A DNA stretch of 64,000 nt from Cinnamomum chago (Eukaryota > Streptophyta > Magnoliopsida > Laurales > Lauraceae), in contig CP142452.1 in assembly GCA_038049695.1 (NCBI GenBank), positions 33,282,501 through 33,346,500 of the forward strand, written 5' to 3'. The position numbers and the translations under genes are program-made. Numbering within the stretch: the stretch's first letter is position 1; each line of letters begins with the position of its first letter. Below, piece by piece: positions 1-64,000 of this stretch. A model generated the notes under the pieces. The model saw only the letters and a list, made by a program, of their open reading frames with translations, did no database searches and had not been told where the DNA came from.

Positions 1-33
1 GTTTCTCCCTCTTTTTGTCAGAAATTGACAAAG
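1..33 (-). promoter_or_regulatory. PPT-like purine tract with adjacent inverted repeat
   Basis: Read on the minus strand, bases 16-1 are purine-rich (AAAAAGAGGGAGAAAC), as expected for a polypurine tract just before the 3' LTR of a minus-strand copia element. Next to it lies a perfect 7-bp inverted repeat, TTTGTCA (14-20) and TGACAAA (26-32). The copia RNase H fragment at 1075-1445 is upstream in the same orientation. The expected 3' LTR would lie off the left edge, so this assignment is inferred from position and composition. Confidence 0.4.
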
Positions 34-599
34 AGATGTATAAACTGAGAGAAACTTTGGAAACTAATGTAAAGATTAGATAACAGAAGGTAGATAAGAT
101 TATAGATAATCCATTCAAGCATAGATAACAGATGGGCCTCGATTAAACAGGGCCGAGGGCATTCAAGTTCATCCCCCACAATTCTTACCAGGCCTAAGTG
201 AGTGCAACCCAAATTCATGCACATCACCGAAGCCCATGCCCACCCGAGCCAAGCCCGCAAAGAAATACACTCTGGAACCACTCATGTCCAACATAAACTA
301 CAAAGGCTAGAGGCCTAGTTTTATCAACTGGATGCGGAAGGAGATTCAAATCCGCTGGATGTTGTTGACAAACGAGAAAAATTGGGACATCCCGCAATAA
401 ATCTCACTGGCTTAGCTAAGTAGCTTTTGAAAATATGCATCCAGCATATTTTTAATCTGAACTAAGAAAGATTTGAAGATATGAAGGTTTGTCTTGTTCA
501 AATTCCATCTCTATAAGAGCAGTCTTAGCTCTATCTAATTTGTATCAAATCTTCTTCTCGTCTCTGTAATTCATCAGCATTCTTATTCACAAAATTTCA
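34..599. other. Non-coding 3' region of a copia element
   Basis: I see no convincing coding sequence here on either strand. The stretch lies between the putative PPT and the start of a plus-strand ORF. Its right half (about 490-599) looks like a short plus-strand promoter and leader, with a TATA-like box and a pyrimidine-rich stretch before the ATG. Confidence 0.35.
512..518 (+). promoter_or_regulatory. Candidate TATA box upstream of antisense ORF
   Basis: TATAAGA lies 82 bases before the ATG at 600. That spacing would allow a start site near 545 and a leader of about 55 bases. It is a single short motif in AT-rich DNA, so the support is weak. Confidence 0.25.
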
Positions 600-1046
600 A
601 TGGCTCATCAATTTCCTTTTAGTACTTCTTGTGATCAGGAGATGAGGTATTCTCTACCTCAATCCCAAACTTTTTCTGCATCTGTTTTAGGTTCCATGAT
701 GCCAAGGCGACAAGAGAGAGATTTGGCTAATAAATCGGATCAAGATGCCATTTATGAGCTTGTGAGTCTCGGGACTCAATACTCATCATCCATTGTCTCA
801 TTTTCCGATCGGTTGCAGTCCAAAACTCGCAAGAAAGAAAAGCTTATTGAGGAGATCGATGTCCTGCAACGGCTTCTTCTCGAGTCTAACAGAAAAAAAG
901 TAGAATTAAAGCAACAGAATAAGGATTTAAAATCCTTGCTTACCTCTTCAGTTCGATTGCCTAATCCTTTAGACAAGGATTGCATGAGAATCTATGAAAG
1001 GCAAAAGCATTTGAATGATGAGGCTAAAAGTCTCAAGTTTTTGTAA
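600..1046 (+). CDS. Hypothetical 148-residue coiled-coil protein, antisense to copia 3' region
   Basis: This open frame starts at ATG 600 and ends at a stop at 1046. I do not recognise the family. The first 45 residues are Ser/Gln-rich. Residues of about 65-115 (SKTRKKEKLIEEIDVLQRL, then SNRKKVELKQQNKDLKSLL) have the heptad pattern and charge of a coiled coil. There is no signal peptide or membrane segment. The ORF runs opposite to the copia pol fragment on its right and ends just before that fragment's 3' end. It therefore sits between the end of pol and the putative PPT of a minus-strand element. Extra antisense ORFs at this position are known in some plant LTR retrotransposons (family knowledge). 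Whether this one is translated is unknown. It could instead be a chance frame of 148 codons. Confidence 0.4.
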   Translation: MAHQFPFSTSCDQEMRYSLPQSQTFSASVLGSMMPRRQERDLANKSDQDAIYELVSLGTQYSSSIVSFSDRLQSKTRKKEKLIEEIDVLQRLLLESNRKKVELKQQNKDLKSLLTSSVRLPNPLDKDCMRIYERQKHLNDEAKSLKFL

Positions 1047-1074
1047 GACATTGAGAAAAATATACAATAAATGT

Positions 1075-1445
1075 TCATGGCATGCATCATTTCGATTTCT
1101 CTTCTATTCATGGTTAGTCTATTTTCTGGCAGGGGTTTTGTAAAAATGTCTGCCAACTTATCGTGTGTGCTTGTGAATTTTAGTACAATATCACCCTTCT
1201 GCACATGATCTCTAAGAAAATGATATCTAATTTCAATATGCTTAGTCCTAGAATGGTGTATTGGGTTCTATAAAAGATTTATAGCACATAAGTTTAAAAT
1301 CCTTAAGTTGTTGCTTCATGTAAAGAACTTGAGCACAATAACTACCTCCAGCAACATACTCTGCCTCAGCAGTAGATAGTGCAACAGAATTTTGCTTTTT
1401 ATTGAACGATGAAATAAGTTCATGACCTAAGAAATGATATGTTTT
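1075..1445 (-). pseudogene. Copia RNase H fragment (element 1)
   Basis: The minus strand encodes a copia RNase H end. From high to low coordinates there is LGHELISSFNKKQNSVALS, then TAEAEYVAGGSYCAQ, then a short deleted and frameshifted patch with a TAG stop, then the HSRTKHIEIRYHF and KLADIFTKPLPENRL motifs that close copia pol. Everything upstream (gag, protease, integrase, RT) is missing. The fragment abuts the tail of a second copia element around 1445-1540. It is a distinct copy, because the same RNase H motifs recur at 1540-1694 and 3926-5186 with different residues. Confidence 0.8.
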
Positions 1446-1539
1446 AATTTTTTTTTTAAATTAAACACATAAAAACAATTAAATGAAACTAACACATATA
1501 AAACAAATAAACAATAAGAAATTATTTAATAACACAAAT

Positions 1540-1694
1540 ACCAAGGGATTTTCTCATGTTTTCAAATTTTGAAACATCCAATGGTTTTGTTAGAATATCT
1601 GCAAGTTGTTTCTCAGTAGAAATTTGGTCCAAAACTATGACTCCCTCTTCAACCGATTCTCTAATGAAATGATGTCTAATATCAATATGCTTAG
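1540..1694 (-). pseudogene. pol: Copia element 2 RNase H C-terminus, cut off by solo LTR
   Basis: Minus-strand reading gives HIDIRHHFIRESV, then STEKQLADILTKPLD, then a stop shortly after MRKSLGI. This is the conserved copia pol end. It is the missing continuation of the RNase H reading at 3926-5186. With the solo LTR and one copy of the CTTAG duplication set aside, the frame is continuous, so the insertion itself caused this break. Confidence 0.85.
1690..1694. repeat. Target site duplication CTTAG (left)
   Basis: CTTAG directly precedes the TGTTAGG start of the solo LTR. The partner copy is at 3921-3925, immediately after the LTR's terminal CA. Confidence 0.9.
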
Positions 1695-2087
1695 TGTTAG
1701 GAATTTTGTAGATTGCAATTTGATGGATGCATTATCATTCTAGCATCATTTGATTTACACACACTTGCATTGTTTTAAATAAACTTGAAATCTAGTTTTA
1801 TACATGCATTGCTTTTAAGATTTGTAAAAGTATTGATTTATGCATGATTTGTCTTTTTATCTTGGATGCATTTGTTTTAGAAAAGAGTTTTCAAGAAATC
1901 AAGCAAGCCTTTGTTTTAAAAGTTTTGAATCTTTTTAGGCTTTTTATGTTCATGTTTTAAAAACCATTAGAATCTTTAAAACATGTTTTTCAAGCTTGAT
2001 TTAGTGGCCAAAAGGTCCCCCAATGAAATACCTTCAAAATATGCAAAGTTGAATTTTTGCAAAAAGGGGGGGTCCCGGCAGTGTCGC

Positions 2088-2227
2088 CGGTCGACCGAGA
2101 CCTGTGTCCCGGTCGACCGGGAACACTGTCGGGCGAGTCATCAGTTTCTGAGCTGAAACTTGCCAACGGTCAAAAATATGACCGTTATGCCTTCCCGGTC
2201 GACCGAGACCTGTGTCTAGGTCGACCG
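2088..2227 (+). repeat. Four GGTCGACC palindromes in LTR U3
   Basis: GGTCGACC cores lie at about 2089, 2110, 2197 and 2219, as two pairs spaced about 21 bases within each pair. Between the pairs sits an inverted repeat, AACGGTC (2165-2171) and GACCGTT (2180-2186). The cluster ends about 27 bases before the TATA box. Palindromic motifs upstream of TATA are reported for Sirevirus LTRs (family knowledge, from memory). Confidence 0.85.
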
Positions 2228-2252
2228 AGGACTAGCCGTTGGCAACTTTTTG

Positions 2253-2260
2253 CTATAAAT
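2253..2260 (+). promoter_or_regulatory. TATA box of solo LTR
   Basis: CTATAAAT lies just 3' of the palindrome cluster. The equivalent TATAAA sequence is in the same place in the array LTRs (minus strand, near 26261) and in the second family B LTR (near 45811). This supports it as the LTR core promoter. Confidence 0.65.
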
Positions 2261-2421
2261 ATGAGTTCTTTCCTTTGCCAAAAGTTGGGAATTTTAAGCC
2301 CCTCCTTGAGAGGTTTTGAGGCATATTCAAGGGAAAAGAACCAAGGGATGAAGGGGAGCATTAGGAAAGCTAAAGCTTGGATTAATGAAGTTAAATCTCC
2401 AAGTAGGCTTTACTTTCCTTA

Positions 2422-3020
2422 ATCATATGTTTTCATGCTTTGTTTTATTTTTGGTAAATCATTTCTAGCATGTTAAACTATGTTTGTGTTGTGTCCTTAA
2501 CATGTTTTATGTTTTGAGTTGATTTATTGTTTTGGATACAGCACCATATGATTCAATCCAAGTAGTACTTGAATTGGTAAATCTAAGTAGATCATGTTAA
2601 TGAAAGAACCTTTGAAATTATATGTAACATGATCCATATACTTGGTTGAATCTTTGGTTGTTGTTTTCCATCATAAGAAAATCACTTTCAAAACTATCTT
2701 ATGTTTTGGACTCAACTTCTTTACAAATCATATGTTTTCATGTTTTGTTTTATCATTGGTAAATCTTTAGTAACATGTTAACCTATGATGTGTTGTATCC
2801 TTAGCATGTCTTATATTTTGAATTGATCTATTGTTTTGGATGCATCACCATTGATTCAATCAAAGTAGTACTTTATCTTTGGTAAATCTAAGTAGATCAT
2901 GTTAATGAAATATGTAACATGATTCATATACTTTGTTGAATCTTTGGTTGTTGTTTTTCCATCATAAGAAAATCTCTTTCAAATGCATCTTATGTTTTGG
3001 ATTCAACATCTTTACAAATC
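2422..3020 (+). repeat. 300-bp direct duplication within LTR
   Basis: Two adjacent copies of about 300 bp each begin with AATCATATGTTTTCATG (2422 and about 2724). They carry the same landmarks in order: TTTGGTAAATC, AACATGTT, ATTGTTTTGGAT, AAGTAGATCATGTTAATG, then TTCCATCATAAGAAAATC. The second family B LTR has the same duplication at about 45050-45650, so it predates the split of the two copies. Confidence 0.75.
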
Positions 3021-3530
3021 ATATGTGTATTATTGTTTTAAAGTTTCGCAACTTGCCTTACTTTGATTGGTATATCTTATTCAAGTTGTATTTATAATTA
3101 CATATGATTTGTCCCCTCTTTTCAATCAAATCTATTTTTATGTTTTGAGCTTCTTTGTTGATTTGATTGACATCCCTATGCATCACATGTTTTGAGCTAA
3201 TTCATTTCATACAACTTGTGTATCTTTGACATCATTAACAAGTTGTTACTTTTAACATGTGACTTGCATTCCTTCCTCAATCATAAATGTTTTTTGAGCT
3301 AAAACTTTCAAAAGCCTTAGGCTTACTTTTATGAGCTTTCATTTTCAAAATGATTGAGGACATCACACACACACACTTCATGTACTTTCATCTTTGCATT
3401 CATAGTGTGAGTGTGTATTAGATTTTCACTTCCATATCCGCCTAATTAAGAGGCATTGTAATGAGCTAAATAGAATCTCCATCAAGTGTATTATAGACAC
3501 TAAATTAGAGAGATAACCAACCTTGTGGTT

Positions 3531-3672
3531 GAAGAGGTTATTGCTTAGCCTATAAAAGCATAATGGATAGGTTGATGTTAAGCCTTGAAAAACATCAATG
3601 TAAGGTTAATGCTTAGCCTTGGAAAGCATATTGTAAAGGTTATTGCTTAGCGTATTGAAAAGCATAAATAGT
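3531..3672 (+). repeat. LTR minisatellite with TTATTGCTTAGCC units
   Basis: Four units of about 35 bp each carry a variant of GGTTATTGCTTAGCC followed by GAAAAGCATA. The reverse-oriented equivalents are at 25420-25620 (about six units) in the array LTRs and at 44420-44530 in the second family B LTR. Confidence 0.75.
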
Positions 3673-3920
3673 GGAAATCCGGTGGGGTGTTGGTTCACAA
3701 GCCGGCAGTGGATGTAGGCATTGAGGCCGAACCACTATAAATCCTTGTGTGATGGTGATTGCTTTGTGGTGATTCTTTTGTTAGCTTCCGCATCTTGTAT
3801 GATTAATCATCACTTGTGACTAGCTTGTTTTAAAGAAGTTAAATTTGTTAAAATTGGTCATAATTGGAGCCCACCCTATTCACCCCCCCCCTCTAGGGTT
3901 CGGATCCCCATGGACTTACA

Positions 3921-3925
3921 CTTAG
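3921..3925. repeat. Target site duplication CTTAG (right)
   Basis: CTTAG directly follows the terminal CA of the solo LTR and matches 1690-1694. Confidence 0.9.
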
Positions 3926-5186
3926 TTCTAGAGTGTTGGACAGGATTTTTGGAAATATTGATAGCACTGGTGTTATCACAATACAAATTCATGCTACATT
4001 GTTTAGTACCATAGTCTTTCAGCATTTGTTTCATCCATAACATTTGAGTACAAGCACTTCCAACTGCTATATATTCAGCTTCAGCTGTGGATAGGGAAAT
4101 GAATGACTGTTTCTTGCTGTGCCAAGTAACTAGACAGTTTCCTAGGTAAAAGCAACCACCACTAGTTGATTTTCTATCATCCACATTGCCAGCCCAATCG
4201 GCATCTGAGTATCCAGCAATATAAGTAGATGAATTATATGGATACCATAAGCCATATCCTGAAGTCCCTGAAACATATCTAATGATTCTCTTAACAGCTT
4301 TCAAATGAGTTTCTTTGGGATCAGATTGATATCTGACACAAGCTCCTACACTGAAAGCAATATCAAGTCTACTAGTTGTAAGATATAATAGACTCCCTAT
4401 CATGCTTCTATACGAACTAGGATCAACATTCTTACCACTCATATCCTTAGATAATTTGAGAGTTGTGCTCATGGGTGTGTTCATGTGCTTGGCTGAATCT
4501 AATCCAAACCTTTTGACCAATTCTTTAGCATACTTGGTCTGGGAAATAAACATTCCATCAGTCAGTTGTTTTATTTGTAATCCTAAAAAGAAATTAAGTT
4601 CACCAACCATGCTCATCTCAAATTCAGATTTCATAAGAATAACAAATCTTTCTGTTAAATCATTACAAGTAGATCCAAACACAATATCATCAACATAGAT
4701 TTGAGCAATCAAAATAGTGTCATTTGTTCTTTGAATAAATAGAGTTTTATCAACACTTCCCCTTTCAAAATTGTGAACAATCAAAAATTGAGTGAGTCTT
4801 TCATACCAAGCCCTAGGAGCTTGTTTGAGACCATAGAGAGCCTTTTTAAGATAATACACATGATTAGGCTCCTTAGGATCTTCAAACCCTTTAGGTTGCT
4901 CAACATAAACTTCTTCTTCTAATATACCATTTAGAAAAGCACTTTTCACATCCATTTGATATAATTTAAATTTCAAAGAGCAAGCAATGACAAGTAAGAT
5001 TTTAATGGATTCAAGTCTAGCAACAGGAGCAAATGTTTCTTCAAAGTCTATTCCTTCAATTTGGGAATATTCCTGGGCAGCCAATTTGGCCTTGTTTCTA
5101 ACTATGGTACCATTTTCATCAAGTTTATTTTTGAAAATCCATTTGGTACCTACAACATTTTTGTCAATAGGTCTAGGTACTAATCC
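3926..5186 (-). pseudogene. pol: Copia element 2 reverse transcriptase and RNase H
   Basis: On the minus strand the RT begins [10 protein letters not shown] and runs through [36 protein letters not shown] and the catalytic YVDDIVFGS. RNase H follows with [35 protein letters not shown] and [14 protein letters not shown]. It is cut at HSRTK by the solo LTR. Upstream it is separated from integrase only by an in-frame TGA at 5187-5189, where the family has Trp. Within this stretch the frame is open, and the RT and RNase H signature residues I looked for are present. Copia RT synthesises cDNA inside virus-like particles. This copy cannot do so, because it lacks a complete RNase H and an intact polyprotein. 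Confidence 0.88.
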
Positions 5187-6095
5187 TCATACTTCATTTC
5201 TAGTAAATTGATTTAGCTCTTCTTGCATAGCATTTATCCAACAATTATCAGAGAAAGCTTCATTAACAGTTTTAGGTTCAATGATGGAAGTAAAGCAAAA
5301 ATAACTGACAATATTTTCCAATTGCCTTCTAGTCTTGACACCAGCCAAAGGATCTCCTAGAATTTGGTCCATAGGATGATGTTTCATATTTACCAAATCC
5401 TTTGAGATAGGAGACTTGTCCAGTTTTGCTGTTGAGACATATATCTCATCATTATCATGGTTTTCTTGATTACTTGAATCCTTTAGTTTGTCATCAATGA
5501 TAACATTTATTGATTCTTGAACAGTACTAGTTTTTGTGTTCAATACTATGTAGGCACGACTGTTTTGTGAATATCCAATAAAAATGTCTTCATCACTTTT
5601 TGAGTCAAATGTGCTCAAATGTTCTCTATCCTTGAGAATATAACATTTACTACCAAAAATCTTAAAGTAGCTAATGTTAGGCTTCTTCTCATGCCATAAT
5701 TCATAAGCAGTTTTATCCAAGTCAATTCTCAAGTAAACCCTGTTTATGATGTAACAAGTTGTACTCACTGCTTCAACCCATAGATCTCTAGGAACATTCT
5801 TTCCATGAATCATAATTGTGGCCATCTCTTGTAGAACTCGATTCTTTCTTTCAGCAACTCCATTTTGTTGAGGAGTTTTAGGGGCAGAAAATTCATGGTG
5901 AATTCCATACTTATCACAGTATTTTTCAAATCTAGTATTTTCAAATTCACCACCATGATCACTTCTTATTCTAGCAACTGCTCTTCCTTTTTCAACTTGA
6001 ATTCTTTTCACAATCTTTTTGAATTCAGCATATGCATCAGATTTTTCCCTCAAGAATGCAACCCAAGTAAATCTGGAATAATCATCAACAATCAC
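5187..6095 (-). pseudogene. pol: Copia element 2 integrase
   Basis: The minus-strand frame encodes the integrase core. The three acidic residues of the DDE triad appear in VDDYSRFTW, RSDHGGEF and NGVAERKNR. The GKxxxY-like tail follows (FIGYSQNSRAYIVLN). The N-terminal zinc-binding part lies in another frame (6224-6784). A frameshift near 6110, apparently two extra bases, separates the two. The frame ends at a TGA at 5187-5189 that is in frame with the RT. Integrase inserts the cDNA copy and makes the 5-bp target duplication. The catalytic residues look intact even though the polyprotein is broken. Confidence 0.88.
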
Positions 6096-6223
6096 AAGGA
6101 AGTATTTTTTGCCACCTCTACTCTCTTTGTTGGACCAACCAAGTCCATATGGAGAAGCTCTAAGGATCTAGAAGTCTTCAAGGACTTAGTCTTTTTGTGA
6201 GAGTTTCTGATTTGTTTACCTTT

Positions 6224-6784
6224 TTAACACTCTCCACAAACTGTTTTTGACTTCCTGCTAATTTTTGGAAGGCCCTTTACATACTTGTTTAAATTGGACA
6301 AGTCTCTATGGTTCACATGTCCAAGCCTTTGATGCCATAGTTGGGCTTCATTAAGATGAGCTATGTAACAGGCTGAACTGGATGCTTCTTTGTGATTACC
6401 AACAATATAACAATTTTCTTGATTTCTAATACCTCTTAAAATCACTTTACCATTTTTGAAAATCTCACAACCAAGAGTAGTAAACAATACAGCATGGTTT
6501 TTATCACATATTTGAGAGATGCTAAGCAAGTTATATTTCAAACCATCAACACATAAAACATTTTCTACTTGAGGTAAGTTAGGAACATTCAGAGTACCTT
6601 TTCCAATAACTTTACCAATATTACCATCACCAAAAGTGACCATTCCACCATCATAATCACTAAATTTTGAGAAGAGAGTTTTATCCTCAGTCATGTGTCT
6701 GGAGCAACCACTATCTAGAAACCACACAGATTGGTCTACAATTTTAAGAGCTGTGTGAACTAACAAGCTTTTGGGTACCCACAT
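6224..6784 (-). pseudogene. pol: Copia element 2 aspartic protease and gag-pre-integrase
   Basis: Minus-strand reading shows WVPKSLLVHTALK, then the protease active site WFLDSGCSRHMTEDKTLF with the catalytic Asp in DSG. The gag-pre-integrase zinc motif LWHQRLGHVNH...CGEC follows. A TAA at 6224-6226 stops the frame right after CGEC. The missing link to integrase (6100-6223) can be read in the same frame after the stop, including the LLHMDLVGPT motif. The upstream join to gag needs a frameshift near 6775. Confidence 0.85.
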
Positions 6785-8655
6785 GTACCTTTGGGAGAGT
6801 GAAGTTCCTCTATAACCATGAGAGTCATATTTAAGAAAAGATCTCTTTGATTCCCTTTTGTTGGTAAAGTCATTTTAGAATGATTATAGAATTGAGATTT
6901 TAGTTGATCAATTTGTTTTATCAATTCATTTAATTTTTGAGGAAAAGAGAAATTTACTGAATTTTTTTGATAAAATGTTTTAGTTTGTTTCTTTTTGTAA
7001 TCATGTCTTTTTCTTCCATAAGTATTACTTAGAACTTTAGAGATGTTTTGATTACTAGAGGAAGCTTCTCCTTTTACAAACTTAGTAGAGACATAGGGAT
7101 TATATTTTGATTCTTTGTTGTACCCTAGCCCAGTTTTGTCTATTTGAGATTTACCCATTCTGAATAGTTTTTCAAAATTTTCTTCTCCATGAGTAAAAGA
7201 GTAATCATACTTATCTTTGTACCATTTTAGATGAGTGACTTCATTTTTCAAATTAGTGATTAATTCTTTTAGAGTTTCAGATTCTTTCTTATGATTTCTT
7301 ATACATTTATTGGCAATTTGAAATTTAGAATTGGTTTCATTAAGCTCATTTGTCAAGACATTCTTTTCATTAGTCAAGATTTCAATATTGTCTTTTAAGA
7401 TTCTGTTCTTAGCTTCTTGTTTTCTCATAACTTTAATTAAATTGCAGCTCTTATCATAGAGTCTATCATAGGATTCTTGAAGGTCTTCATCCTGGCATTT
7501 ATCTGAACTATCATAGTCAGATTCAGATCCATTTACAGATTCTTCAATATCTGAATTTTTATATTCATCTTCAGATTTCTCAATTTCAGACATCTCAACT
7601 GATGGATCATAGAGACTTCGAGCCATTAAAATAGTGTAGTTTTCTGTCTTATCTTGATGTGATTCATCTGATTCTGATTCCGATTAAGATGAGTCATCCC
7701 AAGTTGCCATAAGTGTCTTTTTCTTCCTTTCCATTGGACACTCAGATGATATATGATCAAGCTTTTGACAGTTGTAACATTTGACTTTTCTATCATGACT
7801 CCTAGATGATGAGCTGCCTTTGGTTTTACTTTTATTAAAAGATTTAAAATTTGAATTCTTTTTCTTAAATTGTCTTATAAATTTCTTAGCAAGAAGAGTA
7901 ACATCTTCATTATCACTTTCTTCTTCATTATTAGATTCTTCTTTAGTTTGAGTTGGTTGAGAAGTCTTTAAAGCAATTGATTTCTTATCTTTGGATCTAT
8001 TAGAAGCATTATTTAGCTTCAACTCAAAAGTTCTAATATTACCAGATAATTCTTTAACTTTCATAGTTTCAGGGTCATTGTATTCTTCTATAGAGGTCAC
8101 TTTGGGGTGAAATCTATCAGGTAGAGATCTAAGAATTTTGCTACAAACTTTGCCTTCAGGAATTTGTTCATCAAGTGACCACATCTCATTTACAATTACC
8201 ATGAGCTTAGTTCGAAACTCATCGAACATTTTATCTTCCCTCATTCTTAAAGATTCAAATTGGGAAGTTAACATTTGAAGCTTGGCTCTTTTAACAATGG
8301 ATGTTCCTTCGAAATTTGTTTCCAAAAGATCCCAAGCTTGTTTAGCTATAGTACATGTCATAATCTTTTTGTACTCTTCAGCATTCATGGCACAAGTTAT
8401 GGCATTCAATGCCTTTGCATTATTGTCTCTTAGTGCCTTATGATCAGATGTCCATTTGGCCTTTGGAAGACGCTGGAAAGTGTCATCTGTGTCTTTGAAA
8501 GTAGGAGGAGTCCATCCATCCTCTACAGCATCCCATACATCTCCACAAAGAGATTTGATGAAAACAGTCATTCGGGCTTTCCAAAAGGCATAGTTTGTAC
8601 CATCAAACAATGGAGGTCTGTTAATAGCACTACCTTCTGGATTAGACATTGGCAC
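6760..8655 (-). pseudogene. gag: Copia element 2 gag (split by one stop)
   Basis: The start is ATG at 8655, about 55 bases after the PBS, and it opens PMSNPEGSAINRPPLFDGTNY. Residues of about 13-200 are the UBN2-type capsid domain, with FDGTNYAFWKARM and WDLLETNFEG. A CCHC knuckle, CYNCQKLDHISSEC (CX2CX4HX4C), lies near residue 300. A TAA at 7684-7686 interrupts an acidic Ser/Glu/Asp stretch. The same frame continues after it to 6760, with a coiled coil (about 7250-7500) and the motif EKLFRMGKSQIDKTGLGYN...FVKGE. That motif recurs in the gag-only elements of the array (EKLFKLGKSHGDRTGIGFN...FVKGE). Gag forms the virus-like particle. This copy ends in a frameshift just before the protease. Confidence 0.85.
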
Positions 8656-8708
8656 TAGTAAAAAGAAGTAGATCTACTCCGGGTTGTTAAACCTTTAGGG
8701 AGTAACCC

Positions 8709-8721
8709 GGCTCTGATACCA
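8709..8721 (-). promoter_or_regulatory. Primer binding site of copia element 2
   Basis: Minus-strand TGGTATCAGAGCC matches the 3' end of plant initiator tRNA-Met (family knowledge). It lies two bases from the LTR end, which reads ...GCATTTTCA on the minus strand. Confidence 0.85.
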
Positions 8722-8723
8722 AA

Positions 8724-9790
8724 TGAAAATGCAACTAGGTTCAATGAATAAGTCCTAGGGGGGTGGGGGGTGGGGGAGTGAATAGGACAAAAGGAATTCT
8801 AATGCCAATCTTAAACTTATTAGCCCAATTTTTAATCTCAACTTGGAATAATAATCACACATAACAAAATAACTTGTATGAATTATAAGTTCAATGTGTG
8901 TGTGCTTAAATAATCAGAGAAACTCTAATTTGAAACAAGATAATAAGCACAAGAGATAAAAATGACACAAGAGATTTATAGTGGTTCAGTCACACAGACC
9001 TACATCCACTCTCAAGGGTCACACAGTCCCTTGGTTCCACTATAAAGAGTCAAACTACACAAGTACTGATTCTAACTCAATTTTGTTACTGAGGTTCGAT
9101 CACACAGATCTAATCCCCACACACAATTTTTAGAGTGGTTGACACACACAGATTCAATCCACTGTCACAAAGATATAAATTTGAATGGAGGGCGAACACT
9201 TGCCTTTGATGAAGATCGAAAGTGTTCGAAGAAGCTTTTGACCGTGATCGAGGCTTTTTACCTCTTGCAGCTAGCTTGGTGTTGATGATGAAACTCCTTT
9301 GAGATGCATAACCAAGTTGTAGAGGTTTGATTTCTAGGGCAGAAATGAGGGATACCTTTAAGGATTAGGATACCCTAGATTTGGCTTCTCAAAGCACACT
9401 CCTTAGAGTTAAGTAAGCCCTTGGATTTGCCAAGATAGGATCTAAGTGTGTTTGGAAGAAGCTTTGAGAGCTTGAGAAATGTTTACAAGAATTTAGAACA
9501 AATGCTCTTCAAAATTGGACTTCTATTTGTTGAAAACGAGCTTCAGGTATTTATAAAAAAAAATCCAACGGATAGTTGCAACGGTCACTTAAGACATGGT
9601 AGGGTGCACCTGACAGGAACACTATTCCTACGTTTGAAATTTGATAAAAACCTTGACATAAGCAATGTTTTGGTGAGGCCTTATATGAATCATGAGTATG
9701 GATATGAGGGAACTTTTGTAGGAAAAATTATTAAAGAAATCGAAAGCACACCGATTTTGACAACTTTACATTTCTTTATTAATTTATAAA
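8724..9790 (-). repeat. 5' LTR of copia element 2 (outer edge uncertain)
   Basis: The inner edge is fixed by the PBS at 8709-8721. Just inside is a G-rich stretch (8756-8776) followed by GTGAATAGG, as in the other LTRs of this window. A block with TTTATAGTGGTTCAG (about 8970) matches a landmark of the other LTRs (TTTATAGTGGTTCGG). A minus-strand TATA-like sequence (TTTATAAATACC) is at about 9550. No clean outer terminus or target duplication is visible. A TGTTATTTTG (minus) starting at 9995 is an alternative end. Confidence 0.6.
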
Positions 9791-10204
9791 ACATTGTTCA
9801 TTGTTAAGTCTCTATACATACTCATGTTTACTAAGCCTCAATGTGACCTGGTGTTATGATCATGTTGGATGCCTTAGGACAGGTGGACTTAGGGGGTGAA
9901 CTGCTAACCGCATGAGGTCGGCTGGCTGAAATCTGGGGTCATTTTTTAGTTTTAAACAAGCTCAAAAATATCATCTAAAACCTTTCAAAATAACAATTTA
10001 GCCTAGGGTTTTTAGGGTCACTTAGGGGCATGGTTTCGGTCCCAATTACCTAATCTTGGTTGGCACAGCTTGATGTTGATCTTTGACGAATCCTGGCCTT
10101 TTCAAAAAGCTTTGACAGTCCTCTTGAATTGAATCTTCTTTGAAGTAGTTAAGAGACAATGTGTTCGGAACTCTTTGGCACGGAATTGACAATAAAAACA
10201 GTGC
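9791..10204. other. Unassigned stretch
   Basis: I recognise no ORF, RNA gene or repeat here. It lies between the copia LTR and the first reversed satellite monomer. It may include the outer part of the copia LTR and a decayed satellite edge. Confidence 0.3.
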
Positions 10205-10640
10205 ACATGAAAATGTGGCACTAACACCGGTTAGATAATTAGAAGCAAAAATCGATGCTTTTCCGACACTTAGGCTTGAAAACGGCCCGCCGGGGGTCCG
10301 GAACGGGAAACGTCCCCCAGAAAAATTGGAAACCGGCGCGAGCACTTTGCTCAAGGCGAAATTAACTTGCAGGAACTGACGGCTCGTAAATCGGACTCCC
10401 GGTTAACAAATTAGACCTAAAAACGTTGGATTCTAAACACATAGTCTCGAAAATAGGCCGTCGGAGGTCGAAAATGGGAAACGGCCATCGGACAGCCCAG
10501 AAACCAGCGCGGGTACCTTGTTCAAGGCCAAAGTAACTTGTAGGAATTGACGGTTACTGAATCGGACTTTTGGTTAACAAATTAGACACAAAAACCCCTT
10601 GATTCTCAATACTTAGGTTGCAAAACAGGCCTCCGAAAAA
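10205..10640 (-). repeat. Satellite monomers in reverse orientation
   Basis: About two and a half monomers of the roughly 170-bp satellite run in reverse. Landmarks are CTTAGGCTTGAAAACGGCC, CGGGTCC-like GC-rich patches, GGCGCGAGCACTTTGCTC and CTCCCGGTTAACAAATTAG. The orientation is opposite to the large array at 23641-64000. The right edge joins the CACTA-end segment at GAAAAACTTAGGAAAAGATT, the same junction as in the right-hand copy. Confidence 0.85.
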
Positions 10641-11010
10641 CTTAGGAAAAGATTTATATATTTACATGTTTATCGTTCATTTATAATTTAATTCATTGTG
10701 ATTTTAACGTTGCTTTTGTCATTGCAGATTGATGGACGCTTTGGGGTAGGTTGCAGACTTATGGGGGTGTTTTATTTTTTTTAGTTTATTTATATATGTA
10801 TATTGGAGATTTATATGGGACTGTAACATTATTGATTGTAATATTTGTTTAATGAGATGAATGATTTGTTGAAAAATGATGATGGTTGTTTGTTTATTTA
10901 GCAACTTTTGTTTGCTTGCATTTATTATATTGAATATAGGTATATGAACATGTTTATCTTTTTGATACAGGTTTATAGGAAAATAATATTGAAAAAACAA
11001 GTATCAGATT
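10641..11010 (-). mobile_element. CACTA-end internal segment, left inverted copy
   Basis: This stretch closely matches the reverse complement of 23271-23640, with a few small indels. Shared landmarks include GTCATTGCAGATTGATGG, ATGGGACT..ATTGATTG and TTTAATGAGATGAATGATTTG. A TTGCAG splice-acceptor-like site followed by a short open stretch ending at a TAG suggests a 3'-terminal exon and untranslated region of the element. No transposase domain can be read. Confidence 0.65.
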
Positions 11011-11705
11011 TAAAAAAAAAAAAATACTTTTACCGACGTTTTTTCGTCGTAAAAGTATTTTATTTTTTAATTTTTCTTTTTAGTTTTTCCGAAAAAAAAA
11101 AAACGTCGGCCAAAGTATATTTATTTTTTATTTATTTTTGTTTTTCATTTGCCGACGAAACAAAAACGTCGGGCAAAGTATCTTTATTTTTTATTATTTT
11201 TGTTTTTCATTTGCCGAGGAACAGAAAACGTCAGTCAAAGTATTTTTATTAATTTTTTGTTTTTCATTTGCCGATGAAATAATGTCGGTAAAAGTATACT
11301 TATTTTTTATTTATTTTTTGTTATTTCATTTGGCGACGATAAAAAATGTCGGTAAAAGTATATTTATTTTTTCTTTATTTTTTGTTATTTCATTTGGCGA
11401 CGAAAAAAAACGTCGGTAAAAGTATATTTATTTTTTCAGTATTTTTGTTATTTAATTTGCCGACGAAAAAAAACGTCTGCAAAAGTATATTTATTTTTTC
11501 TTTATTTTTTGCTATTTCATTTGCCGACGAAAAAAACGTCGGTAAAAGTATATTTATTTATTTTTTGCTATTTCATTTGTCGACAAAAAAAACATCGGTA
11601 AAAGTATATTTATTTTTTGTTATTTCATTTGCCGACGAAAAAAAACGTCGGTAAAAGTTATAATTCAATATTGAGAAAAGTAAAATACATTTACCGACGT
11701 TTTTA
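11011..11705 (-). repeat. CACTA subterminal repeats, left copy
   Basis: About eleven units of roughly 55-63 bp each carry CCGACG, a run of A, then CGTCGG, followed by TAAAAGTATATTTATTTTTT. The inverted CCGACG/CGTCGG pairs are the kind of subterminal motif that binds transposase in En/Spm elements (family knowledge). The reading frames across this stretch are a by-product of the period. The expected terminal CACTA sequence is not found at the right edge, so this end is truncated. Confidence 0.75.
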
Positions 11706-12901
11706 ACAAAAGTACAAGCTTGGAAAGAATTAACATAAGAGTGGTCAGCTTTACCCAACATATACAGAATTAACACAAGAATTAGCACTAGAACCATTTC
11801 ATTTTTTAACTATACATATTATCAGCTTTGGCTGTTAAATGAAAAGAAGGGGAAAAAAAAAAACATACATATTATAATAGAGTGGTCACTTATTATGAGT
11901 AATTCATTGCAAGGCAGCTTTAGTTGCAAATGGGTCTCCGGTTATTTGAGTATCCGAAGTTTCCGATTCTGAATAAAGTAGGTATGAAACTTCTTTTTTT
12001 TTTTACGTCCAGGAGAAATTTGGATTCACATCCAGATCCATATATATGATCCAGAGCATTCAGATCCAAAATCAGATACATGCATGTTCTGACCCAGGGA
12101 CTCAGACATGGGACAGATCAATTTACATAGTAAAAGTACATATAAATTTTAAAGGTCTAAATAACTTGAGTTATTTATATTTGGTAGTCTATGTAGCTTT
12201 AAACCAATATCATTTTATCGCCCTCCTCATATATTTATAAATAAAAAATAAAATATTGAATATGCCCGAGCCCAGATTGCTTACAATTGGGCATTCCGTA
12301 GGCCCAGTGCAACTCATGGGCCCTCGGGCTAGACTTTAATCTGACTGTAAACCACTTTTTACCGATTCCATAGATTTAAGCCAGTGACAGTGAGCTCCAA
12401 GTAGATCAAAGATAAATCGGTAAGACCTTATACACCAGTGCTTGGTCAAACCCACCCAGAATCACTCGAACTTTTAGATTCTAAACCCAGCTTGCTCTCT
12501 TGCATCCATACTGTAAACACATGAACAGTACAAGCCCCCACACAAACATAAAAGTGAGACATGCCCTGATGTGAGCCCTACAGATCAAACTGCACCATCT
12601 TATGTGGTTACTGCTGTCACCTCATGAAGCTATTCCGAGACACAGCAACAACAATTTGAACTCTTCCTATTTCATGGTGAGAAACAATTCATGTTATATA
12701 TCTATATATAGAAGTGCTAGAAAACTCATGGGTAAATTTATTTTATATAAGTGACAACCATGAAATGCAGTTAGATGGAAAGATATGGATAAGATAAGAG
12801 AAGGGGCCGGAAAACCTCTATACAAAATGAAAGATGCCTTTTTTCCCTTGCTACCACATCACGGCATTTATAATTTAATTGTTGAATGTATGAAACTATA
12901 G
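11706..12901. other. Unassigned stretch, probable 5' flank and intron of GH17 pseudogene
   Basis: There is no convincing coding sequence. GH17 glucanase genes usually have a short first exon for the signal peptide, then an intron. A splice acceptor TATAG ends at 12901. I could not identify a first exon with a clear signal peptide. ATGTGGTTACTGCTGTCACC near 12602 is a weak candidate. Confidence 0.35.
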
Positions 12902-13415
12902 GTGCACAATCCATTGGTGTTTGTTATGGCATGCTGGGCAACAATTTACCTCCACCGCAGGAAGTTGTCAACTTCTACCAATCGCAAAACAGTGGACGGA
13001 TGAGACTCTGATCCAAATCGCGCGGCCCTTGATGCCCTCAGGTGGTCAAATATTGAACTCCTCCTTGACGTCCCCAACGACCGATTGCAAGAGATGGCTT
13101 ACAACCCTTCGGCTGCAAACGCCTGGGTCCTGGACAATGTACTCTACTATTGGCCTAGTGTCAAATTTCGTTACATAGCCGTCGGCAATGAGGTGATTCC
13201 CGGTGGCCTAGATCAATTTGTTCTTCCAGCAATGCAAAACATCTACAATGCAATTTCATCAGCTGGTCTCAGAGATCAAATTAAGGTGTCAACCTCTATT
13301 TACATGGGTGTCCTTGGAAATTCCTACCCTCCATCTCAAGACTCATTCGAGGGGGAAGACAACCAATATTTCCAACCAATTATTGGTTTCTTAGCCTCAA
13401 CACAAGCACGACTTT
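12902..13415 (+). pseudogene. GH17 beta-1,3-glucanase, 5' part of main exon
   Basis: After the splice acceptor at 12900-12901 the reading is [16 protein letters not shown], the standard start of a mature plant glucan endo-1,3-beta-glucosidase. A two-base loss near 13008 shifts the frame. The new frame reads ALDALRWSNIELLLDVPN, then YIAVGNEVIPGG with the proton-donor Glu of GH17, then a stretch through QYFQPIIGFLASTQARL. There the LINE inserts. Members of this family cleave beta-1,3-glucans in the wall or vacuole and often act in defence. The frameshift, the LINE and two stops in the 3' part make this copy non-functional. Confidence 0.9.
13404..13415. repeat. LINE target site duplication (left)
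   Basis: AAGCACGACTTT here is repeated exactly at 19264-19275 after the LINE tail. A 12-bp duplication is typical of target-primed reverse transcription. Confidence 0.9.
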
Positions 13416-13456
13416 GTTCAACTCAGTTTCAGACAGCATTGTCTTTTTCGAATAGT

Positions 13457-15380
13457 ATGTCTCCCGCCCAAACCCACCTACCTTTCCCGTCCACCTCCAC
13501 CGGCAAACCCCCGCCCCACCAACCTTTTCCGTTCACCTCCACAGACCAACTACCGTCCCACCAACCTCCTCCAACTGCCACCTCCATCCAGCCTCATCTG
13601 CCTGCCCCTCACCCATTTCTTCCCTCCCCCTCCTCTGTTCAGACTCTGTTACCGCCTGCTCCCCATCCTCTCCTTCCCTCCCCTTCCACTGACCAGCCTC
13701 TGCATGGCCTCTCGCACTGTACCCCCAGCAATCTTCAACCTCTCTCCTTACAGCCACATAACTTCCCCCCTCTTCCCACCCAGACCCCCCCCCCCCCCCC
13801 CCCCCCCCCGACTCCTCGAGCTTTCCCTTCTACAGCGGCAAGCTCTTCAGCCCCTTTCGCCAACCTGGTCAGACCTGGTTCTCAGATCTGGCCACTAGCT
13901 ATCAACCCCTCCCCCTTTCCTCCTCCTCATCAATCGTATGCTAACCTGTTCTCTGCTCCTCAATCCCCTCTTCTCTCCTGCCTCCCAGCGTCTCTTCCTT
14001 CTCCAACTTGGATCAATGGTAAGCCTTCCTTAACTATCCCTCAATCAATGCTTAACTCCAGTAAGGAGTCTTTCTCCTTTGCTGTTATAGGCAAATTTGC
14101 TGGCAGACGCCCCTCCCTTGAATGGGTGGAAGTAAAAGCTAAGCTCTGGCCACTAACCAGGCCCTGTATGGTCTCCCTTACCAACAAAGGCCACTTCATC
14201 TTCAGATTCAACTCTCCAGAAGATAAAGCCTCCATCCTCAGTCTCTCTCCCCTCTCCATTGACAAGAAAAAAGTCTTCTTCTTACCCTGGTCCCCTGGGC
14301 AAGATGAATCAGTTTGGCCTTCCTTAGCTCCAGTCTGGATTAGATTGTCAGGGCTTCCTTACCACTGTTGGAGCCAAAACATCATCCTCTCCCTAGCCAA
14401 CTCAATAGGGCAGCCAATCAAGCTTGACAACATAACAATGGCACAGCGTATTCTTTCCTTTGCTAGAGTCCTTGTGACCATAGATCTCTCTAAACCTAAG
14501 CCTTCCTCCATCTTGGTAAACTTTCAAGGGAAAGGAGAACTGGAAATCTCAGTAGACTATGAGAACTGTCCCTGCCCCACATGCCTATCCCCAGGCCACG
14601 GTCAGTTAAACTGCCCCATCTCCAGCAATACCTCAGTTAGCAACCTCTCCTCACCAGCCTTAGTCTCCTCCATAACCAGTACCCAGACCCCTGCCACCTC
14701 TAGTATCTCCTCTTCCCTTAAACAAAGTCTCTCTACCTTTACCTTCTGCCACCCTAATCCTCACCCAGAACCTCTGGACAATTCATCAGCCTTTGGTTCT
14801 TACTCTGGTTGCCCTCTCCCTCCCTCTCTCAAGCCTTCAGGCAATGACCCTAGTGTAAGCCCTCCCCTCTCCCCCCCCCCCCCCCCCTTCCAACCTAGGG
14901 CCTGTTCTTTCCTCCATCCCTCCCAATTCCGAAGTAAACACCTCCCCTGTTCTGAGCCTCCAGGAACCCAATCAGATGGCCAATCCTCCCTCCATCAAAG
15001 ACCTCCCTTTTGAGGAAGTCTCGGCCATTCTTCAGAAAGCTGCTACTCCAACCTTAGACACCTCTAACCCCTTCTCAATCCTAGAACATTATTCGTTTCT
15101 AGACCCAGTAGATAACCCCTCTATCTATGGCCGCAACCTCCAAGCCTTATCTGAAGGTAATTCCTCCACTGAGGTCCCCCCTGGATTCGAGTCCCCCCCT
15201 GAGCCACCTGTTCCCTCCTCTCCCACAGCTCTAACTCCAGCTGATCCTAGCTGCCCCAGCTCTAGTTCAGTTGTCCCAGTCCCTCCTCATTCAATCACCC
15301 CAAGCCCCCCCCCCCCACCCCTCCCAGGAATCTACAGTTGGCAACCCCCTCCCAAACATCATCTCCAGAGGAAGACTTAG
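13457..15380 (+). pseudogene. LINE ORF1 (DUF4283-like, CCHC knuckle)
   Basis: The first internal ATG is at 13457 (MSPAQTHLPFPS). The frame is also open upstream into GH17, but the LINE begins only at 13416. Residues 1-180 are Pro/Ser-rich low complexity over C runs, including a 25-base run at 13785-13809. Next is a DUF4283-like region (SFSFAVIGKFAGRRPS, VWIRLSGLPYHCWS). It ends in CPTCLSPGHGQLNC, a CX2CX4HX4C knuckle. A 17-base C run at 14871-14887 precedes a change of frame. The C-terminal part continues at 14976-15380 (KDLPFEEVSAILQKAATP, PPGFESPP). ORF1 proteins of plant LINEs bind RNA. The break looks like a slippage frameshift, so the protein is truncated. Confidence 0.8.
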
Positions 15381-15467
15381 GAAAGGGAAGAATTCTTCCC
15401 TCCCGGCTCCCTCTTCTGGCACAATAACTAGGGGATCTAGAGGCAAACCCCCCCCCAACCCTTCCTC

Positions 15468-18400
15468 ATGTTAAAAGTCCTCTACTGGAATTGTAGGGGC
15501 ATTACAAATAGCCCCACCCAACGCGCCTTGGCTAACATGATCCGCAAACACTCTCCCGGTCTCATTTTCATTTCAGAACCTATGACTCCCTTCTCCCCTG
15601 CTATCTCCACGAGCTGGAACAGGTTAGGCTTTGATACTCTCCACTCCAATACCCCCTCAGCTTCCTCCTCAATTCCAAACCTTTGGTGCTTCTCCAAATC
15701 CTCTCACCATCTCTCCTCCAAGGTAAAAGACTCCTCCTCTCAACACTTCTCCATGCTCCTTCACAATAACACTACTGGCCTAACTTCCATCATAACTGGA
15801 GTCTATGGCTCCACCAACCCTGCCCTTAAAAAGGACCTCTGGGTTGTCCTCATTGACTCCTCCTCATCTACCTTGCCTTGGTGCTTTATAGGGGACTTCA
15901 AGGCTACCCTCAGCCATGCAGATAAGCTAAGTATCCGCCAGCCTACTCTCTCCTCTCTCAAAGCTTTCCAATCAGCAGTGCTGCAAGCAGGCCTCCAAGA
16001 CACCAAATATGTAGGAAATAAGTTCACTTGGTCTAATAATAGACAAGGTTGTTCTTATGTGGCGGCTAGGCTTGACAGAGCTCTTGTTAATTCCTCCTGG
16101 TTTAGCCATTTCCGTAACCCCACAACCCATCATCTTCCCAGAATTTCATCTGATCACAGTCCTATACTCCTAGCACACCACATCCAAGTTCCTCTCTCAA
16201 CCCCCCCCCCCCCTTCAAATTTGAAAACAAATGGTTGTTCCACCCCTCCTTCCTTGACACTGTTCAATCCAGTTGGGATTTGCCCATTGAGGGTGACCCC
16301 CAATTCATTCTAGCCAAAAAACTCAAAGCTCTCAAGCAATCCCTTAGACTATGGAGCAAGTCCACCTATGGCAACCTATCCCAGAACATCAAAGTTGCAA
16401 AAGACAAAGTCCTTTATAGCCAATTGCGCCATGATTCAGATCCCTCAGACCTCTCCAGAGAGGCTCTTCAGTCAGCCAAATCTGAACTCCATGAGGCCCT
16501 CTCTGCCCAAGAAATTCACTGGAAACAAAGGTCCAGAATTAGATGGCTGAAAGAGGGTGACAAAAACACAAAATCTTTTCACCTTTCCGCTAAGGCCAGG
16601 AGCTCCTTCAACTCAATCCACCACCTTTCCATAAATGGCTCCATCACAGAGGACCAAGATACCATTCAAGCCCATGTAGTGGACTTCTTCTCCAACCTCT
16701 TCAAGTCCCAGGATAGCCATCCAAACCCCTCCCTTTTCCAAATTAATAGCCCAAAGGTCTCAGCTGTAGAGAATTCCCTCATTACCTCCATTCCTTCTCT
16801 AGAAGAGATCAAAGCTGCTGTCTTCTCACTCAACAAGACCAGTTTCCCTGGGCCTGATGGTTTTAATGGAGCATTCTTCACAGCCACCTGGAGTATCATA
16901 GGCCAAACAGTCTCCTTAGCAGTCCAACACTTTTTCAAATCCAGAAGAATCCTCAGGGCTTCTAATACCTTCTTTCTAGCTTTAATTCCCAAGACCAAAT
17001 CTCCTACTTCCTTAGCTGACTTCAGACCAATTAGCTTGCTGAACTTCTCCTACAAAATCCTCTCTAAAATTCTCTCCACCAGGCTCTCCTCTATAATTCC
17101 TAACCTGATCTCCCACCACCAAGCTGCATTTATCAAAGGCAAAAGTATTCAGCAACACTCGGGCCTGGCTTTCGAACTTTTCCAAAAACTGAACTCCAAG
17201 TTTAGCAAAGGTTCTTTCTGCCTTAAGCTTGATATTTCCAAAGCTTTTGATAAGCTGAATTGGTCCTTTCTCTTTGTTGCTCTCCAATTCTTCAACTTCT
17301 CCGAAGGCTGGATCTCGTTGAGCAAAGAGTGTATCTGCACTTCCAAGTGTTCAGTGCTCCTTAATAGAATGCCCCAAGGTTTCTTTAGTTCCTCCTGTGG
17401 CCTCAGGCAGGGAGACCCTCTGTCTCCTTACCTCTTTATTTTAGCTGAAGAAATACTGAGTCTCCACTTGCAAAATCTTCAAGACCAAGGCCTCTTCATC
17501 CCTCTCTCTAAGATCCCTTCCACCCCCTGCCATTTGCTATATGCAGATGATATCCTCATTCTAATGAAAGGGGCAGCCTCAAGTGTTCTAATCCTTCAGG
17601 ACCTTCTGGAGTCCTACCAGTCAGCAGCAGGTCAATTTTTCAACCTCCAAAAAAGCCACTTCTTCCTTGGCAAATGCAGCTCGAGAAGAAAGAGAAGAAT
17701 CAGTTCAGTTCTTGGCATCCAAGAAGCCTCTTCTCACCTTATATACCTGGGCACACCGATCTGCATTGGGACTCCAAAAAGGAGACACTTCCTCCCTCTG
17801 CTAGACGCAGTTCAGTCCAAACTCTCTGCTTGAAAAGCCAACTTTCTGTCATTTGCAGGTTGGCTAACTCTCATTAAGCATGTAATCTCTAGTCTTCCAA
17901 TTCACCTGGCTGCCATAATTCCCCTGCCAGCTTCAGTTTGCAAAGAGATTGAGAGGCTCACGAGGCATTTCCTCTGGTCAGGTAACTCCCTCACCCACAA
18001 GCTCAATTATGTCAGTTGGGCAACAGTCACCCTTCCAAAGGCAGAAGGAGGCTTGGGCATAAGGAGAATAGCAGATGTTAACATAGCTTCCTTCATCAAG
18101 CTAGGGTGGCAAGGTTCCACCTCTAACTCTCTCTGGTCCAAATGGTTCAAGAACCGCTACTTCAAATTTCGTCCCATTTGGAGCTCTGAGAACTCTATCA
18201 TTGGCTCTTGCATTTGGAAACACATCCGCCGGTCAGCTGCAACCATCCATCAAGGAAGCTCTTGGATTTTTGGCAATGGCCAGAGCATAAACGCCTAGCA
18301 CGATTCCTGGACTGCAGATGACCCAATCTCCTCTAGCTTTCCTGGCCTTCTATACCCAAGGGACCAACGACTCTCTTCCCTCTTCCAAGCTGGATCCTGG

Positions 18401-19087
18401 GTCATCCATGCATACTTGCCAACTACTGTTCAGCAGCACCTTCATCATCTCCTCAAGGACCTCTCTCCCAACCTTGCTACCAGAGACTCCCTCAGCTGGA
18501 GAGACTCTCCCGATGGCAATCTTTCCCTGTGCATTGCATGGCAGAAAATTAGGCACAGAGGCCAGACTCTCCCTTGGCCAAAATTGATATGGAACAACAT
18601 CTCCCCCCACAAAGTAAACTGCTTCGGCTGGCGTCTGATGCACAACAAAATTCCAACTGATTCTTGGCTGAAACGTCTGGGCTTCTCCCTTGCATCCAGA
18701 TGCATCCTCTGCTGCGCTGCAGAAGACTCAGTGGGCCATCTTTTCTTCTCTTGTGATCTAGCAAAAGCCATTTGGTCCTGGCTTCTTTAAGCTGCAGGGG
18801 CTCCTCCTACAATCAGCTACTCTGCCTCGTCTATTTGGAAGTCTCTCTCTAAAGACAATGATGCCAAAGGGTCCAAATACATGGCTGCCATCCTCATCAC
18901 AGCTCTCTATCACTTTTGGAAGGCTCGTAATGAAGCCATCTTTGCTACTCGCAGCCCCTCCCTCCACTCTACTCAAGGCCAAATTCAAGAAGCCATCTCC
19001 TTCTCCATGAAACAGATGACTTCTCCTTTTGTAAGCATCCAGCTCAGTGCCCTGTTTGCTTCCTTGAGTATTGCCCCTGGTGCCTAA
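15468..19087 (+). pseudogene. LINE ORF2 (endonuclease, reverse transcriptase, zf-RVT)
   Basis: The ORF starts at ATG 15468 with MLKVLYWNCRGI, the opening of an APE-like endonuclease. Other motifs are FISEP, GDFKA (the family usually has GDFN) and SDHSP. A 13-base C run at 16201-16213 coincides with a frameshift. The next frame carries RT motifs: FRPISLLNFSYK, LKLDISKAFDKLNW, RQGDPLSPYLFI and the catalytic LLYADDILIL. In-frame stops follow at 17831-17833, 18296-18298 and 18788-18790. The reading still continues through GGLGIRRI and the zf-RVT region (FGWRLMHNKIPT, CILCCAAEDSVGHLFFSC) to 19087. The intact protein would nick target DNA and prime reverse transcription from it. This copy is inactive. 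Confidence 0.88.
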
Positions 19088-19263
19088 TCTGTTGGGTTCA
19101 GGAGCTCTCTCCCTGCTCCAGGTGTTTGGGCTTGCAAGCTCCCTTTTCTCTCTGCTTGTTTTCTTTTTGTTCTTTTGGGGGCCTGCCCCTTTTATTCTTT
19201 GTATTCTTGCTTCTCCTTCCCTCTTCTTTTTAATTATAATTACCCTTTCAGCAAAAAAAACAA

Positions 19264-19754
19264 AAGCACGACTTTTGGCCAATGTGTACACATAATTTAG
19301 TTATGCAGGCAACCAAAGGGACATATCCCTCCCTTATGCATTGTTCACATCACCATCCACTGTTGCTTGGGATGGCTCCCTCCAGTATCAAAACCTTTTC
19401 AATGCGATGGTGGACGCTCTCTATTCAGCCGTGGAGAGGGTCGGTGGGTACAATGTGGAGTTTGTTATATCGGAGAGTGGTTGGCCGTCGGCCGGGAGTT
19501 TTGTAGTGACAGTTGAAAATGCTCAAACATATAACTGAAACTTAATCCGACATGTAAGCAGTGGGACTCCAAAGAGGCCTGGAAGGCCTCTAGAGACTTA
19601 CATATTTTCCTTATTTAATGAGAACCAGAAGACCGGGGCTGACATTGAACAGAATTTCGGGCTGATTTTCCCAAACAAGCAACCAGTATACTCCATCAAA
19701 TTCACTCCTGGACTACAAGATGGATTGATAAGATACATTTTTGATGCACTTTGA
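19264..19754 (+). pseudogene. GH17 beta-1,3-glucanase, 3' part of main exon
   Basis: After the second copy of the target duplication the glucanase resumes (LLANVYT), with a TAA at 19293-19295. It continues in the same frame through [17 protein letters not shown] and [12 protein letters not shown], which holds the catalytic nucleophile Glu. A TGA follows at 19536-19538. Beyond it the frame still reads [13 protein letters not shown] and [16 protein letters not shown], and ends at a natural TGA (19752-19754). Both catalytic glutamates survive in the two halves. Together they cover a normal mature length of about 330 residues with no X8 (CBM43) domain. Confidence 0.9.
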
Positions 19755-20048
19755 TTTTAGTTAATTTGTACCCGTAGCTATATAAACTTCACCATTAAAT
19801 AAAAGCTATGTTGTGCGGAATAAGGAATGTATTCAGATTCCTGTTGCTCTTTTTAATATATAAGGTGTGTCCTTTATTTTTTTCGTTGCTCATTGAAAGA
19901 CTTTTGTGATTGTAGTTTTAATTTTATTTTATGTTCAATTAATAGTTACTATAACAGTTCACTATTTTATTTTTAATGCGGTGATTGTTGCAAATTGGGA
20001 AAATTGTGGCTTATGATTTCTTATATTGAAACTTGGCACTAGGGCAAT

Positions 20049-21775
20049 TGTCACGCCCCCGGCCGGTTCTGATACCCGAAAACCACACAAAAATTCAAAC
20101 TTAGCTGTGAACATCCAGAATCTTAGTCTGCAGCAATGTCCTATTTAAAACATTTTCAAATAGTATAATATGAAACATTTAAGCAGAAGCATATGAACAT
20201 GGATTCGTAATGGTATCACCACACATATGTATCAAATATAGAGTGGAAGTCATAATTACAAAATTCCTTATGAAGTATATATAGTGGTTTATTTCAAAAC
20301 TCAAGACATCTAACTCATCACACTTAAGTACTCTCCAAGATGTGAGCCACACTAAGTCCACCGGTTGACCCGCTAGATCACCGGTTCTCCTTCCCAAAAT
20401 CCTTTTCGATCAGCGCCTAATAGACTGCCTTACTCTCCGTTGTAAGCAGATCGGACTCACGACCTACAACACCAAGGTACAAAAATAAGATCCAAAGGAC
20501 CTAGAATCACATAATACGTAAAGCATAATATGAATGCAATAAATAAAATAAGGATGATGACAATAATCATTAGAGCAACAATGTAAAGGAAACTAGGCAG
20601 GTAGTGCAATGATTAAGGTCCATCATGAATCAATATAAAAGAAGTGCACTATAATCAGTCCATCAATCTATCAAAGTGGCATATGCACATAGGCTGGTAC
20701 CACGGAAAACTATAACGCTACTCTCCCATAGTACATATGAGTTGCGGCCGGAATGCAGGGGTTAAAGCCAAGCTAGAACAAAGTTACCTGCATCAACTAG
20801 CCAAAGTTTGGTGTTGTGGAAAGTGTCGGTGTCATAGTGACGTACTGAGTGGCATAAGTTATCCTCAAAGGATCCTATCTAGATGGCAAAGCGAGATTAG
20901 CTCCGACCAAAGGTGATCATCCATGGCTAAACTTTTCAACTGAGTGAATGTATGTGCCGACTCATCTCACAATCCAAACAAGGTTCGGTAAACAAAGTCC
21001 AATCCATCCCATCAAAGGCATTAAAGTCCAAATTTATCCAAAACAATACCATCAAAATCAAAGTAAAACATACAAAATACTCATCCAAGGCATCCTAATC
21101 CATCCAACCAAACCATCTACTCCAGAGTTCAAAGGGTATCCCAATCACAAACCCATTGAATAGTCCGCCAAGCCACATACACATTAACCATCCTCCATTC
21201 ACATACAAGGTCTCCTACAGGCAAACCCAAGGTCAAAGGTCCTTATCATCATCATTATCCATTCACAATTAAATTCCATACAAATCCATGGGAAAGGAGG
21301 TCAATGATCACAAAATATGTAAAGATCATCCCATCCATAACAATCAAAGAATGGACATATAAGTAGCCAACCCTAGGTAAATTGATGCTCGTTTGTGCAT
21401 GATTACTACGCCATTCCACATGATGAACTACTGAGGGTCAGGATGCATTATAATTAAGTAATGGCCCTCCAATGACCAAGGTGCTCATGAATTTCACAAC
21501 CTTCATCCTCAAGACATGACTTTGTGCTCACACCGTACTTTGAACAACACCATAGGTAAAGGCTAAGCTCAACCTTTTACCCATGCTTGGTCCATCACTT
21601 AAAGGTCTAATGAAGAGGTTTATGGGCCCTTAAATAGATTAAATGGCCAAAAGATAGCATTTGGTATAGTGCTAGACAAAGGTCCTACGGTTGACCATGG
21701 AACCTTTCACAGCCGACCGTGGATACACTACGGTGAGTCCACAATTAGTCAATGTGTTATTGTCTGTCGGTCAGC
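20049..21775. mobile_element. LTR-like fragment, TGTCACGCCCCCGG start
   Basis: The sequence TGTCACGCCCCCGGCCGG at 20049 resembles the terminus of long plant Ty3/gypsy-type LTRs and the solo LTR at 56640 (TGTCGCGACCCCGG). There is no coding potential, no PBS or PPT, and no confident far end. A block near 20465 (CTACAACACCAAGGTACAAA) resembles spacer motifs in the other LTR-like fragments. Lineage is a guess. The right boundary is placed where a second similar terminus begins. Confidence 0.4.
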
Positions 21776-22462
21776 CTATAACGTCCCAATTTCGGATCCT
21801 AAGTTTACCGCCAAGGTACTCGCATTTGGAGCGCGCTACTTTCTGAATAACGTGGGAACTTCCAGAATCAAAGGCTCGCAGTGAGGTCCAGTTAAAAGTT
21901 TTTAACAACATTTATAACAACAATTAATTGCAGAAGCAGATAGCTAGAAAATAGCGGAAGCAACATATGATGTAAGCAAAAGCAGATAAAAAGATATTAA
22001 TCTCATAAAGCAAGTGTAAATGGACAAAAGCCTCATCTAATCTCAAAGTAGGAAAATATAAGTGTCCATAACTGGATAAATGTCTACCCACTCTCAACAC
22101 AAATGATACCCAAACTACCAAAATGAAAATATCACTCAAATCCCATGTGCAAGCTTTCCGTCCTCCGATGCCTCCTCTAGGTGAACTAGGCCCCACACAT
22201 ACTCATCTACTGCTTAAGGCCTCGAGGAGGGCCCCACCCTCGGAGATGGGGTCGGTAATGATACCTAAGCACCAAATACGATGGGTTAGATCCAAAGAAC
22301 CTGGCAGCACGGTATACAGATAACATAGTATAGATGTATCAAAAGGAAATAAAGACAGTGATATGATTAAGTGAGTAACAAAGGTACAATGCTAAGCAAT
22401 CGTGCACAATGTATATCAATAAAGATCAACATAAAGTAAGCATGCTAAATAACCATCTAACA
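21776..22462. mobile_element. Second LTR-like fragment, cut by CACTA end
   Basis: TATAACGTCCCAATTTCGG at 21776 resembles a second LTR-type start, and GGTCGGTAATGATACCTAAGC (20 bases of it from 22249) resembles the spacer motif of such LTRs. It runs up to the CACTA terminus at 22463 and stops there, so the CACTA element may have inserted into it. There is no ORF of note. Confidence 0.3.
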
Positions 22463-23270
22463 CTACAACAATTTACATATTTAGCTACGAAATTTTTCGA
22501 CGCAAGAAGTTAATAGAACGTCAGTAAAAACCTTTACTGATGCAAATATTTTCATCTGCCAGACATCGGTAAAAACTCGTGCACAAACCCGTTAACCGAC
22601 AAATTTTTTTTCCTGTCGGAAAAAATAAAATTTTTACCGACGATTATTTGACTTTTACTGACGTTTTAACAATGTTGGTAAAATTATTATACTTTTCTAA
22701 AAATTTAATATAACATTTACCGACGTTTTTTTTTCTCCGGCGCAATCAAAAGGAAAATTAAATAAAAAAATGAATTTTTTACAGACATTTTTTCATCGTT
22801 AAAATAAAAAAGAAAAATAAAAAGATTTTTACTGACGTTTTTTTCATCTGTAAAATAAAAAAATAAAAAAATAAATAAAAAGAGTTTTACTGACATTATA
22901 TTTCGTCGGTAAAAGAAAAAAAAACAAAAATAAAGAAAAAATAAAACAGTTTTACTGACTTTTTTTTTCGTCTGTAAAACAAAAAAAATACATAAATATA
23001 AAAACATTTTTTACCAACAATTATTTGTTCTTTTTTTTCTTTTCCGACGAAAATAATTGTAAGTAAAACTCTTTTTATTTTTTATTTATTTTTATTTTTT
23101 CTTTTGCAGACAAAAATAAATGTCGGTAAAAATTTTATTTTATTTTTTTCTTTTTTTCTTTTGCCGATGAAAATAAGCGTCGATAAAAATTCATTTATTT
23201 TTTATTTTACCTACAAAAAAAACGTCAGTAAAAGTGTTTTTCATCGGCAATTTTTTTTAAAATATTTTTT
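22463..23270 (+). mobile_element. CACTA (En/Spm) terminus and subterminal repeats, right copy
   Basis: CACTACAACAATTTACATAT at 22463 is a classical plant CACTA terminal inverted repeat. It is preceded by CTAA, which could hold the 3-bp target duplication. Downstream are units with TTTTACCGACG/CGTCGGTAAAA variants, about 50-60 bp apart, matching the reversed units at 11011-11705. The element interior therefore extends to the right, and the opposite terminus is not in the window. No transposase is encoded here. Confidence 0.8.
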
Positions 23271-23640
23271 TTTTCAATATAATTTTCCTGCAAACCTGTT
23301 TATCTGTATAAAAAATAAACCTATTCATGTACCTATATTCAATATAAAAAATGCATGCAAACAAAAGTTGCTAATAAATAAAACAACCATCACCATTTTT
23401 CATCAAATCATTCATCTCATTAAACAAATATTACAATCAATAATGATATAGTCCCATATAAATGTCCAATATACATATACAAATAAACTAAAAAAAATAA
23501 ACACCCCCACAAGTCTGCAACCGACCCCAAAGCGTCCATCAATCTGCAATGACTAAAACAACAATAGAATCTTTTCAATGAATTAAATTATAAATGAAAG
23601 ATAAACATGTATATATATATAAATCTTTTCCTAAGTTTTT
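23271..23640 (+). mobile_element. CACTA-end internal segment, right copy
   Basis: This is the inverted partner of 10641-11010. Read on the minus strand it holds the same acceptor-like GTCATTGCAG and the IDGRFGV-like short open stretch before the subterminal repeats. Its inner edge runs directly into satellite at CTAAGTTTTTCGGCGGCC (23631-23648), with no spacer. Confidence 0.65.
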
Positions 23641-24929
23641 CGGCGGCCTGTTTTCCAGCCTAAGTGTTGAGAATCAGGTGGTTTTTGCGTCTAATTCGTT
23701 AATCAGAAGTCCGATTCACTAATCGTCAATTCCTGTAAGTTACTTTGGCCTTGACCAAGGTACCCGTGCTGGCTTTTGGGGTGTCCAATAGCCGTTGTTC
23801 GTTTTTGACCTCCGACGGCCTATTTTCGAGACTAAGTGTTAAGAATTCAACGATTTTATGTCTAATTCGTTAACCGGGAGTCCGATTTACGAGCCGTTAA
23901 TTCTTGCAAGTTAATTTTTCTTCGAGCAAGGTGTTTGTGCCGGATTAAGATTTTTCCGAAGCCTTTTCCCATTTCGGACTCCTGGCGGGCCTTTTTGGAG
24001 CCTATGTTGAAAAATCATCAATTTTCACTTTTAAGTCTCTAACCAGGAGTCCTATTTGCAAACCGTCAGTTCCAATAAGTTACTATACCCTCGAGCAAAT
24101 TGCTCTTGTCGGCTTTTGATTTTTCCGGGGGCCGTTTCCCATTCTGGACATCCGGCGGGCCGTTTTCTAGCCAAAGTGTTGGAAAATCCTATGTTTCGCT
24201 TCTAATACTTTAACTGGGAGTCCTATTTGCAAACCGTCAGATCCATCAAGTTACTCGACCCTCAAGCGAAGTGCTTGCACCGATTTTCAATTTTTCCGGG
24301 GGCCGTTTCCCATTCCGGACCCCCGGCCGGCCGTTTTCAAGCCTTAGTGTTGGGAAATCCTATGTTTTTAGTTAATTCTCCAACTGGGAGTCCTATTTGC
24401 GAATTGTCAATTCCTACAAGTTACTTTACCCTCGAGCAAAGTGCTCGCGCCGATTTCAAATTTTTCCTGGGCCATTTCCCATTCCGGACTCCCTGGCTAG
24501 CCTTTTTCGAGCCTAAGTGTTGGAAAATCCTATGTTTTCACTTCTAATTCTCTAACCGAGAGTCCTATTTGCGAACGGTCAGTTCCGTCAAGTTACACTA
24601 CCCTCGAGCGAAGTGCTCGCACCAGTTTCCGATTTTTTTAGGGGTAATTTCCTGTTCCGGACCCCAGGCGGGCCGTTTTCGAGCCTAAATGTTGGAAAAT
24701 CCTATGTTTTCGCTTCTAATTCTCTAACCGAGAGTCATATTTGCGAACCGTCGGTTCCGTCAACTTACTCTACCCTTGAGCGAGGTACCCGTTCCAGTTT
24801 TGGATTTTTCTAGAGGCCGCTTCCCGTTTCGGACCCCTGGTGGGCCGTTTTCGAGCCAAAGTGTTGGGAAATCCTATGTTTTTGCTTCTAATTCTCTAAC
24901 CGGGAGTCCTATTTGTGAACCGTCAGTTT
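23641..24929 (+). repeat. Satellite array, block 1 (about 170-bp monomers)
   Basis: About 7.5 monomers start at the CACTA-end segment. Each monomer has the landmarks GAGCCTAAGTGTTGGAAAAT, CTTCTAATTCTCTAACCGGG, CGAACCGTCAGTTCCGTCAA, CTCGAGCGAAGTGCTCG and CCGTTTCCCGTTCCGGACCC. The first two monomers next to the CACTA segment are the most diverged (GTTAATCAGAAGTCCG). Later ones approach the main consensus. ORFs crossing the block repeat the same peptide (SYVFASNSLTGSPICEPSV-like) because of the period and are not genes. Confidence 0.92.
24925..24929. repeat. Target site duplication AGTTT of nested solo LTR (left)
   Basis: AGTTT within the satellite phrase CCGTCAGTTT precedes the LTR terminus TGAAAGTCC. 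It is repeated at 46356-46360, after which satellite resumes in phase as CGTCAACTTA. Confidence 0.88.
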
Positions 24930-25148
24930 TGAAAGTCCGGGGATCCGAACCCTAGAGGGGGGGGGGTGAATAGGGTGAGCTTCAATTATGACCAATTTTA
25001 ATCAATTTAACTTCTTTAACTTAAACTAGTCACAAGTGGTGATTACAAATAAAATGCGGAAGCTTAATAAAAATAATCACCACAAAGCAAGCACCATCAC
25101 ACAAGGATTTATAGTGGTTCGGCCTCAATGCCTACATCCACTACCGGC
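24930..25148 (-). mobile_element. Solo LTR family B, segment next to left junction
   Basis: This is the 3' end of a minus-strand LTR (TGAAAGTCCGGGGATCCG on the plus strand, so ...GGACTTTCA on the minus). It includes the G run with GTGAATAGGG and the TTTATAGTGGTTCGGCC block. It is interrupted at CCGGC by the gag-only array and continues at 44391. Confidence 0.88.
25144..25148. repeat. Target site duplication CCGGC of the array (left)
   Basis: CCGGC directly precedes the first array LTR at 25149. The partner is at 44386-44390. One pair flanks the whole four-LTR array, so the array occupies a single insertion site. Confidence 0.92.
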
Positions 25149-26260
25149 TGAAAGTCCACGAGGATCCTAACCCTAGAGGGGGGGGGGTGAATAGGGTGTG
25201 CTACAACTATGACCAATTTCGACCAATTTTAATTTCTAAAACTAAACTAGTCACATGTGATGATTAAACAAACAAGATGCGGAAGCTAATACAAAATCAA
25301 TCACCACATAGCATGCACCACAACACCAATATTTATAGTGGTTCGGCCAACGTGCCTACATCCACTACCGGCTTGTGTCTCCAACACCCCACCGGATTCC
25401 ACTAATTATGCTTTTTACTAGGCTAAGCAATAACCCTTACAAAGTTGTTTTTCTAAGGCTCAACAACAACCTTTACAAGATGCTTTTCAAGGCTAAGCAA
25501 TAACCTATCAAGATGCTTTTCTTAGGCTAAGCAATAACCCTACAATATGCTTTTATTAGGCTAAGCAATAACCTTACAAGTTGCTTTTCTTAGGCTTAGC
25601 AATAACCTTTACAAATATAGATTTCTCAAAGAAAGTGTCTTCACAAAAGATCACTCTAAGAGATACAATTTTAGCTCAATGTAATTGCCTCTTAAAATAG
25701 GCGGATTTGAAAGTTTAATACAAACTCACACAAACACTCTATGTATGCAAAAGATGTATGCTAATGAGGTGTGTGTGTGATGACTTCAATCAAGATTAAA
25801 AAGAAAGCTCAATCAATTTATGCTTAATGCAATTTGAAAGTTTAAGGCACAAAAAGATATGATTGAAGTTCTATGCAAATCACATGAATAATAAACAACT
25901 TGTTAATGACATGAAATTCAAAGAATCACAAGTTGTATGAAAAATAAAGTTTAAGAAAGCATGTGATTTGATAAGAGTGATTGCAAACTAATCTAATTTA
26001 CCAAGAAAGATATTGAGCTTGCAAAACAACTCTTTAAGGACTTGAAATCATGCATAAATGAAAATACAAAGGATTTGAACATGCATGAATTTCATTTGTA
26101 TGGAAATCAAAATAACTTAGAAGATGTACCTTTTAAAAACTCATGTATTTGATTTCCAAATTGCCCTCTAGCCTTTCCAACTTCTTCCCCTTTCTTTGGC
26201 TCCAAAATGCTCTCAAAGGTTCATGGTTCAAGCCTTGAAAAAGGTTGGAAAAGAATGGAC

Positions 26261-26268
26261 TTTATAGC
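26261..26268 (-). promoter_or_regulatory. LTR TATA box (minus strand)
   Basis: Minus-strand CTATAAA lies about 26 bases downstream of the first palindrome core, as in the solo LTR at 2253-2260. The same box occurs in the other three array LTRs at the matching offset. Confidence 0.6.
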
Positions 26269-26293
26269 CAAAAAGTTGCCAACGGCTAGTTCT

Positions 26294-26433
26294 CGGTCGA
26301 CCTAGACACAGGTCTCGGTCGACCGAGAAAGCACAACGGTCATATTTCTGACCGTTGGCCTGAAACAGTTCAAAAACTGTCCATTTGCCCTGCAGTGTTC
26401 TCGGTCGACCGAGACACAGGGCTCGGTCGACCG
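26294..26433 (-). repeat. Palindrome tetrad CGGTCGACCG in array LTR
   Basis: Cores are at 26294, 26316, 26402 and 26424. Three are full CGGTCGACCG palindromes, and the first is degraded at its right flank. Between the pairs are AACGGTC (26335-26341) and GACCGTT (about 26349-26355), a second inverted repeat. The arrangement is identical in LTRs 2-4 at the matching offsets. Confidence 0.85.
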
Positions 26434-26951
26434 ACGACACTGTCGGGCGAGTCCCTGGGCCAAAATTCCAACTTTTTCCATTTTCAAAGTTTTTCTTTGG
26501 TGGATCTTTTGGCCACTAAATCAAGCTTAAATAACATGTTTTAAGATATTCTAAGATGTTTAAAAACATGAGAAACACAAAGCCTAAAATGATTCACAAG
26601 ATTAAAACCAAAGGCTAGCTTGATTTGAATACAACTCTTTTCAAATGAAATTGCATACAAAATGATTCTTTTTGTGAAGAATGTATGCAAGACTTAAACC
26701 TAAATACACAAGATGATTTTCCAAATGTAGTGCACAAGGAAATAGGTTTTCAAAAGAGTTTTGGGTTCTAAAACCAATGCATCCAAGTTTAAAACCAAAA
26801 CATGCATAAAACAAAAGCTTTTCCAAATCTTAAAAGCTATGCATGGGTAAAACTAGATTTCAAGATATTTTAAATCAATGCATGTGTGTGAATTCAAATG
26901 ATGCCAATATGCAAATGCATCCACCAAATTGCAAAAACAAAATACCTAACA

Positions 26952-27361
26952 ATCTCCCCCTTTGCAATTTGATGGCAACTTACTCATCATTGAAATTACA
27001 CACTCTGTCTTCAGCTCCCCCTCAGCTGGACAAGTCTTGAAATCTTCTTCTTGGATGCTCCTTCTCTTAGCTTGGGCTCTTGGGCTCTTTTCTTCAATCT
27101 TCTTGATGCTTGGTGCTTGATCATTCTTCAAGCTTTCTTATCATCTTCCTCTCTATGGCCAAGCATCTTCTTTAGCTCCAAGCTTTCTTTCTTCTATTTG
27201 CTCTCCCCCTTTGACCATGCTTCTTTCTCCTCTTGAGAACTTGAAAGCTTTCTCCCCCTTTGATGGATAGGAGATCTTCGAGTACTTTAACTCTCGAACT
27301 CTCTCCCCCTTTGAAGAGTAGGAGATCTTTGAGTCACACTTGAACTCTCTCTCCCCCTTTG
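26952..27361 (-). promoter_or_regulatory. Multiplied polypurine tracts, unit 1
   Basis: The minus strand has five exact copies of CAAAGGGGGAG, at 26954-26964, 27204-27214, 27252-27262, 27303-27313 and 27351-27361. The first is next to the 3' LTR start (TGTTAGG) and is the expected functional PPT. The others share extended context (GGAGATC, GAACTCTCTC). Imperfect copies are at about 27015 and 27548. Repeated PPTs before the 3' LTR are described for Sireviruses (family knowledge, from memory). Confidence 0.75.
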
Positions 27362-29294
27362 ACATTAAATTGCAAAGGTACCTACACACATGAGACAAGA
27401 AGAATACCTTTAGTAGCACCTGTTAACAAATGTAATCGAAAATGACAAACATAACAGGCTATCATGTATGTAAGTTAACTCTAAGGGCTCATTAGCATTC
27501 CAAGGGTGAATTTGATCAAAACTAATTCTTCCTACGAAGGTTTACACTCCCCCTCAATCCATTCTCTTCTTTTGTCAAGCTTTTGACAAGATATAACTAT
27601 TAGATTCAAGAAGTAGATGGTTTAACCAAGTGAGGGTTAACTTCAAGGAAAGGATTAGATTCATTTAACTATTAAGCTCATATGATCAAATTACCAAAAG
27701 AGAGCTAGGTCTAATGGGAGAAGCAATCATGGATATCAATTGAAACAAACATATCAATTGAGATTAAAGGATATGACTATAAACTCAATCACTCTAAAAT
27801 GGATTCAAGAATGTCACTTATTAGGAAAAATCCAAATTAGAGCTATCCATGATATGGGGTTTACTCAAACATAGCATCAATCAATATTACTTATGAAAAT
27901 CATATGCTATGTAAGTTTTGAACTCATTTCATTCAATCAATAAATATGACTATTAAAGTGCATGAAAGAGTGAAATGAAATTCAATCATGAAGCCAACCT
28001 CAAATAATAACCAACCAATATTATTAACACATAAACATGGTGGTCATGAGATTTACCTATGAGAGCAAAAAGAGGTGGCAATCATGAGCATTATGATGCT
28101 AATGGTGTGTGACGTGGAACAATTATATAACTATGAAGATTAGTCCAAAGCACACAAGGTCTATCACATACACAAGATAAGATATCAATTGGATATGAAA
28201 TCAATGGAACATTATACCAAATGAAACCAATTGAATATGATAACATGAGTAAAAGCAAGGATGTGATACACTTCCATCAAGCATCATAAATGCATATTCA
28301 TCACTTTTAATGATATTCCTAAAGAGCATAGTGATGAACAAGGCAAATTGCAATGCAAAAGGATAAAGCTTTGTAATGCATGCAATTTCCAAAGTGTCTA
28401 GATCATATGAATTCAACACTAAGAAATCCATCAAACAAGAGATATAACTATGAAATACAAGTAATGGATTTCAAAAAGGTTCATATGATCAAGAACACTA
28501 ATATGAGGTTGAAACATGTATAAGGATGATATCAAGAGAATACACATGAATCAACATCATAACCATCCACGAAGAAAAGACTATAAGGCAAAGAGGATGG
28601 ATTTGGGTTCTAGTATGGTTTCTACAAATGAAACTAAGATCACAACCATACATGGAACCAAAAGTCATTTGCATATAAAAAGAATAACTAAATAAGCAAA
28701 GATGCAAACAACATTCATTTCCAATTCTAAGATAATGAAACCAAAAGAAAAGGAAATGAGAACATGGAACATGCTTAGATGAATATAACTAAAGAGGTTA
28801 TAGAGCATTTCCATTCAAACAATCTTCAAATCAACAAAATCCTACAATGAGCATAAAAGGAATGATTTTGAAGATCAATTTTCAACTTTGTATTTTAGAA
28901 GATATAACTTAATTGAAACAAATACAAGTTGATTTTTCAAAACAATTTTCCATATAAAAGTTTAACTTATAAAACCATGGAAAATCCAATTGATTATGAA
29001 GAATCTAGCTATGAAAGCTTTTGAAATCACAATCAATTAATCATGTAGAAATGCAATGCAAAACATAAAACTAAATGCAAGCAAAAAGCAAATCAAACAT
29101 GATGAGATTATAATCAAGAGATTTTGAAAACCATGACAAGTAACTAGAATGGTGCATGAAGACAAAATCAAATGATCATAAAGAAGCAATGCATTTTAAG
29201 AAATCTAACTAAAAGAAACAAAATGCAAATGCACTCATGACCAACAAAGTGATTTAACTAATAAAGAGTAGGTTGGTCAATGAGGTTCAAGACC
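27362..29294. other. Non-coding internal region, unit 1
   Basis: About 1.9 kb of A-rich (plus strand) sequence replaces where pol would be. No protease, integrase or RT motif can be read in any frame. A perfect inverted repeat TTGTCAA-GCTT-TTGACAA lies at 27572-27589. The sequence is the same in units 2 and 3 as far as I compared. Confidence 0.6.
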
Positions 29295-30854
29295 CTAAGG
29301 TTTGTCTAGGTAAATAACTTTAGGAATCCACCTAAGGTCTTGGGAGGGTTGAACTTTGAGATCTATCTTGGAATTCTCACCAACTATAGGAGATTTAACT
29401 TGATAAATTTTCAATTTAAACTTATCACCATGATATTTAGATTTTACTAAATTTGGCTTAGAATGGTGAATAGTCTTTTGATGTTGGTGAGTTTGTTTCT
29501 TTGGGGATTGTTTCACTTTTCTTTTCTTCTTACTTTCTCCCTTTACTTGACTTTTGAATTTTAGATTTAACTTAGCAACTTTCTTCAAAAGGTCTTTCAT
29601 TGGTTCATATAAGGGAGATAGATTGAGAAGCTTTTTGTTCTTAGATTCTTTCAAGCTTGATTTAACTTGTTTAAGCTTTTTAGAATCTATTTTAGGAGAC
29701 TCCATTTTAAAGGATTTAACTTGTTTAGTCTTTTTGGAGTTTTCCTTGATTTTTAGTGTCTTACCCTTCAAGTTTGATTTTCCATTTTTGAGTTCAAAGA
29801 TGGGTTTAGACACATGGCTTCTCTTTCTTAGTTTGCACTCAAACCTAAAGTGTCCTTCAATGCCACAATAATTACATTTAGACATGGGCAAAGAAGTGTG
29901 AGTGCTAGAGAATGAGGACTCACCTTTCACAAAAGTGTTGGTGAATTTAGGGTCATAAGATATATTCCTATTAAATCCAATACCCGTCCTATCTCCATGA
30001 GATTTACCCAATTTGAATAATTTTTCAAGTTTCTCTTCACTTTGGGTAAACTTGCACTCATACTTTTGTTTATTGTTTTCAAGTTGAGTGACTTTGGTTA
30101 TAAGGATTGAATTTTCATTTTTAACTTTTGAAAGTTCATATTCAATTTCCTTATATTTGCTTAGCTCTTCATTGGCAAGTTTTAATTCATGTTTAAGTTC
30201 ATTAACAATATTAGATCCAAGTTCTTGTGATTTTAACTTACTTTTAATCAACTTGGCTTCTAAGTTGTTAAAGTCTTTATCTTGTTTTTTAATTGTATCT
30301 CTTAGGTTCAAATTTTCATTTGTAAGCTCATCACAATTTATCTTAATCTCATTTAATTCGTTTTGAGTATTAGATAAATTTTCCTTAGAGATAGTCAATT
30401 TTGATTCAAGATTGTTAAAGTCTTTATCTTGCCTTTGTAATTGATCTCTTTGTTTTAGATTTTCCTTATTGACATTATCATAATCCATCTTTAATTCTTT
30501 TAGTTCATCTTGAATGTTAGATAGATTATTTAAAGAGATCATGAACTTAGAGTCTAGACATTTTATTACTTCTTCTTTCTCTCTAAGTTCATCTTTTGAA
30601 GATGCTAGCTCTTTGTTTAGGTTTTTAGATTCTTCCCTTAAACTTTTGTTTTTCTTTTCAAGCTTTAAGGATATTTCATATAATTCTTCAAAAGCTTGTT
30701 GAAGGTCTTCTTCATTATATTCATTTTCTTCTTCTTTTGGATCAAATTGATTTTCATTAGTTTGAGAGTTTGAAACTCCAAAAGAAGGAAGATTGAGGGG
30801 TCTAAAAGAATCTACAAAGTCTAGCCTAGTGGAGTCCATTCTAATGATTTTCAA
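29295..30854 (-). CDS. gag: Gag-like protein of gag-only element, unit 1 (519 aa)
   Basis: The ORF is intact, from ATG 30854 (a second Met is at codon 6) to the stop at 29295, starting about 85 bases inside the PBS. Residues 50-275 are a long coiled coil holding two 49-residue tandem repeats (about 100-148 and 149-197, both ending RQDKDFNN or KQDKDFNN). A conserved block, EKLFKLGKSHGDRTGIGFN...FVKGE, follows at about 276-312. It matches the copia Gag at 6760-7626. A zinc knuckle CNYCGIEGHFRFEC (C327, C330, H335, C340) comes next, then a Lys-rich basic tail. The end carries RWIPK, like the WVPK before the copia protease. The UBN2 N-terminal domain is absent. It probably binds RNA and co-assembles with Gag of a helper element. 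This unit has Phe17 and Asp where units 2 and 3 have Ser17 and Glu (MKDLLKK or MKELLKK). Confidence 0.85.
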   Translation of the reverse strand: MKIIRMDSTRLDFVDSFRPLNLPSFGVSNSQTNENQFDPKEEENEYNEEDLQQAFEELYEISLKLEKKNKSLREESKNLNKELASSKDELREKEEVIKCLDSKFMISLNNLSNIQDELKELKMDYDNVNKENLKQRDQLQRQDKDFNNLESKLTISKENLSNTQNELNEIKINCDELTNENLNLRDTIKKQDKDFNNLEAKLIKSKLKSQELGSNIVNELKHELKLANEELSKYKEIEYELSKVKNENSILITKVTQLENNKQKYECKFTQSEEKLEKLFKLGKSHGDRTGIGFNRNISYDPKFTNTFVKGESSFSSTHTSLPMSKCNYCGIEGHFRFECKLRKRSHVSKPIFELKNGKSNLKGKTLKIKENSKKTKQVKSFKMESPKIDSKKLKQVKSSLKESKNKKLLNLSPLYEPMKDLLKKVAKLNLKFKSQVKGESKKKRKVKQSPKKQTHQHQKTIHHSKPNLVKSKYHGDKFKLKIYQVKSPIVGENSKIDLKVQPSQDLRWIPKVIYLDKP

Positions 30855-30940
30855 ATAAGCACAACTCTAGGGTTTTAACTCTAGGTTTTTACACCTAATC
30901 AAGAGTTCCAAAACACTTGATCCTAAGGGATAGAGCACTT

Positions 30941-30953
30941 GGCTCTGATACCA
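30941..30953 (-). promoter_or_regulatory. Primer binding site, unit 1
   Basis: Minus-strand TGGTATCAGAGCC lies two bases after the LTR end and is complementary to initiator tRNA-Met. It is the same PBS as in copia element 2. Confidence 0.9.
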
Positions 30954-30955
30954 AT

Positions 30956-32767
30956 TGAAAGTCCACGAGGATCCTAACCCTAGAGGGGGGGGGGGGGGGG
31001 GGGTGAATAGGGTGTGCTACAACTATGACCAATTTCGACCAATTTTAATTTCTAAAACTAAACTAGTCACATGTGATGATTAAACAAACAAGATGCGGAA
31101 GCTAATACAAAATCAATCACCACATAGCATGCACCACAACACCAATATTTATAGTGGTTCGGCCAACGTGCCTACATCCACTACCGGCTTGTGTCTCCAA
31201 CACCCCACCGGATTCCACTAATTATGCTTTTTACTAGGCTAAGCAATAACCCTTACAAAGTTGTTTTTCTAAGGCTCAACAACAACCTTTACAAGATGCT
31301 TTTCAAGGCTAAGCAATAACCTATCAAGATGCTTTTCTTAGGCTAAGCAATAACCCTACAATATGCTTTTATTAGGCTAAGCAATAACCTTACAAGTTGC
31401 TTTTCTTAGGCTTAGCAATAACCTTTACAAATATAGATTTCTCAAAGAAAGTGTCTTCACAAAAGATCACTCTAAGAGATACAATTTTAGCTCAATGTAA
31501 TTGCCTCTTAAAATAGGCGGATTTGAAAGTTTAATACAAACTCACACAAACACTCTATGTATGCAAAAGATGTATGCTAATGAGGTGTGTGTGTGATGAC
31601 TTCAATCAAGATTAAAAAGAAAGCTCAATCAATTTATGCTTAATGCAATTTGAAAGTTTAAGGCACAAAAAGATATGATTGAAGTTCTATGCAAATCACA
31701 TGAATAATAAACAACTTGTTAATGACATGAAATTCAAAGAATCACAAGTTGTATGAAAAATAAAGTTTAAGAAAGCATGTGATTTGATAAGAGTGATTGC
31801 AAACTAATCTAATTTACCAAGAAAGATATTGAGCTTGCAAAACAACTCTTTAAGGACTTGAAATCATGCATAAATGAAAATACAAAGGATTTGAACATGC
31901 ATGAATTTCATTTGTATGGAAATCAAAATAACTTAGAAGATGTACCTTTTAAAAACTCATGTATTTGATTTCCAAATTGCCCTCTAGCCTTTCCAACTTC
32001 TTCCCCTTTCTTTGGCTCCAAAATGCTCTCAAAGGTTCATGGTTCAAGCCTTGAAAAAGGTTGGAAAAGAATGGACTTTATAGCCAAAAAGTTGCCAACG
32101 GCTAGTTCTCGGTCGACCTAGACACAGGTCTCGGTCGACCGAGAAAGCACAACGGTCATATTTCTGACCGTTGGCCTGAAACAGTTCAAAAACTGTCCAT
32201 TTGCCCTGCAGTGTTCTCGGTCGACCGAGACACAGGGCTCGGTCGACCGACGACACTGTCGGGCGAGTCCCTGGGCCAAAATTCCAACTTTTTCCATTTT
32301 CAAAGTTTTTCTTTGGTGGATCTTTTGGCCACTAAATCAAGCTTAAATAACATGTTTTAAGATATTCTAAGATGTTTAAAAACATGAGAAACACAAAGCC
32401 TAAAATGATTCACAAGATTAAAACCAAAGGCTAGCTTGATTTGAATACAACTCTTTTCAAATGAAATTGCATACAAAATGATTCTTTTTGTGAAGAATGT
32501 ATGCAAGACTTAAACCTAAATACACAAGATGATTTTCCAAATGTAGTGCACAAGGAAATAGGTTTTCAAAAGAGTTTTGGGTTCTAAAACCAATGCATCC
32601 AAGTTTAAAACCAAAACATGCATAAAACAAAAGCTTTTCCAAATCTTAAAAGCTATGCATGGGTAAAACTAGATTTCAAGATATTTTAAATCAATGCATG
32701 TGTGTGAATTCAAATGATGCCAATATGCAAATGCATCCACCAAATTGCAAAAACAAAATACCTAACA
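30956..32767 (-). repeat. Array LTR 2 (shared by units 1 and 2)
   Basis: At 1,812 bp this is the longest of the four. Its excess over LTR 1 is exactly the extra nine bases in its 19-base G run (30985-31003). It serves as 5' LTR for unit 1 and 3' LTR for unit 2, with no flanking duplication between units. Confidence 0.93.
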
Positions 32768-33177
32768 ATCTCCCCCTTTGCAATTTGATGGCAACTTACT
32801 CATCATTGAAATTACACACTCTGTCTTCAGCTCCCCCTCAGCTGGACAAGTCTTGAAATCTTCTTCTTGGATGCTCCTTCTCTTAGCTTGGGCTCTTGGG
32901 CTCTTTTCTTCAATCTTCTTGATGCTTGGTGCTTGATCATTCTTCAAGCTTTCTTATCATCTTCCTCTCTATGGCCAAGCATCTTCTTTAGCTCCAAGCT
33001 TTCTTTCTTCTATTTGCTCTCCCCCTTTGACCATGCTTCTTTCTCCTCTTGAGAACTTGAAAGCTTTCTCCCCCTTTGATGGATAGGAGATCTTCGAGTA
33101 CTTTAACTCTCGAACTCTCTCCCCCTTTGAAGAGTAGGAGATCTTTGAGTCACACTTGAACTCTCTCTCCCCCTTTG
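32768..33177 (-). promoter_or_regulatory. Multiplied polypurine tracts, unit 2
   Basis: Same five CAAAGGGGGAG copies as unit 1, offset by 5,816 bases. The LTR-adjacent one is at 32770-32780. Confidence 0.75.
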
Positions 33178-35110
33178 ACATTAAATTGCAAAGGTACCTA
33201 CACACATGAGACAAGAAGAATACCTTTAGTAGCACCTGTTAACAAATGTAATCGAAAATGACAAACATAACAGGCTATCATGTATGTAAGTTAACTCTAA
33301 GGGCTCATTAGCATTCCAAGGGTGAATTTGATCAAAACTAATTCTTCCTACGAAGGTTTACACTCCCCCTCAATCCATTCTCTTCTTTTGTCAAGCTTTT
33401 GACAAGATATAACTATTAGATTCAAGAAGTAGATGGTTTAACCAAGTGAGGGTTAACTTCAAGGAAAGGATTAGATTCATTTAACTATTAAGCTCATATG
33501 ATCAAATTACCAAAAGAGAGCTAGGTCTAATGGGAGAAGCAATCATGGATATCAATTGAAACAAACATATCAATTGAGATTAAAGGATATGACTATAAAC
33601 TCAATCACTCTAAAATGGATTCAAGAATGTCACTTATTAGGAAAAATCCAAATTAGAGCTATCCATGATATGGGGTTTACTCAAACATAGCATCAATCAA
33701 TATTACTTATGAAAATCATATGCTATGTAAGTTTTGAACTCATTTCATTCAATCAATAAATATGACTATTAAAGTGCATGAAAGAGTGAAATGAAATTCA
33801 ATCATGAAGCCAACCTCAAATAATAACCAACCAATATTATTAACACATAAACATGGTGGTCATGAGATTTACCTATGAGAGCAAAAAGAGGTGGCAATCA
33901 TGAGCATTATGATGCTAATGGTGTGTGACGTGGAACAATTATATAACTATGAAGATTAGTCCAAAGCACACAAGGTCTATCACATACACAAGATAAGATA
34001 TCAATTGGATATGAAATCAATGGAACATTATACCAAATGAAACCAATTGAATATGATAACATGAGTAAAAGCAAGGATGTGATACACTTCCATCAAGCAT
34101 CATAAATGCATATTCATCACTTTTAATGATATTCCTAAAGAGCATAGTGATGAACAAGGCAAATTGCAATGCAAAAGGATAAAGCTTTGTAATGCATGCA
34201 ATTTCCAAAGTGTCTAGATCATATGAATTCAACACTAAGAAATCCATCAAACAAGAGATATAACTATGAAATACAAGTAATGGATTTCAAAAAGGTTCAT
34301 ATGATCAAGAACACTAATATGAGGTTGAAACATGTATAAGGATGATATCAAGAGAATACACATGAATCAACATCATAACCATCCACGAAGAAAAGACTAT
34401 AAGGCAAAGAGGATGGATTTGGGTTCTAGTATGGTTTCTACAAATGAAACTAAGATCACAACCATACATGGAACCAAAAGTCATTTGCATATAAAAAGAA
34501 TAACTAAATAAGCAAAGATGCAAACAACATTCATTTCCAATTCTAAGATAATGAAACCAAAAGAAAAGGAAATGAGAACATGGAACATGCTTAGATGAAT
34601 ATAACTAAAGAGGTTATAGAGCATTTCCATTCAAACAATCTTCAAATCAACAAAATCCTACAATGAGCATAAAAGGAATGATTTTGAAGATCAATTTTCA
34701 ACTTTGTATTTTAGAAGATATAACTTAATTGAAACAAATACAAGTTGATTTTTCAAAACAATTTTCCATATAAAAGTTTAACTTATAAAACCATGGAAAA
34801 TCCAATTGATTATGAAGAATCTAGCTATGAAAGCTTTTGAAATCACAATCAATTAATCATGTAGAAATGCAATGCAAAACATAAAACTAAATGCAAGCAA
34901 AAAGCAAATCAAACATGATGAGATTATAATCAAGAGATTTTGAAAACCATGACAAGTAACTAGAATGGTGCATGAAGACAAAATCAAATGATCATAAAGA
35001 AGCAATGCATTTTAAGAAATCTAACTAAAAGAAACAAAATGCAAATGCACTCATGACCAACAAAGTGATTTAACTAATAAAGAGTAGGTTGGTCAATGAG
35101 GTTCAAGACC
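33178..35110. other. Non-coding internal region, unit 2
   Basis: Counterpart of 27362-29294. No coding motifs, and I noticed no difference from unit 1. Confidence 0.6.
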
Positions 35111-36670
35111 CTAAGGTTTGTCTAGGTAAATAACTTTAGGAATCCACCTAAGGTCTTGGGAGGGTTGAACTTTGAGATCTATCTTGGAATTCTCACCAAC
35201 TATAGGAGATTTAACTTGATAAATTTTCAATTTAAACTTATCACCATGATATTTAGATTTTACTAAATTTGGCTTAGAATGGTGAATAGTCTTTTGATGT
35301 TGGTGAGTTTGTTTCTTTGGGGATTGTTTCACTTTTCTTTTCTTCTTACTTTCTCCCTTTACTTGACTTTTGAATTTTAGATTTAACTTAGCAACTTTCT
35401 TCAAAAGTTCTTTCATTGGTTCATATAAGGGAGATAGATTGAGAAGCTTTTTGTTCTTAGATTCTTTCAAGCTTGATTTAACTTGTTTAAGCTTTTTAGA
35501 ATCTATTTTAGGAGACTCCATTTTAAAGGATTTAACTTGTTTAGTCTTTTTGGAGTTTTCCTTGATTTTTAGTGTCTTACCCTTCAAGTTTGATTTTCCA
35601 TTTTTGAGTTCAAAGATGGGTTTAGACACATGGCTTCTCTTTCTTAGTTTGCACTCAAACCTAAAGTGTCCTTCAATGCCACAATAATTACATTTAGACA
35701 TGGGCAAAGAAGTGTGAGTGCTAGAGAATGAGGACTCACCTTTCACAAAAGTGTTGGTGAATTTAGGGTCATAAGATATATTCCTATTAAATCCAATACC
35801 CGTCCTATCTCCATGAGATTTACCCAATTTGAATAATTTTTCAAGTTTCTCTTCACTTTGGGTAAACTTGCACTCATACTTTTGTTTATTGTTTTCAAGT
35901 TGAGTGACTTTGGTTATAAGGATTGAATTTTCATTTTTAACTTTTGAAAGTTCATATTCAATTTCCTTATATTTGCTTAGCTCTTCATTGGCAAGTTTTA
36001 ATTCATGTTTAAGTTCATTAACAATATTAGATCCAAGTTCTTGTGATTTTAACTTACTTTTAATCAACTTGGCTTCTAAGTTGTTAAAGTCTTTATCTTG
36101 TTTTTTAATTGTATCTCTTAGGTTCAAATTTTCATTTGTAAGCTCATCACAATTTATCTTAATCTCATTTAATTCGTTTTGAGTATTAGATAAATTTTCC
36201 TTAGAGATAGTCAATTTTGATTCAAGATTGTTAAAGTCTTTATCTTGCCTTTGTAATTGATCTCTTTGTTTTAGATTTTCCTTATTGACATTATCATAAT
36301 CCATCTTTAATTCTTTTAGTTCATCTTGAATGTTAGATAGATTATTTAAAGAGATCATGAACTTAGAGTCTAGACATTTTATTACTTCTTCTTTCTCTCT
36401 AAGTTCATCTTTTGAAGATGCTAGCTCTTTGTTTAGGTTTTTAGATTCTTCCCTTAAACTTTTGTTTTTCTTTTCAAGCTTTAAGGATATTTCATATAAT
36501 TCTTCAAAAGCTTGTTGAAGGTCTTCTTCATTATATTCATTTTCTTCTTCTTTTGGATCAAATTGATTTTCATTAGTTTGAGAGTTTGAAACTCCAAAAG
36601 AAGGAAGATTGAGGGGTCTAGAAGAATCTACAAAGTCTAGCCTAGTGGAGTCCATTCTAATGATTTTCAA
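35111..36670 (-). CDS. gag: Gag-like protein of gag-only element, unit 2 (519 aa)
   Basis: Intact frame with the same coiled coil, paired 49-residue repeats and CCHC knuckle as unit 1. It differs at two residues: Ser17 (base 36621 G, where unit 1 has A at 30805) and Glu in MKELLKK (base 35408 T, where unit 1 has G at 29592). Both changes are shared with unit 3, so units 2 and 3 are closer to each other in gag. Confidence 0.85.
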   Translation of the reverse strand: MKIIRMDSTRLDFVDSSRPLNLPSFGVSNSQTNENQFDPKEEENEYNEEDLQQAFEELYEISLKLEKKNKSLREESKNLNKELASSKDELREKEEVIKCLDSKFMISLNNLSNIQDELKELKMDYDNVNKENLKQRDQLQRQDKDFNNLESKLTISKENLSNTQNELNEIKINCDELTNENLNLRDTIKKQDKDFNNLEAKLIKSKLKSQELGSNIVNELKHELKLANEELSKYKEIEYELSKVKNENSILITKVTQLENNKQKYECKFTQSEEKLEKLFKLGKSHGDRTGIGFNRNISYDPKFTNTFVKGESSFSSTHTSLPMSKCNYCGIEGHFRFECKLRKRSHVSKPIFELKNGKSNLKGKTLKIKENSKKTKQVKSFKMESPKIDSKKLKQVKSSLKESKNKKLLNLSPLYEPMKELLKKVAKLNLKFKSQVKGESKKKRKVKQSPKKQTHQHQKTIHHSKPNLVKSKYHGDKFKLKIYQVKSPIVGENSKIDLKVQPSQDLRWIPKVIYLDKP

Positions 36671-36756
36671 ATAAGCACAACTCTAGGGTTTTAACTCTAG
36701 GTTTTTACACCTAATCAAGAGTTCCAAAACACTTGATCCTAAGGGATAGAGCACTT

Positions 36757-36769
36757 GGCTCTGATACCA
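36757..36769 (-). promoter_or_regulatory. Primer binding site, unit 2
   Basis: TGGTATCAGAGCC on the minus strand, two bases from LTR 3. Confidence 0.9.
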
Positions 36770-36771
36770 AT

Positions 36772-38576
36772 TGAAAGTCCACGAGGATCCTAACCCTAGA
36801 GGGGGGGGGGGGTGAATAGGGTGTGCTACAACTATGACCAATTTCGACCAATTTTAATTTCTAAAACTAAACTAGTCACATGTGATGATTAAACAAACAA
36901 GATGCGGAAGCTAATACAAAATCAATCACCACATAGCATGCACCACAACACCAATATTTATAGTGGTTCGGCCAACGTGCCTACATCCACTACCGGCTTG
37001 TGTCTCCAACACCCCACCGGATTCCACTAATTATGCTTTTTACTAGGCTAAGCAATAACCCTTACAAAGTTGTTTTTCTAAGGCTCAACAACAACCTTTA
37101 CAAGATGCTTTTCAAGGCTAAGCAATAACCTATCAAGATGCTTTTCTTAGGCTAAGCAATAACCCTACAATATGCTTTTATTAGGCTAAGCAATAACCTT
37201 ACAAGTTGCTTTTCTTAGGCTTAGCAATAACCTTTACAAATATAGATTTCTCAAAGAAAGTGTCTTCACAAAAGATCACTCTAAGAGATACAATTTTAGC
37301 TCAATGTAATTGCCTCTTAAAATAGGCGGATTTGAAAGTTTAATACAAACTCACACAAACACTCTATGTATGCAAAAGATGTATGCTAATGAGGTGTGTG
37401 TGTGATGACTTCAATCAAGATTAAAAAGAAAGCTCAATCAATTTATGCTTAATGCAATTTGAAAGTTTAAGGCACAAAAAGATATGATTGAAGTTCTATG
37501 CAAATCACATGAATAATAAACAACTTGTTAATGACATGAAATTCAAAGAATCACAAGTTGTATGAAAAATAAAGTTTAAGAAAGCATGTGATTTGATAAG
37601 AGTGATTGCAAACTAATCTAATTTACCAAGAAAGATATTGAGCTTGCAAAACAACTCTTTAAGGACTTGAAATCATGCATAAATGAAAATACAAAGGATT
37701 TGAACATGCATGAATTTCATTTGTATGGAAATCAAAATAACTTAGAAGATGTACCTTTTAAAAACTCATGTATTTGATTTCCAAATTGCCCTCTAGCCTT
37801 TCCAACTTCTTCCCCTTTCTTTGGCTCCAAAATGCTCTCAAAGGTTCATGGTTCAAGCCTTGAAAAAGGTTGGAAAAGAATGGACTTTATAGCCAAAAAG
37901 TTGCCAACGGCTAGTTCTCGGTCGACCTAGACACAGGTCTCGGTCGACCGAGAAAGCACAACGGTCATATTTCTGACCGTTGGCCTGAAACAGTTCAAAA
38001 ACTGTCCATTTGCCCTGCAGTGTTCTCGGTCGACCGAGACACAGGGCTCGGTCGACCGACGACACTGTCGGGCGAGTCCCTGGGCCAAAATTCCAACTTT
38101 TTCCATTTTCAAAGTTTTTCTTTGGTGGATCTTTTGGCCACTAAATCAAGCTTAAATAACATGTTTTAAGATATTCTAAGATGTTTAAAAACATGAGAAA
38201 CACAAAGCCTAAAATGATTCACAAGATTAAAACCAAAGGCTAGCTTGATTTGAATACAACTCTTTTCAAATGAAATTGCATACAAAATGATTCTTTTTGT
38301 GAAGAATGTATGCAAGACTTAAACCTAAATACACAAGATGATTTTCCAAATGTAGTGCACAAGGAAATAGGTTTTCAAAAGAGTTTTGGGTTCTAAAACC
38401 AATGCATCCAAGTTTAAAACCAAAACATGCATAAAACAAAAGCTTTTCCAAATCTTAAAAGCTATGCATGGGTAAAACTAGATTTCAAGATATTTTAAAT
38501 CAATGCATGTGTGTGAATTCAAATGATGCCAATATGCAAATGCATCCACCAAATTGCAAAAACAAAATACCTAACA
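36772..38576 (-). repeat. Array LTR 3 (shared by units 2 and 3)
   Basis: 1,805 bp with a 12-base G run. Otherwise the same length and landmarks as LTRs 1, 2 and 4. Confidence 0.93.
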
Positions 38577-38986
38577 ATCTCCCCCTTTGCAATTTGATGG
38601 CAACTTACTCATCATTGAAATTACACACTCTGTCTTCAGCTCCCCCTCAGCTGGACAAGTCTTGAAATCTTCTTCTTGGATGCTCCTTCTCTTAGCTTGG
38701 GCTCTTGGGCTCTTTTCTTCAATCTTCTTGATGCTTGGTGCTTGATCATTCTTCAAGCTTTCTTATCATCTTCCTCTCTATGGCCAAGCATCTTCTTTAG
38801 CTCCAAGCTTTCTTTCTTCTATTTGCTCTCCCCCTTTGACCATGCTTCTTTCTCCTCTTGAGAACTTGAAAGCTTTCTCCCCCTTTGATGGATAGGAGAT
38901 CTTCGAGTACTTGAACTCTCGAACTCTCTCCCCCTTTGAAGAGTAGGAGATCTTTGAGTCACACTTGAACTCTCTCTCCCCCTTTG
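38577..38986 (-). promoter_or_regulatory. Multiplied polypurine tracts, unit 3
   Basis: Five CAAAGGGGGAG copies as in units 1 and 2. Base 38913 is G where units 1 and 2 have T (27288 in unit 1). It is the only private change I noticed in unit 3. Confidence 0.75.
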
Positions 38987-40919
38987 ACATTAAATTGCAA
39001 AGGTACCTACACACATGAGACAAGAAGAATACCTTTAGTAGCACCTGTTAACAAATGTAATCGAAAATGACAAACATAACAGGCTATCATGTATGTAAGT
39101 TAACTCTAAGGGCTCATTAGCATTCCAAGGGTGAATTTGATCAAAACTAATTCTTCCTACGAAGGTTTACACTCCCCCTCAATCCATTCTCTTCTTTTGT
39201 CAAGCTTTTGACAAGATATAACTATTAGATTCAAGAAGTAGATGGTTTAACCAAGTGAGGGTTAACTTCAAGGAAAGGATTAGATTCATTTAACTATTAA
39301 GCTCATATGATCAAATTACCAAAAGAGAGCTAGGTCTAATGGGAGAAGCAATCATGGATATCAATTGAAACAAACATATCAATTGAGATTAAAGGATATG
39401 ACTATAAACTCAATCACTCTAAAATGGATTCAAGAATGTCACTTATTAGGAAAAATCCAAATTAGAGCTATCCATGATATGGGGTTTACTCAAACATAGC
39501 ATCAATCAATATTACTTATGAAAATCATATGCTATGTAAGTTTTGAACTCATTTCATTCAATCAATAAATATGACTATTAAAGTGCATGAAAGAGTGAAA
39601 TGAAATTCAATCATGAAGCCAACCTCAAATAATAACCAACCAATATTATTAACACATAAACATGGTGGTCATGAGATTTACCTATGAGAGCAAAAAGAGG
39701 TGGCAATCATGAGCATTATGATGCTAATGGTGTGTGACGTGGAACAATTATATAACTATGAAGATTAGTCCAAAGCACACAAGGTCTATCACATACACAA
39801 GATAAGATATCAATTGGATATGAAATCAATGGAACATTATACCAAATGAAACCAATTGAATATGATAACATGAGTAAAAGCAAGGATGTGATACACTTCC
39901 ATCAAGCATCATAAATGCATATTCATCACTTTTAATGATATTCCTAAAGAGCATAGTGATGAACAAGGCAAATTGCAATGCAAAAGGATAAAGCTTTGTA
40001 ATGCATGCAATTTCCAAAGTGTCTAGATCATATGAATTCAACACTAAGAAATCCATCAAACAAGAGATATAACTATGAAATACAAGTAATGGATTTCAAA
40101 AAGGTTCATATGATCAAGAACACTAATATGAGGTTGAAACATGTATAAGGATGATATCAAGAGAATACACATGAATCAACATCATAACCATCCACGAAGA
40201 AAAGACTATAAGGCAAAGAGGATGGATTTGGGTTCTAGTATGGTTTCTACAAATGAAACTAAGATCACAACCATACATGGAACCAAAAGTCATTTGCATA
40301 TAAAAAGAATAACTAAATAAGCAAAGATGCAAACAACATTCATTTCCAATTCTAAGATAATGAAACCAAAAGAAAAGGAAATGAGAACATGGAACATGCT
40401 TAGATGAATATAACTAAAGAGGTTATAGAGCATTTCCATTCAAACAATCTTCAAATCAACAAAATCCTACAATGAGCATAAAAGGAATGATTTTGAAGAT
40501 CAATTTTCAACTTTGTATTTTAGAAGATATAACTTAATTGAAACAAATACAAGTTGATTTTTCAAAACAATTTTCCATATAAAAGTTTAACTTATAAAAC
40601 CATGGAAAATCCAATTGATTATGAAGAATCTAGCTATGAAAGCTTTTGAAATCACAATCAATTAATCATGTAGAAATGCAATGCAAAACATAAAACTAAA
40701 TGCAAGCAAAAAGCAAATCAAACATGATGAGATTATAATCAAGAGATTTTGAAAACCATGACAAGTAACTAGAATGGTGCATGAAGACAAAATCAAATGA
40801 TCATAAAGAAGCAATGCATTTTAAGAAATCTAACTAAAAGAAACAAAATGCAAATGCACTCATGACCAACAAAGTGATTTAACTAATAAAGAGTAGGTTG
40901 GTCAATGAGGTTCAAGACC
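38987..40919. other. Non-coding internal region, unit 3
   Basis: Counterpart of 27362-29294, with no coding motifs seen. Confidence 0.6.
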
Positions 40920-42479
40920 CTAAGGTTTGTCTAGGTAAATAACTTTAGGAATCCACCTAAGGTCTTGGGAGGGTTGAACTTTGAGATCTATCTTGGAATT
41001 CTCACCAACTATAGGAGATTTAACTTGATAAATTTTCAATTTAAACTTATCACCATGATATTTAGATTTTACTAAATTTGGCTTAGAATGGTGAATAGTC
41101 TTTTGATGTTGGTGAGTTTGTTTCTTTGGGGATTGTTTCACTTTTCTTTTCTTCTTACTTTCTCCCTTTACTTGACTTTTGAATTTTAGATTTAACTTAG
41201 CAACTTTCTTCAAAAGTTCTTTCATTGGTTCATATAAGGGAGATAGATTGAGAAGCTTTTTGTTCTTAGATTCTTTCAAGCTTGATTTAACTTGTTTAAG
41301 CTTTTTAGAATCTATTTTAGGAGACTCCATTTTAAAGGATTTAACTTGTTTAGTCTTTTTGGAGTTTTCCTTGATTTTTAGTGTCTTACCCTTCAAGTTT
41401 GATTTTCCATTTTTGAGTTCAAAGATGGGTTTAGACACATGGCTTCTCTTTCTTAGTTTGCACTCAAACCTAAAGTGTCCTTCAATGCCACAATAATTAC
41501 ATTTAGACATGGGCAAAGAAGTGTGAGTGCTAGAGAATGAGGACTCACCTTTCACAAAAGTGTTGGTGAATTTAGGGTCATAAGATATATTCCTATTAAA
41601 TCCAATACCCGTCCTATCTCCATGAGATTTACCCAATTTGAATAATTTTTCAAGTTTCTCTTCACTTTGGGTAAACTTGCACTCATACTTTTGTTTATTG
41701 TTTTCAAGTTGAGTGACTTTGGTTATAAGGATTGAATTTTCATTTTTAACTTTTGAAAGTTCATATTCAATTTCCTTATATTTGCTTAGCTCTTCATTGG
41801 CAAGTTTTAATTCATGTTTAAGTTCATTAACAATATTAGATCCAAGTTCTTGTGATTTTAACTTACTTTTAATCAACTTGGCTTCTAAGTTGTTAAAGTC
41901 TTTATCTTGTTTTTTAATTGTATCTCTTAGGTTCAAATTTTCATTTGTAAGCTCATCACAATTTATCTTAATCTCATTTAATTCGTTTTGAGTATTAGAT
42001 AAATTTTCCTTAGAGATAGTCAATTTTGATTCAAGATTGTTAAAGTCTTTATCTTGCCTTTGTAATTGATCTCTTTGTTTTAGATTTTCCTTATTGACAT
42101 TATCATAATCCATCTTTAATTCTTTTAGTTCATCTTGAATGTTAGATAGATTATTTAAAGAGATCATGAACTTAGAGTCTAGACATTTTATTACTTCTTC
42201 TTTCTCTCTAAGTTCATCTTTTGAAGATGCTAGCTCTTTGTTTAGGTTTTTAGATTCTTCCCTTAAACTTTTGTTTTTCTTTTCAAGCTTTAAGGATATT
42301 TCATATAATTCTTCAAAAGCTTGTTGAAGGTCTTCTTCATTATATTCATTTTCTTCTTCTTTTGGATCAAATTGATTTTCATTAGTTTGAGAGTTTGAAA
42401 CTCCAAAAGAAGGAAGATTGAGGGGTCTAGAAGAATCTACAAAGTCTAGCCTAGTGGAGTCCATTCTAATGATTTTCAA
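40920..42479 (-). CDS. gag: Gag-like protein of gag-only element, unit 3 (519 aa)
   Basis: Intact frame whose translation is identical to unit 2. The coiled coil, CCHC knuckle (near residue 327) and basic tail are all present. Three intact copies with almost no change argue for very recent duplication, or for selection on an older array. The near absence of silent differences favours recency. Confidence 0.85.
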   Translation of the reverse strand: MKIIRMDSTRLDFVDSSRPLNLPSFGVSNSQTNENQFDPKEEENEYNEEDLQQAFEELYEISLKLEKKNKSLREESKNLNKELASSKDELREKEEVIKCLDSKFMISLNNLSNIQDELKELKMDYDNVNKENLKQRDQLQRQDKDFNNLESKLTISKENLSNTQNELNEIKINCDELTNENLNLRDTIKKQDKDFNNLEAKLIKSKLKSQELGSNIVNELKHELKLANEELSKYKEIEYELSKVKNENSILITKVTQLENNKQKYECKFTQSEEKLEKLFKLGKSHGDRTGIGFNRNISYDPKFTNTFVKGESSFSSTHTSLPMSKCNYCGIEGHFRFECKLRKRSHVSKPIFELKNGKSNLKGKTLKIKENSKKTKQVKSFKMESPKIDSKKLKQVKSSLKESKNKKLLNLSPLYEPMKELLKKVAKLNLKFKSQVKGESKKKRKVKQSPKKQTHQHQKTIHHSKPNLVKSKYHGDKFKLKIYQVKSPIVGENSKIDLKVQPSQDLRWIPKVIYLDKP

Positions 42480-42565
42480 ATAAGCACAACTCTAGGGTTT
42501 TAACTCTAGGTTTTTACACCTAATCAAGAGTTCCAAAACACTTGATCCTAAGGGATAGAGCACTT

Positions 42566-42578
42566 GGCTCTGATACCA
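42566..42578 (-). promoter_or_regulatory. Primer binding site, unit 3
   Basis: TGGTATCAGAGCC on the minus strand, two bases from LTR 4. Confidence 0.9.
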
Positions 42579-42580
42579 AT

Positions 42581-44385
42581 TGAAAGTCCACGAGGATCCT
42601 AACCCTAGAGGGGGGGGGGGGTGAATAGGGTGTGCTACAACTATGACCAATTTCGACCAATTTTAATTTCTAAAACTAAACTAGTCACATGTGATGATTA
42701 AACAAACAAGATGCGGAAGCTAATACAAAATCAATCACCACATAGCATGCACCACAACACCAATATTTATAGTGGTTCGGCCAACGTGCCTACATCCACT
42801 ACCGGCTTGTGTCTCCAACACCCCACCGGATTCCACTAATTATGCTTTTTACTAGGCTAAGCAATAACCCTTACAAAGTTGTTTTTCTAAGGCTCAACAA
42901 CAACCTTTACAAGATGCTTTTCAAGGCTAAGCAATAACCTATCAAGATGCTTTTCTTAGGCTAAGCAATAACCCTACAATATGCTTTTATTAGGCTAAGC
43001 AATAACCTTACAAGTTGCTTTTCTTAGGCTTAGCAATAACCTTTACAAATATAGATTTCTCAAAGAAAGTGTCTTCACAAAAGATCACTCTAAGAGATAC
43101 AATTTTAGCTCAATGTAATTGCCTCTTAAAATAGGCGGATTTGAAAGTTTAATACAAACTCACACAAACACTCTATGTATGCAAAAGATGTATGCTAATG
43201 AGGTGTGTGTGTGATGACTTCAATCAAGATTAAAAAGAAAGCTCAATCAATTTATGCTTAATGCAATTTGAAAGTTTAAGGCACAAAAAGATATGATTGA
43301 AGTTCTATGCAAATCACATGAATAATAAACAACTTGTTAATGACATGAAATTCAAAGAATCACAAGTTGTATGAAAAATAAAGTTTAAGAAAGCATGTGA
43401 TTTGATAAGAGTGATTGCAAACTAATCTAATTTACCAAGAAAGATATTGAGCTTGCAAAACAACTCTTTAAGGACTTGAAATCATGCATAAATGAAAATA
43501 CAAAGGATTTGAACATGCATGAATTTCATTTGTATGGAAATCAAAATAACTTAGAAGATGTACCTTTTAAAAACTCATGTATTTGATTTCCAAATTGCCC
43601 TCTAGCCTTTCCAACTTCTTCCCCTTTCTTTGGCTCCAAAATGCTCTCAAAGGTTCATGGTTCAAGCCTTGAAAAAGGTTGGAAAAGAATGGACTTTATA
43701 GCCAAAAAGTTGCCAACGGCTAGTTCTCGGTCGACCTAGACACAGGTCTCGGTCGACCGAGAAAGCACAACGGTCATATTTCTGACCGTTGGCCTGAAAC
43801 AGTTCAAAAACTGTCCATTTGCCCTGCAGTGTTCTCGGTCGACCGAGACACAGGGCTCGGTCGACCGACGACACTGTCGGGCGAGTCCCTGGGCCAAAAT
43901 TCCAACTTTTTCCATTTTCAAAGTTTTTCTTTGGTGGATCTTTTGGCCACTAAATCAAGCTTAAATAACATGTTTTAAGATATTCTAAGATGTTTAAAAA
44001 CATGAGAAACACAAAGCCTAAAATGATTCACAAGATTAAAACCAAAGGCTAGCTTGATTTGAATACAACTCTTTTCAAATGAAATTGCATACAAAATGAT
44101 TCTTTTTGTGAAGAATGTATGCAAGACTTAAACCTAAATACACAAGATGATTTTCCAAATGTAGTGCACAAGGAAATAGGTTTTCAAAAGAGTTTTGGGT
44201 TCTAAAACCAATGCATCCAAGTTTAAAACCAAAACATGCATAAAACAAAAGCTTTTCCAAATCTTAAAAGCTATGCATGGGTAAAACTAGATTTCAAGAT
44301 ATTTTAAATCAATGCATGTGTGTGAATTCAAATGATGCCAATATGCAAATGCATCCACCAAATTGCAAAAACAAAATACCTAACA
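42581..44385 (-). repeat. Array LTR 4 (5' LTR of unit 3)
   Basis: 1,805 bp with a 12-base G run. Its outer end, ...AATACCTAACA, abuts the right CCGGC duplication. Confidence 0.93.
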
Positions 44386-44390
44386 CCGGC
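44386..44390. repeat. Target site duplication CCGGC of the array (right)
   Basis: Matches 25144-25148. After it the interrupted family B LTR resumes at TTGTGATCCAACACC. Confidence 0.92.
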
Positions 44391-46355
44391 TTGTGATCCA
44401 ACACCCCACCGGATTTCCACTATTTATGCTTTTCAATAGGCTAAGAAATAACCTTTACAATATGCTTTTCAAGGCTAAGCAATAACCTCTACATTATGCT
44501 TTTCATAGGCTAAGCAATAACCTCTTCAACCACAAGGTTGGTTATCTCTCTAATTAGTGTCTATAATACACTTGATGGAGATTCAATTAAGCTCATTACA
44601 TTTGCCTCTAAAATAGGCGGATATGAAAATGAAAATCTAATACACACACACACACACTAAGAATGCAAAGATGAAAGTACATGATGTGTGTGTGTGATGT
44701 CGTCAATCATTTTGAAAATGAAAGCTCATAAATGTATGCCTAAGGCTTTTGAAAGTTTTAGCTCATAAAAACATTTATGATTGAGGAAAGAATGCAAGTC
44801 ACATGTTAAAAGTAACAACTTGTTAATGATGTCAAAGATTCACAAGTTGTATGAAATTAATTAGCTCTAAACATGTGATGCATAGGGATGTCAATCAAAT
44901 CAACAATGTAGCTCATAAAACATAAAAATAGATTTGATTGAAATTAGGGGACAAATCATATGTAATTATAAATACAACTTGAAAATTATATGCCTATCAA
45001 AGTAAGGCAAGTTGTGAAACTTTAAAACAAAGTTACATATGAATTGTAAAGATATTGAATCCAAAACATAAGATATATTTGAAAGAGATTTTCTTATGAT
45101 GGAAAACAACAAGCAAAGATTCGTCCAAGTATATGAATCATGTTACATATGATTTCAAAGATTCTTTCATTAACATGATCTACTTAGATTTACCAAATAA
45201 AGTACTACTTGGATTGAATCAAATGGTGATGCATCCAAAACAATAGATTAATTCAAAACATAAATATGTTAAGGACACAAGAAATCATAGTTTAACATGC
45301 TCCTAAAGATTTACCAAAGATAAAACAAAACATGAAAACATATGATTTGTAAAGATGTTGAATCCAAAACATAAGATAGTTTTGAAAGTGATTTTCTTAT
45401 GTTGAAAAACAACAACCAGTGATTCAACCAAGTATAGGAATCATGTTACATATAATTTCAAAGATTCATTCATTAACATGATCTACTTAGATTTACCAAA
45501 TAAAGTACTACTTGGATTGACTCAATGGTGATGTATCCAAAACAATAAATCAATTCAAAACATAAAACATGTTAAGGATACAACACCTCAAAGTTTATCG
45601 TGCTACAAAAGATTTACCAAAAATAAAACAAAGCATGAAAACATATGATTAAGGAAAGTAGCGCCTACTTGGTGATTTAACTTCATTAATCCAAGCTTTA
45701 GCTTTCCTAATGATCCCCTTCATCCCTTAGTTCATTCCCCTTTGATTTGCCTCAAAACCTCTCAAGGAAGGTCTAAAAATCCTCAACTTTTGGCAAATGA
45801 ATGAACTAGTATTTATAGCCAAAACAGCCCAACGGCTAGTCCCCCGGTCGACCTGGCTCTTCCCCGGTCGACCTGGCCTTCACAACGGTAAAAAAAGTGA
45901 CCGTTTGAAAAATGGCCAACGGTAGTATACCTGGTCGACCTGGGCCTGGCTCGGTCGACCTGGTACACTGCGTTTCTGGCCTGGGACCAAAATTCCCTAA
46001 AATCCATTTTTCAAAGTATTTTTGGTTGGGAATTTTTTGGGCCATTAAATCAAGCTTAAAAAAATGTTTTAAATCATTCTAAGGGTTTTAAAACATGAAA
46101 CATAAAAAGCCAAAAAAGATTCGAAATTATAAAACCAATGGCTTGCTTGATTTTCTAAAACTCCTTTTTCAAAAACAAATGCATCCAAGATTAAAAACAA
46201 AAACATGCATAAATCAATATTTCTTCAAGTCTAAAAACCAATGCATGTATAAAACAAGATTTCAAGAGTTTCGAAATCAATGCATATGTGTGTAAAACAA
46301 ATGATGCTAGAATGATAATGCATCCATCAAATTGCAATCTACAAAATTCCTAACA
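44391..46355 (-). mobile_element. Solo LTR family B, main segment
   Basis: This continues the LTR broken at 25148, for a combined length of about 2,184 bp with one CCGGC copy. It holds the minisatellite (about 44420-44530), the 300-bp direct duplication (about 45050-45650), a minus-strand TATA (about 45811) and GGTCGACC cores at 45846, 45866, 45933 and 45953. It ends at CCTAACA (TGTTAGG on the minus strand) beside AGTTT. It is the same family as 1695-3920. Confidence 0.88.
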
Positions 46356-46360
46356 AGTTT
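46356..46360. repeat. Target site duplication AGTTT (right)
   Basis: Matches 24925-24929 and restores the satellite monomer phase. Confidence 0.88.
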
Positions 46361-49300
46361 CGTCAACTTAATCTATACTTGAGCGAAGTGCTCGTGCTTG
46401 TTTTCGATTTTCCCGGAGGACGTTTCCCATTTCGGACCCCTGTTAGGCCGTTTTCGAGTCTAAGTGTTGGAAAATCCTATGTTTTCACTTCTAATTCTCT
46501 AACCAGGAGTCCTATTTGCGAGCCGTCAGTTCCGTCAAGTTTCTCTATCCTCGATCGAAGGGATCATGCCAGTTTTCGATTTTTCCTGTAGCCGTTTCCC
46601 ATTTTCGACCACCGACGGGCCATTTTCGAGCCTAAGTGTTGAAAAATCCTATGTTTCGCTTCTAATTCTTTAACTGGGAGTCCAACTTGCGAACCGTCAA
46701 TTCCATCAAGTTACTCTACCTTCGAGCGAAGTGATCGCGCCAGTTTCTAATTTTTCCGAGGGCTGTTTCCCGTTTCGAATCTTCGGAGGGCCATTTTCGA
46801 GCCTAAATGTTGGAAAATGCTATGTTTTCACATATAATTCCCTAAATGGGAGTCCTATTTGTGAACCACCCGTTCCTATAATTTACACTACCCTCGAGCG
46901 AAGAGCTCGCACGAGTTTTTACTTTTTCAGGCGTCGTTTCCCGTTTCGGACCCCTAGCCGTTTTCGAGCCAAAATGTTGGAAAATCCTATATTTTCGTTT
47001 CTAATTCTCTAACCGGGAGTCCTATATGCGAACCGTCTATTTCGTCAAATTATTCTACCCTCAAGCGAAGTGCTCGTGTCGGTTTCCAATTTTTTTGGGG
47101 AACATTTCACGTTCCGAACCCTTGACAGGCTAATTTCGAGCTTGAGTGTTGGAAAATCCTATGTTTTTTATGCTAATTCTCTAACTGGGATTTGTATTTG
47201 CGAATCGTCAATTCCTATAAGATACTCTACCTTTGAGCAAAGTGATCGCGCCAGTTTCCGATCTTTCCTGGGCTGTTTCCGGTTTCGAACCCCCGGCAGA
47301 CCGTTTTCGAGCATAAGTGTTGGAAAATTCTATGTTTTTGCTTCTAATTCTCTAACCGGGAGTCTTATTTGCGAACCGTCAGTTCAGTCAAGTTACTCTA
47401 CCTCATGCGAAGTGATCGTGCCAGTTTTTTATTTTTCCAGGGGCCGTTTCCCTTTCCGGATCTCTGCGGGCCGTTTTCAACAAAGTGTTGGAAAATCCTA
47501 TGTTTTCGATTTTAGTTCTCTAACTGGGAGTCCAATTGGAGAACCGTCAGTTCCGTCAAGTTTCTCTATCCTTGAGCAAAGTGCTTGCGCCGGTTTCTAA
47601 TTTTTCTGAGTGTCGTTTCCCATTCTAGACCCCCGGCGGGCGTTTTTCGAGCCTAGATGTTGGAAAATCCTTTGTTTTTACTTCTAATTCTCTAATCGGA
47701 AGTCCTATTTGTGAACCGTCAGTTCCGTCAAGTTACTGTACCCTCGAGCGAAGTGCTGGCACTAGTTTCTGATTTTTCCAGCGGACGTTTCCCGTTCCAG
47801 ATCCCCGGCAGGCCATTTTCGTGCCTAAGTGTTCAAAATTCCTATGTTTTCGCTTCTAATTCACTAATCGGGAGTCCTATTTGCGAACCGTCTTCTCCGT
47901 AAAGTTATTTTACCCTCGATCAAAGTGCTCGCGTCGGTTTTCAATTTTTTCTGGGGTCGTTTCCCATTCTAGTCCCCCAGCGAGCAGTTTTTGAGCCTAA
48001 TTGTTGGAAAATTATATGTTTTCACTTCTAATTCTCTAACCGGAAGTCCTATTTGCGAACCGTCAATCCGGTCAAGTTACTCTACCCTCCAGCGAAGTGC
48101 TCAAGCCTATTTTCTATTTTTCCAGCGGCCATTTCCCATTCCGGACCATTGGCGGGCCGTTTCTGAGTCCAAGTGTTGGAAAATCCTATGTTTTCACTTC
48201 TAATTCTCTAACCAGGAGGCCTACTTGCAAACCATGAGTTCTGTCAAGTTACTCAACCCTCGAGTGAAGTGCTCGAGCTAGTTTCTGATTTTTTCGGGGG
48301 CCGTTTCACAATCCGGACCCCCTACGAGCCTTTTCTGTGCCTAAGTGTTCGAAAATCCTATGTTTTCGCTTCTAATTCTTTAACCGGGAGTCCAATTTGC
48401 GAACCGTCAGTTCCGTCAAGTTACTCTACCCACGAACGAAGTGCTGGAGCCAGTTTTCGATTTTTCCGGGGACGTTTCCCATTCCGGAACTCTGCGGGCA
48501 ATTTTCGAGCCTAAGTGTTGGAAAATCTTATGTTTTCGCTTTTAATTCTTTAACTAGGAGTTCTATTTGCAAACCGTCAGTTCCGTCAAGTTTCTCTACC
48601 CTCGAGCGAAGTGCTCGTTCCGAACCCCTGGCAAGCCATTTTCGATTCTTAGTGTTGGAAAATCATATCTTCTCTGTTCTAATTCTCTAACCGGGAGTCC
48701 TATTTGTGAACCGTTGGTTCCGTCAAGTTACTCTACCTTACAAACGAAGTGCTCGAGCCGATTTTCGATTTTACTAGGCGCCGTTTCCCTTTACGGAATT
48801 TTTAGGGTCGTTTTCAAGCCTAAGTGTTGGAAAATCCTATGTTTTCGCTTCTAATTCTCTAACCTTTGCGAACCGTCTGTTCCATCAAGTTACTCTACCC
48901 ACGGGCGAAGTGCTCGAGTCGGTTTTTGACTTTTCAGGGGGGGCGTTTCCCATTCCGGACCCCCGTTGGGCCGTTTTCGAGCCTATTTATTTGAAAATCT
49001 TATGTTTTCGCTTCTAATTCTCTAACCGGGATCATATTTGCGAACCATCATTTCTGTCAAGTTACTCTACCTTGTGCAAAGTGATCGTACCGGTTTTTTA
49101 TTTTTCCAGGGGCTGTTTCCCTTTCCGGATCTCTATGGGCTATTTTCGAGAAAAAATGTTGGAAAATCCTAAGTTTTCAATTCTAGTTCTCCAACCGGGA
49201 GTCCAATTTACGAACCATCATTTCCGTCAAGTGTCTCTATCCTTGAGCAAAGTGCTCGCGCCGGTTTCTGATTTTTTCGGGTGCCGTTTCCCGTTCTGGA

Positions 49301-52300
49301 CCCCCGGCGGGCCATTTTCAAGCCTAGATGTTGGAAAATCCTCTGTTTTCGTTTCTAATTCTATGACCGGGAGTCCTATTTGCGAACCGCCAGTTCCGTC
49401 AAGTTACTCTACCCACGAGCGAAGTGCTCGCGCCGGTTTCTGATTTTTGCAGAGGACGTTTCCCGTTTCGGACCCCCGGCAGGCCGTTTTCGTGCCAGAG
49501 TGTTCGAAATTCCTATGTTTTCGCTTCTAATTCTCTAACCGAGAGTCTTATTTGTAAACCGTCAGTTCCGTCAAGTTACTCTATCCTCAAGCGAAGTGCT
49601 CATGCTTGTTTTTTATTTTTTCGGGGGACATTTCCCGTTCCAGACCTCCAGCGGGTCATTTTCGAGTTTAAGTGTTGGAAAATGTTATGTTTTTGCTTCT
49701 AATTCTCAAACTAGAAGTCCTATTTGTGAGCCGTCAGTTCCGTCAAGTTACTCTATCCTCGATCGAAGGGCTCACGCCGGTTTCTGATTTTTCCTGGGTC
49801 AGTTTCCCATTTCGGACCCCCAACAGGCAATTTTCAAGTCTAAGTGTTTTAAAAATCCTATGTTTCGCTTCTAATCCTCTAACTGGGAGTCCAATTTGAG
49901 AACCGCCAGCTCCATCGAGTTACACTACCTTCTAGCGAAGTGATCGCGTAAGTTCTTTATTCTTTCGAGGGCCGTTTCCTGTTTTGAATCTCCGGAGGGC
50001 CGTTTTCGAGCCAAAATGTTGGAAAAGCCTATATTTTCGCTTCTAAGTCTCTAACTAGGAGTCCTATTTGCGAACCATCGGTTCCTACAAGTTGCACTAC
50101 CCTTTAGCGAAGTGGTCACACCATTTTCCGACTTTTTCGGGTGCCGTTTCCCGTTTCGGACCCCCCACGGGCCATTTTCAAGCCAAAATGTTGGAAAATT
50201 CTATATTTTCGCTTCTAATTCTCTAACCGGGAGTCCTATTTGCGAACCATCAGTTTCGTCAAATTACTCTACCCTCGAGCGAAGTGCTAGTGCCGGTTTC
50301 CAATTTTTTCTGGGCCATTTCCCATTCCGGACCCCCGGCGGGCCGTTTTCGAGCCTAAGTATTGGAAAATCCTATGTTCTCTCTCCTAATTCTCTAATCA
50401 GGATTTGTATTTGCGAACTGTCAGTTCCTTCAAGTTACACTACCCTTGAGCGAAGTGCTCGCGCCGGTTTCTGATTTTCCCTGGGCCGTTTCCGGTTCCG
50501 AACCCCCGGCGGACCGTTTTCGTGCCTAAGTGTTGGAAAATCATATGTTTTCGCTTCTAATTCTCTAACTGGGAGTCTTATTTGCGAACGGTCAGTTCTA
50601 ACAAGTTACTCTACCCTCAAGCGAAGTTCTCGTGCCAGTTTCCAAAATTTTCGGGGGCCATTTCCCGATCCGAAACCCCGGCGGCCCGTTTTCGAGCCTT
50701 AGTGTTCGAAAACCCTATGTTTTCGCTTCTAATTCTCTAAATGGGAGTCCTAAATGCGAGTCATCAGCTCCGTCAAGTTACTCTACCCTCGAGCGAAGTG
50801 CTCGATCCGGTTTCCAATTCCGATCCCCGGCGGGTTGTTTTTGAACTTAAGTGTTGGAAAATCCTATGTTTTCGCTTCAAATTCTCTAACCGGTACTCCT
50901 ATTTGTGAACCGTCAGTTCCATCAAGTTACTCTACATTCGTGCGAAGCGCTTGTGCCGGTTTCCAATTTTTCGAGGGATTGTTTCCCATTTTGGACACCC
51001 GGCGGGGTGTTTTATATCCTAAGTTTTCGAAAGTCCTATGTTTTTGTTTCTAACTCTCTAACCGGAAGTTGCATTTGCGAACCGTCAGTTCTGACAAGTT
51101 ACTCAACCCTCAAGCGAAGTGCTTGAGAGTTTTCAATTTTTCCGGGGTCGTTTCCCATTCCGGACCCCCGTCGGGCCGTTTTCGAGCCTAAGTGTTGGAA
51201 AATCCTTTGTTTTCACTTCTAATTCTCTAACCGGGAGTTTTATTTGTAAACCATCAGTTCCGTCAAGTTACTCGATCCTCGAGCGAAGTGCTCGAACCGG
51301 TTTTCGATTTTTCCCGGGGCATTTCCCTTTCCAGAGCTCTGCGGGCCGTTTTCGAGCGAAGTTTTGGAAAGTCTTATGTTTTCGCTTCTCATTTTCTAAC
51401 CGGGACTCCTATTTATGAACCGTCAGTTTTGTCAAGTTACTCTACCCTCGAGCGAAGTGCTCGAGTCGGTTTTCGATTTTTTTAGGGCCATTTCCCGTTC
51501 TGGAACCGCTGCGGGCCGTTTTCAAGCCTAAGTGTTGGAAAATCTTATATTTACACTTCTAATTCTTTGACCAGGAGTTGTATTTGTGAACCGTCAGTAC
51601 CGTTAAGTTATTCTACCCTCGAGCAAAGTGCTCGTGCCGGTTTAAGATTTTAATAGGGGCAGTTTCCCTTTAACTGCGAGTCCTATTTGCAAACTGTCAG
51701 TTTAGTCAAGTTACTCTACCCACGAGCGATGTGCTCGCACCGGTTTCCGATTTTTCCAACAGACGTTTTCCGTTCTAAACCCCTGCCAGGCTGTTTTCGA
51801 GCCTAAGTGTTCGAAAATCCTATGTTTTCGCTTCTAATTCTCTAACAGGGAGTTCTATTTGTGAACCGTCGGTTCCGTCAAGTTACTCTACCCTCGAGCG
51901 AAGTGCTCGTGCCGTTTTCCAATTTTTTGAGGCAATTTCCCGTTCCGGACCCCTGATGGGCTGTTTACGAGCCTAAGTGTTGGAAAATCCTATGTTCTTG
52001 CTTTTAATTCTCTAATTGGGCTTTGTATTTGCGAACCGTCAGTTCCTTCAAGTTGCTCTAACCTTGAGTGAAGTGCTCATGCCGGTTTTCTATTTTTCCT
52101 GGGGCATTTCCGGTTCTGGCCCCCCGACGGACCGTTTTCGAGCCTAAGTGTTGGAAAATCCTATATTTTCGCTTCAAATTCTCCAACCGGGAGTCTTATT
52201 TGCGAACAATTAGTTCTGACAAGTTACTCTACCAAAGAGTGAAGTGCTCGAGCCGATTTCTAATATTTCCGGGAGACATTTCCCGTTCTGGATCCTCGGC

Positions 52301-55300
52301 GGCCCATTTTCGAGCCTAAGTGTTGGAAAATCATATGCTTTCACTTCTAATTCTCTAAACGGGAGTCCTATATGCGAGCCATCAATTCCGTCAAGTTACT
52401 CTACCTTCGAGCGAAGTGCTCGAGCTTGTTTTTTATTTTTCCAGGGGGCCTTTTCCCGTTCCGAACCCCCTACGGGCCATTTTCAAGCCTAAGTGTTAGA
52501 AAAACCTATGTTTTCGCTTCAATTCTCTAATCGGGAGATGTATTTTGAACCGTCAGTTCTATCAAGTTACTTTACCCTCGAGCGAAATGCTCGATCTGGT
52601 TTCCGATTTTTCCGGGAGCCGTTCTAGTTCCGGACCCCGGCGGCCTAAGTGTTGGAAAATCCTATGTTTTCGCTTCAAATTCTCTAACTGGTACTCCTAT
52701 TTTTGAACCGCCAATTCCGTCAAGTTACTCTAAATTCATGCGAAGCGCTCGCGCCGGTTTCCCGTTCTAGACCCCCAGCAGGGCGTTTTCGATCCCAAGT
52801 GTTGGAAAATCCTATGTTTTCATCTCTAATTCTCTAACCGAGAGTTGTAATTGCGAACCGTTAGTTCCGAAAAGTTATTCAACCCATAAGAGAAGTGTTC
52901 GAACCAGTTTTCAATTTTTCTGGGGTCGTTTCCCGTTCCGGACCCCCGTCGGGCCGTTTTCGAGCCTAACTATTGGAAAATCCTATGTTTTCGCTTCAAC
53001 TTATCTAACCGAGAGTCCTATTTGCAAACCGTCAGTTCCGTCAAGTTACTCTACCCTTGAGCGAAGTGCTTGAGCCAATTTTCGATTTTTTCAGGGGCCG
53101 TTAACCTTTCCGGAATTCTGCGGGCCATTTTCGAGCTTAAGTGCTGGAAAATCTTATGTTTTCGCTTCTAATTCTCTAACTGGAAGTCCTATTTGTGAAT
53201 CGTCAGTTCTGTCAAGTTACTCTACCATCAAGCAAAGTGCTTGCACCAGTTTTCAATTTTCCGAGTGCCATTTCCCGTTCCGGACCCCTGGCGGGCCGTT
53301 TTCAAGCCTGAGGGTTGGAAAGTCTTATGTGTTCGCTTCAAATTCTCTAATCGGGAGTCCTATCTGCAAATTGTTAGTTCTGTCATTTTACTCTACCCTC
53401 AAGTGAAGTGCTCGCACAGGTTTCTGATTTTTCCGGGGGACGTTTCCAGTTCCGGACCCCCGGCGAACCATTTTCAATCCTAACGGTTGGAAAATCCTAT
53501 GTTTTCACTTCTAAATCTCTAACCGGGAGCCCGATTTTCGAATTGTCAGTTCCGTCAAGTTAGTCTACCGTCTTGCAAAGTGTTCGAGCCGATTTTCAAT
53601 TTTTTTAGGGGCCGTTTCCCGTGCCGGACCCCCTGCGGCCCGTTTTCTAGCCAAAGTGTTGGAGAATCCTATGTTTTCGCTTCTAATTCTCTAATCGGAA
53701 GTCCTATTTGCGAACAGTCAGTTCCGTCAAGTTACTGCACCCTCAAGCAAATTGGATGAGCCGGTTTTCGATTTTTCCGGGGGCCGTTTCCTGTTCCGGA
53801 CCCCCGTCAGGCTGTTTTCGAGCCTAAGTGTTGGAAAATCCTATATTTTCGCTTCAAATTCTCTTACCAGGACTCTTATTTGTGAACCGTCAGTTTCGTC
53901 AAGTTACTCTACCTTCAAGAGAAGTGCTCGAGCCAGTTTTTTAATTTTTCCATGGACCGTTTCACTTTTTGGAACTCTACAAGCCGTTTTCAAGCCTAAG
54001 AGTTGAAAAATCCTCTACTTTCGCTTCTAATTCTCTAACCGGGAGTCTTATTTGCGAACCATCAGTTCCGTCAAGTTACTCTATCCTCGAGCGAAGTTCT
54101 ACAATTGGTTTTTGATTTTTCAAGGGGCCATTTCCCATTCCGGACCCCCTGCGTGCCGTTTTCAAGCCTAAGTGTTGGAAAATCCTGTGTTTTCGCTGCT
54201 AATTCTCTAACCGAGAGTCCTATTTGCGACCCGTCAGTTCCATCAAGTTTCTCTACCATTGAGCGAAGTGCTCAAGCTGATTTTCGATTTTTTTGGGGGC
54301 TTTTTCCCATTCCAGAAACCCGGCAGGCCGTTTTCGAGCCTAAGTGTTGGAAAATCTTATTTTTTCACTTCTAATTCTCTAACCAGGAGTCCCATTTGAG
54401 AACCGTCAGTTCCGTCAAGTTACTCTACCCTCGAGCGAAGTACTCGAACCAGTTTTCAATTTTTTTATGGGCCGTTTCCCGTTCGGAATTGCTGGGGCCA
54501 ATTTTCGCTTCAAATTCTCTAATCGGAAGTCCTATTTGCGAACAGTCAGTTCCGTCTAGTTACTCCACCCTCAAACGAAGTGTATGAGCCGGTTTTCAAT
54601 TTTTTCGGGGGCCGTTTCCCGTTCCGAACCCCTGTCGGGCCATTTTCGAGCCTAAGTGTTAGAAAATCCTCTATTTTTGCTTCAAATTCTCTTTCCAAGA
54701 GTCCTATTTGCGAACCGTCGGTTTCGTCAAGTGACTCTACCTTCGAGTGAAGTGCTCCAGTTGGTTTTTGATTTTTCCAGGGGCCATTTCACGTTCCGGA
54801 CCCCCTGATGACCGTTTTGAAGCCTAAGTGTTGGAAAATCCTGTGTTTTCAGTTCTAATTCTCTAACCGAGAGTCCTATTTGCGAACCGTCAGTTCCATC
54901 AAGTTACTCTACCCTTGATAAAGGTTCTCGAGCCGGTTTCTATTTTTCTGGTGACCGTTTCTGGTTCCGGACCCCCGTAGGGCCGTTTTTTAGCCTAAGT
55001 GTTGGAAAATCCTATGTTTTCGCTTCTAATTCTCTAACCGGGAGTCCTATTTGCGAACTGTCAGTTCCGTCAAGTTGCTCCTCCCTCGAGCGAAGTAGTC
55101 GAGTAGGTTTTCAATTTTTTTAAGGACCGTTTCCCTTTCTGGAACTGCTACGGGCCGTTTTTAAGCCTAAGTGTTGGAAAATCTGATATTTTCGCTTCTA
55201 ATTCTCTTAGCGGGAGTTGTATTTGCGAAATGTCAATACTGTCAAGTTATTATACCCTCGACCGAAGTGCTTGATCTGGTTTTGGAGCCTAAGTATCGGA

Positions 55301-56639
55301 AAATCCTCTATGTTTGCTTCAAATTCTTTTTCCAAGAGTCTATTTGTGAACCGTCAGTTTCGTCAAGTTACTCTACCTTCGAGCAAAGATCACGAGCCTA
55401 TTTTTTATTTTTCCCGGGACCATTTCCTTTTCTTGAACTCTGCGGGCCGTTTTCAAGCCTAAGTGTTGGAAAATCCTATGCTTACACTTCTAATTCACTA
55501 ACCGGGAGTCCTATTTGCGATCCGTCAGTTCCGTCAAGTTACCCTACCCTCAAGCGAAGTGCTCTAGTCGGTTTTCGATTTTTCCAAGGGCCGTTTCATG
55601 TTTCGAACCCCCTGCCGGCCGTTTTCAAGCCTAAGTGTTGGAAAATTCTGTTTTTTCAGTTCTAATTCTCTAACGGGGAGTCCTATTTGCGAACCGTCAG
55701 TTCCATCAAGTTACTCTACCCTCGATAAAAGTTCTCAAGCTGGTTTTCTATTTTTCCGGTGTCGGTTTCCAGTTCCAGACCCCCGTCGGGCCGTTTTCGA
55801 GCCTACGTGTTGGAAAATCCTATGTTTTCGCTTCTAATTCTCTAACCGGGAGTCCTATTTGCGACCGTCAGTTCCGTCAAGTTACTCTACCCTCGAGCGA
55901 AGTGCTCAATTTTTTAAGGGGCGTTAATTTACTCTACATTCGTACGAAGTCCTCGTGCCGGTTTGCAGTTTTTCCGGGGGCCGTTTCCCGTTCTGGACCC
56001 CCGATAGGGCGTTTTCGATCCTAATTGTTGAAAAATCCTATGTTTTCGCTTCTAATTCTCTAACCGAGAGTTGTATTTGTGAACCGTTAGTTTCGTCAAA
56101 TTACTCAACCCTCAAGCGAAGTGCTCAACCCAGTTTCTGATTTTTCTAGGGGTCGTTTCACATTCCAGACCCCCTGCGAGTCATTTTCGAGCCCAAGTGT
56201 TTTATAAAATCCTATGTTTTCGTTTCTAATTCTCTAACTACGAATCTTATTTGCGAACCGTCAGTTTCGTCAAGTTACTATACCCTCAAGCGAAGTGCTC
56301 AAGCCAGTTTCCAATTTTTCCGTGGGCCGTTTCCCGTTTCGGACCCCCGACGGGTCGTTTTCGAGCTCAAGTGTTGGAAAATCCTATGCTTTCGCTTCTA
56401 ATTCTCTAACCGGGAGTCCAATTTTAGAACCATCAGTTCTGTCAAGTTACTCAACCCTCGAGAGAAGTGCTCACGCCGGTTTCTGATTCTTTCTAGGGTC
56501 GGTTCTTGTTCCGGACACCCTACTGGCCGTTTTCGAGCCTAAGTGTTGGAAAATCCAATGTTTTCACTTATAATTCTCTAATCGAGAGTCCTATTTGCTA
56601 ACCGTAAGATCTGACAAATTACTCCACCCTCAAGCGATG
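46361..56639 (+). repeat. Satellite array, block 2 (about 60 monomers)
   Basis: Head-to-tail monomers of about 170 bp. Successive TGGAAAAT landmarks near 47321, 47490, 47661, 47831 and 48005 give steps of 169-174. Many monomers contain the dyad CTCGAGC-GAAGT-GCTCGAG (a perfect example is at 51447-51465). Monomers are diverged from one another, and several are shortened by internal deletions (for example near 48615, 51670, 54500, 55280 and 55905). All reading frames here are by-products of the repeat. Confidence 0.94.
56635..56639. repeat. Target site duplication CGATG (left)
   Basis: CGATG from the satellite phrase AAGCGATGTG precedes the LTR start TGTCGCGACC. It is repeated at 59788-59792. 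Confidence 0.85.
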
Positions 56640-59600
56640 TGTCGCGACCCCGGACCGGGTTACCGAGGTCCTAATCCGGGATCGGGACACAAATGATGAT
56701 GATAATAGTGTGATGTGAGAATGGTTAATGATGTACATTTATTTAACTTCCCACAGGTGTCTGCGGTGAGGATATCACAACCATATATGAACATTTCTAT
56801 TAAGTGCGGAAGCGTGTAGCAAATCAAATATTCAATCCATCTCAAATCGTAAAGATAATAATCCAAGTATAGTACCGTATCAGAGTGAACAATGATCATT
56901 AGCATGTTACCCAAAAGTAAGGTTCAAGTTTAAACAAAAGATCATTTAGTTACATTTCCCAAAAATAGAGGCCAACAAGGCCAATATGAACAAAATACCA
57001 ATCCCCAAAAGAATGGTTAAAAGTTTCCCAAAATGTTATCTCTCTCTAGCAATCTAATGTCTACATGACATCATCAACACGCCACTCAACTAACTGCTGC
57101 GGTTCACCGCCCGCCTCCTCGTGCTCCTCCTCGGGGTAACCGACGACGGGACCTGAGTACCAAAGAGTGGGTCAAACGCGACGGTTTGGCAAATGGTAAA
57201 ATACAATGACAATATGATAATAAATGAATTTACCTTCAAGAGCATTTAAACCTGTTTAAATAACAATTTCTATAAACGAGATAAAACATTTATTCAAATA
57301 CGAATGTGCATTATAAAACATGTAAGGTAACCAAGGAAACGGGAAACAAGCAAGATGGCAACCACACGAAGCTAAGTCCTCTATCACTAAAGTGACAGAG
57401 CAATAACTAGGCACTGATCTTAGTCACTCTAGGTGAGGAGAAACAGTGGATCTTATAAATACATATACATGACCACGGTAGCGAGCCGCATTCGGGAACC
57501 ACAGTAGCAATCTGCGGCATCGGGACAAGATCACGGTAATACCGGGTAGCGGGATCCAAACTGTAACTGGCGGGACAAGAGGGGGATCTCCAAGTCGGTG
57601 GATCAGACCAACAGGGTTATCCAAGCTTAGTGGTGCCGACTAATAGGTCAAATAACAAATAGAGACATATGCAAGTAAATCAAGTACAATAAATAAACGG
57701 GCAAGACGGGGGTGCTCAAGGGCACACTGTCGTTTCATGTCGTCCAATGCACTTCAAGACAAGTAACTATTATAAGTGTAATTAAATGCTTTCGGGACAA
57801 CAAGACATGTAGTATAAATATCGGGATCAATAAAGTACAATAAACAATTGAAATCTCGGGTAAAGTATCGGGTTCAAGATTTATTTGAAGTGAATAGGGA
57901 TCCCGTATGTCGATCTAATAATAATTTGGTACTCTTTGAGTTTGGGGACATTTCGGGCTCCTTATACACTTTGAATTTTCAAAACTTCGATTGACATCTT
58001 CGTGATATGGTTTCTTTCTCGGATGGCCTCATACCATGCCTAGTGAATCTGCTTTGACCAACAAAGCTCAGCGCTCGAGCGAACCGGAGAGTTTGCTCGA
58101 GCGAGGAGCTCTCCGGAATGGTTGTCTGGGTAATTTCGGTTACCTTGCGGTCAGATGGCGGTTAGCCGCCGTTGGGTTCGGCTGTTAGCCGTTGGCTGAC
58201 CGCGGTTGGCCTAACAGCAAGACAGGTTACTGGAATTGTAACCGAAATGGTTTGGTTGGCTGGCGGTTAGCCGCCGATGGGTTCGGCGGTTAGCAGCTGA
58301 CTAACCGTTAGGCTGACCGTGCTTTCAGGGGGAAAAATGTTGCTCTCTGGAAAAGTAACCGCGACTATTCGGCTAGCTGGCGGTTAGCCGCCAGTCAGTA
58401 GACGGTTAGCCGACAGGTGACCGCTAGCTGACCGTCAGGTGCGGGAAACACCCACTGTGTTCAGATTTGAGTCCATTTTCCTCCTTAAAACCACTCTCCT
58501 CACTTCCACTTAATCCTTGCCATAAAACTGAGCCAAAAGCTCCTCTAATGCAACTATCTACATTTCTCCACAACTCCAAATGGGTTCATTCCATCACCTC
58601 CTCTATTAACATCAAATCCAATACAAATAAAGAGAGAAGGAAACCATTTCACAATAGAGCACATTTGGTACAAACAAGAAGAAAATAAATGCCATTCACC
58701 AATACACTTATAAGTCATAAATGCACTACCAAACTCTATCATGAATATTTATTTCAAACCAATGCAATAAATAGACATGAGTGGAAAATACCAAAATCAT
58801 TGAAAGCTTATAAAAATCAAATCATCCACTTGCCTTAGGTCTTCTAATGAGCAAATCAAACTCTTATACTCTTCCAAGCCAAAGATTCAAGCTATGAACA
58901 AAATCCCCAAAACAAACAAACCCTAAAATGGTCAAACGATGAAATAGAAAGGGAAACCTTACAATAATGAAGATGAAGCTTCTCTAGGGTTAGAAGAATA
59001 CAATTCTAGAAAATGGGAAGGATTACTTACTTGTAAGGTCCTCTAATGGCAAGAGTAAGCTCAATAAAGATCTTGGAATGGAGGGTTTTCTTCACAAATG
59101 GTATCAATAGAGAGCTATGGTGATGAGGAAGAGAATGGTAACCTCCATTTTGATGTTGGTACAAGATTAGTAGGAGATTGAGATAGAGAGAGCAAGAAGA
59201 AGAAGAAAAGTTGCCAAACAAACCCTAGACTCTCTTTTGTGCTGGAAAAAGGGAAATGGGGAAGATGGGTCTCCTTATATAAGCAATGGAAATGGGTCCC
59301 ACTACTTAAGACATTCAAGGACTAAAATCTTGGCTTTCGGGATCTCGGATGAATTCGACGAAGAAGGAAGAAATGATCGCCGAAATATCTAGTTTCCAAA
59401 AAGTATATGTTTCGCGGGTTTCGAGAATATCAAGTTTTGAGTACAAATTTAGTGTACAATGACTGTTTTGCCCTCAAGGCTATGAAATCGGGTTTCGGGA
59501 TCTCGAACGGGGACGGGATCAACAGGAAAGTTGTAGGGATTATCAATACAAATAAAATGGAATTAAAATAATGAATGCAAAAATCTCCGATAAATCCTCA

Positions 59601-59787
59601 AGCGCATGCAAAGTCATAAAGAAGGAACCCCCAAAGGGCCCCCACTAAGAACAAGCAAGTAAAATTCCCCAAAACTATATCTAAAGCTATTCCAAGCCCA
59701 ACCTAACCAAAATCCACTAAACAAGCTTAGAACTAAAACACAACTTAATCAATACTAATCGGGTTCACTCGGGTCGGGGGTCTTACA
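56640..59787 (-). mobile_element. Solo LTR of another family, 3,148 bp, in satellite
   Basis: The termini are TGTCGCGACCCCGG and GGTCTTACA with CGATG on both sides. Read on the minus strand it begins TGTAAGACCCCCGACC and has TATATAAGG near 59270 followed by a CT-rich stretch, which favours minus orientation. It has no PBS, PPT or coding domain, so it is a solo LTR or a small non-autonomous element. The length and TGT..GACCCC ends suggest a Ty3/gypsy element, with the lineage uncertain. A GC-rich palindromic repeat is at 58145-58440. The two ends are imperfect inverted copies of each other for about 15 bases. Confidence 0.75.
58145..58440. repeat. GGCGGTTAGCCGCC inverted-repeat cluster
   Basis: Three spaced copies of the stem-loop GGCGG-TTAG-CCGCC lie near 58157, 58262 and 58379, roughly 105-117 bp apart. 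Each is embedded in GGTTAGC/GCTAACC/CTGACCG variants. The tract is much more GC-rich than the rest of the LTR and resembles a tandem repeat whose unit is about 110 bp. Confidence 0.7.
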
Positions 59788-59792
59788 CGATG
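59788..59792. repeat. Target site duplication CGATG (right)
   Basis: Matches 56635-56639. The satellite continues directly with TGCTCGATCCGG. Confidence 0.85.
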
Positions 59793-62700
59793 TGCTCGAT
59801 CCGGTTTTTGATTTTTCCAGGGGCCTTTTCGCGTTTTGGACCCCCTACTGACCGTTTTGAAGCCTAATTATTGGAAAATCCAATGTTTTCGCTTCTAATT
59901 CTCTAACCGGAGGTCCTATTTGTGAACCGTCAGATCCGCCAAGTTACTCTACCATAGAGCGAAGTGCTCGAGCCGGTTTTAAATTTTTCTAGGGGCAATT
60001 TCTTGTTTCGGACCCCCTGCGGGCCGTTTTCAAGCCTAAGTGTTAGAAAAGCCTATATTTTCGCTTCTAATTCTCTAATCTTGAGTTGTATTAGGAAACC
60101 TTTAGTTCCTTTAAGTTACTCTACCCTCGAGCGAAGTGCTCGGGCCAGTTTTTGATTATTTTAAGGGCCGTTTCCCTTTCCGGAACAACTACGGGCCGTT
60201 TTCAAGCCTAAGTGTTGAAAAATCTGATGTTTTCGCTTCTAATTCTATGACCGGAAATTGTATTTGCGAAACGTCAGTACTGTCAAGTTATTCTACCCTC
60301 GAGCGTAGTGCTCAATCTGGTTTTCAATTATTTCGGGGGTCGTTTCCCGTTCCGGACCCCGGCAGGGCGTTTTTGAACCTAAGTGTTGGAAAATCCTTTG
60401 TTTTCACTTCTAATTCTCTAACCGGCACTCCTATTTGTGAGCCGTCAGTTCCGTTAAGTTACTCTACATTCGCGCGAAGTCCTCGCGCCGGTTTCCATTT
60501 TTTCAGGGGGCCGTTTCCCGTTCAATAACCTCGGAAGGCCGTTTTCGATCCTAAGTGTTGGAAAAACCTATGTGTTCGCTTCTAATTCTCTAACCGAGAG
60601 TTGTATTTGCGAACCGTCAATTCCGTCAAATTATTGAACCCTCGAGTGAAGAGCTCAACCCATTTTCTGATATTTCCAGGGGCCGTTTCACATTCCGGAC
60701 CCCCTGCGAATCGGTTTCAAGCCCAAGTGTTTTAAAATCATATGTTTTCGTTTCTAATTCTCTAACCGTGAGTCTGATTTGTGAACCGTCAGTTCCGTCA
60801 AGTTACTCTACCCTCGAGTAAATTGCTCGAGGCAATTTTCAATTTTTTCAGGGGCCGTTTCCCTTTTCGGATCCCGTACGGCCCGTTTTCTCACCTAAGT
60901 GTTGGAGAATCCTATGTTTTCGCTTCGAATTCTTTAATCGGAAGTCCTATTTGCGAACAGTCAGTTCCGTTAAGTTACTCCACCCTCGAGTGAAGTGCAC
61001 GAGCTGGTTTTCAATTTGTTCTGGGGCCGTTTCCCATTCCGAACCCCTGTCGGGCCGTTTTCGAGCCTAAATGTCAGAAAATCTTCTGTTTGATTCAAAT
61101 TCTCTTTCCAAGAGTCCTATTTGCGAACCGTCAGTTTCGTCAAGTTACTCTACCTTCGAGCAAAGTGCACGAGCCTATTTTTGATTTTTTCAGGGACCAT
61201 TTCCCTTTTTGGAACTTTACGGGCCGTTTTCAAGCCTAAGTGTTAGAAAATCATATGCTTTCGCTTCTAATTCACTAACCGAGAGTCCTATTTGCGATCC
61301 ATCAGTTCCGTCAAGTTACTCTTCCCTCGAATGAAGTGCTCCAGTCGGTTTTCGATTTTTCTAGGGGCCGTTTCACATTTCGGACCCCCGACGGCCGTAT
61401 GCAAGCCTAAGTATTGGAAAATCCTGTGTTTTCAGTTTTAATTCTCTAACCGGGAGTCCTATTTGCGAACCGTCAGTTCCATTAAGTTACTCTACCCTCG
61501 ATAGAAGTGTTCGAGCTGGTTTTTTATTTTTCCTGCGACCGTTTCCAGTTCCAGACCCCCGTCGGGCCGTTTTCGAGCCTAAGTGTTGGAAAATCCTATG
61601 TTTTAGCTTCTAATTCTCTAACCGGCACTCCTAATTATGAACCGCCATTACCGTTAAGTTACTCTACATTCGTGCGAAGTTCTCGCGCCGGCTTCCATTT
61701 TTTCAGGGGACCGTTTCTCGTTCTAGAACCTCGGCAGGCCATTTTCGATCCTAAGTGTTGGAAAATCCTATGTTTTTGCTTCTAATTCTCTAACTGAGAG
61801 TTGGATTTGGGAACCGTCAGTTTCATCAAATTACTCAACCCTCGAGCGAAGTGCTTCGCCCATTTTCTAATTTTTCCGGGGGCCGTTTCACATTCCGGAC
61901 CCCCTGCGAACCGGTTTCGAGCCCAAGTGTATTAAAATCCTATGTTTTCGCCTCTAATTCTCTAATTGCGAGTCTTATTTGCGAACCGTCAGTTCCGTCA
62001 AGTTACTCTACCGTCGAGCTAAGTGCTCAAGCCGATTTTCAATTTTTTCAGGGGCCGTTTCCCTTTCCGGACCCCCTTCGGCCCGTTTTCTAGCCTAGGT
62101 GTTGGAGAATCCAATGTTTTCACTTCGAATTCTCCAATCGGAAGTCCTATTTGCGAACAGTCAGTTTCGTCAAGTTATTCCACCCTCGAGCGAAGTGCAC
62201 GAGCCGATTTTCAATTTTTTCGGGGGCCGTTTCCCATTTCGAACCCCTGTCGGGCCGTTTTCGAGCCTAGGTGTCGGAAAATCCTCTATTTTTGCTTCAA
62301 ATTCTCTTTCCAAGAGTCCTATTTGTGAACCGTCAGTTTCGTTAAGTTACTCTACCTTCGAGCAAAGTGCACGAGCCCGTTTTTTCAAGCCTAAGTGTTG
62401 GAAAATCCTATGCTTTCGATTCTAATTCACTAACCGGGAGTCTTATTTGCGATCCGTCAGTTCCGTCAAGTTACTCAACCCTCGAGCGAAGTGCTCTAGT
62501 CGGTTTTCATTTTTTCCAAGGTCCGTTTCACTTTTCGGACCCCCTGTCGGCCGTTTTCATGCCTAAGTGTTGTAAAGTCCTCTGTTTTCAGTTCTAATTC
62601 TATAACCGGGAGTCCTATTTGCGAACCGTCAGTTCCATCAAGTTACTCTACCCTCGATAGAAGTGCTGGAGCTGGTTTTCTATTTTTCCGGTGACCGTTT

Positions 62701-64000
62701 CTAGTTCCCAACCCCCGTCAGGCCATTTTCGAGTGAAGTGCTCGACCCGGTTTTCGATTATTTTTAGGGCCATTTCGCTTTCTGGAATTGCTACAGGCTG
62801 TTTTCAAGCCTAAGTGTTGGAAAATTTGATGTTTTCACTTCTAATTCTATGACCAGGAATTGTATTTGTGAAAGTCAGTACAGTCAATTTATTCTACCCT
62901 CAAGCGAAGTGCTAGAGCCGGTTTCGAATTTTTCCGGGCCCTTTACCCGTTCCGGACCTCCGACGGGCCGTTTTCGAGCTCAAGTGTTGGAAATCCTATG
63001 TTTTTGTTTCTAATTCTCTAACTGGGAGACCTATTTGATAACCGTCAGTTCCGTCAAGTTTCTCTACCGTCGAGCGAAGTGCTCGAGCCGGTTTTCAATT
63101 TTTTATGGGCCGTTTCCCGTTTCGGAATTGCTACGGGCCATTTTCAAGCATAAGTGTTGGAAAATCTTATGTTTTCTCTTCTAATTCTCTGACCGAGAGT
63201 TGTATTTGCAAACCAACAGTACCGTCAAGTTATTCTACCCTTGAGAGAAGTGCTTGGGCCGGTTTTCGTTCTTTCCAGGGGCCACTTCCCATTCCGAAAC
63301 TCTACGGGCCGTTTTCGATCCTAAGTGTTGGAAAATCCTATGTTTTCGCTTCTAATTCTCTATCCGGGAGTCCTATTTGTGAACCATCAGTTCCGTCAAG
63401 TTATTCTACCCTCGAGCAAAGTGCTCGAGCCAATTTTTTATTTTTACAGGGGCCGTTTCCCTTTCCGGACCCCCGACGGCCCGTTTTCTAGCCTAAGTGT
63501 TGGAGAATCCTATGTTTTCGCTTCGAATTCTCTAATCGGAAGTCCTATTTATGAACAGTCAGTTCCGTCAAGTTAGTCCACCCTCGAGCGAAGTGCACGA
63601 ACAAGTTTTCCATTTTTTTCAAGGGTCGTTTCCCGTTCCGAACCCCAGTCGCGCCGTTTTCGAGCCTAAGTGTCTGAAAATCGTCTATTTTTGCTTCAAT
63701 TTTTTTTTCCAAGAGTCCTATTTGCGAGCCGTCAGTTTCGTCAAGTTACTTACCTTCGAGCAAACTGCACGAGCCTATTTTTTATTTTTCCAGGGACCAT
63801 TTCCCTTTCTGGAACTCTACCGACCGTTTTCAAGCCTGAGTGTTGGAAAATCCTATGCTTGCACTTCTAATTCACTAACCGGGAGCCCTATTTGCGATCC
63901 GTCGGTTTCGTCCAGTTACTCTACCCTCGAGGGAAGTGCTCCAGTTAGTTTTCTATTTTTTCAGGGGCCGTTTCACTTTCGGGACCCCCTGCCGGCAGTT
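59793..64000 (+). repeat. Satellite array, block 3, with higher-order periodicity
   Basis: About 25 further monomers in the same orientation continue past the window edge. Variant monomers recur at multi-monomer steps. The type with TTGGAGAATCC and TCGGAAGTCC lies near 60900, 62100 and 63495. The following type with GAAGTGCACGAG is near 60980, 62182 and 63578, and the type with CTTTCCAAGAGTCC is near 61094, 62296 and 63695. The steps are about 1.2 kb (7 monomers) and 1.4 kb (8 monomers). Confidence 0.93.

Follow-up and report, generated by a model that had tools for sequence, protein, structure and literature searches.

Architecture of the array

The window, the 64,000-nt stretch of Cinnamomum chago DNA analysed here, carries at positions 25149-44385 seven blocks arranged head to tail on the minus strand, in the order LTR-internal-LTR-internal-LTR-internal-LTR. 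The blocks and the target-site duplication (TSD) that flanks them are as follows.

25144..25148, TSD CCGGC, left copy, directly before 25149
25149..26951, minus strand, LTR 1 (3' LTR in the element sense), 1803 bp, G run of 10
26952..30955, minus strand, internal 1, 4004 bp; alone differs at 29592 and 30805
30956..32767, minus strand, LTR 2, shared, 1812 bp, G run of 19
32768..36771, minus strand, internal 2, 4004 bp; no site unique to it
36772..38576, minus strand, LTR 3, shared, 1805 bp, G run of 12
38577..42580, minus strand, internal 3, 4004 bp; alone differs at 38913
42581..44385, minus strand, LTR 4 (5' LTR in the element sense), 1805 bp, G run of 12
44386..44390, TSD CCGGC, right copy, directly after 44385

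A single 5-bp TSD encloses the whole array, and the inner LTRs abut the PBS and the PPT with no TSD at these joints. The one TSD, together with the exact inner joints, speaks for a single event at the target site. When the G run (10, 19, 12, and 12) is set aside, the LTRs are identical in all six pairwise comparisons over 29 + 1764 bp. The internals vary at three of 4004 positions, each in one copy only. In particular, the three units read T, T, and G at internal position 337 (27288, 33104, and 38913), where unit 3 differs, G, T, and T at position 2641 (29592, 35408, and 41217), and A, G, and G at position 3854 (30805, 36621, and 42430), where unit 1 differs in both cases. Pairs of internals are separated by 1 to 3 differences per 4004 positions, and a self-BLAST alignment at an offset of one unit has 99.86% identity over 13.4 kb, which is far beyond chance. 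The block alignment and the flanks agree with the preliminary description, which had given four LTRs and three internals head to tail within one CCGGC pair, a length of 4,004 bp for each internal, and LTRs that differ only by the G run.

Insertion site and surroundings

The array splits a related solo LTR, which itself lies within a 172-bp satellite.

24930..25148, minus strand, host solo LTR, one side, related family; TSD AGTTT at 24925-24929
44391..46355, minus strand, remainder of the host solo LTR (total length 2184 bp), followed by the TSD AGTTT at 46356-46360
46361..56641, 172-bp satellite, adjoining the host solo LTR; also at 23861-24928 on the other side

Among open-licence papers, no description of the 172-bp satellite was found. 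The group to which the host belongs has another solo LTR in the window, on the plus strand at 1695-3920 (TSD CTTAG). These two related solo LTRs are 88% identical over aligned columns; the array LTR has 66% identity to the host and 70% to the solo LTR at 1695-3920. The latter sits within a minus-strand copia element, in its pol region a little past the RT domain; the minus-strand ORFs of the interrupted element correspond to Gag, coiled coil, integrase, and reverse transcriptase, which is the copia order. Inside the satellite, a 3148-bp TG...CA stretch at 56640-59787 with the TSD CGATG is probably a solo LTR of another family; it has no match elsewhere in the window, the array and the related LTRs included. 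The 64 kb hold three solo-LTR-like insertions with matching 5-bp TSDs (1695-3920, 24930-46355, and 56640-59787).

Several other repeats are present. A two-copy 303-bp tandem repeat (89%) occupies 45035-45650 in the host solo LTR and is also found in the solo LTR at 1695-3920. The stretches 10229-11562 and 22699-24044 are inverted repeats with 76% identity. Each of them spans a transition from the satellite to a minisatellite of 56-65 bp that has CGTCGG/CCGACG motifs, and the satellite has opposite orientations on the two sides of the intervening stretch. LINE-like ORFs lie on the plus strand at 13085-17833 (DUF4283, a weak endonuclease match, and RVT_1), the first of which contains a GH17 glucanase stretch in frame.

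Sirevirus-like signals of the element

The features of the repeated element suggest a non-autonomous derivative of Sireviruses (Ty1/copia). The two junctions are located as follows.

30942..30957, minus strand, LTR/PBS junction CAATTGGTATCAGAGC; the 16-mer also starts at 36758 and 42567
26950..26961, minus strand, PPT/LTR junction AGGGGGAGATTG; the 12-mer also starts at 32766 and 38575

The Sirevirus 5' LTR/PBS junction, CA/ATTGG-TATCAGAGC, is exact in all three units and occurs nowhere else in the window. The PPT/LTR 12-mer is exact in all three units as well. Each internal has seven AGGGGGAG octamers (six besides the copy at the PPT/LTR junction), positioned 603, 407, 359, 308, 259, 71, and 10 bp from the LTR, and thus all within 603 bp of it. 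In 1000 mononucleotide shuffles, the mean number of AGGGGGAG is 0.009 and the maximum is 1, and 21 of the 23 octamers in the window are contained in the array. An inverted repeat, recognised by eye, borders the PPT: the left arm ends with ATTGCAA directly before AGGGGGAG, and the right arm is TTGCAATTTGG. The right arm begins at LTR base 18, where the figure for Sireviruses is 28 bp on average (PMC2829016).

In each array LTR, four GGTCGACC palindromes shortly precede a TATA box; they form two pairs, with 20-22 bp between the members of a pair. In LTR 4, read in sense, the boxes are at 520, 542, 628, and 650, and the TATA box is at 686. The palindromes lie at 26295-26432 in LTR 1, with equivalents in the other array LTRs, and at 2089-2226 and 45846-45960 in the related solo LTRs. 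Both related solo LTRs also hold four boxes, in a layout nearly that of the array LTRs, and all 24 copies in the window fall within the array LTRs and these two solo LTRs. The boxes do not vary among the three LTR types, whose remaining sequence is 66-88% identical, and they are likely promoter boxes. Boxes of the CGGTCGACCG type precede the TATA box in all three LTR types, with four per LTR and none in the internal. If up to two mismatches are allowed, the decamer CGGTCGACCG turns up 12 times in 38.5 kb from elsewhere in the window; this and the number of boxes speak against the Sirevirus reading. This decamer is the Vitis Sirevirus box in Table 3 of PMC2829016.

The G run corresponds to a C run in the element sense and ends 29 bp from the LTR end. 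The polyC-rich integrase signal of Sireviruses is about 19 bp long, varies in C content, and has a mean distance of 21 bp to the LTR end (PMC2829016). The G run is therefore about where the signal is described, in a comparison made by eye with the text rather than with a consensus.

In tblastn searches of internal 3, the RT and IN ORFs of the window's copia element give best E-values of 0.14 and 4.4, respectively, and its capsid-bearing Gag ORF gives 2.4. The coiled-coil ORF is the only one of the four that matches (8e-17). The longest stop-free stretch in the six frames of internal 3, besides the ORF described below, is 106 codons. A hidden pol remnant is rejected by the lack of an RT or IN match in internal 3, although a more decayed remnant may have escaped this single comparison.

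Taken as described by Bousios et al. 2010 (PMC2829016), Sireviruses share with the element the exact LTR/PBS 16-mer, the exact PPT/LTR 12-mer, several AGGGGGAG tracts near the 3' LTR, and long LTRs; CGG-CCG palindromes upstream of the TATA box and a C run near the LTR end are possible further shared traits. In contrast to Sireviruses, no capsid or pol is found in the element, and its LTR has four palindromes, whereas palindrome-bearing members have at least eight upstream of a conserved TATA box (PMC2829016). A large Gag with CCHC followed by a downstream coiled coil is a Sirevirus trait that the element does not show. Because no capsid is found and a coiled coil is followed by one CCHC only, we describe the element as a derivative of a Sirevirus and not as a full member.

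The capsid-less ORF

Each internal carries one long ORF.

29295..30854, minus strand, ORF copy 1; coiled coil and a single CCHC zinc knuckle; no capsid domain detected
35111..36670, minus strand, ORF copy 2; open frame
40920..42479, minus strand, ORF copy 3; query for the protein searches and the structure

The ORF has 519 residues from a TTG and 514 from an ATG (residue 6), and the ATG matches the start of P0001, a relative introduced below. It is open in all three units. The stop-free stretch is 523 codons long, compared with a longest stretch of 160 codons in 200 mononucleotide shuffles of the internal. Retrotran_gag_2 (PF14223) does not match the ORF at E-values up to 10, although the HMMER filters drop most matches above about 0.1, and the Pfam zinc knuckle scores 18.5 bits, below the curated cut-off of 20.8. 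Compared with the capsid-bearing Gag of the window, the ORF shows nothing beyond a 20-residue alignment at the knuckle (E=1.3). Compared with the window's copia coiled-coil ORF, which follows Gag, it is 33% identical over 151 residues (E=2e-17). The absence of a capsid domain and of similarity to the capsid-bearing Gag rules out that the ORF is a full gag. Of the three intact gag frames reported earlier, the openness in all three units stands and the full gag does not; 'gag-only' was too generous, since there is no capsid match and the likeness is to the coiled-coil part of the Gag region only.

Searches with the ORF, with a three-sequence profile, and with residues 250-350 all return the same two proteins. 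P0001 (521 residues) aligns over 99% of the query with 69% BLASTP identity, and P0002 (504 residues) aligns over 98% with 59% identity. A RWIPK motif near the end is common to the ORF and both relatives. The ORF and profile searches scored the 7,996 candidates that share most words; the candidates are about 285-908 residues long, which shuts out whole polyproteins. Among candidates of this length, no autonomous Gag carrying an ORF-like tail is found. A search for relatives in viral contigs gave three pattern hits, none of which was confirmed.

Both unit-1 differences change the ORF product, at residues 17 and 421. Residue 421 is D in unit 1 and E in units 2 and 3, P0001, and P0002; residue 17 is F in unit 1, S in P0001, and P in P0002. 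As the unit-1 residues are absent from both relatives, both changes seem to have arisen in unit 1, and the differences among the units appear star-like.

The AlphaFold model, which is based on three sequences, has a mean pLDDT of 53.7, and therefore only the long helix is used. Helices are predicted at residues 48-205 and 213-265 with fair to high confidence, and the confidence elsewhere is mostly low. The predicted helices are consistent with a coiled coil.

In simulations of neutral substitution drift, 5 of 300 replicates remain stop-free at 85% identity and none of 300 at either 73% or 63%. Protein libraries list open frames only, so the simulation weakly suggests that the ORF is kept by selection. 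It is conceivable, though we regard it as doubtful, that a non-autonomous Sirevirus lineage has persisted for a long time with a capsid-less Gag tail (about 210 helical residues and a zinc knuckle) as its sole protein, and that the element is a member of this lineage. In that case, selection would have preserved the tail in several related elements, the tail might serve the particles or RNA of autonomous Sireviruses in trans, and the array would be a by-product. Among open-licence papers, we found none that reports a Sirevirus derivative lacking the capsid. The ORF is what is most novel about the locus.

Comparison with known elements

Morales-Diaz et al. 2025 (PMC11899658) describe tandems with shared LTRs as frequent and polymorphic in rice and also find them in cotton, almond, and Arabidopsis. 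The arrangement is thus published as common in plants and is not exceptional. The two routes that the preliminary description proposed, unequal LTR recombination or a concatemer, are sound and are both discussed in the literature; PMC11899658 leaves the mechanism open. Like the tandems in that paper, the array alternates LTRs and internals, has an LTR at both ends, a 5-bp TSD, and similar units. The published tandems are mostly recent, and one from rice shares with the array a location inside another transposon. The array has three internals and is copia, whereas the rice tandems of PMC11899658 are mainly gypsy. Two further differences from these tandems are that no pol or capsid is found in the array and that its host is a related solo LTR in satellite DNA.

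The element resembles TR-GAG elements (PMC9784723) in having two LTRs around one gag-region ORF and in being non-autonomous. However, its ORF has no recognisable copia Gag (capsid) domain, which places it outside TR-GAG as defined in PMC9784723. The array also resembles Cassandra (PMC7215508), a non-autonomous LTR element that forms arrays with shared LTRs and has a TGGTATCAGAGC primer site. Unlike the element, Cassandra is described in PMC7215508 as compact, with 5S sequences in the LTRs and with no gag or pol.

Origin of the array

The best reading, to which we give a probability of roughly 0.6, is one insertion followed by unequal LTR-LTR recombination. One copy of a non-autonomous Sirevirus-like Ty1/copia element would have entered the related solo LTR in the satellite, in minus orientation, and this insertion would have made the CCGGC duplication seen at the array ends. 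Two identical 1.8-kb LTRs could then mispair between sister chromatids or homologues, and unequal recombination, in one or more events, would add internal-plus-LTR units to give four LTRs and three internals. The reverse direction of the same recombination would delete internals and leave solo LTRs. Amplification in place would require no element protein. The original insertion probably used the proteins of an autonomous relative, because no pol or capsid sequence is found in the element. Recombination in place is favoured because solo LTRs, the reciprocal kind of product, occur in the window, and because a three-unit RNA would be about 17.4 kb long (3 × 5.8 kb), compared with 8.45-14.42 kb for the 21 Sireviruses of Table 2 in PMC2829016. 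The reading also rests on the single TSD with TSD-free inner joints, the exact PBS and PPT junctions of all three units, the LTR identity outside the G run, and the star-like differences among the internals. On the other hand, none of the solo LTRs in the window belongs to the array element's own family: two are related and the third has no match. In the one haplotype analysed, the site shows neither a one-unit nor a solo-LTR allele. Nested independent insertions are excluded by the TSD-free inner joints and the identical LTRs. Recombination of two separate nearby insertions is disfavoured, since the array has the same TSD on both sides and not the two distinct target sites that such an event would leave.

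The one TSD around the whole array would equally be expected if a trimer had been inserted ready-made, a tandem transcript of a one-LTR circle or of a tandem locus read through having been reverse-transcribed and integrated once. PMC11899658 proposes a circle or read-through route, and for Cassandra, tandem transcripts comprising two to five units have been reported (PMC7215508). However, the length of the three-unit RNA, beyond that of the listed Sireviruses, argues somewhat against such an origin, and repeated LTRs in the template would favour the loss of units through strand transfer while it is reverse-transcribed; we consider this origin unlikely. Extrachromosomal cDNA or circles of the same family could instead have recombined into a resident LTR and added units from other loci, which we judge quite unlikely. 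This would be the yeast Ty type of multimer, reportedly described by Weinstock et al. 1990. For yeast, PMC11899658 cites integrase-independent integration at elements already present, but the few differences among the internals fit copies of one element, although a young family could be as uniform. A single haplotype cannot separate recombination in place from insertion of a multimer, and six haplotypes likewise failed to do so in PMC11899658.

Expansion of one or two real units by the assembler is improbable. Near-identical 5.8-kb units are difficult to assemble, and the LTRs differ only within an error-prone homopolymer. However, the three copy-specific substitutions and the unequal G runs argue against one sequence pasted three times, and the window has no N. 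A two-unit rice tandem is spanned by four reads (PMC11899658), which shows only that such arrays can exist.

We apply to the array a substitution rate that we take to be 1.3e-8 per site and year. At this assumed rate, the absence of substitutions between the outer LTRs bounds the insertion at about 64,000 years (95%), and the three internal substitutions correspond to about 12,000 years for the copies, both of which are rough values. Gene conversion would make these estimates too young. The array is apparently recent.

Implications

The locus provides a clean three-unit case, with single-base differences between the units and solo LTRs of related families beside the array. A clean and apparently recent trimer with neighbouring solo LTRs could help to decide between growth in place and insertion of a multimer, the question left open in PMC11899658. 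If the capsid-less ORF is under selection, the Gag coiled coil would have a role apart from the capsid.
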